From Skeletonema tropicum (Eukaryota > Bacillariophyta > Thalassiosirophyceae > Thalassiosirales > Thalassiosiraceae), in the NCBI GenBank assembly GCA_037178625.1, contig JAWZXG010000025.1, positions 186,001 to 250,000 of the forward strand: a DNA stretch of 64,000 bases, given 5' to 3'. Made by a program: the position numbers and the translations under genes. Shown piece by piece: positions 1-64,000 of this stretch (positions are counted from its first letter, which is position 1; every line of letters begins with the position of its first letter). The notes under the pieces are model-generated. The model searched no databases and was not told the DNA's origin. It saw only the letters and a list, made by a program, of their open reading frames with translations.

Positions 1-417
1 ACATTGGCTCAATTACATTATCTGCCGAGTCGTCTATTGATGCAAGTCTAAATAGACGCCGACGTTGGTTGCCGACGTGTTTGCATTTGAATAACTGCCG
101 ATCTTTGGCCACGTACTGATCAATACGTCAGTTCTTAACTCCACGTCGACGTCTTGTGTTGAGCTGAATCTTTTTGTCGACGTGTTGTCGATGTGTTGAA
201 CCACAAGATCTTGTGTTGCCGACGTAGCTTACGAAGGAACTCGTTTACTTCATGACGTGGTTGGTTATTGATTGCATTGTTCTCTGCTGATTATTGCGCT
301 GGTGCGTTGGCGACGGTTATGTAGGCAGTTTGTACGTTGTCGAGCCGTTCAACAGCTCTCATAAATTATGCATTGCATCATTTACATCATCACATTTCTA
401 CATTGTCCGAATAAATA
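1..417 (+). promoter_or_regulatory. Upstream region of the MBD gene in copy A
   Basis: Same sequence as 14937-15353 of copy B, with two or so substitutions. It is rich in CGACGT/ACGT cores, for example near 59-64, 74-79, 148-153 and 179-184, and in the repeated word GTCGACGTGTTG. No TATA box stands out; the MBD start codon is at 418. ACGT cores are typical bZIP-factor sites, but binding is only inferred. Confidence 0.45.
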
Positions 418-2092
418 ATGAAGTTTGGCAACACAAATCCAGTTATATCCACCGTTGGTAGTAATGGTAAGGGCTTCCGTGCCGTGCGGAATCGGAGCAA
501 TGTCGATGCACGTCTTACTTCGTCAGGGGTCAAGACTGCCGCTAAACCGTCGGCTCCTGTCATTGCATTGAGCGTAACAGACATCAATTGGCGTTTGGTG
601 CGTACCGACGATCGTATCTTCTCGCTGCTAGCGTCTGTTGCATTAGGCGATGGGTTTGACGTTGCCAAGTTGGAGAAGGAACAACTGCTCTTTTCTGCTC
701 TTTCCGTCTTTGAAGTCGGGTCAATCAAGTACATCCTGAATGAACTGTCTGAACATTACCCGAATGTCCCAGTTGGTAAGACTGATTCTACTGACAAAGA
801 TGATCTGGTGTCTGCAGCGGTCAACTTCTTAATGTTTGCCGCTATTGCTCAGAAAGGAGGTACAAGCCAAGCGCCGTACACTTCAAATTGTGAGCATTTT
901 TGGTAAGAGAGAAGGTTAACCTTCGTGTGGTTCAATGATTTTGGTATTTTTGTTCATTGTACCGTTTTACAAATTCTGTCTTTCCTTTTTACTTACAAGT
1001 TTTTTTTTCAACCTTCAACTTCACACCAGTGATGAGAACGGGAAACTTGTACTTGAAGACAAAACTCATTCGGGCTCCCGTGATCAACCTGTTCAAGATG
1101 ATGATGAACCGGATTTGTCCGAGAAAGGTGCTGTCACGAAAAAGTCTAAACCGGTACCTGTCCGAGAGAAGGCCTCTCCTGATTCAACTATCATGTGAGT
1201 TTATTTTGTGTGCATGTGCACTGCCGCACTAAGTATCGCTTGCTTATTGAATCATTTTAGTATAATCGATCACTGAACAATTTTACCTAATAAATAAATG
1301 CAACTGCCTTCTACATAGCGAGAATGAGTGGGTTGATTACACCCATTCAGATCTCTCGGATGGATGGAAAAGGAAGAGTATCAAGCGTAAGGGCGGCAAA
1401 TCCCGCGGAACTATTTACCACCATTACCTCTCCCCTGACAACAAAGTTTTCAAGAGTTTGACGCGAGCGAAGGCACATTCCTCTCCATCGAACGTCACTG
1501 AGACTGCTCCTCCCTCGTCTAAGTCGAATGGCAATCCTAATGACTTCGTTGATACTGTTGATTTGATTGCAAGAGGTGATATTGCTGATAGTGTACAACG
1601 ACTCAGGAAACTCGTTGTAAATGAGTATCAAGAAACTTTTTCTGTTACGGACGATGTTGACAATTTGGCAATGTCGAAATTAGCAAAGAAGATGCGATTG
1701 AAACAAATCATTACAGCTGGTGCGGATCATGTTCAGAGGCCGACCGGTGACAAGTTGGTACCGAGGAACACTTTTAGTATCCTCCACGCACTCGCTTGTG
1801 TAGTTGATAACGTGGCTCTCAACACAGAGGAGAAACTGCTGCCGTTCGTCGCTGATGTCATGTATATGGCTGCGAATGAACCCTTCTATCCTCGTATCAA
1901 AAGAGTGATGGACGAATTCATTTATGAATGCGAATACTCATACAACAAAGTACATCGCTCGATTGACTGGTATTTCACATTGCTCGATGTATTGAGCACA
2001 ATCATGTGTCTTGAAATTTGTGTGCTGCTGCCACCTGATGGATGCCATGGAGAAAGCGGTGAAACGAGGATTGTTTCCTTCGCTCCAGGCGG
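418..2092 (+). pseudogene. MBD-domain protein gene, 3' part deleted (copy A)
   Basis: Exons 418-902, 1030-1194 and 1319-2092, introns 903-1029 and 1195-1318, all GT...AG; splicing keeps the frame. Exon 3 starts just before the MBD-like domain, whose key residues are the GWKRK start, the R-x-GGKS-x-G turn and the HYLSP-x-x-K-x-F-K-S end. At 2092/2093 the sequence leaves the copy B version and enters helicase-gene sequence in another frame, so the MBD frame soon stops (2127-2129, or shortly after splicing of the next intron). The copy B gene at 15354-18343 is the intact reference. The residual product would keep the MBD and the first of two internal repeats. Confidence 0.8.
1261..1286. repeat. 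Near-palindrome in MBD intron 2
   Basis: TATAATCGATCACTGAACAA followed by TTTTAC: a degenerate copy of the family palindrome. It lies wholly within intron 2 of the MBD gene and is present in every HelA copy with that intron. Confidence 0.6.
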
Positions 2093-5000
2093 AGGAAACC
2101 TGCACTGTGCAAAGGTAAGTGTGCTCTGAAGATGAAAGTTGTCTCTCACACTGAATTCAGTGCAGTTGTGTATTCCGCCATCTTCTTTGGTAAAACTGTG
2201 CGGTGCACAATTTTGCAAATTGAAACAAAATCTTACGCTGGGTAACCTCACTGTATTCCGCCATCGACTTTGGTAAAACTGTGCAGTGCACAATTTTGCA
2301 AATTGAAACAATCGAACACTGTTAACCCCACTGCTAACACAACCTACCGCCACTATTAATTCTCACCTCCCAGCAAAAGCTCCGAGGATATAAGTGGTGT
2401 CCAAACATTGGTGAAAATGTCACTGAACTGGATGACAAGCAAAAGGCTCATCAGCATACAAGAGGCGGTGCACGAGATTGATAGGCTGAGTTTAACACTC
2501 TGTTCAGATGTGATCACTTACGTGTCGGTTCAGAATTGTCTGAAGCTACGAAAATCATCCGACCCTAAGCCAAACGACTTGGTCTATAGCTATGCAAGCA
2601 GGGAGGAAAAGTACAGCAAACTGACCTTGGATCAGTACTTTTACAAGGAGTGGTGTAGGAAAAAGTTCATGATAGACCCTGACAGCAATAGACGCATGAA
2701 CAGGATACTCATCGCCAAAGGACTCAATTGCAGACCACGTTACCCGGTGGACTACGATTATGCAAGAGGAATGTTGTTACTTCACAAGCCATGGAGCTTC
2801 GACAAACCACTTAATTTACGCGACAGACAGAGAACAATCAATACATTCAAGTTGATGCTGCAGAAAAGACAGGTCCCTACAAGTGTTTGGACCGAATACC
2901 AGAGAGCTGTTAGATACGCGCAAGAAAAAAGGATCGAATGTGTGGCAAGAAAAGGGACAATTCAAGCAGATGTCAACATTGACGAGCTCGACGATGACGA
3001 GGTAGATCAACACCTGAATCATTTGCACTCGACCCAACTCTCTGATAGGAAAGTGGATGAGTTACTTTTGGGGGGCAAGAAAATCGACGTAGGATTGAAT
3101 CACGATTGGTCGAAGAGCTCGTTTGATGGAGAAAGAGACGTAACAATACCAGGGGAGGAGTACACAGTCAAACTCAGAGAGCAACGTGCCAGAGCCATGA
3201 TGGACGATCATTCAGGCGCAACAATACCCACGAAATCTGACGGATCAAGTTACAACATCGAGGAACTGTCCGAGGAACAGGCGATGATCGTACTCGCCAC
3301 TGTCGATACTGTGGTGAAATTCCTTGATAATGACGAGGATTACAAGCCGCTACGAGCAACAATTACAGGAATGGGTGGGTGCGGGAAATCGCTGGTAATT
3401 AACACCATCATTTCCATCATCAGGAAGCTGACCGATTCGAACAAGACAGTCCAGGTTGCTGCTCCTTCAGGCAGCGCAGCGTACAACGTCAAAGGGTGCA
3501 CGCTGCACTCACTTCTGGGAATTAACGTACAGGTACCTTACAAATCATTGGACGCAAAAAGAAGAGAAGAAATGTGCAATAAACTGAAAGAGCTGCTCGT
3601 ACTGATGGTCGATGAAAGAAGCATGTTGGGCTCACACGTAACATTCGGTGCAGAGGAGCATGTGAGAGATTGCGCATTTAATGGGCACAATAAACGGGAG
3701 AGGTGGGGCGGTGTCCCGGTTGTGTTGTTCTTCGGTGACGACTACCAGCTGCCACCGTCCAACAAGGGGGGAGCAATAAACGGCTACCACGAATACCACA
3801 ACAACGATAGGCCAAAAACAATGACAGGAAAGAGTAAAAACAATCAAATATGCGATTACGAGGGTAGCAAAATCTTGACTGAGATGATGACGGATGTGGT
3901 CTTCATGTTGACGAAGAATTTTAGAGCAAAAGACAAGGAGGATAGCGATCTCATGAACAGGATGAGAGTGGGGAACCAGACTGATGAGGATGCAAAGCGC
4001 CTGATCAAACTACACATAGACGAACTCGGAAAATATCATCCAAAACTGAGGGAAGAGGTAGAAAATGACCCAAAGACGTTGTGGGTATACGCGAAACGGG
4101 ACGATATGTCCCAGAAAAATGTAGACATGCTGATCAAAACACACGAACGACTGAAAGTACCAATAGCTAGGCTCAGGTGTCAATTCAGCAGCAGGATGGC
4201 GGGCAATAACACAGCATACCAGTCGCACTTTTACGGCAGGAGGCTATTCTACACCTTTGATGTGTGCGTAGGTGCACATGTTTGCTTGGAGTCAGCCAAC
4301 ATCGATCCCAACTCAGGATTGTACGTCTCAGCTATTGGGGTAGTTGTCGAGATCGTTTACGATAAGGATCGCTCCGTTGGACCAAACGGTAAAGGTGAGG
4401 TTAGCCTACCGAAGTACATTGTTGTGGATTTCCCTACATACAAACCACCACCAGGCGAGGACCCATGGGACAAGAACAACCCAACGGTGAGTAAAAGTTG
4501 ACACACGAAAGACACAAGACAATTGCCACTCTCTGCGAAAACACTACTAACTCATTTCATACTGATACAAATGCATCCTACCCCAACTTATTGCGCACAG
4601 CACGTGCCAATCCCACCCTACGAGCAGATTTGCAACAGAGGATGCTGCACCGCATTATTCATGCCATTGCAAATTGCCTACGCCATCACCATCCACCGCT
4701 GTCAAGGACTCGAAGCTGGATTCGACAAAGGAGACCGCTGGAACCGCATGATAATAGATCCAGCAGATGAGTTGTGGGAGATTAGCAAGTTTCTTGGAAC
4801 AATGTACGTGGCTACCAGCAGAGGCAAAACACTTGGCTCCAAAGATCAAGCATACCCGTCGGACAGTGCCATATACTGGACCGGAAGCAACATTTCAACG
4901 AACCGATTAAAAAATTGCAAGAGAAAGCAAAATGGCCAGTTCTGCGAATCGTACAAGAAGCGAGCAAATTGGGTGAAATACTTGGAGGGGAAGGCAGAAG

Positions 5001-5212
5001 AGTCGAAGACAAGGTATAGCAAGAGAAAGTTGGAAGAAATCACAGAAACATCGTACGCAGCAGCAATCAAGGGCAATTTCATCAAAGACAGGACAGACCT
5101 GACAACCAGGATTACCAACATCATAACCAACCCGAACAAGAAGTGGAAAGAAGCGAAGAAGGATCATGAAATCCCAAGTGATTACTTCGCAGGATCTTCA
5201 TCTGGTGATTAG
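2093..5212 (+). CDS. PIF1-type helicase, N-terminal region missing
   Basis: Exons from about 2092-2114, then 2374-4486 and 4601-5212; introns 2115-2373 and 4487-4600 have GTAAGT/CAG and GTGAGT/CAG borders and preserve one frame. Visible motifs: an ISIQEAVHE segment near 2450 typical of the region before the helicase in Helitron proteins, Walker A GMGGCGKS near 3369-3392, a VDERSML Walker B-like motif near 3607, and the C-terminal AITIHRCQGLEAG and YVATSRGK motifs of PIF1 helicases. It would unwind DNA during rolling-circle transposition. An HUH Rep nuclease domain, expected upstream in Helitron proteins, is absent because the 5' end is fused by deletion to the MBD gene in a different frame. 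So it is partial and probably not expressed as such. Confidence 0.85.
2191..2299. repeat. Two near-palindromes in a duplicated 59-bp unit, helicase intron
   Basis: Two copies of TAAAACTGTGC-x-GTGCACAATTTTGCA (2191-2216 and 2274-2299) within a longer direct repeat (about 2169-2226 and 2252-2310, starting TGTATTCCGCCATC). Both lie inside the 259-bp intron 2115-2373. Confidence 0.75.
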
Positions 5213-5238
5213 TAAAATTGATCACTGCACAGTTTTAC
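5213..5238. repeat. Near-palindrome just after helicase stop
   Basis: TAAAATTGATCACTGCACAG then TTTTAC begins one base after the TAG stop. It would form a hairpin in the mRNA 3' end; a half-copy follows near 5337-5352. Possible role in 3' end formation is inference. Confidence 0.6.
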
Positions 5239-5253
5239 AAAACAGACACTTTC

Positions 5254-5732
5254 TCAACACAAAGAATACAACAACTCAATTAAGCGTCTGCATCTGGTGA
5301 TCAGTAAAACATCTGCAAGCGCACGATTCGATATATCAAGCACAGTTTTACAAAAAGACATTTTCTCGTGACGAAGAAAGACAAAAACTAAATCGACTAA
5401 CGCCCGTGTAAAACCTGTATTTCTTTCTCGTACAGACCGATTTAGATGCTCAAAAAGCGCATCTAGTACAGTCAATTTCTCGCTTTCAACAGGTACTTCT
5501 TGCTTTCTACATAGGAACACATACAGATCCTACGCCGGTAGTCTCTACCGAGGACTCTACGTGTCCCTAAAGTAAACCTTCTCACTAAAAAACACATGTA
5601 CTGATTCCTACCTATAACTCTGTAGAATAATGGGGGTGAAAAATAATGAATTTTCCCACCTGTAATAGAAGGGCACCTGCGGCCCCCTATTACGCTGCTC
5701 TGCACTCCATGAACGGGGGCCCCGAGGGCCGA
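5254..5732 (+). other. HelA right subterminal region and 3' terminus
   Basis: Conserved in all copies and partly in family G: a block around 5490-5565 containing CGGTAG-x3-CTACCG, then the hairpin at 5662-5693 (stem GTAATAG/CTATTAC), then the 13-bp repeat GGCCCCGAGGGCC, which itself folds (GGCCC-CGA-GGGCC), and the end GA. Overlapping short open frames on both strands exist (88 and up to 92 codons) but neither has convincing starts, and the + frame is broken by TGA here. I treat it as structural DNA. Confidence 0.65.
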
Positions 5733-6683
5733 CAAAGGTTTGCGGCCTGCATCTTCAAAGTCTCCATCAGGTCCTGAAAAGGGGACGCACACCTCCTCAA
5801 TACTATCATCTATGAAGCCAAAGACATTGTAAGGCAGTTGAGGTACTCCCGGAATAGTATATGGGTTGCCATTAGGATCAGTCCTCTGTCGGTCTTTCTG
5901 CATGTAGCGCTCAATGGCATCATGGAATCGTTGAAAATGAGGCACCCAACGCAAGAGTCCTACATGCCCTAAAATATCTGCGAATGTATTGTCCAAATAT
6001 ATAATCATCCAGCGATAGCCATGCGACCATCGAGCATAGTCACCGCCAAAGTAGTTGTCGATTATCTTTTCGTTTGACATACCAGTGGCACACTTAGTCA
6101 TGGTGAAGAGAAACAGCTCCTCCGGGTGAAATACATAGCAGTTCTCATTGTTGGTGCGGAGATTGATGTGTCCTGTACCTACTCGGATTTCACCATTGAA
6201 CTGGCTGAGGCGGAACCCTTGAAACAAATCATGAAGTTGCCCTTTGTCGAAGTGGGTCATCTTCAATGCCTCACGATCATTTTCTATTGTGGCAATTCGC
6301 AAATGTGTTCGCGGTCGATGTTGACGTGGTACGTCCAATTCATGTTGAGGAATATCAAATAAATGGTGATCCATCCAAAAGATACGAGGTATCTGTCCGG
6401 CATAAACCTGCATAGCACGTACAATAGCATTCAGATAATGCCCTATAGCCCGCCTTAGTTGCGGTTGATTGCCTACTGCATATTGAAGTGTTTGGCCCAG
6501 AATCTGAACCCGCAGCAATGTCATTGAAAACACCTGCAGACGATTCCACACCAAATGAAGTGTCCGTCGAAAGGAGACCATCCCAGAGTGTAGATGCATC
6601 CATCTGTCATTTTTATCAGCTTCCCGAAGTGGTCTGTGCCTTGCTGCACCTGTGGAACGACGAACAAAACGTTGTCGGGCCAT
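5733..6683 (-). pseudogene. Harbinger-type (DDE_Tnp_4-like) transposase, C-terminus lost
   Basis: Start chosen at ATG 6681-6683 (begins MARQRF); upstream in-frame codons lack an ATG. About 317 residues remain. A helix-turn-helix-like region (FTMTKCATGMSNEKIIDNYF) is followed by the first catalytic Asp region GFIDDS and the PFSGPDGDF motif typical of this family in algae. The protein would cut and paste its own transposon, but the second Asp and the Glu of the DDE triad lie beyond the break made by copy A at 5732, so it is dead. An open frame continues into HelA terminal DNA but is not transposase. Confidence 0.8.
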
Positions 6684-6904
6684 GGTACCTCTTGTGTCAT
6701 GTGATGTGAAAATGTTGTGAGATGTGAGTGATGACAAACACCACAGCTTTCATCGCCTTTTTGTCGCCTTTCCATCGCCTCCTCATCGCCCCAGCGACCG
6801 GCCCGGATAAAACCACCAGAACGCAAAAAAGCAGAACCAATGATCCGGCACCCATGACGTCACCAAACGACAGATCAGCGTGCAGCGTTCCGAACCAAAT
6901 AAAA
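5733..6904 (-). mobile_element. PIF/Harbinger-type DNA transposon fragment
   Basis: A truncated transposon whose transposase gene runs leftward and is cut by the right end of HelA copy A. Its upstream region (6684-6904) contains TGACGTCA at 6855-6862. On the right it abuts the RNase H region of the Ty3-type element at about 6904/6905; I see no clear terminal inverted repeat or target duplication, so the exact boundary is approximate. Confidence 0.6.
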
Positions 6905-8279
6905 CCACTCTACTCTGTCAGAGGTGCTGCCTAAGCTATCTCGAACGAGATTCTGATGATCTGTATAAATCACCAGCTTCTGTCCAAGCAGCATACCTTT
7001 GAATTCTTTCAAGAGTTCGACGATAGAAAGCAATTCAAGTTCCGTCACAGTGTACTTCATTTGCGCGGCAGTTAACTTCCGGCTGAAAAAGGCAATGGGA
7101 CGGTTATTTTGCGTATTCACTCCCCCAAGCTGGCGAGTTGAAGCATCAGTAAAGATAGTGAACTCTTCACCGAAGTTCGGGTAGGCCAGGATAACATCTC
7201 GGGCGATTACCTTCTTGATCTCATCAAAAGCATCCTGATGAACCTGCTCCCACCGCCAAGGCGGCTTCTTTTTGGTCGAGCGTTTAGTGGTTCCACATTC
7301 TCCAACTAGATCAGTGAGTGGAGCGAGGAGCTGTGTTCTTGACACCCACAAGTCACGGTAATACTGAATAATACCGAGGCAACGTCGAAGATCTTTCACG
7401 TTACGAGGTGGTTTGAGAGCAAGGATAGCGGCGACTTTGGAATGTTGTGGTGCAATTCCTTGTTTGGTGAGATGATACCCAAGGTAATCAATCTCTACGG
7501 CTGCGAATTTACTTTTGGCTGCGTTGACTTGCAGACCAGTGTCGCTTAATTTTTGTAATACCACGTCGAGTTTCTCCAGGTGGTCCTCAAAGGTTCCTTT
7601 GGATAGGCAGAGCAAATCATCAATGTAAGCCTGCACGTAGTCCAACTCAGCAAAGAGTGAACTCATTTTACTTTGGAAGATGTCCGGGCTACAAGCAACT
7701 CCCATTGGAAGTCTTTTGTACCTGTAAATTCCCCAAGGAAATACAATGACGCAAATCTTCATCGTCTCGAGATCAAGCTTCAAATGGTAATATCCCATAT
7801 TGAGATCAATCGCTGAGGCAAAAGTAAAGCCTTCCATCTGTTGCAACATACCCGATACCTTAGGAAGCGGGAAGGGGCGTCGCACTAGCGCTTTGTTAAG
7901 CTGGCGGAAGTCGGAGAGGAAGCGGACTGTGCCGTCTGACTTAGGAATAATAAAAGATGGACTGAGCCAGTCTGCTTGTTGTACCTGCTCCAGAACTCCT
8001 ATATCAATTAAGCGTTGAAGTTCTTTCATAATTGTTGCTTTGTGTATCTGTGGGACATCAAACGGTCTACCACGGAACGGTTTCACATCTGGCTTAAGCT
8101 CAAAATGGACTTCCTCACCCTTCCATTCACCGAGAGATCCGCTAAACATCTTCTCATGTTTCTTGAGTAAGTTGAGTAGTTGAAGTCTCTGCATTCTGGA
8201 GAGATGAGAGCAATTTTCATCGACGATCTTTTCTAGATCGGCGGCTTCATACTTGGCATCCAAAATCTTGACGGCTCTA
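6905..8279 (-). CDS. pol: Ty3-type reverse transcriptase and RNase H, 3'-truncated
   Basis: Continuation of the protease frame interrupted by copy B. Ordered motifs: primer-grip side SPSFIIPKSDGTVRFLSDFR, SAIDLNMGYYHLKL, catalytic YIDDLL, the LGYHLTKQGI connection, then RNase H with IFTDAS, TELELLSIVE and IYTDHQNL. The RNase H ends at DRVEW (about 6905), followed by unrelated sequence, so the C-terminus and integrase are lost. RNase H acidic residues (Asp of TDAS, Glu of TELE, Asp of YTDH) are present. It would copy the element RNA into DNA in a cytoplasmic particle. Confidence 0.92.
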
Positions 8280-8811
8280 TAAACAGGGGCGCGCAGAATG
8301 GTGCGATAGTAGTGGCGTGCAGCGGTGTATGTGGCGGGTTCAGCGCGGGCCCTCGGGGCCTGTAAAGTATTGTGTCGTCATCTTGCTCTGTTGGCCATTT
8401 GCCGTGTGGCTTGTCAGTAGTCTTTATACAACGGAATTCGGCTATAAAGTTGCTCTGCAATGACGTTGGCCTTAATTGGTATAATTGTGCTGTGCACAAT
8501 TTTACCAATTAGTCTCTTTACAATAGAATACGGCTATAAAGTTGCTCTGCAATGACGTTGTCTTTAATTGTGTTAGAATTGTGAAAATCATCTATCTGTC
8601 CATCGGCACTAGTATTTGTGTAGGGATTTGAGAGAAGATTGCAGTGCGCCTGATCAAATTATATATAATTGTGCTGTGCACACTTATACCAATTAGTACA
8701 TTGTCCGGCAGTCATTCGTCGTCTCAACTGTTTGTTTTCGGATCAGCTGTTTAGTTGCGCTTAGTGTTCACTGTTGTGCATCTCTTTCACTTTCAACTCA
8801 TCCACTCGATT
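8280..8811. other. HelA left terminus and subterminal repeats
   Basis: Terminal T-AAACAGG can pair with CCTGT just after the 13-bp repeat (8359-8363), placing the left repeat in a hairpin about 67 bp from the end. Two ~47-bp direct repeats (about 8421-8468 and 8514-8560) ending GCTCTGCAATGACGTTG flank a near-perfect 37-bp palindrome at 8474-8510 (arms AATTGGTATAATTGTGC). A weaker copy lies at 8665-8694. The stretch is also the 3' flank of the leftward 133-aa gene. No coding sequence. Confidence 0.7.
8474..8510. repeat. 37-bp near-perfect palindrome, left subterminal
   Basis: Arms AATTGGTATAATTGTGC and GCACAATTTTACCAATT around TGT, one mismatch in 17. Present in every HelA left end. Confidence 0.8.
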
Positions 8812-9213
8812 CTATCGTTTCAGTGCGAGTTTTTTATTCCCTCTTTTCCATGTTTGTGCCGGCATGTTATAGTTCACCTCTGTATATAGTATTGAGCCTG
8901 GTACCATAGTGTTCGTCCTGTCTGTCTCAGTTTGTCCCATCATTGCAGCATAATTGGTTCTATGTCTCCCCATATCTTTTATGTAGTCTGTTATGATGGA
9001 TTCAATTGTGTCCTTCTCTTGTTCTGTTTGTGCACCTCCCAAGATTCTATCTACTGCTAGTTTCGCTCTCTCTATGCTTCCCTCGCTCAGTTGCAGCAGT
9101 CTTGTTGCTATTCCAATTCCTCTGTCATTGTTTTGCAGCTTTAGTTGTTGCCGTAAACTTTCGACATCGTTTTTAAACGCGCTGTTTGATAGCTTAGTTG
9201 ATCGTTCCATCAT
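8812..9213 (-). CDS. Uncharacterised 133-aa helical protein of HelA
   Basis: ATG at 9211-9213, stop at 8812-8814. Polar, Glu/Gln/Lys-rich and predicted mostly helical by eye (segments around SLRQQLKLQNN and QEKDTIESIITDYIKDM); C-terminus basic. No catalytic motif seen. It is transcribed away from the 289-aa gene, with about 245 bp between starts forming a shared promoter, and its 3' flank holds two family palindromes before the left end of the element. Only copy B retains it. A structural or DNA-binding accessory role is possible but unproven. Confidence 0.55.
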   Translation of the reverse strand: MMERSTKLSNSAFKNDVESLRQQLKLQNNDRGIGIATRLLQLSEGSIERAKLAVDRILGGAQTEQEKDTIESIITDYIKDMGRHRTNYAAMMGQTETDRTNTMVPGSILYTEVNYNMPAQTWKRGNKKLALKR

Positions 9214-9457
9214 ATTCAGTGAGAGTATCGTAGTGAAATAACTTGCCCCAATTTGGTTCTCATCAGTGGTTTCTCAAGCGATTGTGTTTGTGGCTATTTT
9301 CTCGTAATTACATATTTCTTGTGTTCGTCGCCGAACTGATACACATGACCACAGATTCTTTTCTATTACACATAACTAAATACTCCATAACATAGACAGC
9401 TTTCAGCTGTCTCTCTCTAGACATCTCTCTTTGTTTTGTCGATGCTTCATCATTTCA
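9214..9457. promoter_or_regulatory. Divergent intergenic region between the 133-aa and 289-aa genes
   Basis: About 244 bp separating divergent start codons at 9213 (-) and 9458 (+). Pyrimidine-rich on the + strand near 9410-9440 (CTCTCTCT tracts). No palindrome of the intron/3' class. Inferred bidirectional promoter. Confidence 0.4.
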
Positions 9458-10327
9458 ATGGTGTATATTAGATCGAGGGACGTTCGTTCATCTCGTATCG
9501 TTGTGAATCGCCCTATACCAAGGACTAAGGTCTTGTCCTTGTTTGACAATTACAGTGCATCATTTTGTGAGTTGCATGCTTGTAGTAGTAGCTCTTGCAT
9601 ATCGGTTGATGTGTTGGACGAAACCATCGTCTCACAGTTGTTTGGTTCCGATCAACGCTCTCTTGCATCGTTTCGGCTTGTAGGCGGCGTTTTGCTTCGA
9701 TCGTCTTTGGCTGCTAAGCTGTTGAGCAAATGTGATGTTCTGTTCGACTTATCAATATGGTATTTTTGGGATTTGGTTGTGATGCAATCAGGGTGGTCGT
9801 TATTGGACGTCACAGAGCTCAACGCTTGTCTCGGCTGCGCCGATGTTCTTTATTTGGGGTTAGTTCGTTTTCTTCCATCCCAGCTGTGCAACCAACGATG
9901 TGTTTCAAGCCATTCCCCATGCACATCTTCTTTGTGCACTATTCGCTGCGAGAGACTGTTCTCTGTCGATGTAGCTTATGGATTGTGCTCCGACATCAGC
10001 TTGTTGCTTTCACGGAAAGCTCTTGTCATGAAATCCGTCGCTGGGCCAGACAATTTCTCTATTAGAGAACTGGGTCAACTCCAGTACCAATTAGATCTCC
10101 TGAATCGTATGATTGAATGCAGACGTCCCATTTCAGAGACTTTTATGTTTTGCATGGATATCAACGCCCTTTTGGTGTCCAAGCGTGGTTTGTTGGACCG
10201 CGATTTTGACGTGTTCAATTTGTCTCATATGTCAGAGCTTCTTGCTGACGAAGTCTTCAACAGCGTTCTTCTCAAGGTTTATTGTTTGAATTTCGAGCAG
10301 TTATCCGCTGATATTGTCGTGGACTAG
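9458..10327 (+). CDS. Uncharacterised 289-aa protein of HelA
   Basis: First ATG in the frame is at about 9458 (MVYIRSRDV); stop TAG at 10325-10327. Cys- and Ser-rich middle section, Leu-rich C-terminal third. No intron is needed and the frame is uninterrupted, which argues for selection. I do not recognise the family. A short stretch LLADEVFNSVLLKVY near the C-terminus recalls the substrate-side motif of Ulp1-like proteases, but no catalytic His-Asp-Cys series follows, so I do not assign it. It converges on the ParB-like gene, with a palindrome in the shared 3' region. Confidence 0.5.
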   Translation: MVYIRSRDVRSSRIVVNRPIPRTKVLSLFDNYSASFCELHACSSSSCISVDVLDETIVSQLFGSDQRSLASFRLVGGVLLRSSLAAKLLSKCDVLFDLSIWYFWDLVVMQSGWSLLDVTELNACLGCADVLYLGLVRFLPSQLCNQRCVSSHSPCTSSLCTIRCERLFSVDVAYGLCSDISLLLSRKALVMKSVAGPDNFSIRELGQLQYQLDLLNRMIECRRPISETFMFCMDINALLVSKRGLLDRDFDVFNLSHMSELLADEVFNSVLLKVYCLNFEQLSADIVVD

Positions 10328-10346
10328 TCTGATGTATCGTGTATCA

Positions 10347-10383
10347 ATTTCTATAATTGTGCATTGCACAGTTTTACTAATTG
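10347..10383. repeat. Palindrome between two convergent 3' ends
   Basis: AATTTCTATAATTGTGCATT followed by GCACAGTTTTACTAATT, 20 bp after the 289-aa gene stop and about 160 bp beyond the ParB-like gene stop on the other strand. Position suits a bidirectional terminator or 3'-end hairpin. Confidence 0.65.
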
Positions 10384-10543
10384 GGCGAAGTTCTTATGTT
10401 ATGGTTCTTAGTTTTGTTACTTTTTATGGCTGACCAATTGTCTCGTGTTTCATCAACCCTTTCCGTCGTTATAGCCTGTTGTTGGTCGTCGGTCAAGCTT
10501 TCGTTGTCTCTCCTTGTTATGCTCCCCATTCCCCTGTTGTTAG

Positions 10544-13500
10544 CTATTCTTCTGTCTCATTTGGTACCATCCACCTGTAATTTGCGTTGTTTGTTGTTCT
10601 CTTAGCGCCGTCGACTGATGGTTCTCCGTAGATGTAAATTGTGTTGTAAGGATCGACGACAGTGTCACCTTTCTTGCCGCTCACGTTGAACACTCTCTTA
10701 TATTCCTCTCCGTTTTTTCTGTGCAAAAAGACGATTGACTTGTTCATTTCCTTCACGATCTGCGTAATAGCTGTCTTCAAAGGTAAGCCAAACAAGTTCT
10801 TTGCCCACTTCTCAGCCATCTGTTGCTCCTTCGTAGTCAACCCAATACGTTTGTTCGTTTTGTGCTTTTTCTTCCTTCCTCTCCATTTCATGTTACTCCA
10901 CGCGAGGTTGATGACGTCAAAGAATCCAGTTTGGTCGTACTGTTTTCCTACCTCATATCCTTCTACTGCTTCGAATGTTGTTTCGGTTCTTGCCACGACA
11001 TCGTCACTTTCAATCATCTCATCTATATCAGCTTCTGCTTCTGGAAGTGTAGGGAACAATTCATCAATGATTGCTTTTGCAATGTTTGTCATTAATCCTT
11101 CTCCCAAGATATCTTTACCAACTTTATTCTGTGCTGCTTTCACGGCTCTAGCTCTCAATTCATCCTTGCTCTCTCGTCCGTGGAGTTCGTGCTGCGTCGT
11201 ATTGCCTGACTGTTGCGACACGATCGTTTTACTGGCACAATCATTGGTGCGTTGCTTTTTCGAATTTGTCTCCTCTGTATCAGTTGTTGATCCATTTTTG
11301 TCTTTACTTTGATGCTTCTCCGACTTCCTCTTCTTACTCTCCTTTCTTTTGCTTGGCTTTCCCTCCTTGGTAGCAGCAGGTTTCGTTGGAAGTGTGTACG
11401 TACGGATGAGCTTGCCCTTAAGTTGCGCAGTCCCTCTGATCAAGTCACCCAGCTGCGTTAGCGATAACAACGATCCTGTCATTTGAAAGTCACTCGGTGA
11501 TTCGATTCTAGATGTGACCGTTTCATTCCCAATCTTTAGAACCTTCATCAACTGACTTGATGTTTTCACTGAGTCGCTTGTCGTTTTGAATCGCTTGTCT
11601 TTTCCGAAGAAGAGGTCTTGGAGCTTTCTCGGATTGCCTCTCTCTTTCTCTGCGGATCGAACCACATTCCAACAAAAGATGTGGCAAATGAGCTCTACTA
11701 GTGTCATATCACCAGGAGCTGTTACGATGGTCATCACATCTCTACCCTTAGTCGGTATCTTGCTTTGTCTTTTGGTTGAACTTGCACCTGTCTCATTCGT
11801 CACTCTGACCGCCTCAATGACGTTACTTGCCAATTGCTCTTTATCGAGACGTGAAGTCTTGTCCTTGTCTTTCTTTCTTACCAAGAATTCTCTGATAGCT
11901 TCACCGACCAAATCCTGGTTGTCTTCTCTCAATAGGTCTTCACTAACTTGGATGTCTTCAGGGGTAGAAGCAATGAGTTGCATGTACTCGTGTAATAGAT
12001 TCATTGTCACCATGAAGTTTAGTGCCGCGATATTCACATCTCTCTCTGTGCCTTCATCTTCCTTCAGCGTCTTCAGGACAACTGCGATCTCTTTTGCTGC
12101 CATACTAATCAATCCGAAACTTTTCGCTTGATTTCAATGAATAGATACTTGTTAGTCAAGGTACAACGAGCACAAGTTTACGAATGAAATGATACCAAGC
12201 TTGTTCTTACCAATACTCAATCTCAAATCATTCGCCATATCTTTGGTTTGCGACATGATGCTGAAGGCATTTAAAGTTTGATCAAGCAAGGCATCTGCGT
12301 TGAACAGTTTGGCAGACTCGACTGTGTAGACCAACGCTGCAGTACTTGTCGCCATGATCCCTTCAACTGACCTGTCCCATAGTTTAGGCGTGTCATTGTA
12401 TTTTCCATCAGTATCATCCTTGGGTATCACAATCGTGTTCACTCCTGATCTTGGCATAATAATTCCGCCTGCCAACATTGCGCTTATCTGCTTTGAGGTA
12501 AATAGCTGCATTCCATCAGTTTCAAGCAATGACTGTACCGCTACCGCGAGTGGGAAAAATCTGGCCATGCTGTGCTCAACAGTCATCGGGTAGTTCCCTG
12601 TAGAACCGAAGTTGTCCATATTACACTTGACAGGCAATTTGAGTACATCATTTGGTCCTCCACCATCAACTCTGAGCTGCACTTCGTTTTGGCACGTCTC
12701 GTATTCACGCATTGGATTCTCGTAGTATTGAGTGAGCGGCTCTTCGGTGAAACTTGGGTCATCTTCAAACTCTTCAAGTGTCCTTGCCGTTCGCGCTCTC
12801 AGCCCCTTTATGGTCAAAACTTTACCTTTGCTGACTATCTTACCGTTAGTACCAACTTCCTTCTCAGTCCAATCCTCATGGTCTCTTCTCACAGAATTAT
12901 GCTTAGTTAAGCCTCTGTATATATTTAGTACTGTTGATCCAAGCTTCCTTTTGCTCACGTTCTTGCTTTTCTCGGCTAGAAGAGTTTCCGCGAGGTGAGG
13001 CGCGGGGAAAGATTCGGTAGCAGTCCTTGATGCTACTGTAATGTGAGCGTCGAAGGGGTGGCTCAATATTGCATCACTGTCCGATTTTTTCAATTTCTCA
13101 AGAGCATTCTCCATGGCGTCATGTTCGTTATCTTCAATTCCTACGAATGAATTGGTCAAGAACGTCGGATCTCCGGGATTGCTTGGCTTGAAGAAGTAGC
13201 CTGACTCTCTCTTCACTTTGCATCGCAGCAGAGCTGCCAATAATGCTATCAAGCGGTGGTTGCCTTCAACAGCTGTGACATAGAATTTCAATGAAGCAGT
13301 GAAGGAAGTGTAGAAATGACCAAATCCCTCGATACCATCTTGGACTGCCACATTGACTTCATTTTGACTTTCATCTAGCCAATGGTGCTTTCTTGCAGTG
13401 CTCAAAAGCTTTCGTTGACCTTCGACTGTTGTCACATTAGCAGTTAATGCCTCTGATATTTCTCTTTTCGTTTCATCTGTGCCACTACCATCATCTCCGT

Positions 13501-14487
13501 TGAGTACGTCGATTAAGTGTGATAGCTCTGGAACATACGTGAATGGCAATCCGTAAGCCACACTAGTCCTCGCTTCTTCACTGGATGCAATCAATGACAT
13601 ATGAGTTGCATTGACTGGTTCTGTCTTCTCCTGTTATTAATGTGGAGTAGCATCAATCAAGTGTTAGTTGTGAGTTCAGCAACGGATCTATAAATCAATA
13701 TTCGTATAATCGCACAGTGAGCAATTATACAAATCAAGTAGCATGATGTAGTTTGGCTGCAGCAATCGATCGACGAATCAATATTACCAAAATTGTACAG
13801 TGATCAAATTTACAAATTCGTTCTGTGCAACATCGCAATCGATCAACGAATCAACATTCCCAAATTTGTACAGTGATCAATTTTACAAAATGGTTCGTTG
13901 CGCAGATTCAACAAAAGTAAACTCACGCAATCTTCCGCGGAATCATCCTCCGCTGCTTTCTTGCTGAAGTGTAAGTGTATCTGACTGTCGTTCATTTCTT
14001 TGTTGTCGCCGGATTTACCCGTAGCCACCAGTTTCAATAGCCCGAGTATCTTCTCTTGCTGTGGTACCGCTTGATTTACATTCTCCGCTACCAATTTGCC
14101 TTCTTTATCCAAATGGGTGAAGCAAACGAAAACCGTAGCACTAATTTTTGTTGGCAGGCCCGTATTTGTGCCTTTGATGTAATGCTCAGGTCGATCTTCC
14201 TCGACTTGCTGCGTAGTCGTTTCTGTACCTGCTGTTGGTTTGTCAGGGGTGATAACGTTGTTGGTGGTTGGTCTGGTGACAGCCTCGGCAGTATGATCGG
14301 TAGGTGTGTTATTCTTTCCGGGGGTGTTCATCTGGTTGTCCGGCGGACTCGTTGTCTCCTTTAACGTGCTTTTTGCGTCCACAGCTTCAGCTGCAGATTC
14401 AACCGCAGATTCAGTTGCATCTGTAGCTTCAGGTGAGTTCATGGTGTCGTCGTTATCGTGTTCAGTTGGATGTTGTTTGTCGGTCAT
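10544..14487 (-). CDS. Three-exon 1187-aa protein with ParB-like GNHR motif
   Basis: Exons 14487-13927, 13630-12211 and 12126-10544; introns 13631-13926 (296 bp) and 12127-12210 (84 bp) start GTGAGT/GTAAG and end CAG/AAG. Joined length is 1188 codons and one frame throughout. N-terminus is Thr/Ala/Glu-rich and disordered-looking (to about residue 100). Near residue 309 the motif VEGNHRLIALL, preceded by GIEGFGH and a hydrophobic strand, resembles motif II of ParB/sulfiredoxin-fold proteins, which bind or hydrolyse nucleotides. A Lys/Arg-rich stretch (KRKESKKRKSEK) in exon 3 is a likely nuclear-localisation signal. Shares the promoter at 14488-15353 with the MBD gene. ParB assignment rests on one motif; the gene structure is firm. 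Confidence 0.7.
13704..13887. repeat. Three near-palindromes inside the first intron of the ParB-like gene
   Basis: At 13704-13730, 13787-13813 and 13861-13887, cores GCACAGTGAGC, GTACAGTGATC and GTACAGTGATC flanked by AATT/TTTAC arms. Spacing 83 and 74 bp; the neighbouring word ATCGA-CGAATCAA also repeats, so the intron grew by tandem duplication. Confidence 0.7.
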
Positions 14488-15353
14488 GATTTGGTGGAGC
14501 GCTGTTGCGTTTTATGCGAGATCTGTGCGGCGGATTCGTTGGGTGCGGTGCTTTGCTCTGAATTACTTCCGGAACTTAAACTTGAAGTGTTGGGATTTTC
14601 CCCCCTCCTATCCCCGCTGAAATGCCCATTTTGATTGTCATTTAGATGCTATATCTTATGATTTAGATCTAAAAATCGCTTGATTTGTGCTAGAAAGGAC
14701 TTTTCCAGGCTAATTAAGTCAGATTGTCGATGAGCTTCTTCGTTCTTTCCGGTGTGCATCCCCGTCACCATCTATTTTCTTCATTTTTTCTCTGAGTGAC
14801 GTGGTAAACTTCGTTACTTAAGGAATTAGTACACTTGATTCCAATCGTCTTACGTCACAAAGTACCAGAAGTCAGGTGTTGGCAAAATCCAATGAACAAA
14901 AAAGTATTTAAGTTCATGCAGCAAGTACTCAGGTCGACATTGGCTCAATTACATTATCTGCCGAGTCGTCTATTGATGCAAGTCTAAATAGACGCCGACG
15001 TTGGTTGCCGACGTGTTTGCATTTGAATAACTGCCGATCTTTGGCCACGTACTGATCAATACGTCAGTTCTTAACTCCACGTCGACGTCTTGTGTTGAGC
15101 TGAATCTTTTTGTCGACGTGTTGTCGATGTGTTGAACCACAAGATCTTGTGTTGCCGACGTAGCTTACGAAGGAACTCGTTTACTTCATGACGTGGTTGG
15201 TTATTGATTGCATTGTTCTCTGCTGATTATTGAGCTGGTGCGTTGGCGGCGGTTATGTAGGCAGTTTGTACGTTGTCGAGCCGTTCAACAGCTCTCATAA
15301 ATTATGCATTGCATCATTTACATCATCACATTTCTACATTGTCCGAATAAATA
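14488..15353. promoter_or_regulatory. Divergent promoter region between the ParB-like and MBD genes
   Basis: 866 bp with no open frame I trust. The MBD-side half holds a cluster of CGACGT/ACGT cores (about 14996-15190) including GTCGACGT twice and TGACGTGG. Retained in all deletion derivatives, implying that the promoter is tolerated or needed. No palindrome of the intron/3' class. A perfect GATTTAGATCTAAAAATC-type short inverted repeat lies near 14660-14680. Confidence 0.5.
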
Positions 15354-18343
15354 ATGAAGTTTGGCAACACAAATCCAGTTATATCCACCGTTGGTAGTAA
15401 TGGTAAGGGCTTCCGTGCCGTGCGGAATCGGAGCAATGTCGATGCACGTCTTACTTCGTCAGGGGTCAAGACTGCCGCTAAACCGTCGGCTCCTGTCATT
15501 GCATTGAGCGTAACAGACATCAATTGGCGTTTGGTGCGTACCGACGATCGTATCTTCTCGCTGCTAGCGTCTGTTGCATTAGGCGATGGGTTTGACGTTG
15601 CCAAGTTGGAGAAGGAACAACTGCTCTTTTCTGCTCTTTCCGTCTTTGAAGTCGGGTCAATCAAGTACATCCTGAATGAACTGTCTGAACATTACCCGAA
15701 TGTCCCAGTTGGTAAGACTGATTCTACTGACAAAGATGATCTGGTGTCTGCAGCGGTCAACTTCTTAATGTTTGCCGCTATTGCTCAGAAAGGAGGTACA
15801 AGCCAAGCGCCGTACACTTCAAATTGTGAGCATTTTTGGTAAGAGAGAAGGTTAACCTTCGTGTGGTTCAATGATTTTGGTATTTTTGTTCATTGTACCG
15901 TTTTACAAATTCTGTCTTTCCTTTTTACTTACAAGTTTTTTTTTCAACCTTCAACTTCACACCAGTGATGAGAACGGGAAACTTGTACTTGAAGACAAAA
16001 CTCATTCGGGCTCCCGTGATCAACCTGTTCAAGATGATGATGAACCGGATTTGTCCGAGAAAGGTGCTGTCACGAAAAAGTCTAAACCGGTACCTGTCCG
16101 AGAGAAGGCCTCTCCTGATTCAACTATCATGTGAGTTTATTTTGTGTGCATGTGCACTGCCGCACTAAGTATCGCTTGCTTATTGAATCATTTTAGTATA
16201 ATCGATCACTGAACAATTTTACCTAATAAATAAATGCAACTGCCTTCTACATAGCGAGAATGAGTGGGTTGATTACACCCATTCAGATCTCTCGGATGGA
16301 TGGAAAAGGAAGAGTATCAAGCGTAAGGGCGGCAAATCCCGCGGAACTATTTACCACCATTACCTCTCCCCTGACAACAAAGTTTTCAAGAGTTTGACGC
16401 GAGCGAAGGCACATTCCTCTCCATCGAACGTCACTGAGACTGCTCCTCCCTCGTCTAAGTCGAATGGCAATCCTAATGACTTCGTTGATACTGTTGATTT
16501 GATTGCAAGAGGTGATATTGCTGATAGTGTACAACGACTCAGGAAACTCGTTGTAAATGAGTATCAAGAAACTTTTTCTGTTACGGACGATGTTGACAAT
16601 TTGGCAATGTCGAAATTAGCAAAGAAGATGCGATTGAAACAAATCATTACAGCTGGTGCGGATCATGTTCAGAGGCCGACCGGTGACAAGTTGGTACCGA
16701 GGAACACTTTTAGTATCCTCCACGCACTCGCTTGTGTAGTTGATAACGTGGCTCTCAACACAGAGGAGAAACTGCTGCCGTTCGTCGCTGATGTCATGTA
16801 TATGGCTGCGAATGAACCCTTCTATCCTCGTATCAAAAGAGTGATGGACGAATTCATTTATGAATGCGAATACTCATACAACAAAGTACATCGCTCGATT
16901 GACTGGTATTTCACATTGCTCGATGTATTGAGCACAATCATGTGTCTTGAAATTTGTGTGCTGCTGCCACCTGATGGATGCCATGGAGAAAGCGGTGAAA
17001 CGAGGATTGTTTCCTTCGCTCCAGGCGGGCTAAAGTGCCCAAGAAAAGTCTATTTCAGGCTACTCATTGACCGCACTATTACTGATTGTCGCCTCGGTGA
17101 TGGTGGTGACAATGTTGCTGGTGTGTCCGTTTATATCGAGAGGGATTTGGATTTGACCACTTCCGATGATGATGGTCTAGATGGTCATGACGATGATGAT
17201 CAATTCGATGATATCAGTGGTACTGACGAGCAATCAAAGCAAAATAATTCATCGGACCGCAGCAGTGATGAAATTGATGTTGTGAGGGATGATGGCTTTG
17301 TATCATCAGTATTCCAGCTGTTGAAGGAGACAAATAATTGGAATGAGTTGGAAGTGTCTGACCCAGGTGATAAGTTCGGCCTACCTTCATCAATTGCAAG
17401 AAGTTTACTTGCCTTTTTTCAAGAGACGAACCATCCGATGCAATGTTTTACTTACGAGTTATTCTTGAAATGGTGTGCTAGTCAGTTGGATGACTTTTGT
17501 AATAACGAGGTCTACGCTGAAGGCAGCAAAAAAGTTGTCGCAGAGTGGTTGAAAGAAGAGACTCATTTTAAGAGATCGCTCGCTCATTCAATTGATTGGT
17601 ACAAATCTCTGTTGAGCGCAATCTGTGTGCGTTGCCAAGTTAGAGTGGCGATTGCAATACCCCCTCACAAAGACTGGTCTGCGAAAAGTTTTACAGTCAT
17701 TAATTTACCTGATTGGGGGGCAAACAACATGACGGGTGTGGCGATTGATGACAGAAATCTTGTGTTTCGTCTACTTTATCAAGATCATGATTCAGGTAAC
17801 GATTGCATTGTTGGGGTCTCTGCGTTTCGTGTAAGCAAAGTTCAACCTGTGCAGAATCCGTATAAGAAACTGAGTGGTAGTCTTACCGCTGAGCAGAAGC
17901 GGGGTTCTATCCAGTTGACCAAAGCTACAAGCGAAGTAATTGAAGAAGTCAGTGATGCTAGTACTGCTAGGTCTCTTTTTACCACTCCTGTGAGGAAGAA
18001 GGTGGTTGGGAAGCCCACATCCTTGCTCGACCATGGTTCTCAACCGTGTAAACGCAGCATTGAAGACAGGTTAGCTCAAGAAAAAGCTGCTCTGTTGAAA
18101 AGGATCAAATTGTTGGAAAAGGGGAAGAGCAATGTTGTATCGTCTCCTGCAACTTCTTCGTCGATGGTTACTGCTGAAGAAGTGAAAGGTGAGTTCAAGT
18201 CGGGCGGTTCTACAAGCTTGACTGGTATGGAGGTATTGGGGAGCGAGAGTACTATAGGTGATCATAGTCACAATGGCGGTGGCGGTGGCGGTGGAGCATG
18301 GCAAAACGTGGATATTTCTTCTGTCACGACTGGTACATCATGA
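15354..18343 (+). CDS. MBD-domain protein, 912 aa, three exons
   Basis: Exons 15354-15838, 15966-16130, 16255-18343; introns of 127 and 124 bp, GT-AG, frame-preserving. Residues about 221-266 match the methyl-CpG-binding domain pattern: GW-x-RK, RKGGKS-x-G, HYLSP, K-x-F-K-S. Downstream are two diverged copies of one domain (roughly residues 293-500 and 565-720), each ending SIDWY-x-x-LL then a hydrophobic strand and PP. An acidic Asp-rich linker lies between them. Near residue 820 a charged helix (RLAQEKAALLKRIKLLEKGK) looks like a coiled coil; a short Gly run follows. The last codons may be altered by the deletion joining helicase sequence at about 18338. Likely nuclear DNA or chromatin reader; methyl-DNA binding is inferred. 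Confidence 0.82.
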
Positions 18344-18804
18344 TAATAGATCCAGCAGATGAGTTGTGGGAGATTAGCAAGTTTCTTGGAACAATGTACG
18401 TGGCTACCAGCAGAGGCAAAACACTTGGCTCCAAAGATCAAGCATACCCGTCGGACAGTGCCATATACTGGACCGGAAGCAACATTTCAACGAACCGATT
18501 AAAAAATTGCAAGAGAAAGCAAAATGGCCAGTTCTGCGAATCGTACAAGAAGCGAGCAAATTGGGTGAAATACTTGGAGGGGAAGGCAGAAGAGTCGAAG
18601 ACAAGGTATAGCAAGAGAAAGTTGGAAGAAATCACAGAAACATCGTACGCAGCAGCAATCAAGGGCAATTTCATCAAAGACAGGACAGACCTGACAACCA
18701 GGATTACCAACATCATAACCAACCCGAACAAGAAGTGGAAAGAAGCGAAGAAGGATCATGAAATCCCAAGTGATTACTTCGCAGGATCTTCATCTGGTGA
18801 TTAG
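18344..18804 (+). pseudogene. Helicase C-terminal remnant (copy B)
   Basis: Equivalent to 4755-5212 of copy A: from MIIDPADELWEISKF through YVATSRGK to the TAG stop. The rest of the helicase, including the ATPase core, was removed by a deletion joined to the end of the MBD gene. Not functional. Confidence 0.85.
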
Positions 18805-19324
18805 TAAAATTGATCACTGCACAGTTTTACAAAACAGACACTTTCTCAACACAAAGAATACAACAACTCAATTAAGCGTCTGCATCTGGTGATCAGTAAA
18901 ACATCTGCAAGCGCACGATTCGATATATCAAGCACAGTTTTACAAAAAGACATTTTCTCGTGACGAAGAAAGACAAAAACTAAATCGACTAACGCCCGTG
19001 TAAAACCTGTATTTCTTTCTCGTACAGACCGATTTAGATGCTCAAAAAGCGCATCTAGTACAGTCAATTTCTCGCTTTCAACAGGTACTTCTTGCTTTCT
19101 ACATAGGAACACATACAGATCCTACGCCGGTAGTCTCTACCGAGGACTCTACGTGTCCCTAAAGTAAACCTTCTCACTAAAAAACACATGTACTGATTCC
19201 TACCTATAACTCTGTAGAATAATGGGGGTGAAAAATAATGAATTTTCCCACCTGTAATAGAAGGGCACCTGCGGCCCCCTATTACGCTGCTCTGCACTCC
19301 ATGAACGGGGGCCCCGAGGGCCGA

Positions 19325-20004
19325 TCAGTCTCCTCTTTAGTTGACTGAGGCTCTAGGGCTTCATTATAGATGTTCATCAAGACGTTTTCATCTTTGAATT
19401 CGTCCTTGTTTTTCATAGGACGGGAGATGCCATCAATTTCAAGGACTTTCTCTTTGAAATGCATAGTAACTCCCCAAGCATGAAGGGTTTTAACACCAAT
19501 AATGGCGTCGTATTGAACGCTCCTCCTGTTGTGGATGCGTCTGATGTCAGCAGTACAAGACATAATCTTACTTTGAGAATACTCCGGAAGCAAGAAAGAT
19601 AGTTCTGCGACTTCACTTGTGTTGAACTGGCCATTGGACGTAGTCCACACATTTGGATGAGCTAGAGGTATAGGGTCAAAAGCCTTTACTTCTTCATCGG
19701 GCAGAAAGATGATGTCATCATCTGCACCGGAGTCAAGTAATAAAACCAAGGGGCGTGAGTTACGGTTTCCCTTCTTGGTCAGGGACGCTGCGACAACAAC
19801 AGTCTTAAGTCCATTTCCCCTGATTACTTTTTGACGAAGCGATGCGTGCATGTCTTTTACACCGCTCCAATCGGGTATGACACCTTTAATCAGCGAATGG
19901 TCAAGGTTATACAAATCAAAATCGATAGTATTAGGTTTCCTTCGTTTAACTGAACGTTCATAAGAATCAGATTCATTATTTAGTTTTAAGTTTCTATTTT
20001 CCAT
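19325..20004 (-). CDS. pro: Retroelement aspartic protease region
   Basis: Starts ATG at 20002-20004 and runs in the same frame into RT once copy B is removed. Active-site LLLDSGADDDII and the second family signature YDAIIG are present. The upstream gag frame ends in a TGA only seven codons before this ATG, in the same frame. Cleaves the Gag-Pol polyprotein in particle maturation. In retroelement 2 the same region has two extra C bases in a C-run (frameshift). Confidence 0.85.
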
Positions 20005-20025
20005 TCGAGTGTCGGACCCAATGAT

Positions 20026-21693
20026 TCAATAGTCATCTCGACGGCGATAGCTACGGCTGCGTCGATGGTATTCAGGACTACGAGAGCGAGACCTAGAGCG
20101 AGAACGAGAGCGCTCACGTCGGTCATGCCTGTAATGATCACGACCACCACCACCAGAACGCATGTCTCTGAGTGCGGCTGCAATTTCGCTTTTGATGAGG
20201 TCCTTCACAGATCCTTCTTCTTTTTCGTGATCGCGTAGTTGACGGTTTTCACCATCACGCCTCTTCTTTTGACCATTGACTTCGTAGTTGCGGCATTTAT
20301 TCGTAGGATGGGTAAACCAAGCGTTGACTCCATTCTTCTGACAGTTGCCACACCCACCTTCTTTGGGATTTTCAGGCGTAGGTTTAGTACTTGGATTGCC
20401 ACCACCACCACCTCCACCGCCACCTCCACCGCCACCTCCACCATTCTTCTTCTGGTTTCTAGGGTTGGGGTTGGAAGCTCCGTTCTTGGTAGACTTATCC
20501 TTTTCATTTGAAGCGCGTTGGGTCTTCTGATGAGCCAAGATGGCGTCAATGCGAGCGACCAAAGGCTCCAGCTCTGTTTCAAGTGGACGATTTGGAGACG
20601 TCACTTGAAGAGAATCCCTAACCTCTCTGGGCATGCTGGCCAAGACAATCTTGCACAGCTCCACTTCGTTGTAGGGAACATTGGCACGTGGAATATCATC
20701 GTTGTCCGCGTACTGTTCATCATCTTTGTAGGTGGTAAGGAGACGTAGATATTGATTGATTGCTGTGATCATCCCTACCCAAGCCTTGCATGTGAATGCA
20801 CGATGGAATTTAATGTTGGATTCCAAGTAGCTTCTGGTTGCTTCCGCGAGGCCATAACCATGTTGCTCGACTAACAATAAATTAGCGCACTTGAGAATAT
20901 CCTTAAGAGTTTTCAAACGAGGCCCTGTTTCTGCTTGAGTGCAGAGCATCGCTTTACGACACATCAGGTAGTCTGATGTTTCGTCTTTGTCATCGAAGAC
21001 CGTCCCTGTGTAAGACATCAGAGGGATCATGATTTTGGAAGAGTCCATGGCGTCCTTGCAAAATGCATGGTTGACTGCCCTCCACTTCGTCACTTGGTGC
21101 GGCTCACCCTGATTGAAGTAGTTGTCGATGATGACAGCGAATTTCTTATCGAAATGACCCATGAGCTTTCCAAGCATACCTCCTGCACGTTCTGCATTAT
21201 CATTCAGAGCGTTCACATGATGGCTGATTTGCTTTTTATGCTGCGATAGTGTCTTTTTCAATTCGTCGATGTCCTTCTTAGCGAGAGGATCACCGGTGAT
21301 ACCGTTGAATTTGTTTGTGATGTCGGCTTCTAGCTCGGACGCTTTTTGTTGATGGGAGATGAGTTGAGTCATGAGCTTCTTCTCGTGGTCATCCCAACCA
21401 AGCTCGAAGATTAGACTTTCATATTCGATGAGTTTGAGTACCATGTAGGTATGTTGTCCAACCACATTGTGTGGAAGGGAATAGTACGTTACCGTAGTTT
21501 TGGCATGATTAGTTGATCCGCCATCGATAGTCCATTTCCGACCATTGGCAATCTTGGCAACTGGAAAGATGGGAAAGACGACTTTGTCTTTATCCTCGAT
21601 GTATCCACGAGTTACCTGAGATTCTTTTGGCCGTTTGTCCTCGGTGAGAGTGTTGTAGGCCAAGTAAATCGAAGCTAATTCATTTTGCGACAT
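20026..21693 (-). CDS. gag: Gag protein with polyglycine, zinc knuckle and RS tail
   Basis: 555 residues from ATG 21691-21693. The N-terminal half is the capsid-like helical part; near the C-terminus come a polyglycine run of about 15, a CX2C-X10-H-X4-C knuckle (CGNC...H...C), and an Arg/Ser dipeptide tail (RSRSRSRSRSRS). It would package element RNA. The stop TGA is in frame with the following protease ORF. Intact here; split by HelA copy H in retroelement 2 (49382-50200 plus 58051-58890). Confidence 0.85.
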   Translation of the reverse strand: MSQNELASIYLAYNTLTEDKRPKESQVTRGYIEDKDKVVFPIFPVAKIANGRKWTIDGGSTNHAKTTVTYYSLPHNVVGQHTYMVLKLIEYESLIFELGWDDHEKKLMTQLISHQQKASELEADITNKFNGITGDPLAKKDIDELKKTLSQHKKQISHHVNALNDNAERAGGMLGKLMGHFDKKFAVIIDNYFNQGEPHQVTKWRAVNHAFCKDAMDSSKIMIPLMSYTGTVFDDKDETSDYLMCRKAMLCTQAETGPRLKTLKDILKCANLLLVEQHGYGLAEATRSYLESNIKFHRAFTCKAWVGMITAINQYLRLLTTYKDDEQYADNDDIPRANVPYNEVELCKIVLASMPREVRDSLQVTSPNRPLETELEPLVARIDAILAHQKTQRASNEKDKSTKNGASNPNPRNQKKNGGGGGGGGGGGGGGGNPSTKPTPENPKEGGCGNCQKNGVNAWFTHPTNKCRNYEVNGQKKRRDGENRQLRDHEKEEGSVKDLIKSEIAAALRDMRSGGGGRDHYRHDRRERSRSRSRSRSRSPEYHRRSRSYRRRDDY

Positions 21694-21807
21694 GATAATG
21701 ATCAGTCCTTCTGATATTTCACCAGGATGGAAGATTCTTCTCGTTTCGAGGTATCTGGTAGCTTTCTGCGGTGCTTGTCGACGAGAGCACTTGTTATTTT
21801 AAAATAA

Positions 21808-22147
21808 TGACACAGGCTAATAGATGTGTAATGACAACGACGATGAATACAGTATTAATTTACGTATTTGGAGTAGTTGTGTGCTCTTCGAAGGAGAGAG
21901 CTGCTGCTAGCGGTAGAGTTGCTCGTGTAAGCCGAGTGACTCGGAATGCTATTGGACAGAAATCATACTAATTCCAAGACGTAGGCTGTTAGTAAGATTC
22001 TCTAAGCTGACTGCTTCAATGTAGTCAGAATCCAGAGCGGCATGCGTCAGGCATGGAGATCCCGATAAGCGATAGCTTAGCGAGCACGTATCCGTATGGT
22101 CACAGATACATACGTACCTAAAGGTAGTATGCTACTTGACTATTACA
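21808..22147 (-). repeat. 5' LTR of retroelement 1
   Basis: 340 bp, TGTAATAGTC...GTGTCA on the minus strand, matching the LTRs at 25672-26011 and 48583-49265. Followed directly by the near-palindrome TTATTTTAAAATAA instead of a recognisable TGG-type tRNA primer site. Confidence 0.85.
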
Positions 22148-22692
22148 GTGGTAACGCATGAATTAGCTCCTAGCAAGGGCTTTAGCTGGGGTCAGGGTTT
22201 GACACCATCTGTCAGATTTCCAGTCGTCAGATTCTACTTTTATTCCATTACGGAATCGAGTGAGCCAACTGCTGCCTTCGCACCTACGACATCCCTACTC
22301 CCATTGATTTGAGGACCCCGTGTGTGTGACTCCGAGTTGCACCCTGTAAGCGATCTATTGGACAAAGTGAGTACATGACCGTGGCAAAGCAGTGAAGTGT
22401 GTAAATCAGCTCAAGACTATCTCAATTTCTACCGAAGAGCTTCGGTGAGATTTGTTCGGAAATTCCCCAACCTGATTCCGTGTTGGAAATAAGGAATATA
22501 GATTCCAGTACTCACTATTAGCGCGGTGAGGCAGAATCTGCAGCGTGAACTGCGGGTGACTCCGTGTTGCCCTAAGCACATCAGCAAGTGCAACCCTGTA
22601 ATTTCCTAATAATAGAGTATTGAACGGTTGATAAATACTTATTGGGCATATCAAAAATTTATTACAGTTTTATTTTGGCGCAGTTTTGAATC
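22148..22692. other. Leader region upstream of the interrupted gag-like frame
   Basis: 545 bp without a trusted gene. It contains GGTTTGACACCATCTGTCAG near 22195-22214 and, before the ATG at 22693, TTACAG-TTTTATTTTGGCGCAG. This could be the LTR and primer region of an older retroelement, but no second LTR is in the window. Confidence 0.3.
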
Positions 22693-23070
22693 ATGAGGAA
22701 AGCAATCCATGAAAAGTTACTAAAGCATCTCTTTTGTGATGAGTTAGATGACGATGGATTTGTAGCAGACGCTATCGCTGATCGTAGTATAAACAGGGGC
22801 GCGCAGAATGGTGCGATAGTGGTGGCGTGCAGCGGTGTATGTGGCGGGTTCAGCGCGGGCCCTCGGGGCCTGTAAAGTATTGTGTCGTCATCTTGCTGTT
22901 GGCCATTTGCTGTGTGGCTTGTCAGTAGTCTTTATACAACGGAATTCGGCTATAAAGTTGCTCTGCAATGACGTTGGCCTTAATTGGTATAATTGTGCTG
23001 TGCACAATTTTACCAATTAGTCTCTTTACAATAGAATACGGCTATAAAGTTGCTCTGCAATGACGTTGTC

Positions 23071-23407
23071 AATCTTTATCAATGTGAAAAGAAATGTCTT
23101 GAATGCAATAAGCCACGAAGTCCTTATTACAAGCTAGGAGTTTTTCCAGATGATGGTAGTAAGCAATATAACCGAACTCTTTATGATTCATTAATTACGA
23201 GTTTCGGTGGAGCTTAGCCACCTTCATCAGCGGTTCTAATTGCGTGGAGACAGGCCACAAAAAATTTGAATCAAAAGGTCTCAAGAATGAGAAAAGGCGT
23301 GGTAGCTGTCATTGTTCTAACGGTCGTAAGTTTTGTTGGCGTTTCGTGGGCGTGGGCCAGCGTACAAGGCATATCTTTTCCATCGGGGAGATCCAAAGTA
23401 GCGAGCA
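23071..23407 (+). other. Foreign ~337-bp segment replacing the left gene block
   Basis: Absent from copy B, present in C and, equivalently, D (33224-33560), E (39027-39363), F (43173-43509), I (about 51263-51595) and reversed in H and J. It replaces about 6 kb (8563-14560 of B). One frame, entering from the left repeat, reads about 45 codons with CEKKCLEC, a zinc-ribbon-like Cys pattern, and stops at TAG. A second frame (ATG 23287) encodes a Lys/Arg start and a long hydrophobic stretch ending WAWA, like a signal peptide. Looks like pieces of other genes captured as filler. Confidence 0.55.
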
Positions 23408-25671
23408 AATTACTTCCGGAACTTCAACTTGAAGTATTGGGATTTTCCCCCCTCCTATCCCCGCTGAAATGCCCATTTTGATTGTCATTTAGATGCTATA
23501 TCTTATGATTTAGATCTAAAAATCGCTTGATTTGTGCTAAAAAGGACTTTTCCAGGCTAATTAAGTCAGATTGTCGATGAGCTTCTTCGTTCTTTCCGGT
23601 GTGCATCCCCGTCACCCTCTATTTTCTTAATTTTTTCTCTGAGTGACGTGGTAAACTTCGTTACTTAAGGAATTAGTACACTTGATTCCAATCGTCTTAC
23701 GTCACAAAGTACCAGAAGTCAGGTGTTGGCAAAATCCAATGAACAAAAAAGTATTTAAGTTCATGCAGCAAGTACTCAGGTCGACATTGGCTCAATTACA
23801 TTATCTGCCGAGTCGTCTATTGATGCAAGTCTAAATAGACGCCGACGTTGGTTGCCGACGTGTTTGCATTTGAATAACTGCCGATCTTTGGCCACGTACT
23901 GATCAATACGTCAGTTCTTAACTCCACGTCGACGTCTTGTGTTGAGCTGAATCTTTTTGTCGACGTGTTGTCGATGTGTTGAACCACAAGATCTTGTGTT
24001 GCCGACGTAGCTTACGAAGGAACTCGTTTACTTCATGACGTGGTTGGTTATTGATTGCATTGTTCTCTGCTGATTATTGCGCTGGTGCGTTGGCGGCGGT
24101 TATGTAGGCAGTTTGTACGTTGTCGAGCCGTTCAACAGCTCTCATAAATTATGCATTGCATCATTTACATCATCACATTTCTACATTGTCCGAATAAATA
24201 ATGAAGTTTGGCAACACAAATCCAGTTATATCCACCGTTGGTAGTAATGGTAAGGGCTTCCGTGCCGTGCGGAATCGGAGCAATGTCGATGCACGTCTTA
24301 CTTCGTCAGGGGTCAAGACTGCCGCTAAACCGTCGGCTCCTGTCATTGCATTGAGCGTAACAGACATCAATTGGCGTTTGGTGCGTACCGACGATCGTAT
24401 CTTCTTGCTGCTAGCGTCTGTTGCATTAGGCGATGGGTTTGACGTTGCCAAGTTGGAGAAGGAACAACTGCTCTTTTCTGCTCTTTCCGACTTCTCAAGT
24501 ACATCCTGAATGAACTGTCTGAACATTACCCGAATGTCCCAGTTGGTAAGACTGATTCTACTGACAAAGATGATCTGGTGTCTGCAGCGGTCAACTTCTT
24601 AATGTTTGCCGCTATTGCTCAGAAAGGAGGTACAAGCCAAGCGCCGTACACTTCAAATTGTGAGCATTTTTGGTAAGAGAGAAGGTTAACCTTCGTGTGG
24701 TTCAATGATTTTGGTATTTTTGTTCATTGTACCGTTTTACAAATTCTGTCTTTCCTTTTTACTTACAAGTTTTTTTTTCAACCTTCAACTTCACACCAGT
24801 GATGAGAACGGGAAACTTGTACTTGAAGACAAAACTCATTCGGGCTCCCGTGATCAGCCTGTTCAAGATGATGATGAACCGGATTTGTCCGAGAAAGGTG
24901 CTGTCACGAAAAAGTCTAAACTGGTACCTGTCGGAGAGAAGGCCTCTCCTGATTCAACTATCATGTGAGTTTATTTTGTGTGCATGTGCACTGCCGCACT
25001 AAGTATCGCTTGCTTATTGAATCATTTTAGTATAATCGATCACTGAACAATTTTACCTAATAAACAAATGCAACTGCCTACATAGACATGCTGATCAAAA
25101 CACACGAACGACTGAAAGTACCAATAGCTAGGCTCAGGTGTCAATTCAGCAGCAGGATGGCGGGCAATAACACAGCATACCAGTCGCACTTTTACGGCAG
25201 GAGGCTATTCTACACCCTACACCTTTGATGTGTGCGTAGGTGCACATGTTTGCTTGGAGTCAGCCAACATCGATCCCAACTCAGGATTGTACGTCTCAGC
25301 TATTGGGGTAGTAGTCGAGATCGTTTACGATAAGGATCGCTCCGTTGGACCAAACGGTAAAGGTGAGGTTAGCCTACCGAAGTACATTGTTGTGGATTTC
25401 CCTACATACAAACCACCACCAGGCGAGGACCCATGGGACAAGAACAACCCAACGGTGAGTAAAAGTTGACACACGAAAGACACAAGACAATTGCCACTCT
25501 CTGCGAAAACACTACTAACTCATTTCATACTGATACAAATGCATCCTACCCCAACTTATTGCGCACAGCACGTGCCAATCCCACCCTACGAGCAGATTTG
25601 CAACAGGGGATGCTGCACCGCATTATTCATGCCATTGCAAATTGCCTACGCCATCACCATCCACCGCTGTC

Positions 25672-27072
25672 TGTAATAGTCAAGTAGCATACTACCTTTA
25701 GGTATGTATGTATCTGTGACCATACGGATACGTGCTCGCTAAGCTATCGCTTATCGAGATCTCCATGCCTGACGCATGCCGCTCTGGATTCTGACTACGT
25801 GGAAGCAGTCAGCTTAGAGAATCTTACTAACAGCCTACATCTTGGAATTAGTACGATTTCTATCCAATAGCATTCCGAGTCACTCGGCTTACACGAGTAA
25901 CTCTACCGCTAGCAGCAGCTCTCTCCTTCGAAGAGCTCACAACTACTCCAAATACGTAAATTAATACTGTATTCATCGTCGTTGTCATTACACATCTATT
26001 AGCCTGTGTCATTATTTTAAAATAACAAGTGCTCTCGTCGACAAGCACTGCAGAAAGCTACCAGATACCTCGAAACGAGAAGAATTTTCCATCCTGGTGA
26101 AATATCAGAAGGACTGATCATTATCATGTCGCAAAATGAATTAGCATCGATTTACTTGGCCTACAACACTCTCACCGAGGACAAACGGCCAAAAGAATCT
26201 CAGGTAACTCGTGGATACATCGAGGATAAAGACAAAGTCGTCTTTCCCATCTTTCCAGTTGCCAAGATTGCCAATGGTCGGAAATGGACTATCGATGGCG
26301 GATCAACTAATCATGCCAAAACTACGGTAACGTACTATTCCCTTCCACATAATGTTGGACAACACACCTACATGGTACTCAAACTCATCGAATATGAAAG
26401 TCTAATCTTCGAGCTTGGTTGGGACGACCACGAGAAGAAGCTCATGACTCAACTCATCTACAACCAACAAAAAGCGTCCGAGCTAGAAGCCGACATCGCA
26501 AACAAATTCAACGGTATCACCGGTGATCCTCTCGCTAAGAAGGACATCGACGAATTGAAAAAGACACTATCGCAGCATAAAAAGCAAATCAGCCATCATG
26601 TGAACGCTCTGAATGATAATGCAGAACGTGCAGGAGGTATGCTTGCTGGAAAGCTCATGGGTCATTTCGATAAGAAATTTGCTGTCATCATCGACAACTA
26701 CTTCAATCAGGGTGCGCCGCACCAAGTGACGAAGTGGAGGGCAGTCAACCATGCATTTTGCAAGGACGCCATGGACTCTTCCAAAATCATGATCCCTCTG
26801 ATGTCTTACACAGGGACGGTCTTCGATGACAAAGACGAAACATCAGACTACTTGATGTGTCGTAAAGCGATGCTCTGCACTCAAACAGAAACAGGGCCTC
26901 GTTTGAAAACTCTTAAGGATATTCTCAAGTGCGCTAATTTATTGTTAGTCGAGCAACATGGTTACGGCCTCGCGGAAGCAACCAGAAGCTACTTGGAATC
27001 CAACATTAAATTCCATCGTGCATTCACATGCAAGGAGTGGGTAGGGATGATCACAGCAATCAATCAATATCA
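25672..27072 (+). mobile_element. Truncated Ty3-type retroelement 3 with 5-bp target duplication
   Basis: LTR 25672-26011, leader, and gag from 26126 up to about 27070 (first 314 residues), then directly helicase sequence again. The 5-bp CTGTC precedes the LTR (25667-25671) and follows the insert (27073-27077), and the insert ends in CA. It has no pol and no 3' LTR. Confidence 0.8.
26126..27070 (+). pseudogene. gag: gag, truncated (retroelement 3)
   Basis: About 314 residues matching the N-terminal part of the 555-residue gag at 20026-21693, with small in-frame differences; ends at the insertion border after ITAINQY. Zinc knuckle and RS tail missing. Confidence 0.85.
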
Positions 27073-28726
27073 CTGTCAAGGACTCAAAGCTGGATTCGAC
27101 AAAGGAGACCGCTGGAACCGCATGATAATAGATCCAGCAGATGAGTTGTGGGAGATTAGCAAGTTTCTTGGAACAATGTACGTGGCTACCAGCAGAGGCA
27201 AAACACTTGGCTCCAAAGATCAAGCATACCCGTCGGACAGTGCCATATACTGGACCGGAAGCAACATTTCAACGAACCGATTAAAAAATTGCTAGAGAAA
27301 GCAAAATGGCCAGTTCTGCGAATCGTACAAGAAGCGAGCAAATTGGGTGAAATACTTGGAGGGGAAGGCAGAAGAGTCGAAGACGAGGTATAGCAAGAGA
27401 AAGTTGGAAGAAATCACAGAAACATCGTACGCAGCAGCAATCAAGGGCAATTTCATCAAAGACAGGACAGACCTGACAACCAGGATTACCAACATCATAA
27501 CCAACCCGAACAAGAAGTGGAAAGAAGCGAAGAAGGATCATGAAATCCCAAGTGATTACTTCGCAGGATCTTCATCTGGTGATTAGTAAAATTGATCACT
27601 GCACAGTTTTACAAAACAGACACTTTCTCACCACAAAGAATACAACAACTCAATTAAGCGTCTGCATCTGGTGATCAGTAAAACATCTGCAAGCGCACGA
27701 TTCGATATATCAAGCACAGTTTTACAAAAAGACATTTTCTCGCGACGAAGAAAGACAAAAACTAAATCGACTAACGCCTGTGCAAAACCTGTATTTCTTT
27801 CTCGTACAGACCAATTTAGATGCTCAAAAAGCGGCTTTAGTAGTACAGTCAATTTCTTGCTTTCAACAGGTACTTCTCGCTTTCTACGTAGGAACACATA
27901 CAGATTCTACGCCGGTAGTCTCTACCGAGGACTCTACGTGTCATCCAGGTAAACCTTCTCACTAAAAAGCACATATACTGATTCCTCCCTTAAACCCTGT
28001 AGAAAATTTTGGCTGAATAATTCTGAATTTCCTACCTGTAATAGAAGGGCACCTGCGGCCCCCTATTACGCTGCTCTGCGCTCCATGAACGGGGGCCCCG
28101 AGGGCCGATAAATACGTCCAGAGATTTTCTAGATAAAATTGATGATTTAAACGAGGTAAACAGCGTGAAGAACCGGAGTGGGAAGATGATTCAAATGGAT
28201 CCAACGCTAAGACACATCCTGCACCAGTGGTTGAACAACAATACTATCGTGCATGAGCACTTGGATTCCAAAGGCATCACAACCTTGGGGCAGTTCAAGC
28301 AGTTGATCAGCGATCCCAACATGGTGAATTTGATCAAAGACAAAACAGGAGCAAGTATTTCGGATGAACTTAGGGAGAGGTTGAGCGAAGTCCTATCCTA
28401 CATGAATCAGCTCCAGATGTTGCATGGACCCATCTCCAAGGTTGGTGTTTACGACTTCATGCAGAAAACCAGCGATGACTTCGATCAGTGGTTCGACGCA
28501 GCTGTCCCTTTCGTTACCTACGACGAGGCCAAGGCCAAACTTCACCAACGTAGGCTTATTCAAATTCAGCAACATACGGGATATTTTGGGCAATATCATT
28601 CCTACTCTTTGGATGATGATCTGGATGATGATGATGACGTTCCAGGGGTGGAATGAAATGGTGCGCGCGGCGATTTGTGACTGCATGTTGTGTGTGGTGT
28701 GTAGTGCGGCGCGGGCCCTCGGGGCC

Positions 28727-30125
28727 TGTTTTTTTTTTGCAATGTACCCGTCTATAAATTTGCTCTGCAATGCTTGTTTTTGTAACATAAATGTGTCATG
28801 ATGTCAAAATTATTCTGTGGATTTCGTGTTGGATTTTTTTTTGCAATGTATCCGTCTATAAAGTTGCTCTGCAATGCTTGTTTAATAACATTCTTATAAC
28901 AGAAACGTTTTATAGTACATACTCACTTACTTACTTAGAGCCGTTCCAAGCAAAATTGCATCGTAGATGCATAAGATTTTGATAGCAGCTAACAAAAAAG
29001 TGCAGCGCGCTGTCCGAGCAACCTGGAGCGCAACTGCATGCATGCATGTTTTTTCGTTCGACAGTCAGTATCTAACATGATAGCCGCTACTCTCATAGCC
29101 ACCACGTTGCACAAACCCTACCAATAGTAATATCCAGTGACAACACCCTTTGCAACTATTCAGCCGCAGGGTTTTATTATTACAACTGTCTACACCGCAT
29201 AAATAAATGACTAATACATGCTACATAAATGTCATTTCTGTCTATGATGTTGCTATTTTTATCCAGCCTATTGCAATATTATGGACAATAAATAGCCGAC
29301 ACTTCTTATATATAATAATGTTGATGAGTTGCGGTCTTTAGAGCCGCTCGATCCGCCGTCTACAGGCTTATTGTTGTGTTAGAGTGTCAAATTATTTATG
29401 CAATTTTGTGCACATCTTGTGTCCTTGGTATTTTGGAGGTGTGGGGGGGCTTTAATGGTCATTCCGAGCAACCAGAATCTCACTTCATATTACCATCGGC
29501 GATGGGTAGCGGAGGGGTAGTGCCTATAGATGTTTATCATCTTCGATGGGTGCAGGGAAGGTGGTTGTTTTCATTTCAAATCTCAATGAAGTGGATTGCA
29601 ATGATATTATCTCCACCCCTACAGCAGCCGAAACGCCACACTGCTGCGAAAAAATCGCCATAATGTCGTTTAAGGGATGGGCCATCGATACCTTATGAAA
29701 TATACTCATGGACTGAGATAGGCGGCCATACTAGGGGTGCCATTGTAGGCCATTGTGGTGGCATCTTTTTCTCTTTTTCTGCACGATCATCGATCATGCA
29801 AAAACCGAGTTACCGATCGCGTTTGACAGTACTTTATATCGATCGCGTTTTACATATTCTCAAATATATGACGTCACTTGTTCCTCTCCTAACTTCAACG
29901 TGTCAGCTTCTCTGCTGGCAGGAAGAACATGTCGCCATCCGTGACTTTTCCGCGCAGCCACTCATCGACTATCATGCTACGGAACACCACATGCAATTAG
30001 AAGAGTGCATAAATAATAATGAGTGGCTTGCGTATGACATTCCTCGCACGCAAATCAATATCTTAAATATGTGACCATTACGGACCGGCATAACCAAACC
30101 ACGAACAAAATTGACCGTATAAAAT
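28727..30125. other. Element G left subterminal and non-coding region
   Basis: Two direct repeats containing GTCTATAAA-x-TTGCTCTGCAATGC near 28745-28780 and 28852-28885, then AT-rich sequence with short hairpins (for example GCATCGTAGATGC near 28959). No coding sequence I can support. Confidence 0.5.
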
Positions 30126-30419
30126 ATGCACACTTCAAGAGAGAAAGCGCAGCAACAGCAACCATCCTCTTCCGACGTGAACAGCAAGAGCGCTCGGAAG
30201 GGTGTTAGATGCTCATTTCTGTCTATTCGTCAAATAATATACAACGTCCAATGGCCGAAAGTGCGTGTAGGCGATCATATCTTCCGCGAAATAGTAGAAT
30301 TACAATCATCGCGCAATCCATGCTTCGAACACTCTACTGATCCACATACTCTTCTGAGGCTTGTTCTTTCCTCTTGCAATATGCGTGAACTAAAACATGT
30401 ATTGTCTGAGCTAGGATAG
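30126..30419 (+). pseudogene. Diverged copy of MBD-gene exon 1 in element G
   Basis: 97 codons, ATG 30126 to TAG 30417-30419. Its C-terminal half aligns by eye with the C-terminal part of MBD exon 1: LRLVLSSCNMRELKHVLSEL against LFSALSVFEVGSIKYILNEL, with a matching upstream V-x-W-x-x-V-R-x-x-D-x-I-F stretch. It stops where exon 1 of HelA continues, and no intron donor or MBD follows, so it is probably a remnant. Confidence 0.4.
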
Positions 30420-31726
30420 GGGGGTGCACGCCCCTGATATTCAAATTTCAAACCTCTTATATTCCATCAAATATTGATCAAATACCTTTATCTATACCCC
30501 CAATAGAAATCCCCAAAGTTTGGTGGTGTTATATCTTTGTCTTGTGTGGATATCAGCCTCCATATAGGGGCACTTTTGGCCATCGTGGGAATGGATTTGG
30601 AGGCGAGTCGAGTCAAATATGGCGCCAACTTGTTAGCGAAACTGTAGGAATTAGTACATATCGCCAAACACCATCTAATCTTTTAGAACAACATGCCCAC
30701 CATGGCGGATTTGACGGTATAGACCTCCTAAACAGCAGTATACGTAAATCCATCAATAATAGAGACACTCATATCATCCTATATGGTATGGTTGGTCATT
30801 TTGTGCTTTTATCAGCAGCTCCAACCTGTTTGTCTTCCGATCACATATCAAAAATAGACATTTTGAGCCGCTCGACTTCCGCCCAGATAGTGAATAATCG
30901 ATATCACGACCTGTTTCAAGAATTTAAGCACCTAACCAGTGGTTCTATTCCTTTGTATAACCATTTGGATGAATTTGGGCGACTCTTTTGGTGGGTTTGG
31001 ACAAAGACAGCCGAGTTTTATTGTGTCACCGGTGCCGATCTCCTCGACCGTCGACAACTCAATTTTGGCATCATATTCTACAATATCATAAGTACCTCAG
31101 CATTTACAACCCAAAAAACACCACGATATTGTTTCAACTATATTGTAGCAACGTTTGCGCATCATGGTATTGCTGTGGGTTACTGGTTCTATCTAATATA
31201 TACTCATGTGTGGTGAAATTTGAGCCATCAAAATTATTGATTTTTAGCGTTTTGGGCATATAGCGTCCACTTTACGACTTATTCAACCCTGAATGCTGAG
31301 CAACATCGACGATAGTAACTAATAGAAGGGTGCTGTATGGTTGAATGGGGTCTGCAGCCATCGTATTATCCTACATTGGCATCGTATGGCTCCATGCGTT
31401 GAGTCGAGAATCATGTTCTGTGGCAGGCTTAGATTACACATATCATATCATGTTCTGTTACATATAGCATATAAAGATGACCTGCTCTAGTCAGACTATA
31501 TTGGATGGTGTTGTTTATATTTAAATGCTGTGAATGAGCTCCACTTTCATAAAACGAAAAAAGGCGCAGTGATTTTGTTGTATAATTATATGTCGTCCTA
31601 ACAGTAGAGCGAGATGATTGAGCGGTTATCGTCGTTTGTATCGGACACTGATCGACTGGAACATCCAACATGATCAATATCATCGATTGGTGCTGTTGTA
31701 GTAGATCGCCCCTGCTCCTTCCACAT
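30420..31726. other. Element G interior with no confident gene
   Basis: AT-rich. One open frame (about 30542-31216, +) is fairly long, but it has no upstream ATG near its start, no recognised motif and no counterpart elsewhere in the window; I do not call it a gene. Confidence 0.35.
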
Positions 31727-32284
31727 TCAGATCATGACGAGACCCCGCACTCCGTAGCGTTCAACCGATTGAATTTCTCTTGCGGTAGTCTCGACTTTCC
31801 TTTTCAGTTGTTGGTTATCAGCAGACAATACTTCTATTTGCTTATCTCGCCTTTGCGTTGCCCTCTTCAGATTGAATATTCTTGGATCTGCCGTATTATT
31901 ATCTGACGTCGGCGCCTGTGTTGGCTGTGATGGGTTCCGAGGGACGTTCGGGGCATGCGGTGCGTTGGATTTCTTCTGCTTGCCACCCTTTGGCTTGCGG
32001 CTAATACCGCTCTTCGTCCTTCTCCTCTTTTGCTTTGGCACTGCCTCGGCACCGGCCGCCATCGTGGTATCATCATTACTCTCTTCCATCATTGCTTTTG
32101 CTGCATCGTCAGCTCTTTGCTGCATCGGAGAGCTCTCCGATGCGTTGAGTCTTTTGTAGATCGGAGTTTTGTCGACAAAATTGGCTGGTTTGGCAACAAA
32201 AGCTCCACAGGGTGAGCACTTGAGCCCACCAAACTCTTGGGGCGCATAGACCATACCCCCGTCTATGCGCCCCAACAGTTTCAA
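31727..32284 (-). CDS. 185-aa basic, bZIP-like protein of element G
   Basis: Start ATG 32282-32284 (an internal Met could serve), stop at 31727-31729. Features: a strongly basic block (KQKRRRTKSGISRKPKGGKQKK) near the middle, a Pro-rich linker, then a heptad-like helix (NLKRATQRRDKQIEVLSADN...LKRKVE). That order, basic then zipper-like, resembles a DNA-binding dimer, but the spacing is not classical bZIP. It is transcribed divergently from the 486-aa gene, mirroring the divergent gene pair of HelA. A noisy near-copy at 37510-38070 is frameshifted and probably an assembly artefact. Confidence 0.5.
   Translation of the reverse strand: MKLLGRIDGGMVYAPQEFGGLKCSPCGAFVAKPANFVDKTPIYKRLNASESSPMQQRADDAAKAMMEESNDDTTMAAGAEAVPKQKRRRTKSGISRKPKGGKQKKSNAPHAPNVPRNPSQPTQAPTSDNNTADPRIFNLKRATQRRDKQIEVLSADNQQLKRKVETTAREIQSVERYGVRGLVMI
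32237..32274. repeat. Perfect inverted repeat at the start of the 185-aa gene
   Basis: Arms TTGGGGCGCATAGAC and GTCTATGCGCCCCAA around CATACCCC(C). The hairpin spans the first codons of the leftward gene. Also present in the near-copy around 38025-38065. Confidence 0.8.
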
Positions 32285-32941
32285 AGTATGAAAACAAATA
32301 ATAACAGAGAATAAGCTGCCAAAGGGTCCTATTTCTTACTCCGATCAGGCGATGGCCAATTTTGGCCATGGTCAAAAAATTTTGAGAAAATTCTTGGCGC
32401 GCACCACTCGTGACTCCCCAAAAAACACAGGGCTTGCTCCCCCCTAGCTAGGATGCGTAATGGATCTATATCGCACCAGACAGGAACAATTATCTATCGC
32501 TTACAATGTCATTTCCAATCGCAACGTCACCTGTAACGGTTCAAGCTCGGCTCAGTTCTACAAATCGGATGCAGAAAGCAAAGCTGGAATAATGAATTAT
32601 GGCCGTTGTGTAAATAACAGTCATAACTTGCAGTCGTTGGCTGCTCCAGAGTGTTCCAGCGTATTGTCTAATGGGTAAGTCCGAAAGTGTATTGTTAAGA
32701 TGAGCTGAAATTGGAAGAAGCGTCTTATGTGATTCAGAATTTCATGTATAAGCGAAACGCTTAACACTGCGTAAAACATTACGTAGATTGATCGTACGAA
32801 CATAGAAAGGATCGCTCATTCATCTACATTTAAGTCGCTTTTTGCTGTGTGGTATTAACCTTCCATAGAGTTCATGCCAAAAATAAAATTGTGATGTATG
32901 CAAATTTATTTTAAACTTGAACTGGTATTGTTTCTCCCATA

Positions 32942-35900
32942 TTAAACAGGGGCGCGCAGAATGGTGCGATAGTGGTGGCGTGCAGCGGTGTATGTGGCGG
33001 GTTCAGCGCGGGCCCTCGGGGCCTGTAAAGTATTGTGTCGTCATCTTGCTGTTGGCCATTTGCTGTGTGGCTTGTCAGTAGTCTTTATACAACGGAATTC
33101 GGCTATAAAGTTGCTCTGCAATGACGTTGGCCTTAATTGGTATAATTGTGCTGTGCACAATTTTACCAATTAGTCTCTTTACAATAGAATACGGCTATAA
33201 AGTTGCTCTGCAATGACGTTGTCAATCTTTATCAATGTGAAAAGAAATGTCTTGAATGCAATAAGCCACGAAGTCCTTATTACAAGCTAGGAGTTTTTCC
33301 AGATGATGGTATTAAGCAATATAACCGAACTCTTTATGATTCATTAATTACGAGTTTCGGTGGAGCTTAGCCACCTTCATCAGCGGTTCTTATTGCGTGG
33401 AGACAGGCCACAAAAAATTTGAATCAAAAGGTCTCAAGAATGAGAAAAGGCGTGGTAGCTGTCATTGTTCTAACGGTCGTAAGTTTTGTTGGCGTTTCGT
33501 GGGCGTGGGCCAGCGTACAAGGCATATCTTTTCCATCGGGGAGATCCAAAGTAGCGAGCAAATTACTTCCGGAACTTCAACTTGAAGTGTTGGGATTTTC
33601 CCCCCTCCTATCCCCGCTGAAATGCCCATTTTGATTGTCATTTAGATGCTATATCTTATGATTTAGATCTAAAAATCGCTTGATTTGTGCTAAAAAGGAC
33701 TTTTCCAGGCTAATTAAGTCAGAATGTCGATGAGCTTCTTCGTTCTTTCCGGTGTGCATCCCCGTCACCCTCTATTTTCTTAATTTTTTCTCTGAGTGAC
33801 GTGGTAAACTTCGTTACTTAAGGAATTAGTACACTTGATTCCAATCGTCTTACGTCACAAAGTACCAGAAGTCAGGTGTTGGCAAAATCCAATGAACAAA
33901 AAAGTATTTAAGTTCATGCAGCAAGTACTCAGGTCGACATTGGCTCAATTACATTATCTGCCGAGTCGTCTATTGATGCAAGTCTAAATAGACGCCGACG
34001 TTGGTTGCCGACGTGTTTGCATTTGAATAACTGCCGATCTTTGGCCACGTACTGATCAATACGTCAGTTCTTAACTCCACGTCGACGTCTTGTGTTGAGC
34101 TGAATCTTTTTGTCGACGTGTTGTCGATGTGTTGAACCACAAGATCTTGTGTTGCCGACGTAGCTTACGAAGGAACTCGTTTACTTCATGACGTGGTTGG
34201 TTATTGATTGCATTGTTCTCTGCTGATTATTGCGCTGGTGCGTTGGCGGCGGTTATGTAGGCAGTTTGTACGTTGTCGAGCCGTTCAACAGCTCTCATAA
34301 ATTATGCATTGCATCATTTACATCATCACATTTCTACATTGTCCGAATAAATAATGAAGTTTGGCAACACAAATCCAGTTATATCCACCGTTGGTAGTAA
34401 TGGTAAGGGCTTCCGTGCCGTGCGGAATCGGAGCAATGTCGATGCACGTCTTACTTCGTCAGGGGTCAAGACTGCCGCTAAACCGTCGGCTCCTGTCATT
34501 GCATTGAGCGTAACAGACATCAATTGGCGTTTGGTGCGTACCGACGATCGTATCTTCTTGCTGCTAGCGTCTGTTGCATTAGGCGATGGGTTTGACGTTG
34601 CCAAGTTGGAGAAGGAACAACTGCTCTTTTCTGCTCTTTCCGTCTTTGAAGTCGGGTCAATCAAGTACATCCTGAATGAACTGTCTGAACATTACCCGAA
34701 TGTCCCAGTTGGTAAGACTGATTCTACTGACAAAGATGATCTGGTGTCTGCAGCGGTCAACTTCTTAATGTTTGCCGCTATTGCTCAGAAAGGAGGTACA
34801 AGCCAAGCGCCGTACACTTCAAATTGTGAGCATTTTTGGTAAGAGAGAAGGTTAACCTTCGTGTGGTTCAATGATTTTGGTATTTTTGTTCATTGTACCG
34901 TTTTACAAATTCTGTCTTTCCTTTTTACTTACAAGTTTTTTTTTCAACCTTCAACTTCACACCAGTGATGAGAACGGGAAACTTGTACTTGAAGACAAAA
35001 CTCATTCGGGCTCCCGTGATCAACCTGTTCAAGATGATGATGAACCGGATTTGTCCGAGAAAGGTGCTGTCACGAAAAAGTCTAAACCGGTACCTGTCGG
35101 AGAGAAGGCCTCTCCTGATTCAACTATCATGTGAGTTTATTTTGTGTGCATGTGCACTGCCGCACTAAGTATCGCTTGCTTATTGAATCATTTTAGTATA
35201 ATCGATCACTGAACAATTTTACCTAATAAACAAATGCAACTGCCTACGTAGACATGCTGATCAAAACACACGAACGACTGAAAGTACCAATAGCTAGGCT
35301 CAGGTGTCAATTCAGCAGCAGGATGGCGGGCAATAACACAGCATACCAGTCGCACTTTTACGGCAGGAGGCTATTCTACACCTTTGATGTGTGCGTAGGT
35401 GCACATGTTTGCTTGGAGTCAGCCAACATCGATCCCAACTCAGGATTGTACGTCTCAGCTATTGGGGTAGTAGTCGAGATCGTTTACGATAAGGATCGCT
35501 CCGTTGGACCAAACGGTAAAGGTGAGGTTAGCCTACCGAAGTACATTGTTGTGGATTTCCCTACATACATACCACCACCAGGCGAGGACCCATGGGACAA
35601 GAACAACCCAACGGTGAGTAAAAGTTGACACACGAAAGACACAAGACAATTGCCACTCTCTGCGAAAACACTACTAACTCATTTCATACTGATACAAATG
35701 CATCCTACCCCAACTTATTGCGCACAGGACGTGCCAATCCCACCCTACGAGCAGATTTGCAACAGGGGATGCTGCACCGCATTATTCATGCCATTGCAAA
35801 TTGCCTACGCCATCACCATCCACCGCTGTCAAGGACTCGAAGCTGGATTCGACAAAGGAGACCATCGTTGTGGGAGATTAGCAAGTTTCTTGGAACAATG

Positions 35901-36830
35901 TACGTGGCTACCAGCAGAGGCAAAACACTTGGCTCCAAAGATCAAGCATACCCGTCGGACAGTGCCATATACTGGACCGGAAGCAACATTTCAACGAACC
36001 GATTAAAAAATTGCAAGAGAAAGCAAAATGGCCAGTTCTGCGAATCGTACAAGAAGCGAGCAAATTGGGTGAAATACTTGGAGGGGAAGGCAGAAGAGTC
36101 GAAGACGAGGTATAGCAAGAGAAAGTTGGAAGAAATCACAGAAACATCGTACGCAGCAGCAATCAAGGGCAATTTCATCAAAGACAGGACAGACCTGACA
36201 ACCAGGATTACCAACATCATAACCAACCCGAACAAGAAGTGGAAAGAAGCGAAGAAGGATCATGAAATCCCAAGTGATTACTTCGCAGGATCTTCATCTG
36301 GTGATTAGTAAAATTGATCACTGCACAGTTTTACAAAACAGACACTTTCTCACCACAAAGAATACAACAACTCAATTAAGCGTCTGCATCTGGTGATCAG
36401 TAAAACATCTGCAAGCGCACGATTCGATATATCAAGCACAGTTTTACAAAAAGACATTTTCTCGCGACGAAGAAAGACAAAGACTAAATCGACTAACGCC
36501 CGTGTAAAACCTGTATTTCTTTCTCGTACAGACCGATTTAGATGCTCAAAAAGCGCATCTAGTACAGTCAATTTCTCGCTTTCAACAGGTACTTCTTGCT
36601 TTCTACATAGGAACACATACAGATCCTACGCCGGTAGTCTCTACCGAGGACTCTACGTGTCCCTAAAGTAAACCTTCTCACTAAAAAACACATGTACTGA
36701 TTCTACCTATAACCTCTGTAGAATAATGGGGGTGAAAAATAATGAATTTTCCCACCTGTACAATAGAAGGGCACCTGCGGCCCCCTATTACGCTGCTCTG
36801 CACTCCATGAACGGGGGCCCCGAGGGCCGA
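32942..36830 (+). mobile_element. HelA copy D (3.9-kb derivative), probably the same insertion as E
   Basis: TTAAACAGG start at 32942, GGGCCGA end at 36830; flanks CCCATA and TGAAATG. Same flanks on both sides as copy E. Its last ~130 bp show indels (for example GTACAATAG for GTAATAG) next to the N gap. Confidence 0.85.
34354..36308 (+). pseudogene. MBD exons 1-2 joined to helicase 3' region (copy D)
   Basis: MBD exons 34354-34838 and 34966-35130 intact, then a deletion within intron 2 joins helicase sequence at about 35252. The new acceptor CTACGTAG does not put the helicase in frame. The helicase part also has a ~31-bp deletion near 35863 (after GGAGACC) that shifts frame before LWEISKF. 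No MBD domain, no ATPase core. Confidence 0.82.
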
Positions 36831-37009
36831 TGAAATGTCGTCATGTCAAAACTAATCACTTATCCTTACTTATCCCTATTTTCATTTACTTCAGCAATGG
36901 CGGTGTGAAAAGACAGCGGGCAACAAAAAAGATGTTTGTCGACAACAACAAGAACGAGCATGATATACCTCTTCTGCAGACAAAGCAAGGCGATTGCATC
37001 TCTCCCGCT

Positions 37010-37509
37010 NNNNNNNNNNNNNNNNNNNNNNNNNNNNNNNNNNNNNNNNNNNNNNNNNNNNNNNNNNNNNNNNNNNNNNNNNNNNNNNNNNNNNNNNNNN
37101 NNNNNNNNNNNNNNNNNNNNNNNNNNNNNNNNNNNNNNNNNNNNNNNNNNNNNNNNNNNNNNNNNNNNNNNNNNNNNNNNNNNNNNNNNNNNNNNNNNNN
37201 NNNNNNNNNNNNNNNNNNNNNNNNNNNNNNNNNNNNNNNNNNNNNNNNNNNNNNNNNNNNNNNNNNNNNNNNNNNNNNNNNNNNNNNNNNNNNNNNNNNN
37301 NNNNNNNNNNNNNNNNNNNNNNNNNNNNNNNNNNNNNNNNNNNNNNNNNNNNNNNNNNNNNNNNNNNNNNNNNNNNNNNNNNNNNNNNNNNNNNNNNNNN
37401 NNNNNNNNNNNNNNNNNNNNNNNNNNNNNNNNNNNNNNNNNNNNNNNNNNNNNNNNNNNNNNNNNNNNNNNNNNNNNNNNNNNNNNNNNNNNNNNNNNNN
37501 NNNNNNNNN
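37010..37509. other. Assembly gap of exactly 500 N
   Basis: Round-number N run. Sequence on both sides is a noisy near-copy of clean sequence elsewhere in the window (36831-37009 versus 42632-42811; 37510-38744 versus about 31772-32941). Confidence 0.99.
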
Positions 37510-38744
37510 ACGATGAATTTCTCTGCGGTGTCTCGACTTTCTTTTCAGTTGTTGGTTATCAGCAGACAATACTTCTATTTGCTTATCTCGCCTTTGCGTT
37601 GGCCCTCTTCAGATTGAATATTCTTGGATCTGCCGTATATTATCTGACGTCGCGCCTGTGTTTTTTGGCTGTGATGGGTTTCCGAGGGACGTTCGGGCAT
37701 GCGGTGCGTTGGATTTCTTATTGCTTTTGTTTTGGGGGTGTTTTTGTTTTTGCCACCCTTTGGCTTGCGGCTAATACCGCTCTTCGTCCTTCTCCTCTTT
37801 TGCTTTATGGCACTGGTGTTGTGCCTCGGTACACCCTGGCCGCCATCGTGGTATATCATCATTACTCTCTTCCATCATTGCTTTGCTGCACATCGTCAGC
37901 TCTTTGCTGCATCGGAGAGCTCTCCGATGCGTTGAGTCTTTTGTAGATCGGAGTTTTGTCGACAAAATTGGCGGGTTTGGCAACAAAAGCTCCACAGGGT
38001 GAGCACTGAGCCCACCAAACTCTTGGGGCGCATAGACCATACCCCCGTCTATGCGCCCCAACAGTTTCAAAGTATGAAAACAAATAATAACAGAGAATAA
38101 GCTGCCAAAGGGTCCTATTTCTTACTCGATCAGGCGATGGCCAATTTTGGCCATGGTCAAAAAATTTTGAGAAAAAATTCTTGGCGCGCACCACTCGTGA
38201 CTCCCCAAAAAACACAGGGCTTGCTCCCCCCTAGCTAGGATGCGTAATGGATCTATATCGCACCAGACAGGAACAATTATCTATCGCTTACAATGTCATT
38301 TCCAATCGCAACGTCACCTGTAACGGTTTTTCAAGCTCGGCTCAGTTTTCTTACAAATCGGTTTTTTTTTGGATGCAGAAAGCAAAGCTGGAATAATGAA
38401 TTATGGCCGTTGTGTAAATAACAGTCATAACTTGCAGTCGTTGGCTGCTCCAGAGTGTTCCAGCGTATTGTCTAATGGGTAAGTCCGAAAGTGTATGTTA
38501 AGATGAGCTGAAATTGGAAGAAGCGTCTTATGTGATTCAGAATTTCATGTATAAGCGAAACGCTTAACACTGCGTAAAACATTACGTAGATTGATCGTAC
38601 GAACATAGAAAGGATCGCTCATTCATCTACATTTAAGTCGCTTTTTGCTGTGTGGTATTAACCTTCCATAGAGTTCATGCCAAAAATAAAATTGTGATGT
38701 ATGCAAATTTATTTTAAACTTGAACTGGTATTGTTTCTCCCATA
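37510..38744 (+). repeat. Noisy near-duplicate of 31772-32941 (element G interior)
   Basis: Repeats the 185-aa gene, hairpin, first exon of the 486-aa gene and its intron up to the insertion site. It has many small insertions, often homopolymer-type (extra T runs near 38325 and 38362), that fade away from the gap. Consistent with an unpolished contig end. Confidence 0.75.
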
Positions 38745-41700
38745 TTAAACAGGGGCGCGCAGAATGGTGCGATAGTGGTGGCGTGCAGCGGTGTATGTGG
38801 CGGGTTCAGCGCGGGCCCTCGGGGCCTGTAAAGTATTGTGTCGTCATCTTGCTGTTGGCCATTTGCTGTGTGGCTTGTCAGTAGTCTTTATACAACGGAA
38901 TTCGGCTATAAAGTTGCTCTGCAATGACGTTGGCCTTAATTGGTATAATTGTGCTGTGCACAATTTTACCAATTAGTCTCTTTACAATAGAATACGGCTA
39001 TAAAGTTGCTCTGCAATGACGTTGTCAATCTTTATCAATGTGAAAAGAAATGTCTTGAATGCAATAAGCCACGAAGTCCTTATTACAAGCTAGGAGTTTT
39101 TCCAGATGATGGTATTAAGCAATATAACCGAACTCTTTATGATTCATTAATTACGAGTTTCGGTGGAGCTTAGCCACCTTCATCAGCGGTTCTTATTGCG
39201 TGGAGACAGGCCACAAAAAATTTGAATCAAAAGGTCTCAAGAATGAGAAAAGGCGTGGTAGCTGTCATTGTTCTAACGGTCGTAAGTTTTGTTGGCGTTT
39301 CGTGGGCGTGGGCCAGCGTACAAGGCATATCTTTTCCATCGGGGAGATCCAAAGTAGCGAGCAAATTACTTCCGGAACTTCAACTTGAAGTGTTGGGATT
39401 TTCCCCCCTCCTATCCCCGCTGAAATGCCCATTTTGATTGTCATTTAGATGCTATATCTTATGATTTAGATCTAAAAATCGCTTGATTTGTGCTAAAAAG
39501 GACTTTTCCAGGCTAATTAAGTCAGAATGTCGATGAGCTTCTTCGTTCTTTCCGGTGTGCATCCCCGTCACCCTCTATTTTCTTAATTTTTTCTCTGAGT
39601 GACGTGGTAAACTTCGTTACTTAAGGAATTAGTACACTTGATTCCAATCGTCTTACGTCACAAAGTACCAGAAGTCAGGTGTTGGCAAAATCCAATGAAC
39701 AAAAAAGTATTTAAGTTCATGCAGCAAGTACTCAGGTCGACATTGGCTCAATTACATTATCTGCCGAGTCGTCTATTGATGCAAGTCTAAATAGACGCCG
39801 ACGTTGGTTGCCGACGTGTTTGCATTTGAATAACTGCCGATCTTTGGCCACGTACTGATCAATACGTCAGTTCTTAACTCCACGTCGACGTCTTGTGTTG
39901 AGCTGAATCTTTTTGTCGACGTGTTGTCGATGTGTTGAACCACAAGATCTTGTGTTGCCGACGTAGCTTACGAAGGAACTCGTTTACTTCATGACGTGGT
40001 TGGTTATTGATTGCATTGTTCTCTGCTGATTATTGCGCTGGTGCGTTGGCGGCGGTTATGTAGGCAGTTTGTACGTTGTCGAGCCGTTCAACAGCTCTCA
40101 TAAATTATGCATTGCATCATTTACATCATCACATTTCTACATTGTCCGAATAAATAATGAAGTTTGGCAACACAAATCCAGTTATATCCACCGTTGGTAG
40201 TAATGGTAAGGGCTTCCGTGCCGTGCGGAATCGGAGCAATGTCGATGCACGTCTTACTTCGTCAGGGGTCAAGACTGCCGCTAAACCGTCGGCTCCTGTC
40301 ATTGCATTGAGCGTAACAGACATCAATTGGCGTTTGGTGCGTACCGACGATCGTATCTTCTTGCTGCTAGCGTCTGTTGCATTAGGCGATGGGTTTGACG
40401 TTGCCAAGTTGGAGAAGGAACAACTGCTCTTTTCTGCTCTTTCCGTCTTTGAAGTCGGGTCAATCAAGTACATCCTGAATGAACTGTCTGAACATTACCC
40501 GAATGTCCCAGTTGGTAAGACTGATTCTACTGACAAAGATGATCTGGTGTCTGCAGCGGTCAACTTCTTAATGTTTGCCGCTATTGCTCAGAAAGGAGGT
40601 ACAAGCCAAGCGCCGTACACTTCAAATTGTGAGCATTTTTGGTAAGAGAGAAGGTTAACCTTCGTGTGGTTCAATGATTTTGGTATTTTTGTTCATTGTA
40701 CCGTTTTACAAATTCTGTCTTTCCTTTTTACTTACAAGTTTTTTTTTCAACCTTCAACTTCACACCAGTGATGAGAACGGGAAACTTGTACTTGAAGACA
40801 AAACTCATTCGGGCTCCCGTGATCAACCTGTTCAAGATGATGATGAACCGGATTTGTCCGAGAAAGGTGCTGTCACGAAAAAGTCTAAACCGGTACCTGT
40901 CGGAGAGAAGGCCTCTCCTGATTCAACTATCATGTGAGTTTATTTTGTGTGCATGTGCACTGCCGCACTAAGTATCGCTTGCTTATTGAATCATTTTAGT
41001 ATAATCGATCACTGAACAATTTTACCTAATAAACAAATGCAACTGCCTACGTAGACATGCTGATCAAAACACACGAACGACTGAAAGTACCAATAGCTAG
41101 GCTCAGGTGTCAATTCAGCAGCAGGATGGCGGGCAATAACACAGCATACCAGTCGCACTTTTACGGCAGGAGGCTATTCTACACCTTTGATGTGTGCGTA
41201 GGTGCACATGTTTGCTTGGAGTCAGCCAACATCGATCCCAACTCAGGATTGTACGTCTCAGCTATTGGGGTAGTAGTCGAGATCGTTTACGATAAGGATC
41301 GCTCCGTTGGACCAAACGGTAAAGGTGAGGTTAGCCTACCGAAGTACATTGTTGTGGATTTCCCTACATACATACCACCACCAGGCGAGGACCCATGGGA
41401 CAAGAACAACCCAACGGTGAGTAAAAGTTGACACACGAAAGACACAAGACAATTGCCACTCTCTGCGAAAACACTACTAACTCATTTCATACTGATACAA
41501 ATGCATCCTACCCCAACTTATTGCGCACAGGACGTGCCAATCCCACCCTACGAGCAGATTTGCAACAGGGGATGCTGCACCGCATTATTCATGCCATTGC
41601 AAATTGCCTACGCCATCACCATCCACCGCTGTCAAGGACTCGAAGCTGGATTCGACAAAGGAGACCATCGTTGTGGGAGATTAGCAAGTTTCTTGGAACA

Positions 41701-42631
41701 ATGTACGTGGCTACCAGCAGAGGCAAAACACTTGGCTCCAAAGATCAAGCATACCCGTCGGACAGTGCCATATACTGGACCGGAAGCAACATTTCAACGA
41801 ACCGATTAAAAAATTGCAAGAGAAAGCAAAATGGCCAGTTCTGCGAATCGTACAAGAAGCGAGCAAATTGGGTGAAATACTTGGAGGGGAAGGCAGAAGA
41901 GTCGAAGACGAGGTATAGCAAGAGAAAGTTGGAAGAAATCACAGAAACATCGTACGCAGCAGCAATCAAGGGCAATTTCATCAAAGACAGGACAGACCTG
42001 ACAACCAGGATTACCAACATCATAACCAACCCGAACAAGAAGTGGAAAGAAGCGAAGAAGGATCATGAAATCCCAAGTGATTACTTCGCAGGATCTTCAT
42101 CTGGTGATTAGTAAAATTGATCACTGCACAGTTTTACAAAACAGACACTTTCTCACCACAAAGAATACAACAACTCAATTAAGCGTCTGCATCTGGTGAT
42201 CAGTAAAACATCTGCAAGCGCACGATTCGATATATCAAGCACAGTTTTACAAAAAGACATTTTCTCGCGACGAAGAAAGACAAAGACTAAATCGACTAAC
42301 GCCCGTGTAAAACCTGTATTTCTTTCTCGTACAGACCGATTTAGATGCTCAAAAAGCGCATCTAGTACAGTCAATTTCTCGCTTTCAACAGGTACTTCTT
42401 GCTTTCTACATAGGAACACATACAGATCCTACGCCGGTAGTCTCTACCGAGGACTCTACGTGTCCCTAAAGTAAACCTTCTCACTAAAAAACACATGTAC
42501 TGATTCCTACCTATAACTCTGTAGAATAATGGGGGTGAAAAATAATGAATTTTCCCACCTGTAATAGAAGGGCACCTGCGGCCCCCTATTACGCTGCTCT
42601 GCACTCCATGAACGGGGGCCCCGAGGGCCGA
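38745..42631 (+). mobile_element. HelA copy E (3.9-kb derivative)
   Basis: TTAAACAGG start at 38745, end at 42631, in the first intron of the 486-aa gene of element G. Same internal deletions as copy D. Confidence 0.88.
40157..42111 (+). pseudogene. MBD exons 1-2 joined to helicase 3' region (copy E)
   Basis: Exons 40157-40641 and 40769-40933, then helicase sequence from about 41055 with the same ~31-bp deletion as copy D near 41666. Ends at TAG 42109-42111. Confidence 0.82.
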
Positions 42632-42890
42632 TGAATGTCGTCATGTCAAAAACTAATCACTTATCCTTACTTATCCCTATTTTCATTTACTTCAGCAATG
42701 GCGGTGTGACAGCGGGCAACAAAAAAGATGTTGTCGACAACAACAAGAACGAGCATGATATACCTCTTCTGCAGACAAAGCAAGGCGATTGCATCTCTCC
42801 CGCTCATGTTAGATGCACTAACTTTGAGCAGGCAGAAGCATTTGATGCATCATGCAAATCATGGAGATCATGCGATAATAATAATGATTA

Positions 42891-45800
42891 TTAAACAGGG
42901 GCGCGCAGAATGGTGCGATAGTGGTGGCGTGCAGCGGTGTATGTGGCGGGTTCAGCGCGGGCCCTCGGGGCCTGTAAAGTATTGTGTCGTCATCTTGCTG
43001 TTGGCCATTTGCTGTGTGGCTTGTCAGTAGTCTTTATACAACGGAATTCGGCTATAAAGTTGCTCTGCAATGACGTTGGCCTTAATTGGTATAATTGTGC
43101 TGTGCACAATTTTACCAATTAGTCTCTTTACAATAGAATACGGCTATAAAGTTGCTCTGCAATGACGTTGTCAATCTTTATCAATGTGAAAAGAAATGTC
43201 TTGAATGCAATAAGCCACGAAGTCCTTATTACAAGCTAGGAGTTTTTCCAGATGATGGTATTAAGCAATATAACCGAACTCTTTATGATTCATTAATTAC
43301 GAGTTTCGGTGGAGCTTAGCCACCTTCATCAGCGGTTCTTATTGCGTGGAGACAGGCCACAAAAAATTTGAATCAAAAGGTCTCAAGAATGAGAAAAGGC
43401 GTGGTAGCTGTCATTGTTCTAACGGTCGTAAGTTTTGTTGGCGTTTCGTGGGCGTGGGCCAGCGTACAAGGCATATCTTTTCCATCGGGGAGATCCAAAG
43501 TAGCGAGCAAATTACTTCCGGAACTTCAACTTGAAGTGTTGGGATTTTCCCCCCTCCTATCCCCGCTGAAATGCCCATTTTGATTGTCATTTAGATGCTA
43601 TATCTTATGATTTAGATCTAAAAATCGCTTGATTTGTGCTAAAAAGGACTTTTCCAGGCTAATTAAGTCAGAATGTCGATGAGCTTCTTCGTTCTTTCCG
43701 GTGTGCATCCCCGTCACCCTCTATTTTCTTAATTTTTTCTCTGAGTGACGTGGTAAACTTCGTTACTTAAGGAATTAGTACACTTGATTCCAATCGTCTT
43801 ACGTCACAAAGTACCAGAAGTCAGGTGTTGGCAAAATCCAATGAACAAAAAAGTATTTAAGTTCATGCAGCAAGTACTCAGGTCGACATTGGCTCAATTA
43901 CATTATCTGCCGAGTCGTCTATTGATGCAAGTCTAAATAGACGCCGACGTTGGTTGCCGACGTGTTTGCATTTGAATAACTGCCGATCTTTGGCCACGTA
44001 CTGATCAATACGTCAGTTCTTAACTCCACGTCGACGTCTTGTGTTGAGCTGAATCTTTTTGTCGACGTGTTGTCGATGTGTTGAACCACAAGATCTTGTG
44101 TTGCCGACGTAGCTTACGAAGGAACTCGTTTACTTCATGACGTGGTTGGTTATTGATTGCATTGTTCTCTGCTGATTATTGCGCTGGTGCGTTGGCGGCG
44201 GTTATGTAGGCAGTTTGTACGTTGTCGAGCCGTTCAACAGCTCTCATAAATTATGCATTGCATCATTTACATCATCACATTTCTACATTGTCCGAATAAA
44301 TAATGAAGTTTGGCAACACAAATCCAGTTATATCCACCGTTGGTAGTAATGGTAAGGGCTTCCGTGCCGTGCGGAATCGGAGCAATGTCGATGCACGTCT
44401 TACTTCGTCAGGGGTCAAGACTGCCGCTAAACCGTCGGCTCCTGTCATTGCATTGAGCGTAACAGACATCAATTGGCGTTTGGTGCGTACCGACGATCGT
44501 ATCTTCTTGCTGCTAGCGTCTGTTGCATTAGGCGATGGGTTTGACGTTGCCAAGTTGGAGAAGGAACAACTGCTCTTTTCTGCTCTTTCCGTCTTTGAAG
44601 TCGGGTCAATCAAGTACATCCTGAATGAACTGTCTGAACATTACCCGAATGTCCCAGTTGGTAAGACTGATTCTACTGACAAAGATGATCTGGTGTCTGC
44701 AGCGGTCAACTTCTTAATGTTTGCCGCTATTGCTCAGAAAGGAGGTACAAGCCAAGCGCCGTACACTTCAAATTGTGAGCATTTTTGGTAAGAGAGAAGG
44801 TTAACCTTCGTGTGGTTCAATGATTTTGGTATTTTTGTTCATTGTACCGTTTTACAAATTCTGTCTTTCCTTTTTACTTACAAGTTTTTTTTTCAACCTT
44901 CAACTTCACACCAGTGATGAGAACGGGAAACTTGTACTTGAAGACAAAACTCATTCGGGCTCCCGTGATCAACCTGTTCAAGATGATGATGAACCGGATT
45001 TGTCCGAGAAAGGTGCTGTCACGAAAAAGTCTAAACCGGTACCTGTCGGAGAGAAGGCCTCTCCTGATTCAACTATCATGTGAGTTTATTTTGTGTGCAT
45101 GTGCACTGCCGCACTAAGTATCGCTTGCTTATTGAATCATTTTAGTATAATCGATCACTGAACAATTTTACCTAATAAACAAATGCAACTGCCTACGTAG
45201 ACATGCTGATCAAAACACACGAACGACTGAAAGTACCAATAGCTAGGCTCAGGTGTCAATTCAGCAGCAGGATGGCGGGCAATAACACAGCATACCAGTC
45301 GCACTTTTACGGCAGGAGGCTATTCTACACCTTTGATGTGTGCGTAGGTGCACATGTTTGCTTGGAGTCAGCCAACATCGATCCCAACTCAGGATTGTAC
45401 GTCTCAGCTATTGGGGTAGTAGTCGAGATCGTTTACGATAAGGATCGCTCCGTTGGACCAAACGGTAAAGGTGAGGTTAGCCTACCGAAGTACATTGTTG
45501 TGGATTTCCCTACATACATACCACCACCAGGCGAGGACCCATGGGACAAGAACAACCCAACGGTGAGTAAAAGTTGACACACGAAAGACACAAGACAATT
45601 GCCACTCTCTGCGAAAACACTACTAACTCATTTCATACTGATACAAATGCATCCTACCCCAACTTATTGCGCACAGGACGTGCCAATCCCACCCTACGAG
45701 CAGATTTGCAACAGGGGATGCTGCACCGCATTATTCATGCCATTGCAAATTGCCTACGCCATCACCATCCACCGCTGTCAAGGACTCGAAGCTGGATTCG

Positions 45801-46783
45801 ACAAAGGAGACCATCAGATGAGTTGTGGGAGATTAGCAAGTTTCTTGGAACAATGTACGTGGCTACCAGCAGAGGCAAAACACTTGGCTCCAAAGATCAA
45901 GCATACCCGTCGGACAGTGCCATATACTGGACCGGAAGCAACATTTCAACGAACCGATTAAAAAATTGCAAGAGAAAGCAAAATGGCCAGTTCTGCGAAT
46001 CGTACAAGAAGCGAGCAAATTGGGTGAAATACTTGGAGGGGAAGGCAGAAGAGTCGAAGACGAGGTATAGCAAGAGAAAGTTGGAAGAAATCACAGAAAC
46101 ATCGTACGCAGCAGCAATCAAGGGCAATTTCATCAAAGACAGGACAGACCTGACAACCAGGATTACCAACATCATAACCAACCCGAACAAGAAGTGGAAA
46201 GAAGCGAAGAAGGATCATGAAATCCCAAGTGATTACTTCGCAGGATCTTCATCTGGTGATTAGTAAAATTGATCACTGCACAGTTTTACAAAACAGACAC
46301 TTTCTCACCACAAAGAATACAACAACTCAATTAAGCGTCTGCATCTGGTGATCAGTAAAACATCTGCAAGCGCACGATTCGATATATCAAGCACAGTTTT
46401 ACAAAAAGACATTTTCTCGCGACGAAGAAAGACAAAGACTAAATCGACTAACGCCCGTGTAAAACCTGTATTTCTTTCTCGTACAGACCGATTTAGATGC
46501 TCAAAAAGCGCATCTAGTACAGTCAATTTCTCGCTTTCAACAGGTACTTCTTGCTTTCTACATAGGAACACATACAGATCCTACGCCGGTAGTCTCTACC
46601 GAGGACTCTACGTGTCCCTAAAGTAAACCTTCTCACTAAAAAACACATGTACTGATTCCTACCTATAACTCTGTAGAATAATGGGGGTGAAAAATAATGA
46701 ATTTTCCCACCTGTAATAGAAGGGCACCTGCGGCCCCCTATTACGCTGCTCTGCACTCCATGAACGGGGGCCCCGAGGGCCGA
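42891..46783 (+). mobile_element. HelA copy F (3.9-kb derivative) in an exon of element G
   Basis: TTAAACAGG start at 42891, end at 46783; flanks GATTA and TGACG rejoin a Tyr codon in frame. It sits only 259 bp from copy E in the same orientation. Confidence 0.88.
44303..46263 (+). pseudogene. MBD exons 1-2 joined to helicase 3' region (copy F)
   Basis: As in copies D and E, but the deletion after GGAGACC (near 45812) is ~25 bp, 6 bp smaller (it retains AGATGA), so F shows the earlier state. The frame is still shifted. Confidence 0.82.
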
Positions 46784-47509
46784 TGACGATGTCGAGCAGG
46801 CGAGTTCTTTGTTAAAGTTAAAGCAATCATCAAAAAATTATGACATCGAACAGCAGTGCCCTAAAGAGAGCAATGGTAGTGCCGCAACTCCAGTGAATAC
46901 TCATCATCCGTCTGAAACGGACATACCAGCGTCTACTCCTTCTGGTGAGGAGTCAGCAGTTGACCCAACTAATCTTCCGGCGTTGCTGTATCATGCTGGG
47001 GAACAACCTGCTACTGTTCGCGCATATCGCCGCTGCTCAGAAGATCACAGTCTTGTGGGCCGCCAAACCATTCGCGATCATTTATATGATTCTCTGTCTA
47101 CCAGTAGACTTCCGCGCAGCTGTCTCGACCGCCTGTTTCATGAGTCTTCTGGTTCTACCGTGAAGGATTATCCGTGTCGTAATGCTACTTCGGTTGCTAG
47201 ACTGTCAGGAGAACGTGATAATGATGGCACCAATATGGGTGTTGGTAATGTTGATAACGCCCCCTTGGAAGCAGACGATGCTGGTGTATTTCGTAGCAAT
47301 AATGGCAATGCAGCTCGGCCAGTTGGAGTTGGAGAAATTCCACAGAACACAAAAGCGTCTGGAACTATTGGATCTATGTTGGGAGAGCTGTCGGAAAAGG
47401 TCATTCCAGTTCCAGTTGTGACACCTGTAAAAGATACAACATCGTCCATTGCTAGACAAGGTGAGTTATTATACTTGTACGAGTGTCACTGGTACGGTGT
47501 ACGATTCTG

Positions 47510-47541
47510 AAAATAAATTTGTCCTCACGACAAAAATATTT
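47510..47541. repeat. Palindrome in the last intron of the element G gene
   Basis: AATAAATTTGTC-CTCAC-GACAAAAATATT within intron 47461-47602. Confidence 0.6.
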
Positions 47542-47993
47542 TGAGGTCCGATACTTCACTTCATCGCTGACATTTTTGGTCTTTTCCCAATGTTACTTCC
47601 AGCTCCGAATATATCGTTAAAACATATAATATTCTTTGTGACAACCTGGCTTCAAAAAGTCCTATGTGTCAAGCAAGTCCGACACAAAGGCATACCTCTG
47701 AAGGAGATCAAGAAGCAAAGTATGGTCGCTGAACAAAATTTGGTAGACGGTCATCGCGAGACGAAGCTTCGTTTCATTCCGAAACATAAATCACAGGAAC
47801 TTGATGACATAATCGTGTTAGTGACACTTGGCAACATAATGGACTTACAGAAACACTCCTTAGACAGTCCTGTTTGCCACACCATTTGCGACAGCTTGGT
47901 CAGTTCAGGTATATCATCCCTGGAGAGAAGTTCTTTTCCAATGCAATATTCACAACTTGCATGGAAAATACTTTAAAATTTCTGTTATATTAT

Positions 47994-48018
47994 TAAATTT
48001 GTCTTGAAGACAAATTTA
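47994..48018. repeat. Palindrome in the 3' flank of the element G gene
   Basis: AAATTTGTCTT then GAAGACAAATTT, beginning about 18 bp after the stop codon. The core matches the intron palindrome at 47510-47541 and differs from the HelA core. Confidence 0.7.
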
Positions 48019-48059
48019 TTTTCAATCGCGGCAACATGACAAATTAACGACAATCAATA

Positions 48060-48447
48060 AAGGATACAACAAAGGGAGAATATTTCTCGTGATGAAGAAA
48101 CATGTCACCTATAATGACAATGTACCTGTATTTCTTTCTGCAAATGACGGTATCCTCGACAGATATAGCCAATCAATTTCTGTAAAAAGCACCTTTAAGC
48201 CAGGTACTTCTCGCTTTCTACGTAGGAACAAGTACAAATCCTACAGCGGTATGGTCTACAGAGCCTCTACGTGTCCAGCAGGTAAACTTTCTCACTAAAT
48301 AGCTACTATACTGATTCCTACCAAGATCCCTGTAGAAAAAAGTTTGGAAAAAAATGGAGAATTTGTGACCATAAGGGGTTGGGCACCTCCCGGCCCCGTT
48401 ATCGACACTTCACTGCGCTTGTTTCGACCCGGGGCCCCGAGGGCCGA
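48060..48447 (+). other. Element G right subterminal region and terminus
   Basis: Carries a block similar to HelA around 48200-48260 (ACTTCTCGCTTTCTACGTAG and TCCTAC), then the right 13-bp repeat and GA end at 48447. A 69-codon frame at 48089-48298 overlaps it; its C-terminal part resembles the HelA + frame (GTS-x-FL-x-RN-x-Y), so a tiny conserved peptide is possible. Confidence 0.55.
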
Positions 48448-48582
48448 TTATGTAAACCATCATCTCCTGACGACTACACGGACAATATTTCAACACCTAA
48501 TCTTGCATCGGACTGCAGCAACCGATTTCCTACGGCAGAAAAGTCCACCTTCTCAACAACTACAACAGACTGCAACTTCTCC
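48448..48582 (+). pseudogene. Interrupted gag-like ORF, segment 3
   Basis: Continues the frame of 28109-28653 after element G is removed (45 codons, Ser/Thr/Asp-rich), ending at the LTR that begins at 48583. Confidence 0.6.
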
Positions 48583-49265
48583 TGTAATAGTCAAGTAGCA
48601 TACTACCTTTAGGTACGTATGTATCTGTGACCATACGGATACGTGCTCGCTAAGCTATCGCTTTTCGAGATCTCTATGCCTGACGCATGCCGCCTGGGAT
48701 TCTGACTACGTGGAAGTAGTCAGCCTCGTGAATCGTTACTAAGGTTCTACTTCTTGGAATTAGTACGATTCTGTCCTGTAGCTCTGAGTCACTGACACAG
48801 GCTAATAGATGTGTAATGACAACGACGATGAATACAGTATTAATTTACGTATCTGGAGTAGTTGTGAGCTCTTCGAAGGAGGGAGCTGCTGCTAGCAGTT
48901 GAGCTTGCTCATGGAAGATGAGTGACTCAGAGCTACAGGACAGAATCGTACAAATTCCAAGACGTAGAACCTTAGTAGCGATTCACGAGGCTGACTGCTT
49001 CCACGTAGTCAGAATCCAGAGCGGCATGCGTCAGGCATGGAGATCCTGATAAGCGATAGCTTAGCGAGCACGTATCCGTATGGTCACAGATACATACGTA
49101 CCTAAAGGTAGTATGCTACTTGACTATTACAGTCACTCATCTTCCATGAGCAAGCTCAACCGCTAGCAGCAGCTCTCTCCTTCGAAGAGCTCACAACTAC
49201 TCCAAATACGTAAATTAATACTGTATTCATCATCGTTGTCATTACACATCTATTAGCCTGTGTCA
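48583..49265 (+). repeat. 5' LTR of retroelement 2, split by a solo LTR
   Basis: TGTAATAGTC at 48583 to GTGTCA at 49265. Excluding the nested LTR and one target copy it is 339 bp, like the others. Followed by TTATTTTATAAAATAA. Confidence 0.88.
48793..49131 (-). mobile_element. Solo LTR nested in an LTR
   Basis: 339 bp, TGACACAGG...TTACA, inverse to the host LTR; flanked by the 5-bp duplication GTCAC (48788-48792 and 49132-49136). Confidence 0.92.
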
Positions 49266-50981
49266 TTATTTTATAAAATAACAAGTGCTCTCGTCGACAA
49301 GCACCGCAGAAAGCTACCAGATACCTCGAAACGAGAAGAATTTTCCATCCTGGTGAAATATCAGACGGACTGATCATTATCATGTCGCAACAAAATGAAT
49401 TAGCATCGATTTACTTGGCCTACAACACTCTCACCGAGGACAAACGGCCAAAAGAATCTCAGGTAACTCGTGGATACATCGAGGATAAAGACAAAGTCGT
49501 CTTTCCCATTTTTCCAGTTGCCAAGATTGCCAATGGTCGGAAATGGACTATCGATGGCGGATCAACTAATCATGCCAAAACTACGGTAACGTACTATTCC
49601 CTTCCACACAATGTTGGACAACACACCTACATGGTACTCAAACTCATCGAATATGAAAGTCTAATCTTCGAGCTTGGTTGGGACGACCACGAGAAGAAGC
49701 TCATGACGCAACTCATCTACAACCAACAAAAAGCGTCCGAGCTAGAAGCCGACATCGCAAACAAATTCAGCGGTATCACCGGTGATCCTCTCGCTAAGAA
49801 GGACATCGACGAATTGAAAAAGACTCTCTCGCAGCATAATAAGCAAATCAGCCATCATGTGAACTCTCTGAATGATAATGCAGAACGTGCTGGAAGTATG
49901 CTTGGAAAGCTCATGGGTCATTTCGATAAGAAATTCGCTGTCATCATCGACAACTACTTCAATCAGGGTGCGACGCACCAAGTGACGAAGTGGAGGGCAG
50001 TCAACCATGCATTTTGCAAGGACGCCATGGACTCTTCCAAAATAATGATCCCTCTGATGTCTTACACAGGGACGGTCTTCGATGACAAAGACGAAACATC
50101 AGACTACTTGATGCGTCGTAAAGCAATGCTCTGCACTCAAACAGAAACAGGGCCTCGTTTGTTGAAAACTCTTAAGGATATTCTCAAGTGCGCTAATTTA
50201 TCGGCCCTCGGGGCCCCCGTTCATGGAGTGCAGAGCAGCGTAATAGGGGGCCGCAGGTGCCCTTCTATTACAGGTGGGAAAATTCATTATTTTTCACCCC
50301 CATTATTCTACAGAGTTATAGGTAGGAATCAGTACATGTGTTTTTTAGTGAGAAGGTTTACTTTAGGGACACGTAGAGTCCTCGGTAGAGACTACCGGCG
50401 TAGGATCTGTATGTGTTCCTATGTAGAAAGCAAGAAGTACCTGTTGAAAGCGAGAAATTGACTGTACTAGATGCGCTTTTTGAGCATCTAAATCGGTCTG
50501 TACGAGAAAGAAATACAGGTTTTACACGGGCGTTAGTCGATTTAGTTTTTGTCTTTCTTCGTCACGAGAAAATGTCTTTTTGTAAAACTGTGCTTGATAT
50601 ATCGAATCGTGCGCTTGCAGATGTTTTACTGATCACCAGATGCAGACGCTTAATTGAGTTGTTGTATTCTTTGTGGTGAGAAAGTGTCTGTTTTGTAAAA
50701 CTGTGCAGTGATCAATTTTACTAATCACCAGATGAAGATCCTGCGAAGTAATCACTTGGGATTTCATGATCCTTCTTCGCTTCTTTCCACTTCTTGTTCG
50801 GGTTGGTTATGATGTTGGTAATCCTGGTTGTCAGGTCTGTCCTGTCTTTGATGAAATTGCCCTTGATTGCTGCTGCGTACGATGTTTCTGTGATTTCTTC
50901 CAACTTTCTCTTGCTATACCTCGTCTTCGACTCTTCTGCCTTCCCCTCCAAGTATTTCACCCAATTTGCTCGCTTCTTGTA

Positions 50982-53900
50982 TAAACAGGGGCGCGCAGAA
51001 TGGTGCAATAGTGGTGGCGTGCAGCGGTGTATGTGGCGGGTTCAGCGCGGGCCCTCGGGGCCTGTAAAGTATTGTGTCGTCATCTTGCTGTTGGCCATTT
51101 GCTGTGTGGCTTGTCAGTAGTCTTTATACAACGGAATTCGGCTATAAAGTTGCTCTGCAATGACGTTGGCCTTAATTGGTATAATTGTGCTGTGCACAAT
51201 TTTACCAATTAGTCTCTTTACAATAGAATACGGCTATAAAGTTGCTCTGCAATGACGTTGTCAATCTTTATCAATGTGAAAAGAAATGTCTTGAATGCAA
51301 TAAGCCACGAAGTCCTTATTACAAGCTAGGAGTTTTTCCAGATGATGGTAGTAAGCAATATAACCGAACTCTTTATGATTCATTAATTACGAGTTTCGGT
51401 GGAGCTTAGCCACCTTCATCAGCGGTTCTAATTGCATGGAGACAGGCCACAAAAAATTTGAATCAAAAGGTCTCAAGAATGAGAAAAGGCGTGGTAGCTG
51501 TCATTGTTCTAACGGTCGTAAGTTTTGTTGGCGTTTCGTGGGCGTGGGCCAGCGTACAAGGCATATCTTTTCCATCGGGGAGATCCAAAGTAGCGTAGCT
51601 ACGTGCTTTGCTCTGAATTACTTCCGGAACTTCAACTTGAAGTGTTGGGATTTTCCCCCCTCCCATCCCCGCTGAAATGCCCATTTTGATTGTCATTTAG
51701 ATGCTATATCTTATGATTTAGATCTAAAAATCGCTTGATTTGTGCTAAAAAGGACTTTTCCAGGCTAATTAAGTCAGATTGTCGATGAGCTTCTTCGTTC
51801 TTTCCGGTGTGCATCCCCGTCACCCTCTATTTTCTTAATTTTTTCTCTGAGTGACGTGGTAAACTTCGTTACTTAAGGAATTAGTACACTTGATTCCAAT
51901 CGTCTTACGTCACAAAGTACCAGAAGTCAGGTGTTGGCAAAATCCAATGAACAAAAAAGTATTTAAGTTCATGCAGCAAGTACTCAGGTCGACATTGGCT
52001 CAATTACATTATCTGCCGAGTCGTCTATTGATGCAAGTCTAAATAGACGCCGACGTTGGTTGCCGACGTGTTTGCATTTGAATAACTGCCGATCTTTGGC
52101 CACGTACTGATCAATACGTCAGTTCTTAACTCCACGTCGACGTCTTGTGTTGAGCTGAATCTTTTTGTCGACGTGTTGTCGATGTGTTGAACCACAAGAT
52201 CTTGTGTTGCCGACGTAGCTTACGAAGGAACTCGTTTACTTCATGACGTGGTTGGTTATTGATTGCATTGTTCTCTGCTGATTATTGCGCTGGTGCGTTG
52301 GCGGCGGTTATGTAGGCAGTTTGTACGTTGTCGAGCCGTTCAACAGCTCTCATAAATTATGCATTGCATCATTTACATCATCACATTTCTACATTGTCCG
52401 AATAAATAATGAAGTTTGGCAACACAAATCCAGTTATATCCACCGTTGGTAGTAATGGTAAGGGCTTCCGTGCCGTGCGGAATCGGAGCAATGTCGACGC
52501 ACGTCTTACTTCGTCAGGGGTCAAGACTGCCGCTAAACCGTCGGCTCCTGTCATTGCATTGAGCGTAACAGACATCAATTGGCGTTTGGTGCGTACCGAC
52601 GATCGTATCTTCTTGCTGCTAGCGTCTGTTGCATTAGGCGATGGGTTTGACGTTGCCAAGTTGGAGAAGGAACAACTGCTCTTTTCTGCTCTTTCCGTCT
52701 TTGAAGTCGGGTCAATCAAGTACATCCTGAATGAACTGTCTGAACATTACCCGAATGTCCCAGTTGGTAAGACTGATTCTACTGACAAAGATGATCTGGT
52801 GTCTGCAGCGGTCAACTTCTTAATGTTTGCCGCTATTGCTCAGAAAGGAGGTACAAGCCAAGCGCCGTACACTTCAAATTGTGAGCATTTTTGGTAAGAG
52901 AGAAGGTTAACCTTCGTGTGGTTCAATGATTTTGGTATTTTTGTTCATTGTACCGTTTTACAAATTCTGTCTTTCCTTTTTACTTACAAGTTTTTTTTTC
53001 AACCTTCAACTTCACACCAGTGATGAGAACGGGAAACTTGTACTTGAAGACAAAACTCATTCGGGCTCCCGTGATCAGCCTGTTCAAGATGATGATGAAC
53101 CGGATTTGTCCGAGAAAGGTGCTGTCACGAAAAAGTCTAAACCGGTACCTGTCGGAGAGAAGGCCTCTCCTGATTCAACTATCATGTGAGTTTATTTTGT
53201 GTGCATGTGCACTGCCGCACTAAGTATCGCTTGCTTATTGAATCATTTTAGTATAATCGATCACTGAACAATTTTACCTAATAAACAAATGCAACTGCCT
53301 ACGTAGACATGCTGATCAAAACACACGAACGACTGAAAGTACCAATAGCTAGGCTCAGGTGTCAATTCAGCAGCAGGATGGCGGGCAATAACACAGCATA
53401 CCAGTTGCACTTTTACGGCAGGAGGCTATTCTACACCTTTGATGTGTGCGTAGGTGCACATGTTTGCTTGGAGTCAGCCAACATCGATCCCAACTCAGGA
53501 TTGTACGTCTCAGCTATTGGGGTAGTAGTCGAGATCGTTTACGATAAGGATCGCTCCGTTGGACCAAACGGTAAAGGTGAGGTTAGCCTACCGAAGTACA
53601 TTGTTGTGGATTTCCCTACATACAAACCACCACCAGGCGAGGACCCATGGGACAAGAACAACCCAACGGTGAGTAAAAGTTGACACACGAAAGACACAAG
53701 ACAATTGCCACTCTCTGCGAAAACACTACTAACTCATTTCATACTGATACAAATGCATCCTACCCCAACTTATTGCGCACAGCACGTGCCAATCCCACCC
53801 TACGAGCAGATTTGCAACAGGGGATGCTGCACCGCATTATTCATGCCATTGCAAATTGCCTACGCCATCACCATCCACCGCTGTCAAGGACTCGAAGCTG

Positions 53901-54910
53901 GATTCGACAAAGGAGACCGCTGGAACCGCATGATAATAGATCCAGCAGATGAGTTGTGGGAGATTAGCAAGTTTCTTGGAACAATGTACGTGGCTACCAG
54001 CAGAGGCAAAACACTTGGCTCCAAAGATCAAGCATACCCGTCGGACAGTGCCATATACTGGACCGGAAGCAACATTTCAACGAACCGATTAAAAAATTGC
54101 AAGAGAAAGCAAAATGGCCAGTTCTGCGAATCGTACAAGAAGCGAGCAAATTGGGTGAAATACTTGGAGGGGAAGGCAGAAGAGTCGAAGACGAGGTATA
54201 GCAAGAGAAAGTTAGAGGAAATCACAAAAACATCATACGCAGCAGCAATCAAGGGCGATTTCATCAAAGACAGGACAGACCTGACAACCAGGATTACTGA
54301 CATCATAACCCGAACAAGAAGTGGAAAGAAGCGAAGAAGGATCATGAAATCCCAAGTGATTACTTCGCAGGATCTTCATCTGGTGATTAGTAAAATTGAT
54401 CACTGCACAGTTTTACAAAACAGACACTTTCTCACCACAAAGAATACAACAACTCAATTAAGCGTCTGCATCTGGTGATCAGTAAAACATCTGCAAGCGC
54501 ACGATTCGATATATCAAGCACAGTTTTACAAAAAGACATTTTCTCGCGACGAAGAAAGACAAAAACTAAATCGACTAACGCCCGTGTAAAACCTGTATTT
54601 CTTTCTCGTACAGACCGATATAGATGCTCAAAAAGCGCATCTAGTACAGTCAATTTCTCGCTTTCAACAGGTACTTCTTGCTTTCTACATAGGAACACAT
54701 ACAGATCCTACGCCGGTAGTCTCTACCGAGGACTCTACGTGTCCCTAAAGTAAACCTTCTCACTAAAAAACACATGTACTGATTCCTACCTATAACTCTG
54801 TAGAATAATGGGGGTGAAAAATAATGAATTTTCCCACCTGTAATAGAAGGGCACCTGCGGCCCCCTATTACGCTGCTCTGCACTCCATGAACGGGGGCCC
54901 CGAGGGCCGA
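50982..54910 (+). mobile_element. HelA copy I, inserted in copy H
   Basis: TAAACAGG at 50982, end GGGCCGA at 54910. Flanks CTTGTA and CGATTC rejoin the helicase sequence of H, so this target was A-C rather than A-T. Its captured-segment junction keeps 13 extra bases of ancestral sequence (GTGCTTTGCTCTG, about 51604-51616). Confidence 0.9.
52409..54478 (+). pseudogene. MBD exons 1-2 and helicase 3' region (copy I)
   Basis: MBD exons 52409-52893 and 53021-53185; helicase 3' region from about 53307. PIF1 motifs AITIHRCQG and YVATSRGK intact, but a 4-bp deletion near 54308 shifts the last ~25 codons past the normal stop. Confidence 0.8.
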
Positions 54911-57900
54911 CGATTCGCAGAACTGGCCATTTTGCTTTCTCTTGCAATTTTTTAATCGGTTCGTTGAAATGTTGCTTCCGGTCCAGTATATGGCACTGTC
55001 CGACGGGTATGCTTGATCTTTGGAGCCAAGTGTTTTGCCTCTGCTGGTAGCCACGTACATTGTTCCAAGAAACTTGCTAATCTCCCACAACTCATCTGCT
55101 GGATCTATTATCATGCGGTTCCAGCGGTCTCCTTTGTCGAATCCAGCTTCGAGTCCTTGACAGCGGTGGATGGTGATGGCGTAGGCAATTTGCAATGGCA
55201 TGAATAATGCGGTGCAGCATCCCCTGTTGCAAATCTGCTCGTAGGGTGGGATGGGCACGTGCTGTGCGCAATAAGTTGGGGTAGGATGCATTTGTATCAG
55301 TGGTATGAAATGAGTTAGTAGTGTTTTCGCAGAGAGTGGCAATTGTCTTGTGTCTTTCGTGTGTCAACTTTTACTCACCGTTGGGTTGTTCTTGTCCCAT
55401 GGGTCCTCGCCTGGTGGTGGTTTGTATGTAGGGAAATCCACAACAATGTACTTCGGTAGGCTAACCTCACCTTTACCGTTTGGTCCAACGGAGCGATCCT
55501 TATCGTAAACGATCTCGACTACTACCCCAATAGCTGAGACGTACAATCCTGAGTTGGGATCGATGTTGGCTGACTCCAAGCAAACATGTGCACCTACGCA
55601 CACATCAAAGGTGTAGAATAGCCTCCTGCCGTAAAAGTGCGACTGGTATGCTGTGTTATTGCCCGCCATCCTGCTGCTGAATTGACACCTGAGCCTAGCT
55701 ATTGGTACTTTCAGTCGTTCGTGTGTTTTGATCAGCATGTCTACGTAGGCAGTTGCATTTGTTTATTAGGTAAAATTGTTCAGTGATCGATTATACTAAA
55801 ATGATTCAATAAGCAAGCGATACTTAGTGCGGCAGTGCACATGCACACAAAATAAACTCACATGATAGTTGAATCAGGAGAGGCCTTCTCTCCGACAGGT
55901 ACCGGTTTAGACTTTTTCGTGACAGCACCTTTCTCGGACAAATCCGGTTCATCATCATCTTGAACAGGTTGATCACGGGAGCCCGAATGAGTTTTGTCTT
56001 CAAGTACAAGTTTCCCGTTCTCATCACTGGTGTGAAGTTGAAGGTTGAAAAAAAAACTTGTAAGTAAAAAGGAAAGACAGAATTTGTAAAACGGTACAAT
56101 GAACAAAAATACCAAAATCATTGAACCACACGAAATTTAACCTTCTCTCTTACCAAAAATGCTCACAATTTGAAGTGTACGGCGCTTGGCTTGTACCTCC
56201 TTTCTGAGCAATAGCGGCAAACATTAAGAAGTTGACCGCTGCAGACACCAGATCATCTTTGTCAGTAGAATCAGTCTTACCAACTGGGACATTCGGGTAA
56301 TGTTCAGACAGTTCATTCAGGATGTACTTGATTGACCCGACTTCAAAGACGGAAAGAGCAGAAAAGAGCAGTTGTTCCTTCTCCAACTTGGCAACGTCAA
56401 ACCCATCGCCTAATGCAACAGACGCTAGCAGCAAGAAGATACGATCGTCGGTACGCACCAAACGCCAATTGATGTCTGTTACGCTCAATGCAATGACAGG
56501 AGCCGACGGTTTAGCGGCAGTCTTGACCCCTGACGAAGTAAGACGTGCATCGACATTGCTCCGATTCCGCACGGCACGGAAGCCCTTACCATTACTACCA
56601 ACGGTGGATATAACTGGATTTGTGTTGCCAAACTTCATTATTTATTCGGACAATGTAGAAATGTGATGATGTAAATGATGCAATGCATAATTTATGAGAG
56701 CTGTTGAACGGCTCGACAACGTACAAACTGCCTACATAACCGCCGCCAACGCACCAGCGCAATAATCAGCAGAGAACAATGCAATCAATAACCAACCACG
56801 TCATGAAGTAAACGAGTTCCTTCGTAAGCTACGTCGGCAACACAAGATCTTGTGGTTCAACACATCGACAACACGTCGACAAAAAGATTCAGCTCAACAC
56901 AAGACGTCGACGTGGAGTTAAGAACTGACGTATTGATCAGTGCGTGGCCAAAGATCGGCAGTTATTCAAATGCAAACACGTCGGCAACCAACGTCGGCGT
57001 CTATTTAGACTTGCATCAATAGACGACTCGGCAGATAATGTAATTGAGCCAATGTCGACCTGAGTACTTGCTGCATGAACTTAAATACTTTTTTGTTCAT
57101 TGGATTTTGCCAACACCTGACTTCTGGTACTTTGTGACGTAAGACGATTGGAATCAAGTGTACTAATTCCTTAAGTAACGAAGTTTACCACGTCACTCAG
57201 AGAAAAAATTAAGAAAATAGAGGGTGACGGGGATGCACACCGGAAAGAACGAAGAAGCTCATCGACAATCTGACTTAATTAGCCTGGAAAAGTCCTTTTT
57301 AGCACAAATCAAGCGATTTTTAGATCTAAATCATAAGATATAGCATCTAAATGACAATCAAAATGGGCATTTCAGCGGGGATAGGAGGGGGGAAAATCCC
57401 AACACTTCAAGTTGAAGTTCCGGAAGTAATTTGCTCGCTACTTTGGATCTCCCCGATGGAAAAGATATGCCTTGTACGCTGGCCCACGCCCACGAAACGC
57501 CAACAAAACTTACGACCGTTAGAACAATGACAGCTACCACGCCTTTTCTCATTCTTGAGACCTTTTGATTCAAATTTTTTGTGGCCTGTCTCCACGCAAT
57601 TAGAACCGCTGATGAAGGTGGCTAAGCTCCACCGAAACTCGTAATTAATGAATCATAAAGAGTTCGGTTATATTGCTTACTACCATCATCTGGAAAAACT
57701 CCTAGCTTGTAATAAGGACTTCGTGGCTTATTGCATTCAAGACATTTCTTTTCACATTGATAAAGATTGACAACGTCATTGCAGAGCAACTTTATAGCCG
57801 TATTCTATTGTAAAGAGACTAATTGGTAAAATTGTGCACAGCACAATTATACCAATTAAGGCCAACGTCATTGCAGAGCAACTTTATAGCCGAATTCCGT

Positions 57901-58911
57901 TGTATAAAGACTACTGACAAGCCACACAGCAAATGGCCAACAGCAAGATGACGACACAATACTTTACAGGCCCCGAGGGCCCGCGCTGAACCCGCCACAT
58001 ACACCGCTGCACGCCACCACTATCGCACCATTCTGCGCGCCCCTGTTTAATTGTTAGTCGAGCAACATGGTTATGGCCTCGCGGAAGCAACCAGAAGCTA
58101 CTTGGAATCCAACATTAAATTCCATCGTGCATTCACATGCAAGGCTTGGGTAGGGATGATCACAGCAATCAATCAATATCTACGTCTCCTTACCACCTAC
58201 AAAGATGATGAACAGTACGCGGACAACGATAGTATTCCACGTGCCAACGTTCCCTACAACGAAGTGGAGCTGTGCAAGATTGTCTTGGCCAGCATGCCCA
58301 GAGAGGTTAGGGATTCTCTTCGAGTGACGTCTCCAAATCGTCCACTTGAAACAGAGCTGGAGCCTTTGGTCGCTCGCATTGACGCCATCTTGGCTCAGCA
58401 GAAGACCCAACGCGCTTCAAATGAAAAGGATAAGTCTACCAAGAACGGAGCTTCCAACCCCAACCCTAGAAACCAGAAGAAGAATGGTGGAGGTGGCGGT
58501 GGAGGTGGTGGTGGTGGCAATCCAAGTACTAAACCTACGCCTGAAAATCCCAAAGAAGGTGGGTGTGGCAACTGTCAGAAGAATGGAGTCAACGCTTGGT
58601 TTACCCATCCTACGATTCAATGCCGCAACTACGAAGTCAATGGTCAAAAGAAGAGGCGTGATGGTGAAAACCGTCAACTACGCGATCACGAAAAAGAAGA
58701 AGGATCTGTGAAGGACCTCATCAAAAGCGAAATTGCAGCCGCACTCAGAGACATGCGTTCTGGTGGTGGTGGTCGTGATCATTACAGGCATGACCGACGT
58801 GAGCGCTCTCGTTCTCGCTCTAGGTCTCGCTCTCGTAGTCCTGAATACCATCGACGCAGCCGTAGCTATTGCCGTCGAGATGACTATTGAATCATTGGGT
58901 CCGACACTCGA

Positions 58912-59596
58912 ATGGAAAATAGAAACTTAAAACTAAATAATGAATCTGATTCTTATGAACGTTCAGTTAAACGAAGGAAACCTAATACTATCGATTTCGA
59001 TTTGTATAACCTTGACCATTCGCCGATTAAAGGTGTCATACCCGATTGGAGCGGTGTAAAAGACATGCACGCATCGCTTCGTCAAAAAGTAATCAGGGGA
59101 AATGGACTTAAGACTGTTGTTGTCGCAGCGTCCCTGACCAAGAAGGGAAACCGTAACTCACGCCCCCCTTGGTTTTATTACTTGACTCCGGTGCAGATGA
59201 TGACATCATCTTTCTGCCCGATGAAGAAGTAAAGGCTTGTTTTGACCCTATACCTCTAGCTCATCCAAATGTGTGGACTACGTCCAATGGCCAGTTCAAC
59301 ACAGGTGAAGTCGCAGAACTATCTTTCTTGCTTCCGGAGTATTCTCAAAGTAAGATTATGTCTTGTACTGCTGACATCAGACGCATCCACAACAGGAGGA
59401 GCGTTCAATACGACGCCATTATTGGTGTTAAAACCCTTCATGCTTGGGGAGTTACTATGCATTTCAAAGAGAAAGTCCTTGAAATTGATGGCATCTCCCG
59501 TCCTATGAAAAACAAGGACGAATTCAAAGATGAAAACGTCTTGATGAACATCTATAATGAAGCCCTAGAGCCTCAGTCAACTAAAGAGGAGACTGA
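58912..59596 (+). pseudogene. pro: Protease region of retroelement 2, frameshifted
   Basis: Same as 19325-20004 but a C-run at 59163-59168 has two extra bases, splitting the frame just before LLLDSGADDD; a further 3-bp insertion adds a Cys. Cut by HelA J at 59597. Confidence 0.85.
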
Positions 59597-62500
59597 TCGG
59601 CCCTCGGGGCCCCCGTTCATGGAGTGCAGAGCAGCGTAATAGGGGGCCGCAGGTGCCCTTCTATTACAGGTGGGAAAATTCATTATTTTTCACCCCCATT
59701 ATTCTACAGAGTTATAGGTAGGAATCAGTACATGTGTTTTTTAGTGAGAAGGTTTACTTTAGGGACACGTAGAGTCCTCGGTAGAGACTACCGGCGTAGG
59801 ATCTGTATGTGTTCCTATGTAGAAAGCAAGAAGTACCTGTTGAAAGCGAGAAATTGACTGTACTAGATGCGCTTTTTGAGCATCTAAATCGGTCTGTACG
59901 AGAAAGAAATACAGGTTTTACACGGGCGTTAGTCGATTTAGTTTTTGTCTTTCTTCGTCGCGAGAAAATGTCTTTTTGTAAAACTGTGCTTGATATATCG
60001 AATCGTGCGCTTGCAGATGTTTTACTGATCACCAGATGCAGACGCTTAATTGAGTTGTTGTATTCTTTGTGTTGAGAAAGTGTCTGTTTTGTAAAACTGT
60101 GCAGTGATCAATTTTACTAATCACCAGATGAAGATCCTGCGAAGTAATCACTTGGGATTTCATGATCCTTCTTCGCTTCTTTCCACTTCTTGTTCGGGTT
60201 GGTTATGATGTTGGTAATCCTGGTTGTCAGGTCTGTCCTGTCTTTGATGAAATTGCCCTTGATTGCTGCTGCGTACGATGTTTCTGTGATTTCTTCCAAC
60301 TTTCTCTTGCTATACCTTGTCTTCGACTCTTCTGCCTTCCCCTCCAAGTATTTCACCCAATTTGCTCGCTTCTTGTACGATTCGCAGAACTGGCCATTTT
60401 GCTTTCTCTTGCAATTTTTTAATCGGTTCGTTGAAATGTTGCTTCCGGTCCAGTATATGGCACTGTCCGACGGGTATGCTTGATCTTTGGAGCCAAGTGT
60501 TTTGCCTCTGCTGGTAGCCACGTACATTGTTCCAAGAAACTTGCTAATCTCCCACAACTCATCTGCTGGATCTATTATCATGCGGTTCCAGCGGTCTCCT
60601 TTGTCGAATCCAGCTTCGAGTCCTTGACAGCGGTGGATGGTGATGGCGTAGGCAATTTGCAATGGCATGAATAATGCGGTGCAGCATCCTCTGTTGCAAA
60701 TCTGCTCGTAGGGTGGGATTGGCACGTGCTGTGCGCAATAAGTTGGGGTAGGATGCATTTGTATCAGTATGAAATGAGTTAGTAGTGTTTTCGCAGAGAG
60801 TGGCAATTGTCTTGTGTCTTTCGTGTGTCAACTTTTACTCACCGTTGGGTTGTTCTTGTCCCATGGGTCCTCGCCTGGTGGTGGTTTGTATGTAGGGAAA
60901 TCCACAACAATGTACTTCGGTAGGCTAACCTCACCTTTACCGTTTGGTCCAACGGAGCGATCCTTATCGTAAACGATCTCGACAACTACCCCAATAGCTG
61001 AGACGTACAATCCTGAGTTGGGATCGATGTTGGCTGACTCCAAGCAAACATGTGCACCTACGCACACATCAAAGGTGTAGAATAGCCTCCTGCCGTAAAA
61101 GTGCGACTGGTATGCTGTGTTATTGCCCGCCATCCTGCTGCTGAATTGACACCTGAGCCTAGCTATTGGTACTTTCAGTCGTTCGTGTGTTTTGATCAGC
61201 ATGTCTACGTAGGCAGTTGCATTTGTTTATTAGGTAAAATTGTTCAGTGATCGATTATACTAAAATGATTCAATAAGCAAGCGATACTTAGTGCGGCAGT
61301 GCACATGCACACAAAATAAACTCACATGATAGTTGAATCAGGAGAGGCCTTCTCTCCGACAGGTACCGGTTTAGACTTTTTCGTGACAGCACCTTTCTCG
61401 GACAAATCCGGTTCATCATCATCTTGAACAGGTTGATCACGGGAGCCCGAATGAGTTTTGTCTTCAAGTACAAGTTTCCCGTTCTCATCACTGGTGTGAA
61501 GTTGAAGGTTGAAAAAAAAACTTGTAAGTAAAAAGGAAAGACAGAATTTGTAAAACGGTACAATGAACAAAAATACCAAAATCTTTTGAACCACACGAAA
61601 TTTAACCTTCTCTCTTACCAAAAATGCTCACAATTTGAAGTGTACGGCGCTTGGCTTGTACCTCCTTTCTGAGCAATAGCGGCAAACATTAAGAAGTTGA
61701 CCGCTGCAGACACCAGATCATCTTTGTCAGTAGAATCAGTCTTACCAACTGGGACATTCGGGTAATGTTCAGACAGTTCATTCAGGATGTACTTGATTGA
61801 CCCGACTTCAAAGACGGAAAGAGCAGAAAAGAGCAGTTGTTCCTTCTCCAACTTGGCAACGTCAAACCCATCGCCTAATGCAACAGACGCTAGCAGAAAG
61901 AAGATACGATCGTCGGTACGCACCAAACGCCAATTGATGTCTGTTACGCTCAATGCAATGACAGGAGCCGACGGTTTAGCAGCAGTCTTGACCCCTGACG
62001 AAGTAAGACGTGCATCGACATTGCTCCGATTCCGCACGGCACGGAAGCCCTTACCATTACTACCAACGGTGGATATAACTGGATTTGTGTTGCCAAACTT
62101 CATTATTTATTCGGACAATGTAGAAATGTGATGATGTAAATGATGCAATGCATAATTTATGAGAGCTGTTGAACGGCTCGACAACGTACAAACTGCCTAC
62201 ATAACCGCCGCCAACGCACCAGCGCAATAATCAGCAGAGAACAATGCAATCAATAACCAACCACGTCATGAAGTAAACGAGTTCCTTCGTAAGCTACGTC
62301 GGCAACACAAGATCTTGTGGTTCAACACATCGACAACACGTCGACAAAAAGATTCAGCTCAACACAAGACGTCGACGTGGAGTTAAGAACTGACGTATTG
62401 ATCAGTACGTGGCCAAAGATCGGCAGTTATTCAAATGCAAACACGTCGGCAACCAACGTCGGCGTCTATTTAGACTTGCATCAATAGACGACTCGGCAGA

Positions 62501-63514
62501 TAATGTAATTGAGCCAATGTCGACCTGAGTACTTGCTGCATGAACTTAAATACTTTTTTGTTCATTGGATTTTGCCAACACCTGACTTCTGGTACTTTGT
62601 GACGTAAGACGATTGGAATCAAGTGTACTAATTCCTTAAGTAACGAAGTTTACCACGTCACTCAGAGAAAAAATTAAGAAAATAGAGGGTGACGGGGATG
62701 CACACCGGAAAGAACGAAGAAGCTCATCGACAATCTGACTTAATTAGCCTGGAAAAGTCCTTTTTAGCACAAATCAAGCGATTTTTAGATCTAAATCATA
62801 AGATATAGCATCTAAATGACAATGAAAATGGGCATTTCAGCGGGGATAGGAGGGGGGAAAATCCCAACACTTCAAGTTGAAGTTCCGGAAGTAATTTGCT
62901 CGCTACTTTGGATCTCCCCGATGGAAAAGATATGCCTTGTACGCTGGCCCACGCCCACGAAACGCCAACAAAACTTACGACCGTTAGAACAATGACAGCT
63001 ACCACGCCTTTTCTCATTCTTGAGACCTTTTGATTCAAATTTTTTGTGGCCTGTCTCCACGCAATTAGAACCGCTGATGAAGGTGGCTAAGCTCCACCGA
63101 AACTCGTAATTAATGAATCATAAAAGTTCGGTTATATTGCTTACTACCATCATCTGGAAAAACTCCTAGCTTGTAATAAGGACTTCGTGGCTTATTGCAT
63201 TCAAGACATTTCTTTTCACATTGATAAAGATTGACAACGTCATTGCAGAGCAACTTTATAGCCGTATTCTATTGTAAAGAGACTAATTGGTAAAATTGTG
63301 CACAGCACAATTATACCAATTAAGGCCAACGTCATTGCAGAGCAACTTTATAGCCGAATTCCGTTGTATAAAGACTACTGACAAGCCACACAGCAAATGG
63401 CCAACAGCAAGATGACGACACAATACTTTACAGGCCCCGAGGGCCCGCGCTGAACCCGCCACATACACCGCTGCACGCCACCACTATCGCACCATTCTGC
63501 GCGCCCCTGTTTAA
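59597..63514 (-). mobile_element. HelA copy J (reversed, 3.9-kb derivative)
   Basis: Right end TCGGCCCTCGG at 59597, left end CCTGTTTAA at 63514. Flanks AGACTGA and TAGAGC restore the protease-RT frame. Same target position as copy B. Confidence 0.9.
60117..62103 (-). pseudogene. MBD exons 1-2 and helicase 3' region (copy J)
   Basis: Exon 1 62103-61619; exon 2 about 61490-61326; helicase 3' region 61202-60117 with the intron at 60842-60729, open to its normal stop. No MBD or ATPase core. Confidence 0.82.
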
Positions 63515-64000
63515 TAGAGCCGTCAAGATTTTGGATGCCAAGTATGAAGCCGCCGATCTAGAAAAGATCGTCGATGAAAATTGCTCTCATCTTTCCAGAA
63601 TGCAGAGACTTCAACTACTCAACTTACTCAAGAAACATGAGAAGATGTTTAGCGGATCTCTCGGTGAATGGAAAGGTGAGGAAGTCCATTTTGAGCTTAA
63701 GCCAGATGTGAAACCGTTCCGTGGTAGACCGTTTGATGTCCCACAGATACACAAAGCAACAATTATGAAAGAACTTCAACGCTTAATTGATATAGGAGTT
63801 CTGGAGCAGGTACAACAAGCAGACTGGCTCAGTCCATCTTTTATTATTCCTAAGTCAGACGGCACAGTCCGCTTCCTCTCCGACTTCCGCCAGCTTAACA
63901 AAGCGCTAGTGCGACGCCCCTTCCCGCTTCCTAAGGTATCGGGTATGTTGCAACAGATGGAAGGCTTTACTTTTGCCTCAGCGATTGATCTCAATATGGG
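63515..64000 (+). CDS. pol: Reverse transcriptase N-terminal part of retroelement 2
   Basis: Continues the protease frame after copy J; matches the 5' part of the RT at 6905-8279 through SPSFIIPKSDGTVRFLSDFR and reaches SAIDLNMG at the window end. Truncated only by the window. Confidence 0.9.

Follow-up and report, generated by a model that had tools for sequence, protein, structure and literature searches.

In a lineage of large rolling-circle transposons of the diatom Skeletonema tropicum, one gene, ORF1, encodes a protein in which sequence and structure prediction reveal a methyl-CpG-binding-domain (MBD) fold and, after it, a predicted OTU-like fold. Sequence comparison across three diverged families indicates that ORF1 is a standing component of this lineage; where its neighbouring genes were read, in two of the families, a Ulp1-type protease and the Rep-helicase come after it. 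We favour an accessory protein that tethers to DNA or chromatin, possibly with a role against silencing. The element is described here from a window of 64,000 nucleotides (the whole stretch of DNA analysed) and from further copies in the genome that carries it, which comprises 78.4 Mb in 125 contigs. Nine matches to silicon transporters, six of them close to full length (best E 2.7e-245), mark this genome as that of a diatom.

Results

Boundaries and class of the element

The first-pass annotation had placed the element at 15354..18343; the gene does lie there, but self-comparison and junctions show that the element itself, copy B, extends over 11,045 bp on the plus strand (8280..19324), inserted A^T. 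Its host site is a retrotransposon gag-pol in minus-strand orientation, whose reverse transcriptase (E 4e-24) and RNase H are both recognized by Pfam, the former in the left flank. The left end falls at the same place, within 8 nt, in 38 of 40 scored genome matches (254 candidates), the remaining two being window copies with a common retrotransposon flank. Common to short and long copies is the left-terminal region (8280..8562, plus strand), with an inner inverted repeat, GGCCCTCGGGGCC, 69-81 nt inward. The right terminus, GGCCCCGAGGGCCGA (19310..19324, plus strand), holds the inverted copy of 8348-8360 and a possible GGCCC-CGA-GGGCC hairpin.

Read in ORF orientation, the ends are T(T)AAACAGGGG and GGGCCGA, which differ from the canonical 5'-TC and 3'-CTRR of Helitron1, and insertion occurs between A and T without target duplication, as in Helitron1. 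The left flank is A in 8/8 window ends (the optional first T being counted as element) and the right flank T in eight of ten and C in two, several of these ends not being independent and one of the ten coming from a diverged element; the sites are A^T or A^C and not the TTTT^T/C of Helitron2. An asymmetric terminal inverted repeat of the Helitron2 kind is present, matching at 13/13 nt, with its two arms set 68 nt and 2 nt inward of their respective ends and a score reached by 1 of 300 shuffles. The termini can be read as GGCCC stems closed by 3-nt loops, and the predicted fold shows the one in the left region; for the right end, the fold of lowest energy is another, longer stem, and the folding energies of the ends are not below those of shuffles.

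Upstream of the MBD gene, on the opposite strand, lies a divergent gene (10544..14487, minus strand), whose three open frames (10544-12133, 12152-13633 and 13843-14487) total about 1,240 codons. It matched no Pfam family above cut-off and is kept in all three families, its 493-aa frame (12152-13633) being 51-52% and 35-38% identical in the sister families. Downstream, a C-terminal helicase part (18330..18804, plus strand), the remnant of an internal deletion, corresponds to the end of the helicase in copy A, described below, and to L070:2577-3287. Copy B lacks a Rep domain; the ORF1 frame of this copy, fused to the helicase C-terminus, stops at 18343. Longer genome copies carry both Rep and helicase; the window copy is a non-autonomous deletion derivative of a Helitron of about 20 kb with Helitron2-like ends.

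Full-length copies and linkage to the Rep-helicase

In the full copy L069+L070 (contig C3) the order is ORF1 with a 965-aa exon-3 frame, Peptidase_C48 of Ulp1 type (E 4.6e-10, in L069), a DUF6570 exon, Rep and a Pif1 helicase (PIF1, E 7.3e-17, in L070). The Rep match in L069/L070 (Helitron_like_N, PF14214) scores 78.6 bits and shows HLH and YVVAYASKK motifs, so that the full copies contain the pair by which Helitrons are recognized, an HUH Rep with two tyrosines and a Pif1-type helicase. The family-2 copy L071 has ORF1, C48, DUF6570 and Rep in an equal order. The C48 protease gene, apparently split by an intron, occupies L069:4941-6700 between ORF1 and Rep and is missing from copy B; in family 2 it is at L071:3343-5117 on the minus strand. 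The C3 copy is about 25.4 kb long, and its left side exceeds that of copy B by about 5.5 kb. An uninterrupted element, pieced together from a C11 copy on the left and the C3 copy on the right, would measure about 19.8 kb.

Genome-wide, ORF1 lies 4.9-5.6 kb upstream of at least 28 of the 38 class-I Rep matches (≥40 bits), in the same orientation, a lower bound given that the ORF1 search scored 64 of 89 candidates. None of the 28 class-II matches (<40 bits) has an ORF1 neighbour, a count from a family-1 query that could miss a very distant ORF1, and silence of the Pfam MBD model near them is uninformative because that model also missed the element copies. These counts exclude a single row of the 67 for PF14214, C3:3871073-3871369, which is the second part of the frame of a copy already in the list. 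The class-II lineage itself, with its 28 matches, has open frames of up to 2388 aa. Among the Pfam matches of the helicase C-terminal frame L070:2577-3287 there is no endonuclease family, AP endonuclease included, and no RPA/OB match was found among the element frames scanned.

Structure and conservation of ORF1

ORF1 consists of three plus-strand exons: exon 1 (15354..15838), which opens with ATG and an MKFG.TN start common to both sister families; exon 2 (15966..16130), whose GT..AG sites lie at corresponding positions, with equal phases, in families 2 and 3; and exon 3 (16255..18343), shortened in the window copy to a 713-aa open frame. Splicing through GT..AG joins them in frame into 912 codons and a stop, in agreement with what had first been proposed. 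The sister family L068 (72% identity) has the identical three-exon layout with splice sites at corresponding places, and L071 (33% identity), which shares the MKFG start, has exons 1 and 2 of 530 and 114 nt against 485 and 165 nt in the window copy, in equal phases. As the same exons and phases recur in families so diverged, the splicing model appears strongly supported by sequence.

The exon-3 protein was matched at no fewer than 73 places in the genome, at least 13 of the matches covering the full 694 residues at 99-100% identity (64 of 89 candidates scored). Eight of 13 full-length matches have an exon-3 frame of 965 aa, against 713 aa in the window copy, and the shortened frame occurs at three places or more, the window copy included. 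Public assemblies yielded ten proteins homologous to ORF1, 81-28% identical to the window protein. A scan of viral contigs with the ORF1 profile gave no relatives, and an NCBIfam search gave nothing useful.

Between copy L069 and L068, pN/pS is 0.48 over the whole ORF and 0.16 in the MBD (residues 229-268, uncorrected; Fisher p 0.012 versus the rest), while the corrected dN/dS of the domain between the window copy and L068 is 0.08 (residues 228-272); L069 carries one extra change in the domain relative to the window copy. Since 103 of 934 sliding windows are as constrained as the MBD, we do not claim the domain as the most constrained part of ORF1.

The MBD and OTU-like folds

The MBD fold corresponds to 16259..16426 (plus strand), that is, residues 1-56 of the exon-3 model and 219-274 of the spliced protein, and the motifs first noticed there, GWKRK, RKGGKSRG, HYLSP and KVFKS, are present in order. 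Single sequences fall below the curated cut-off of Pfam MBD (PF01429; 21 bits per single sequence): the exon-3 frame scores 15.4 bits (E 0.015), a 67-aa piece 20.4 bits (E 4.1e-4) and family 2 13.7 bits. Among the ten relatives, eight match the same model at E<=0.1 and five also match DUF7028. When the profile of relatives was compared with PDB chains, all 24 matches (E<=1) were MBD proteins (best E 3.7e-5) and the reversed-sequence control gave none; a profile-profile comparison with MBD by hhalign reached E 1.8e-8. The AlphaFold model of the domain is confident (pLDDT 88-93), with beta strands followed by a helix as expected of an MBD, and its top 35 Foldseek matches are MBDs. Two of the checks that the first-pass annotation had proposed, an HMM profile search and structure prediction, thus pointed to MBD, the absence of any match having been named there as evidence against it. 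On these predictions, the ORF1 domain has an MBD fold.

Following it, at 16544..17155 (plus strand; exon-3 model residues 96-299), an OTU-deubiquitinase-like fold is predicted in which the position of the catalytic Cys is apparently Thr. The start of the expected catalytic helix, placed by the OTU motif, is Thr in 14/14 aligned sequences, and this domain, apparently lacking the catalytic Cys and His, is probably non-catalytic. An insert at about 17290-17840 in family-1 ORF1, absent from L068, L071 and P0002-P0010, looks as if the OTU-like domain were repeated there in degenerate form (SIDWYKSLLSAICVRCQVRVAIAIPP versus SIDWYFTLLDVLSTIMCLEICVLLPP).

Methyl-CpG contacts

In MBD2, the positions that we take to contact methyl-CpG or to support the contact are the arginine fingers R166 and R188 together with D176 and Y178. 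They were compared in ten element sequences, an alignment that omits P0002 (which matches L068) and P0001, P0006 and P0007 (MBD absent or cut). The first arginine finger is kept in 10/10, whereas the Asp position is Tyr in every sequence, the Tyr position is His in five and Lys in five, and the second arginine is replaced by Lys in five and by Asn in five. The set invariant among the element MBDs is R22, K23, G25, G29, Y32, S45, L46, A49 and K50. With three of the four positions changed, the element domain departs from the full set of contacts of classical methyl-CpG readers.

The host genome has nine MBD loci above the Pfam cut-off, with none of the element copies among the matches of that model, and none of the nine lies within 100 kb of a Rep (PF14214) match, coordinates being compared by eye. 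In the eight host MBDs compared (all except C4:1268938), the first arginine is kept in 8/8, the second in 7/8, Asp in 6/8 and Tyr in 3/8; because only three keep Tyr, its change is not peculiar to the element. The earlier suggestion that the element MBD recognizes 5-methylcytosine so far lacks support, three of four contacts being changed throughout; judged by the contact residues, such reading is possible and disfavoured.

The CpG observed/expected ratio of the element is 0.91, without depletion, in copies too young for decay to show. The eight window copies differ by 28 substitutions from the column majority, four of them at 162 CpG positions and two of these four being C>T or G>A, and CpG decay was set aside as uninformative for a methylation footprint.

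Other copies in the window and their insertion sites

Copy A (1..5732, plus strand), whose left part lies outside the window, has ORF1 to 2092, a Pif1-type helicase frame (2360-4501, plus strand), which reads as L070:435-2576, then the helicase C-terminus, and a right end at 5732. In its right flank a 425-aa open frame (5472-6749, minus strand) has no Pfam match and by eye presumably resembles a DDE-type nuclease. The short window copies lack the MBD exon and keep the left end of about 283 bp, 14561-16245 and the helicase end. Three of them (32943, 38746 and 42892, in 32943-46784) hardly differ, and those at 32943 and 38746 also share their left flank, which marks a local duplication. Near 37000 the sequence contains a run of N.

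At least six insertions had been assigned to other mobile elements; the junctions bear this out at three sites, two of retrotransposon type and one in a copy of the element itself. The copies at 8280 (long) and 63515 (short) share an insertion site, lying at the same place of two copies of a retrotransposon pol gene, either because the site was used twice or because a duplication was followed by conversion or an internal deletion. Copy 58049-50197 interrupts a frame that we take for the gag of a retrotransposon of this kind, and on the opposite strand within it lies copy 50982-54911, the nested insertions being without target duplication. No Pfam family above cut-off was found for the gag frame, the protease frame or the copy A flank; we presume the gag and protease identities from their order beside the reverse transcriptase frame and from motifs. 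The view that insertion into other elements reflects methylated targets is not borne out, as the nested repeats of the region can explain it and no methylation preference is shown.

Discussion

What survives of the original interpretation is that the element is of Helitron type and encodes, beyond the usual Rep-helicase set, a protein with a genuine MBD fold; recognition of 5-methylcytosine has so far gained no support. DNA tethering by the predicted domain is likely. We put at about even the chance that ORF1 supplies a non-classical MBD tether and an OTU-like domain that interfere with host control or load partners. In such a scheme the MBD would be a DNA-binding module no longer reading symmetric methyl-CpG in the classical way, and would hold the OTU-like domain, which is probably non-catalytic, at DNA or chromatin. 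ORF1 and the Ulp1 protease might then interfere with ubiquitin- or SUMO-dependent host control, or ORF1 might load partners, and the element would replicate and escape silencing. For counter-silencing the model would be VANC/KIU, as outlined in excerpts of PMC13317346.

A bolder proposal, which we hold only tentatively, is that the MBD-OTU protein, the SUMO-type protease and the divergent partner of these giant diatom Helitrons form a dedicated chromatin-interaction module for counter-silencing. It would recognize chromatin that is modified or silenced and would remove or prevent silencing that depends on ubiquitin or SUMO, as a system analogous to plant VANC and independent of it.

A reading of ORF1 based on its linkage to the Rep-helicase and on the RPA that Helitrons carry (PMC6431247, in part) is rather doubtful, there being no RPA/OB match in Pfam and the OTU-like domain and neighbouring Ulp1 protease pointing instead to ubiquitin/SUMO pathways. 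Less probable still is an MBD that, by binding 5-methylcytosine, directs the element to insert into methylated elements or acts against their silencing. The fold and the constant first arginine finger would suit such a reader, as would an MBD2 chain crystallized with DNA with Lys at the second finger (7mwk) and a host that, from 12 matches to the DNA methylase family PF00145, has several DNMT genes; against it, the Asp and Tyr contacts and the second arginine are altered in every element sequence, whereas the host MBDs mostly retain the arginines and Asp. Helitrons often capture gene fragments (PMC6431247, in excerpt) and this host has MBD genes, yet we reject as highly improbable a functionless captured host fragment, since ORF1, its exon phases and its position are constant across diverged families under purifying selection, with relatives in other assemblies at as little as 52% identity to family 2. 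Chance resemblance to MBD, to which the sub-threshold single-sequence Pfam scores might point, has a negligible probability given the agreement of profile, profile-profile, fold and reversed-control results.

The conserved MBD-OTU gene allows the encounter of rolling-circle elements with host chromatin to be tested in diatoms, in which loss of DNMT5a correlates with overexpressed young elements (PMC9998398, in excerpt), and the altered contacts are a natural test of which MBD residues serve DNA binding and which methyl recognition. RPA, OTU, tegument-type deubiquitinase and endonuclease domains are known from Helitrons (excerpts of PMC6431247 and PMC9741609); among the matches listed from titles and abstract openings in open-licence PMC, a scope outside which Repbase reports lie, none describes a Helitron-encoded MBD, and the portions consulted of PMC2836005, PMC13317346 and PMC5240378 mention no Helitron-encoded Ulp1.

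Comparison with known systems

The domain resembles those of MBD1, MBD2 and MBD3 in fold, in the W and the RK..G...G..Y...SP.g..f.S pattern and in the first arginine finger, with 27-32% identity over 52-55 residues at 1.9-2.6 A, and differs in the replaced Asp, Tyr and second Arg and in being part of a transposon protein. The BAZ2A TAM domain is more distant (Foldseek ranks 37 and 44).

With Helitron2 and FoHeli, as far as the excerpted PMC5148889 describes them, the element shares a Rep-helicase with HUH and two tyrosines and an asymmetric inverted repeat. Read from its right end it has 5'-TC, a possible hairpin and a reversed Rep-helicase, as in some Helitron2-like elements of the same source. 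It is distinguished by its size (about 20 kb), at least four genes and A^T rather than TTTT^T/C insertion.

Helentrons, in excerpts of PMC9741609 and PMC6431247, carry OTU and tegument-type (VTD) deubiquitinase domains, a feature that the predicted OTU-like domain would share; that of the diatom element lies in a separate, MBD-bearing protein, apparently without catalytic Cys/His, and no AP endonuclease is among the Pfam matches of the diatom frames scanned.

Although they belong to another class of transposon, and anti-silencing by the diatom element is a proposal, VANC and KIU of the Vandal MULEs of Arabidopsis, as excerpts of PMC13317346 present them, likewise bring together an accessory gene, DNA recognition, association with Ulp1 and a model of escape from methylation.
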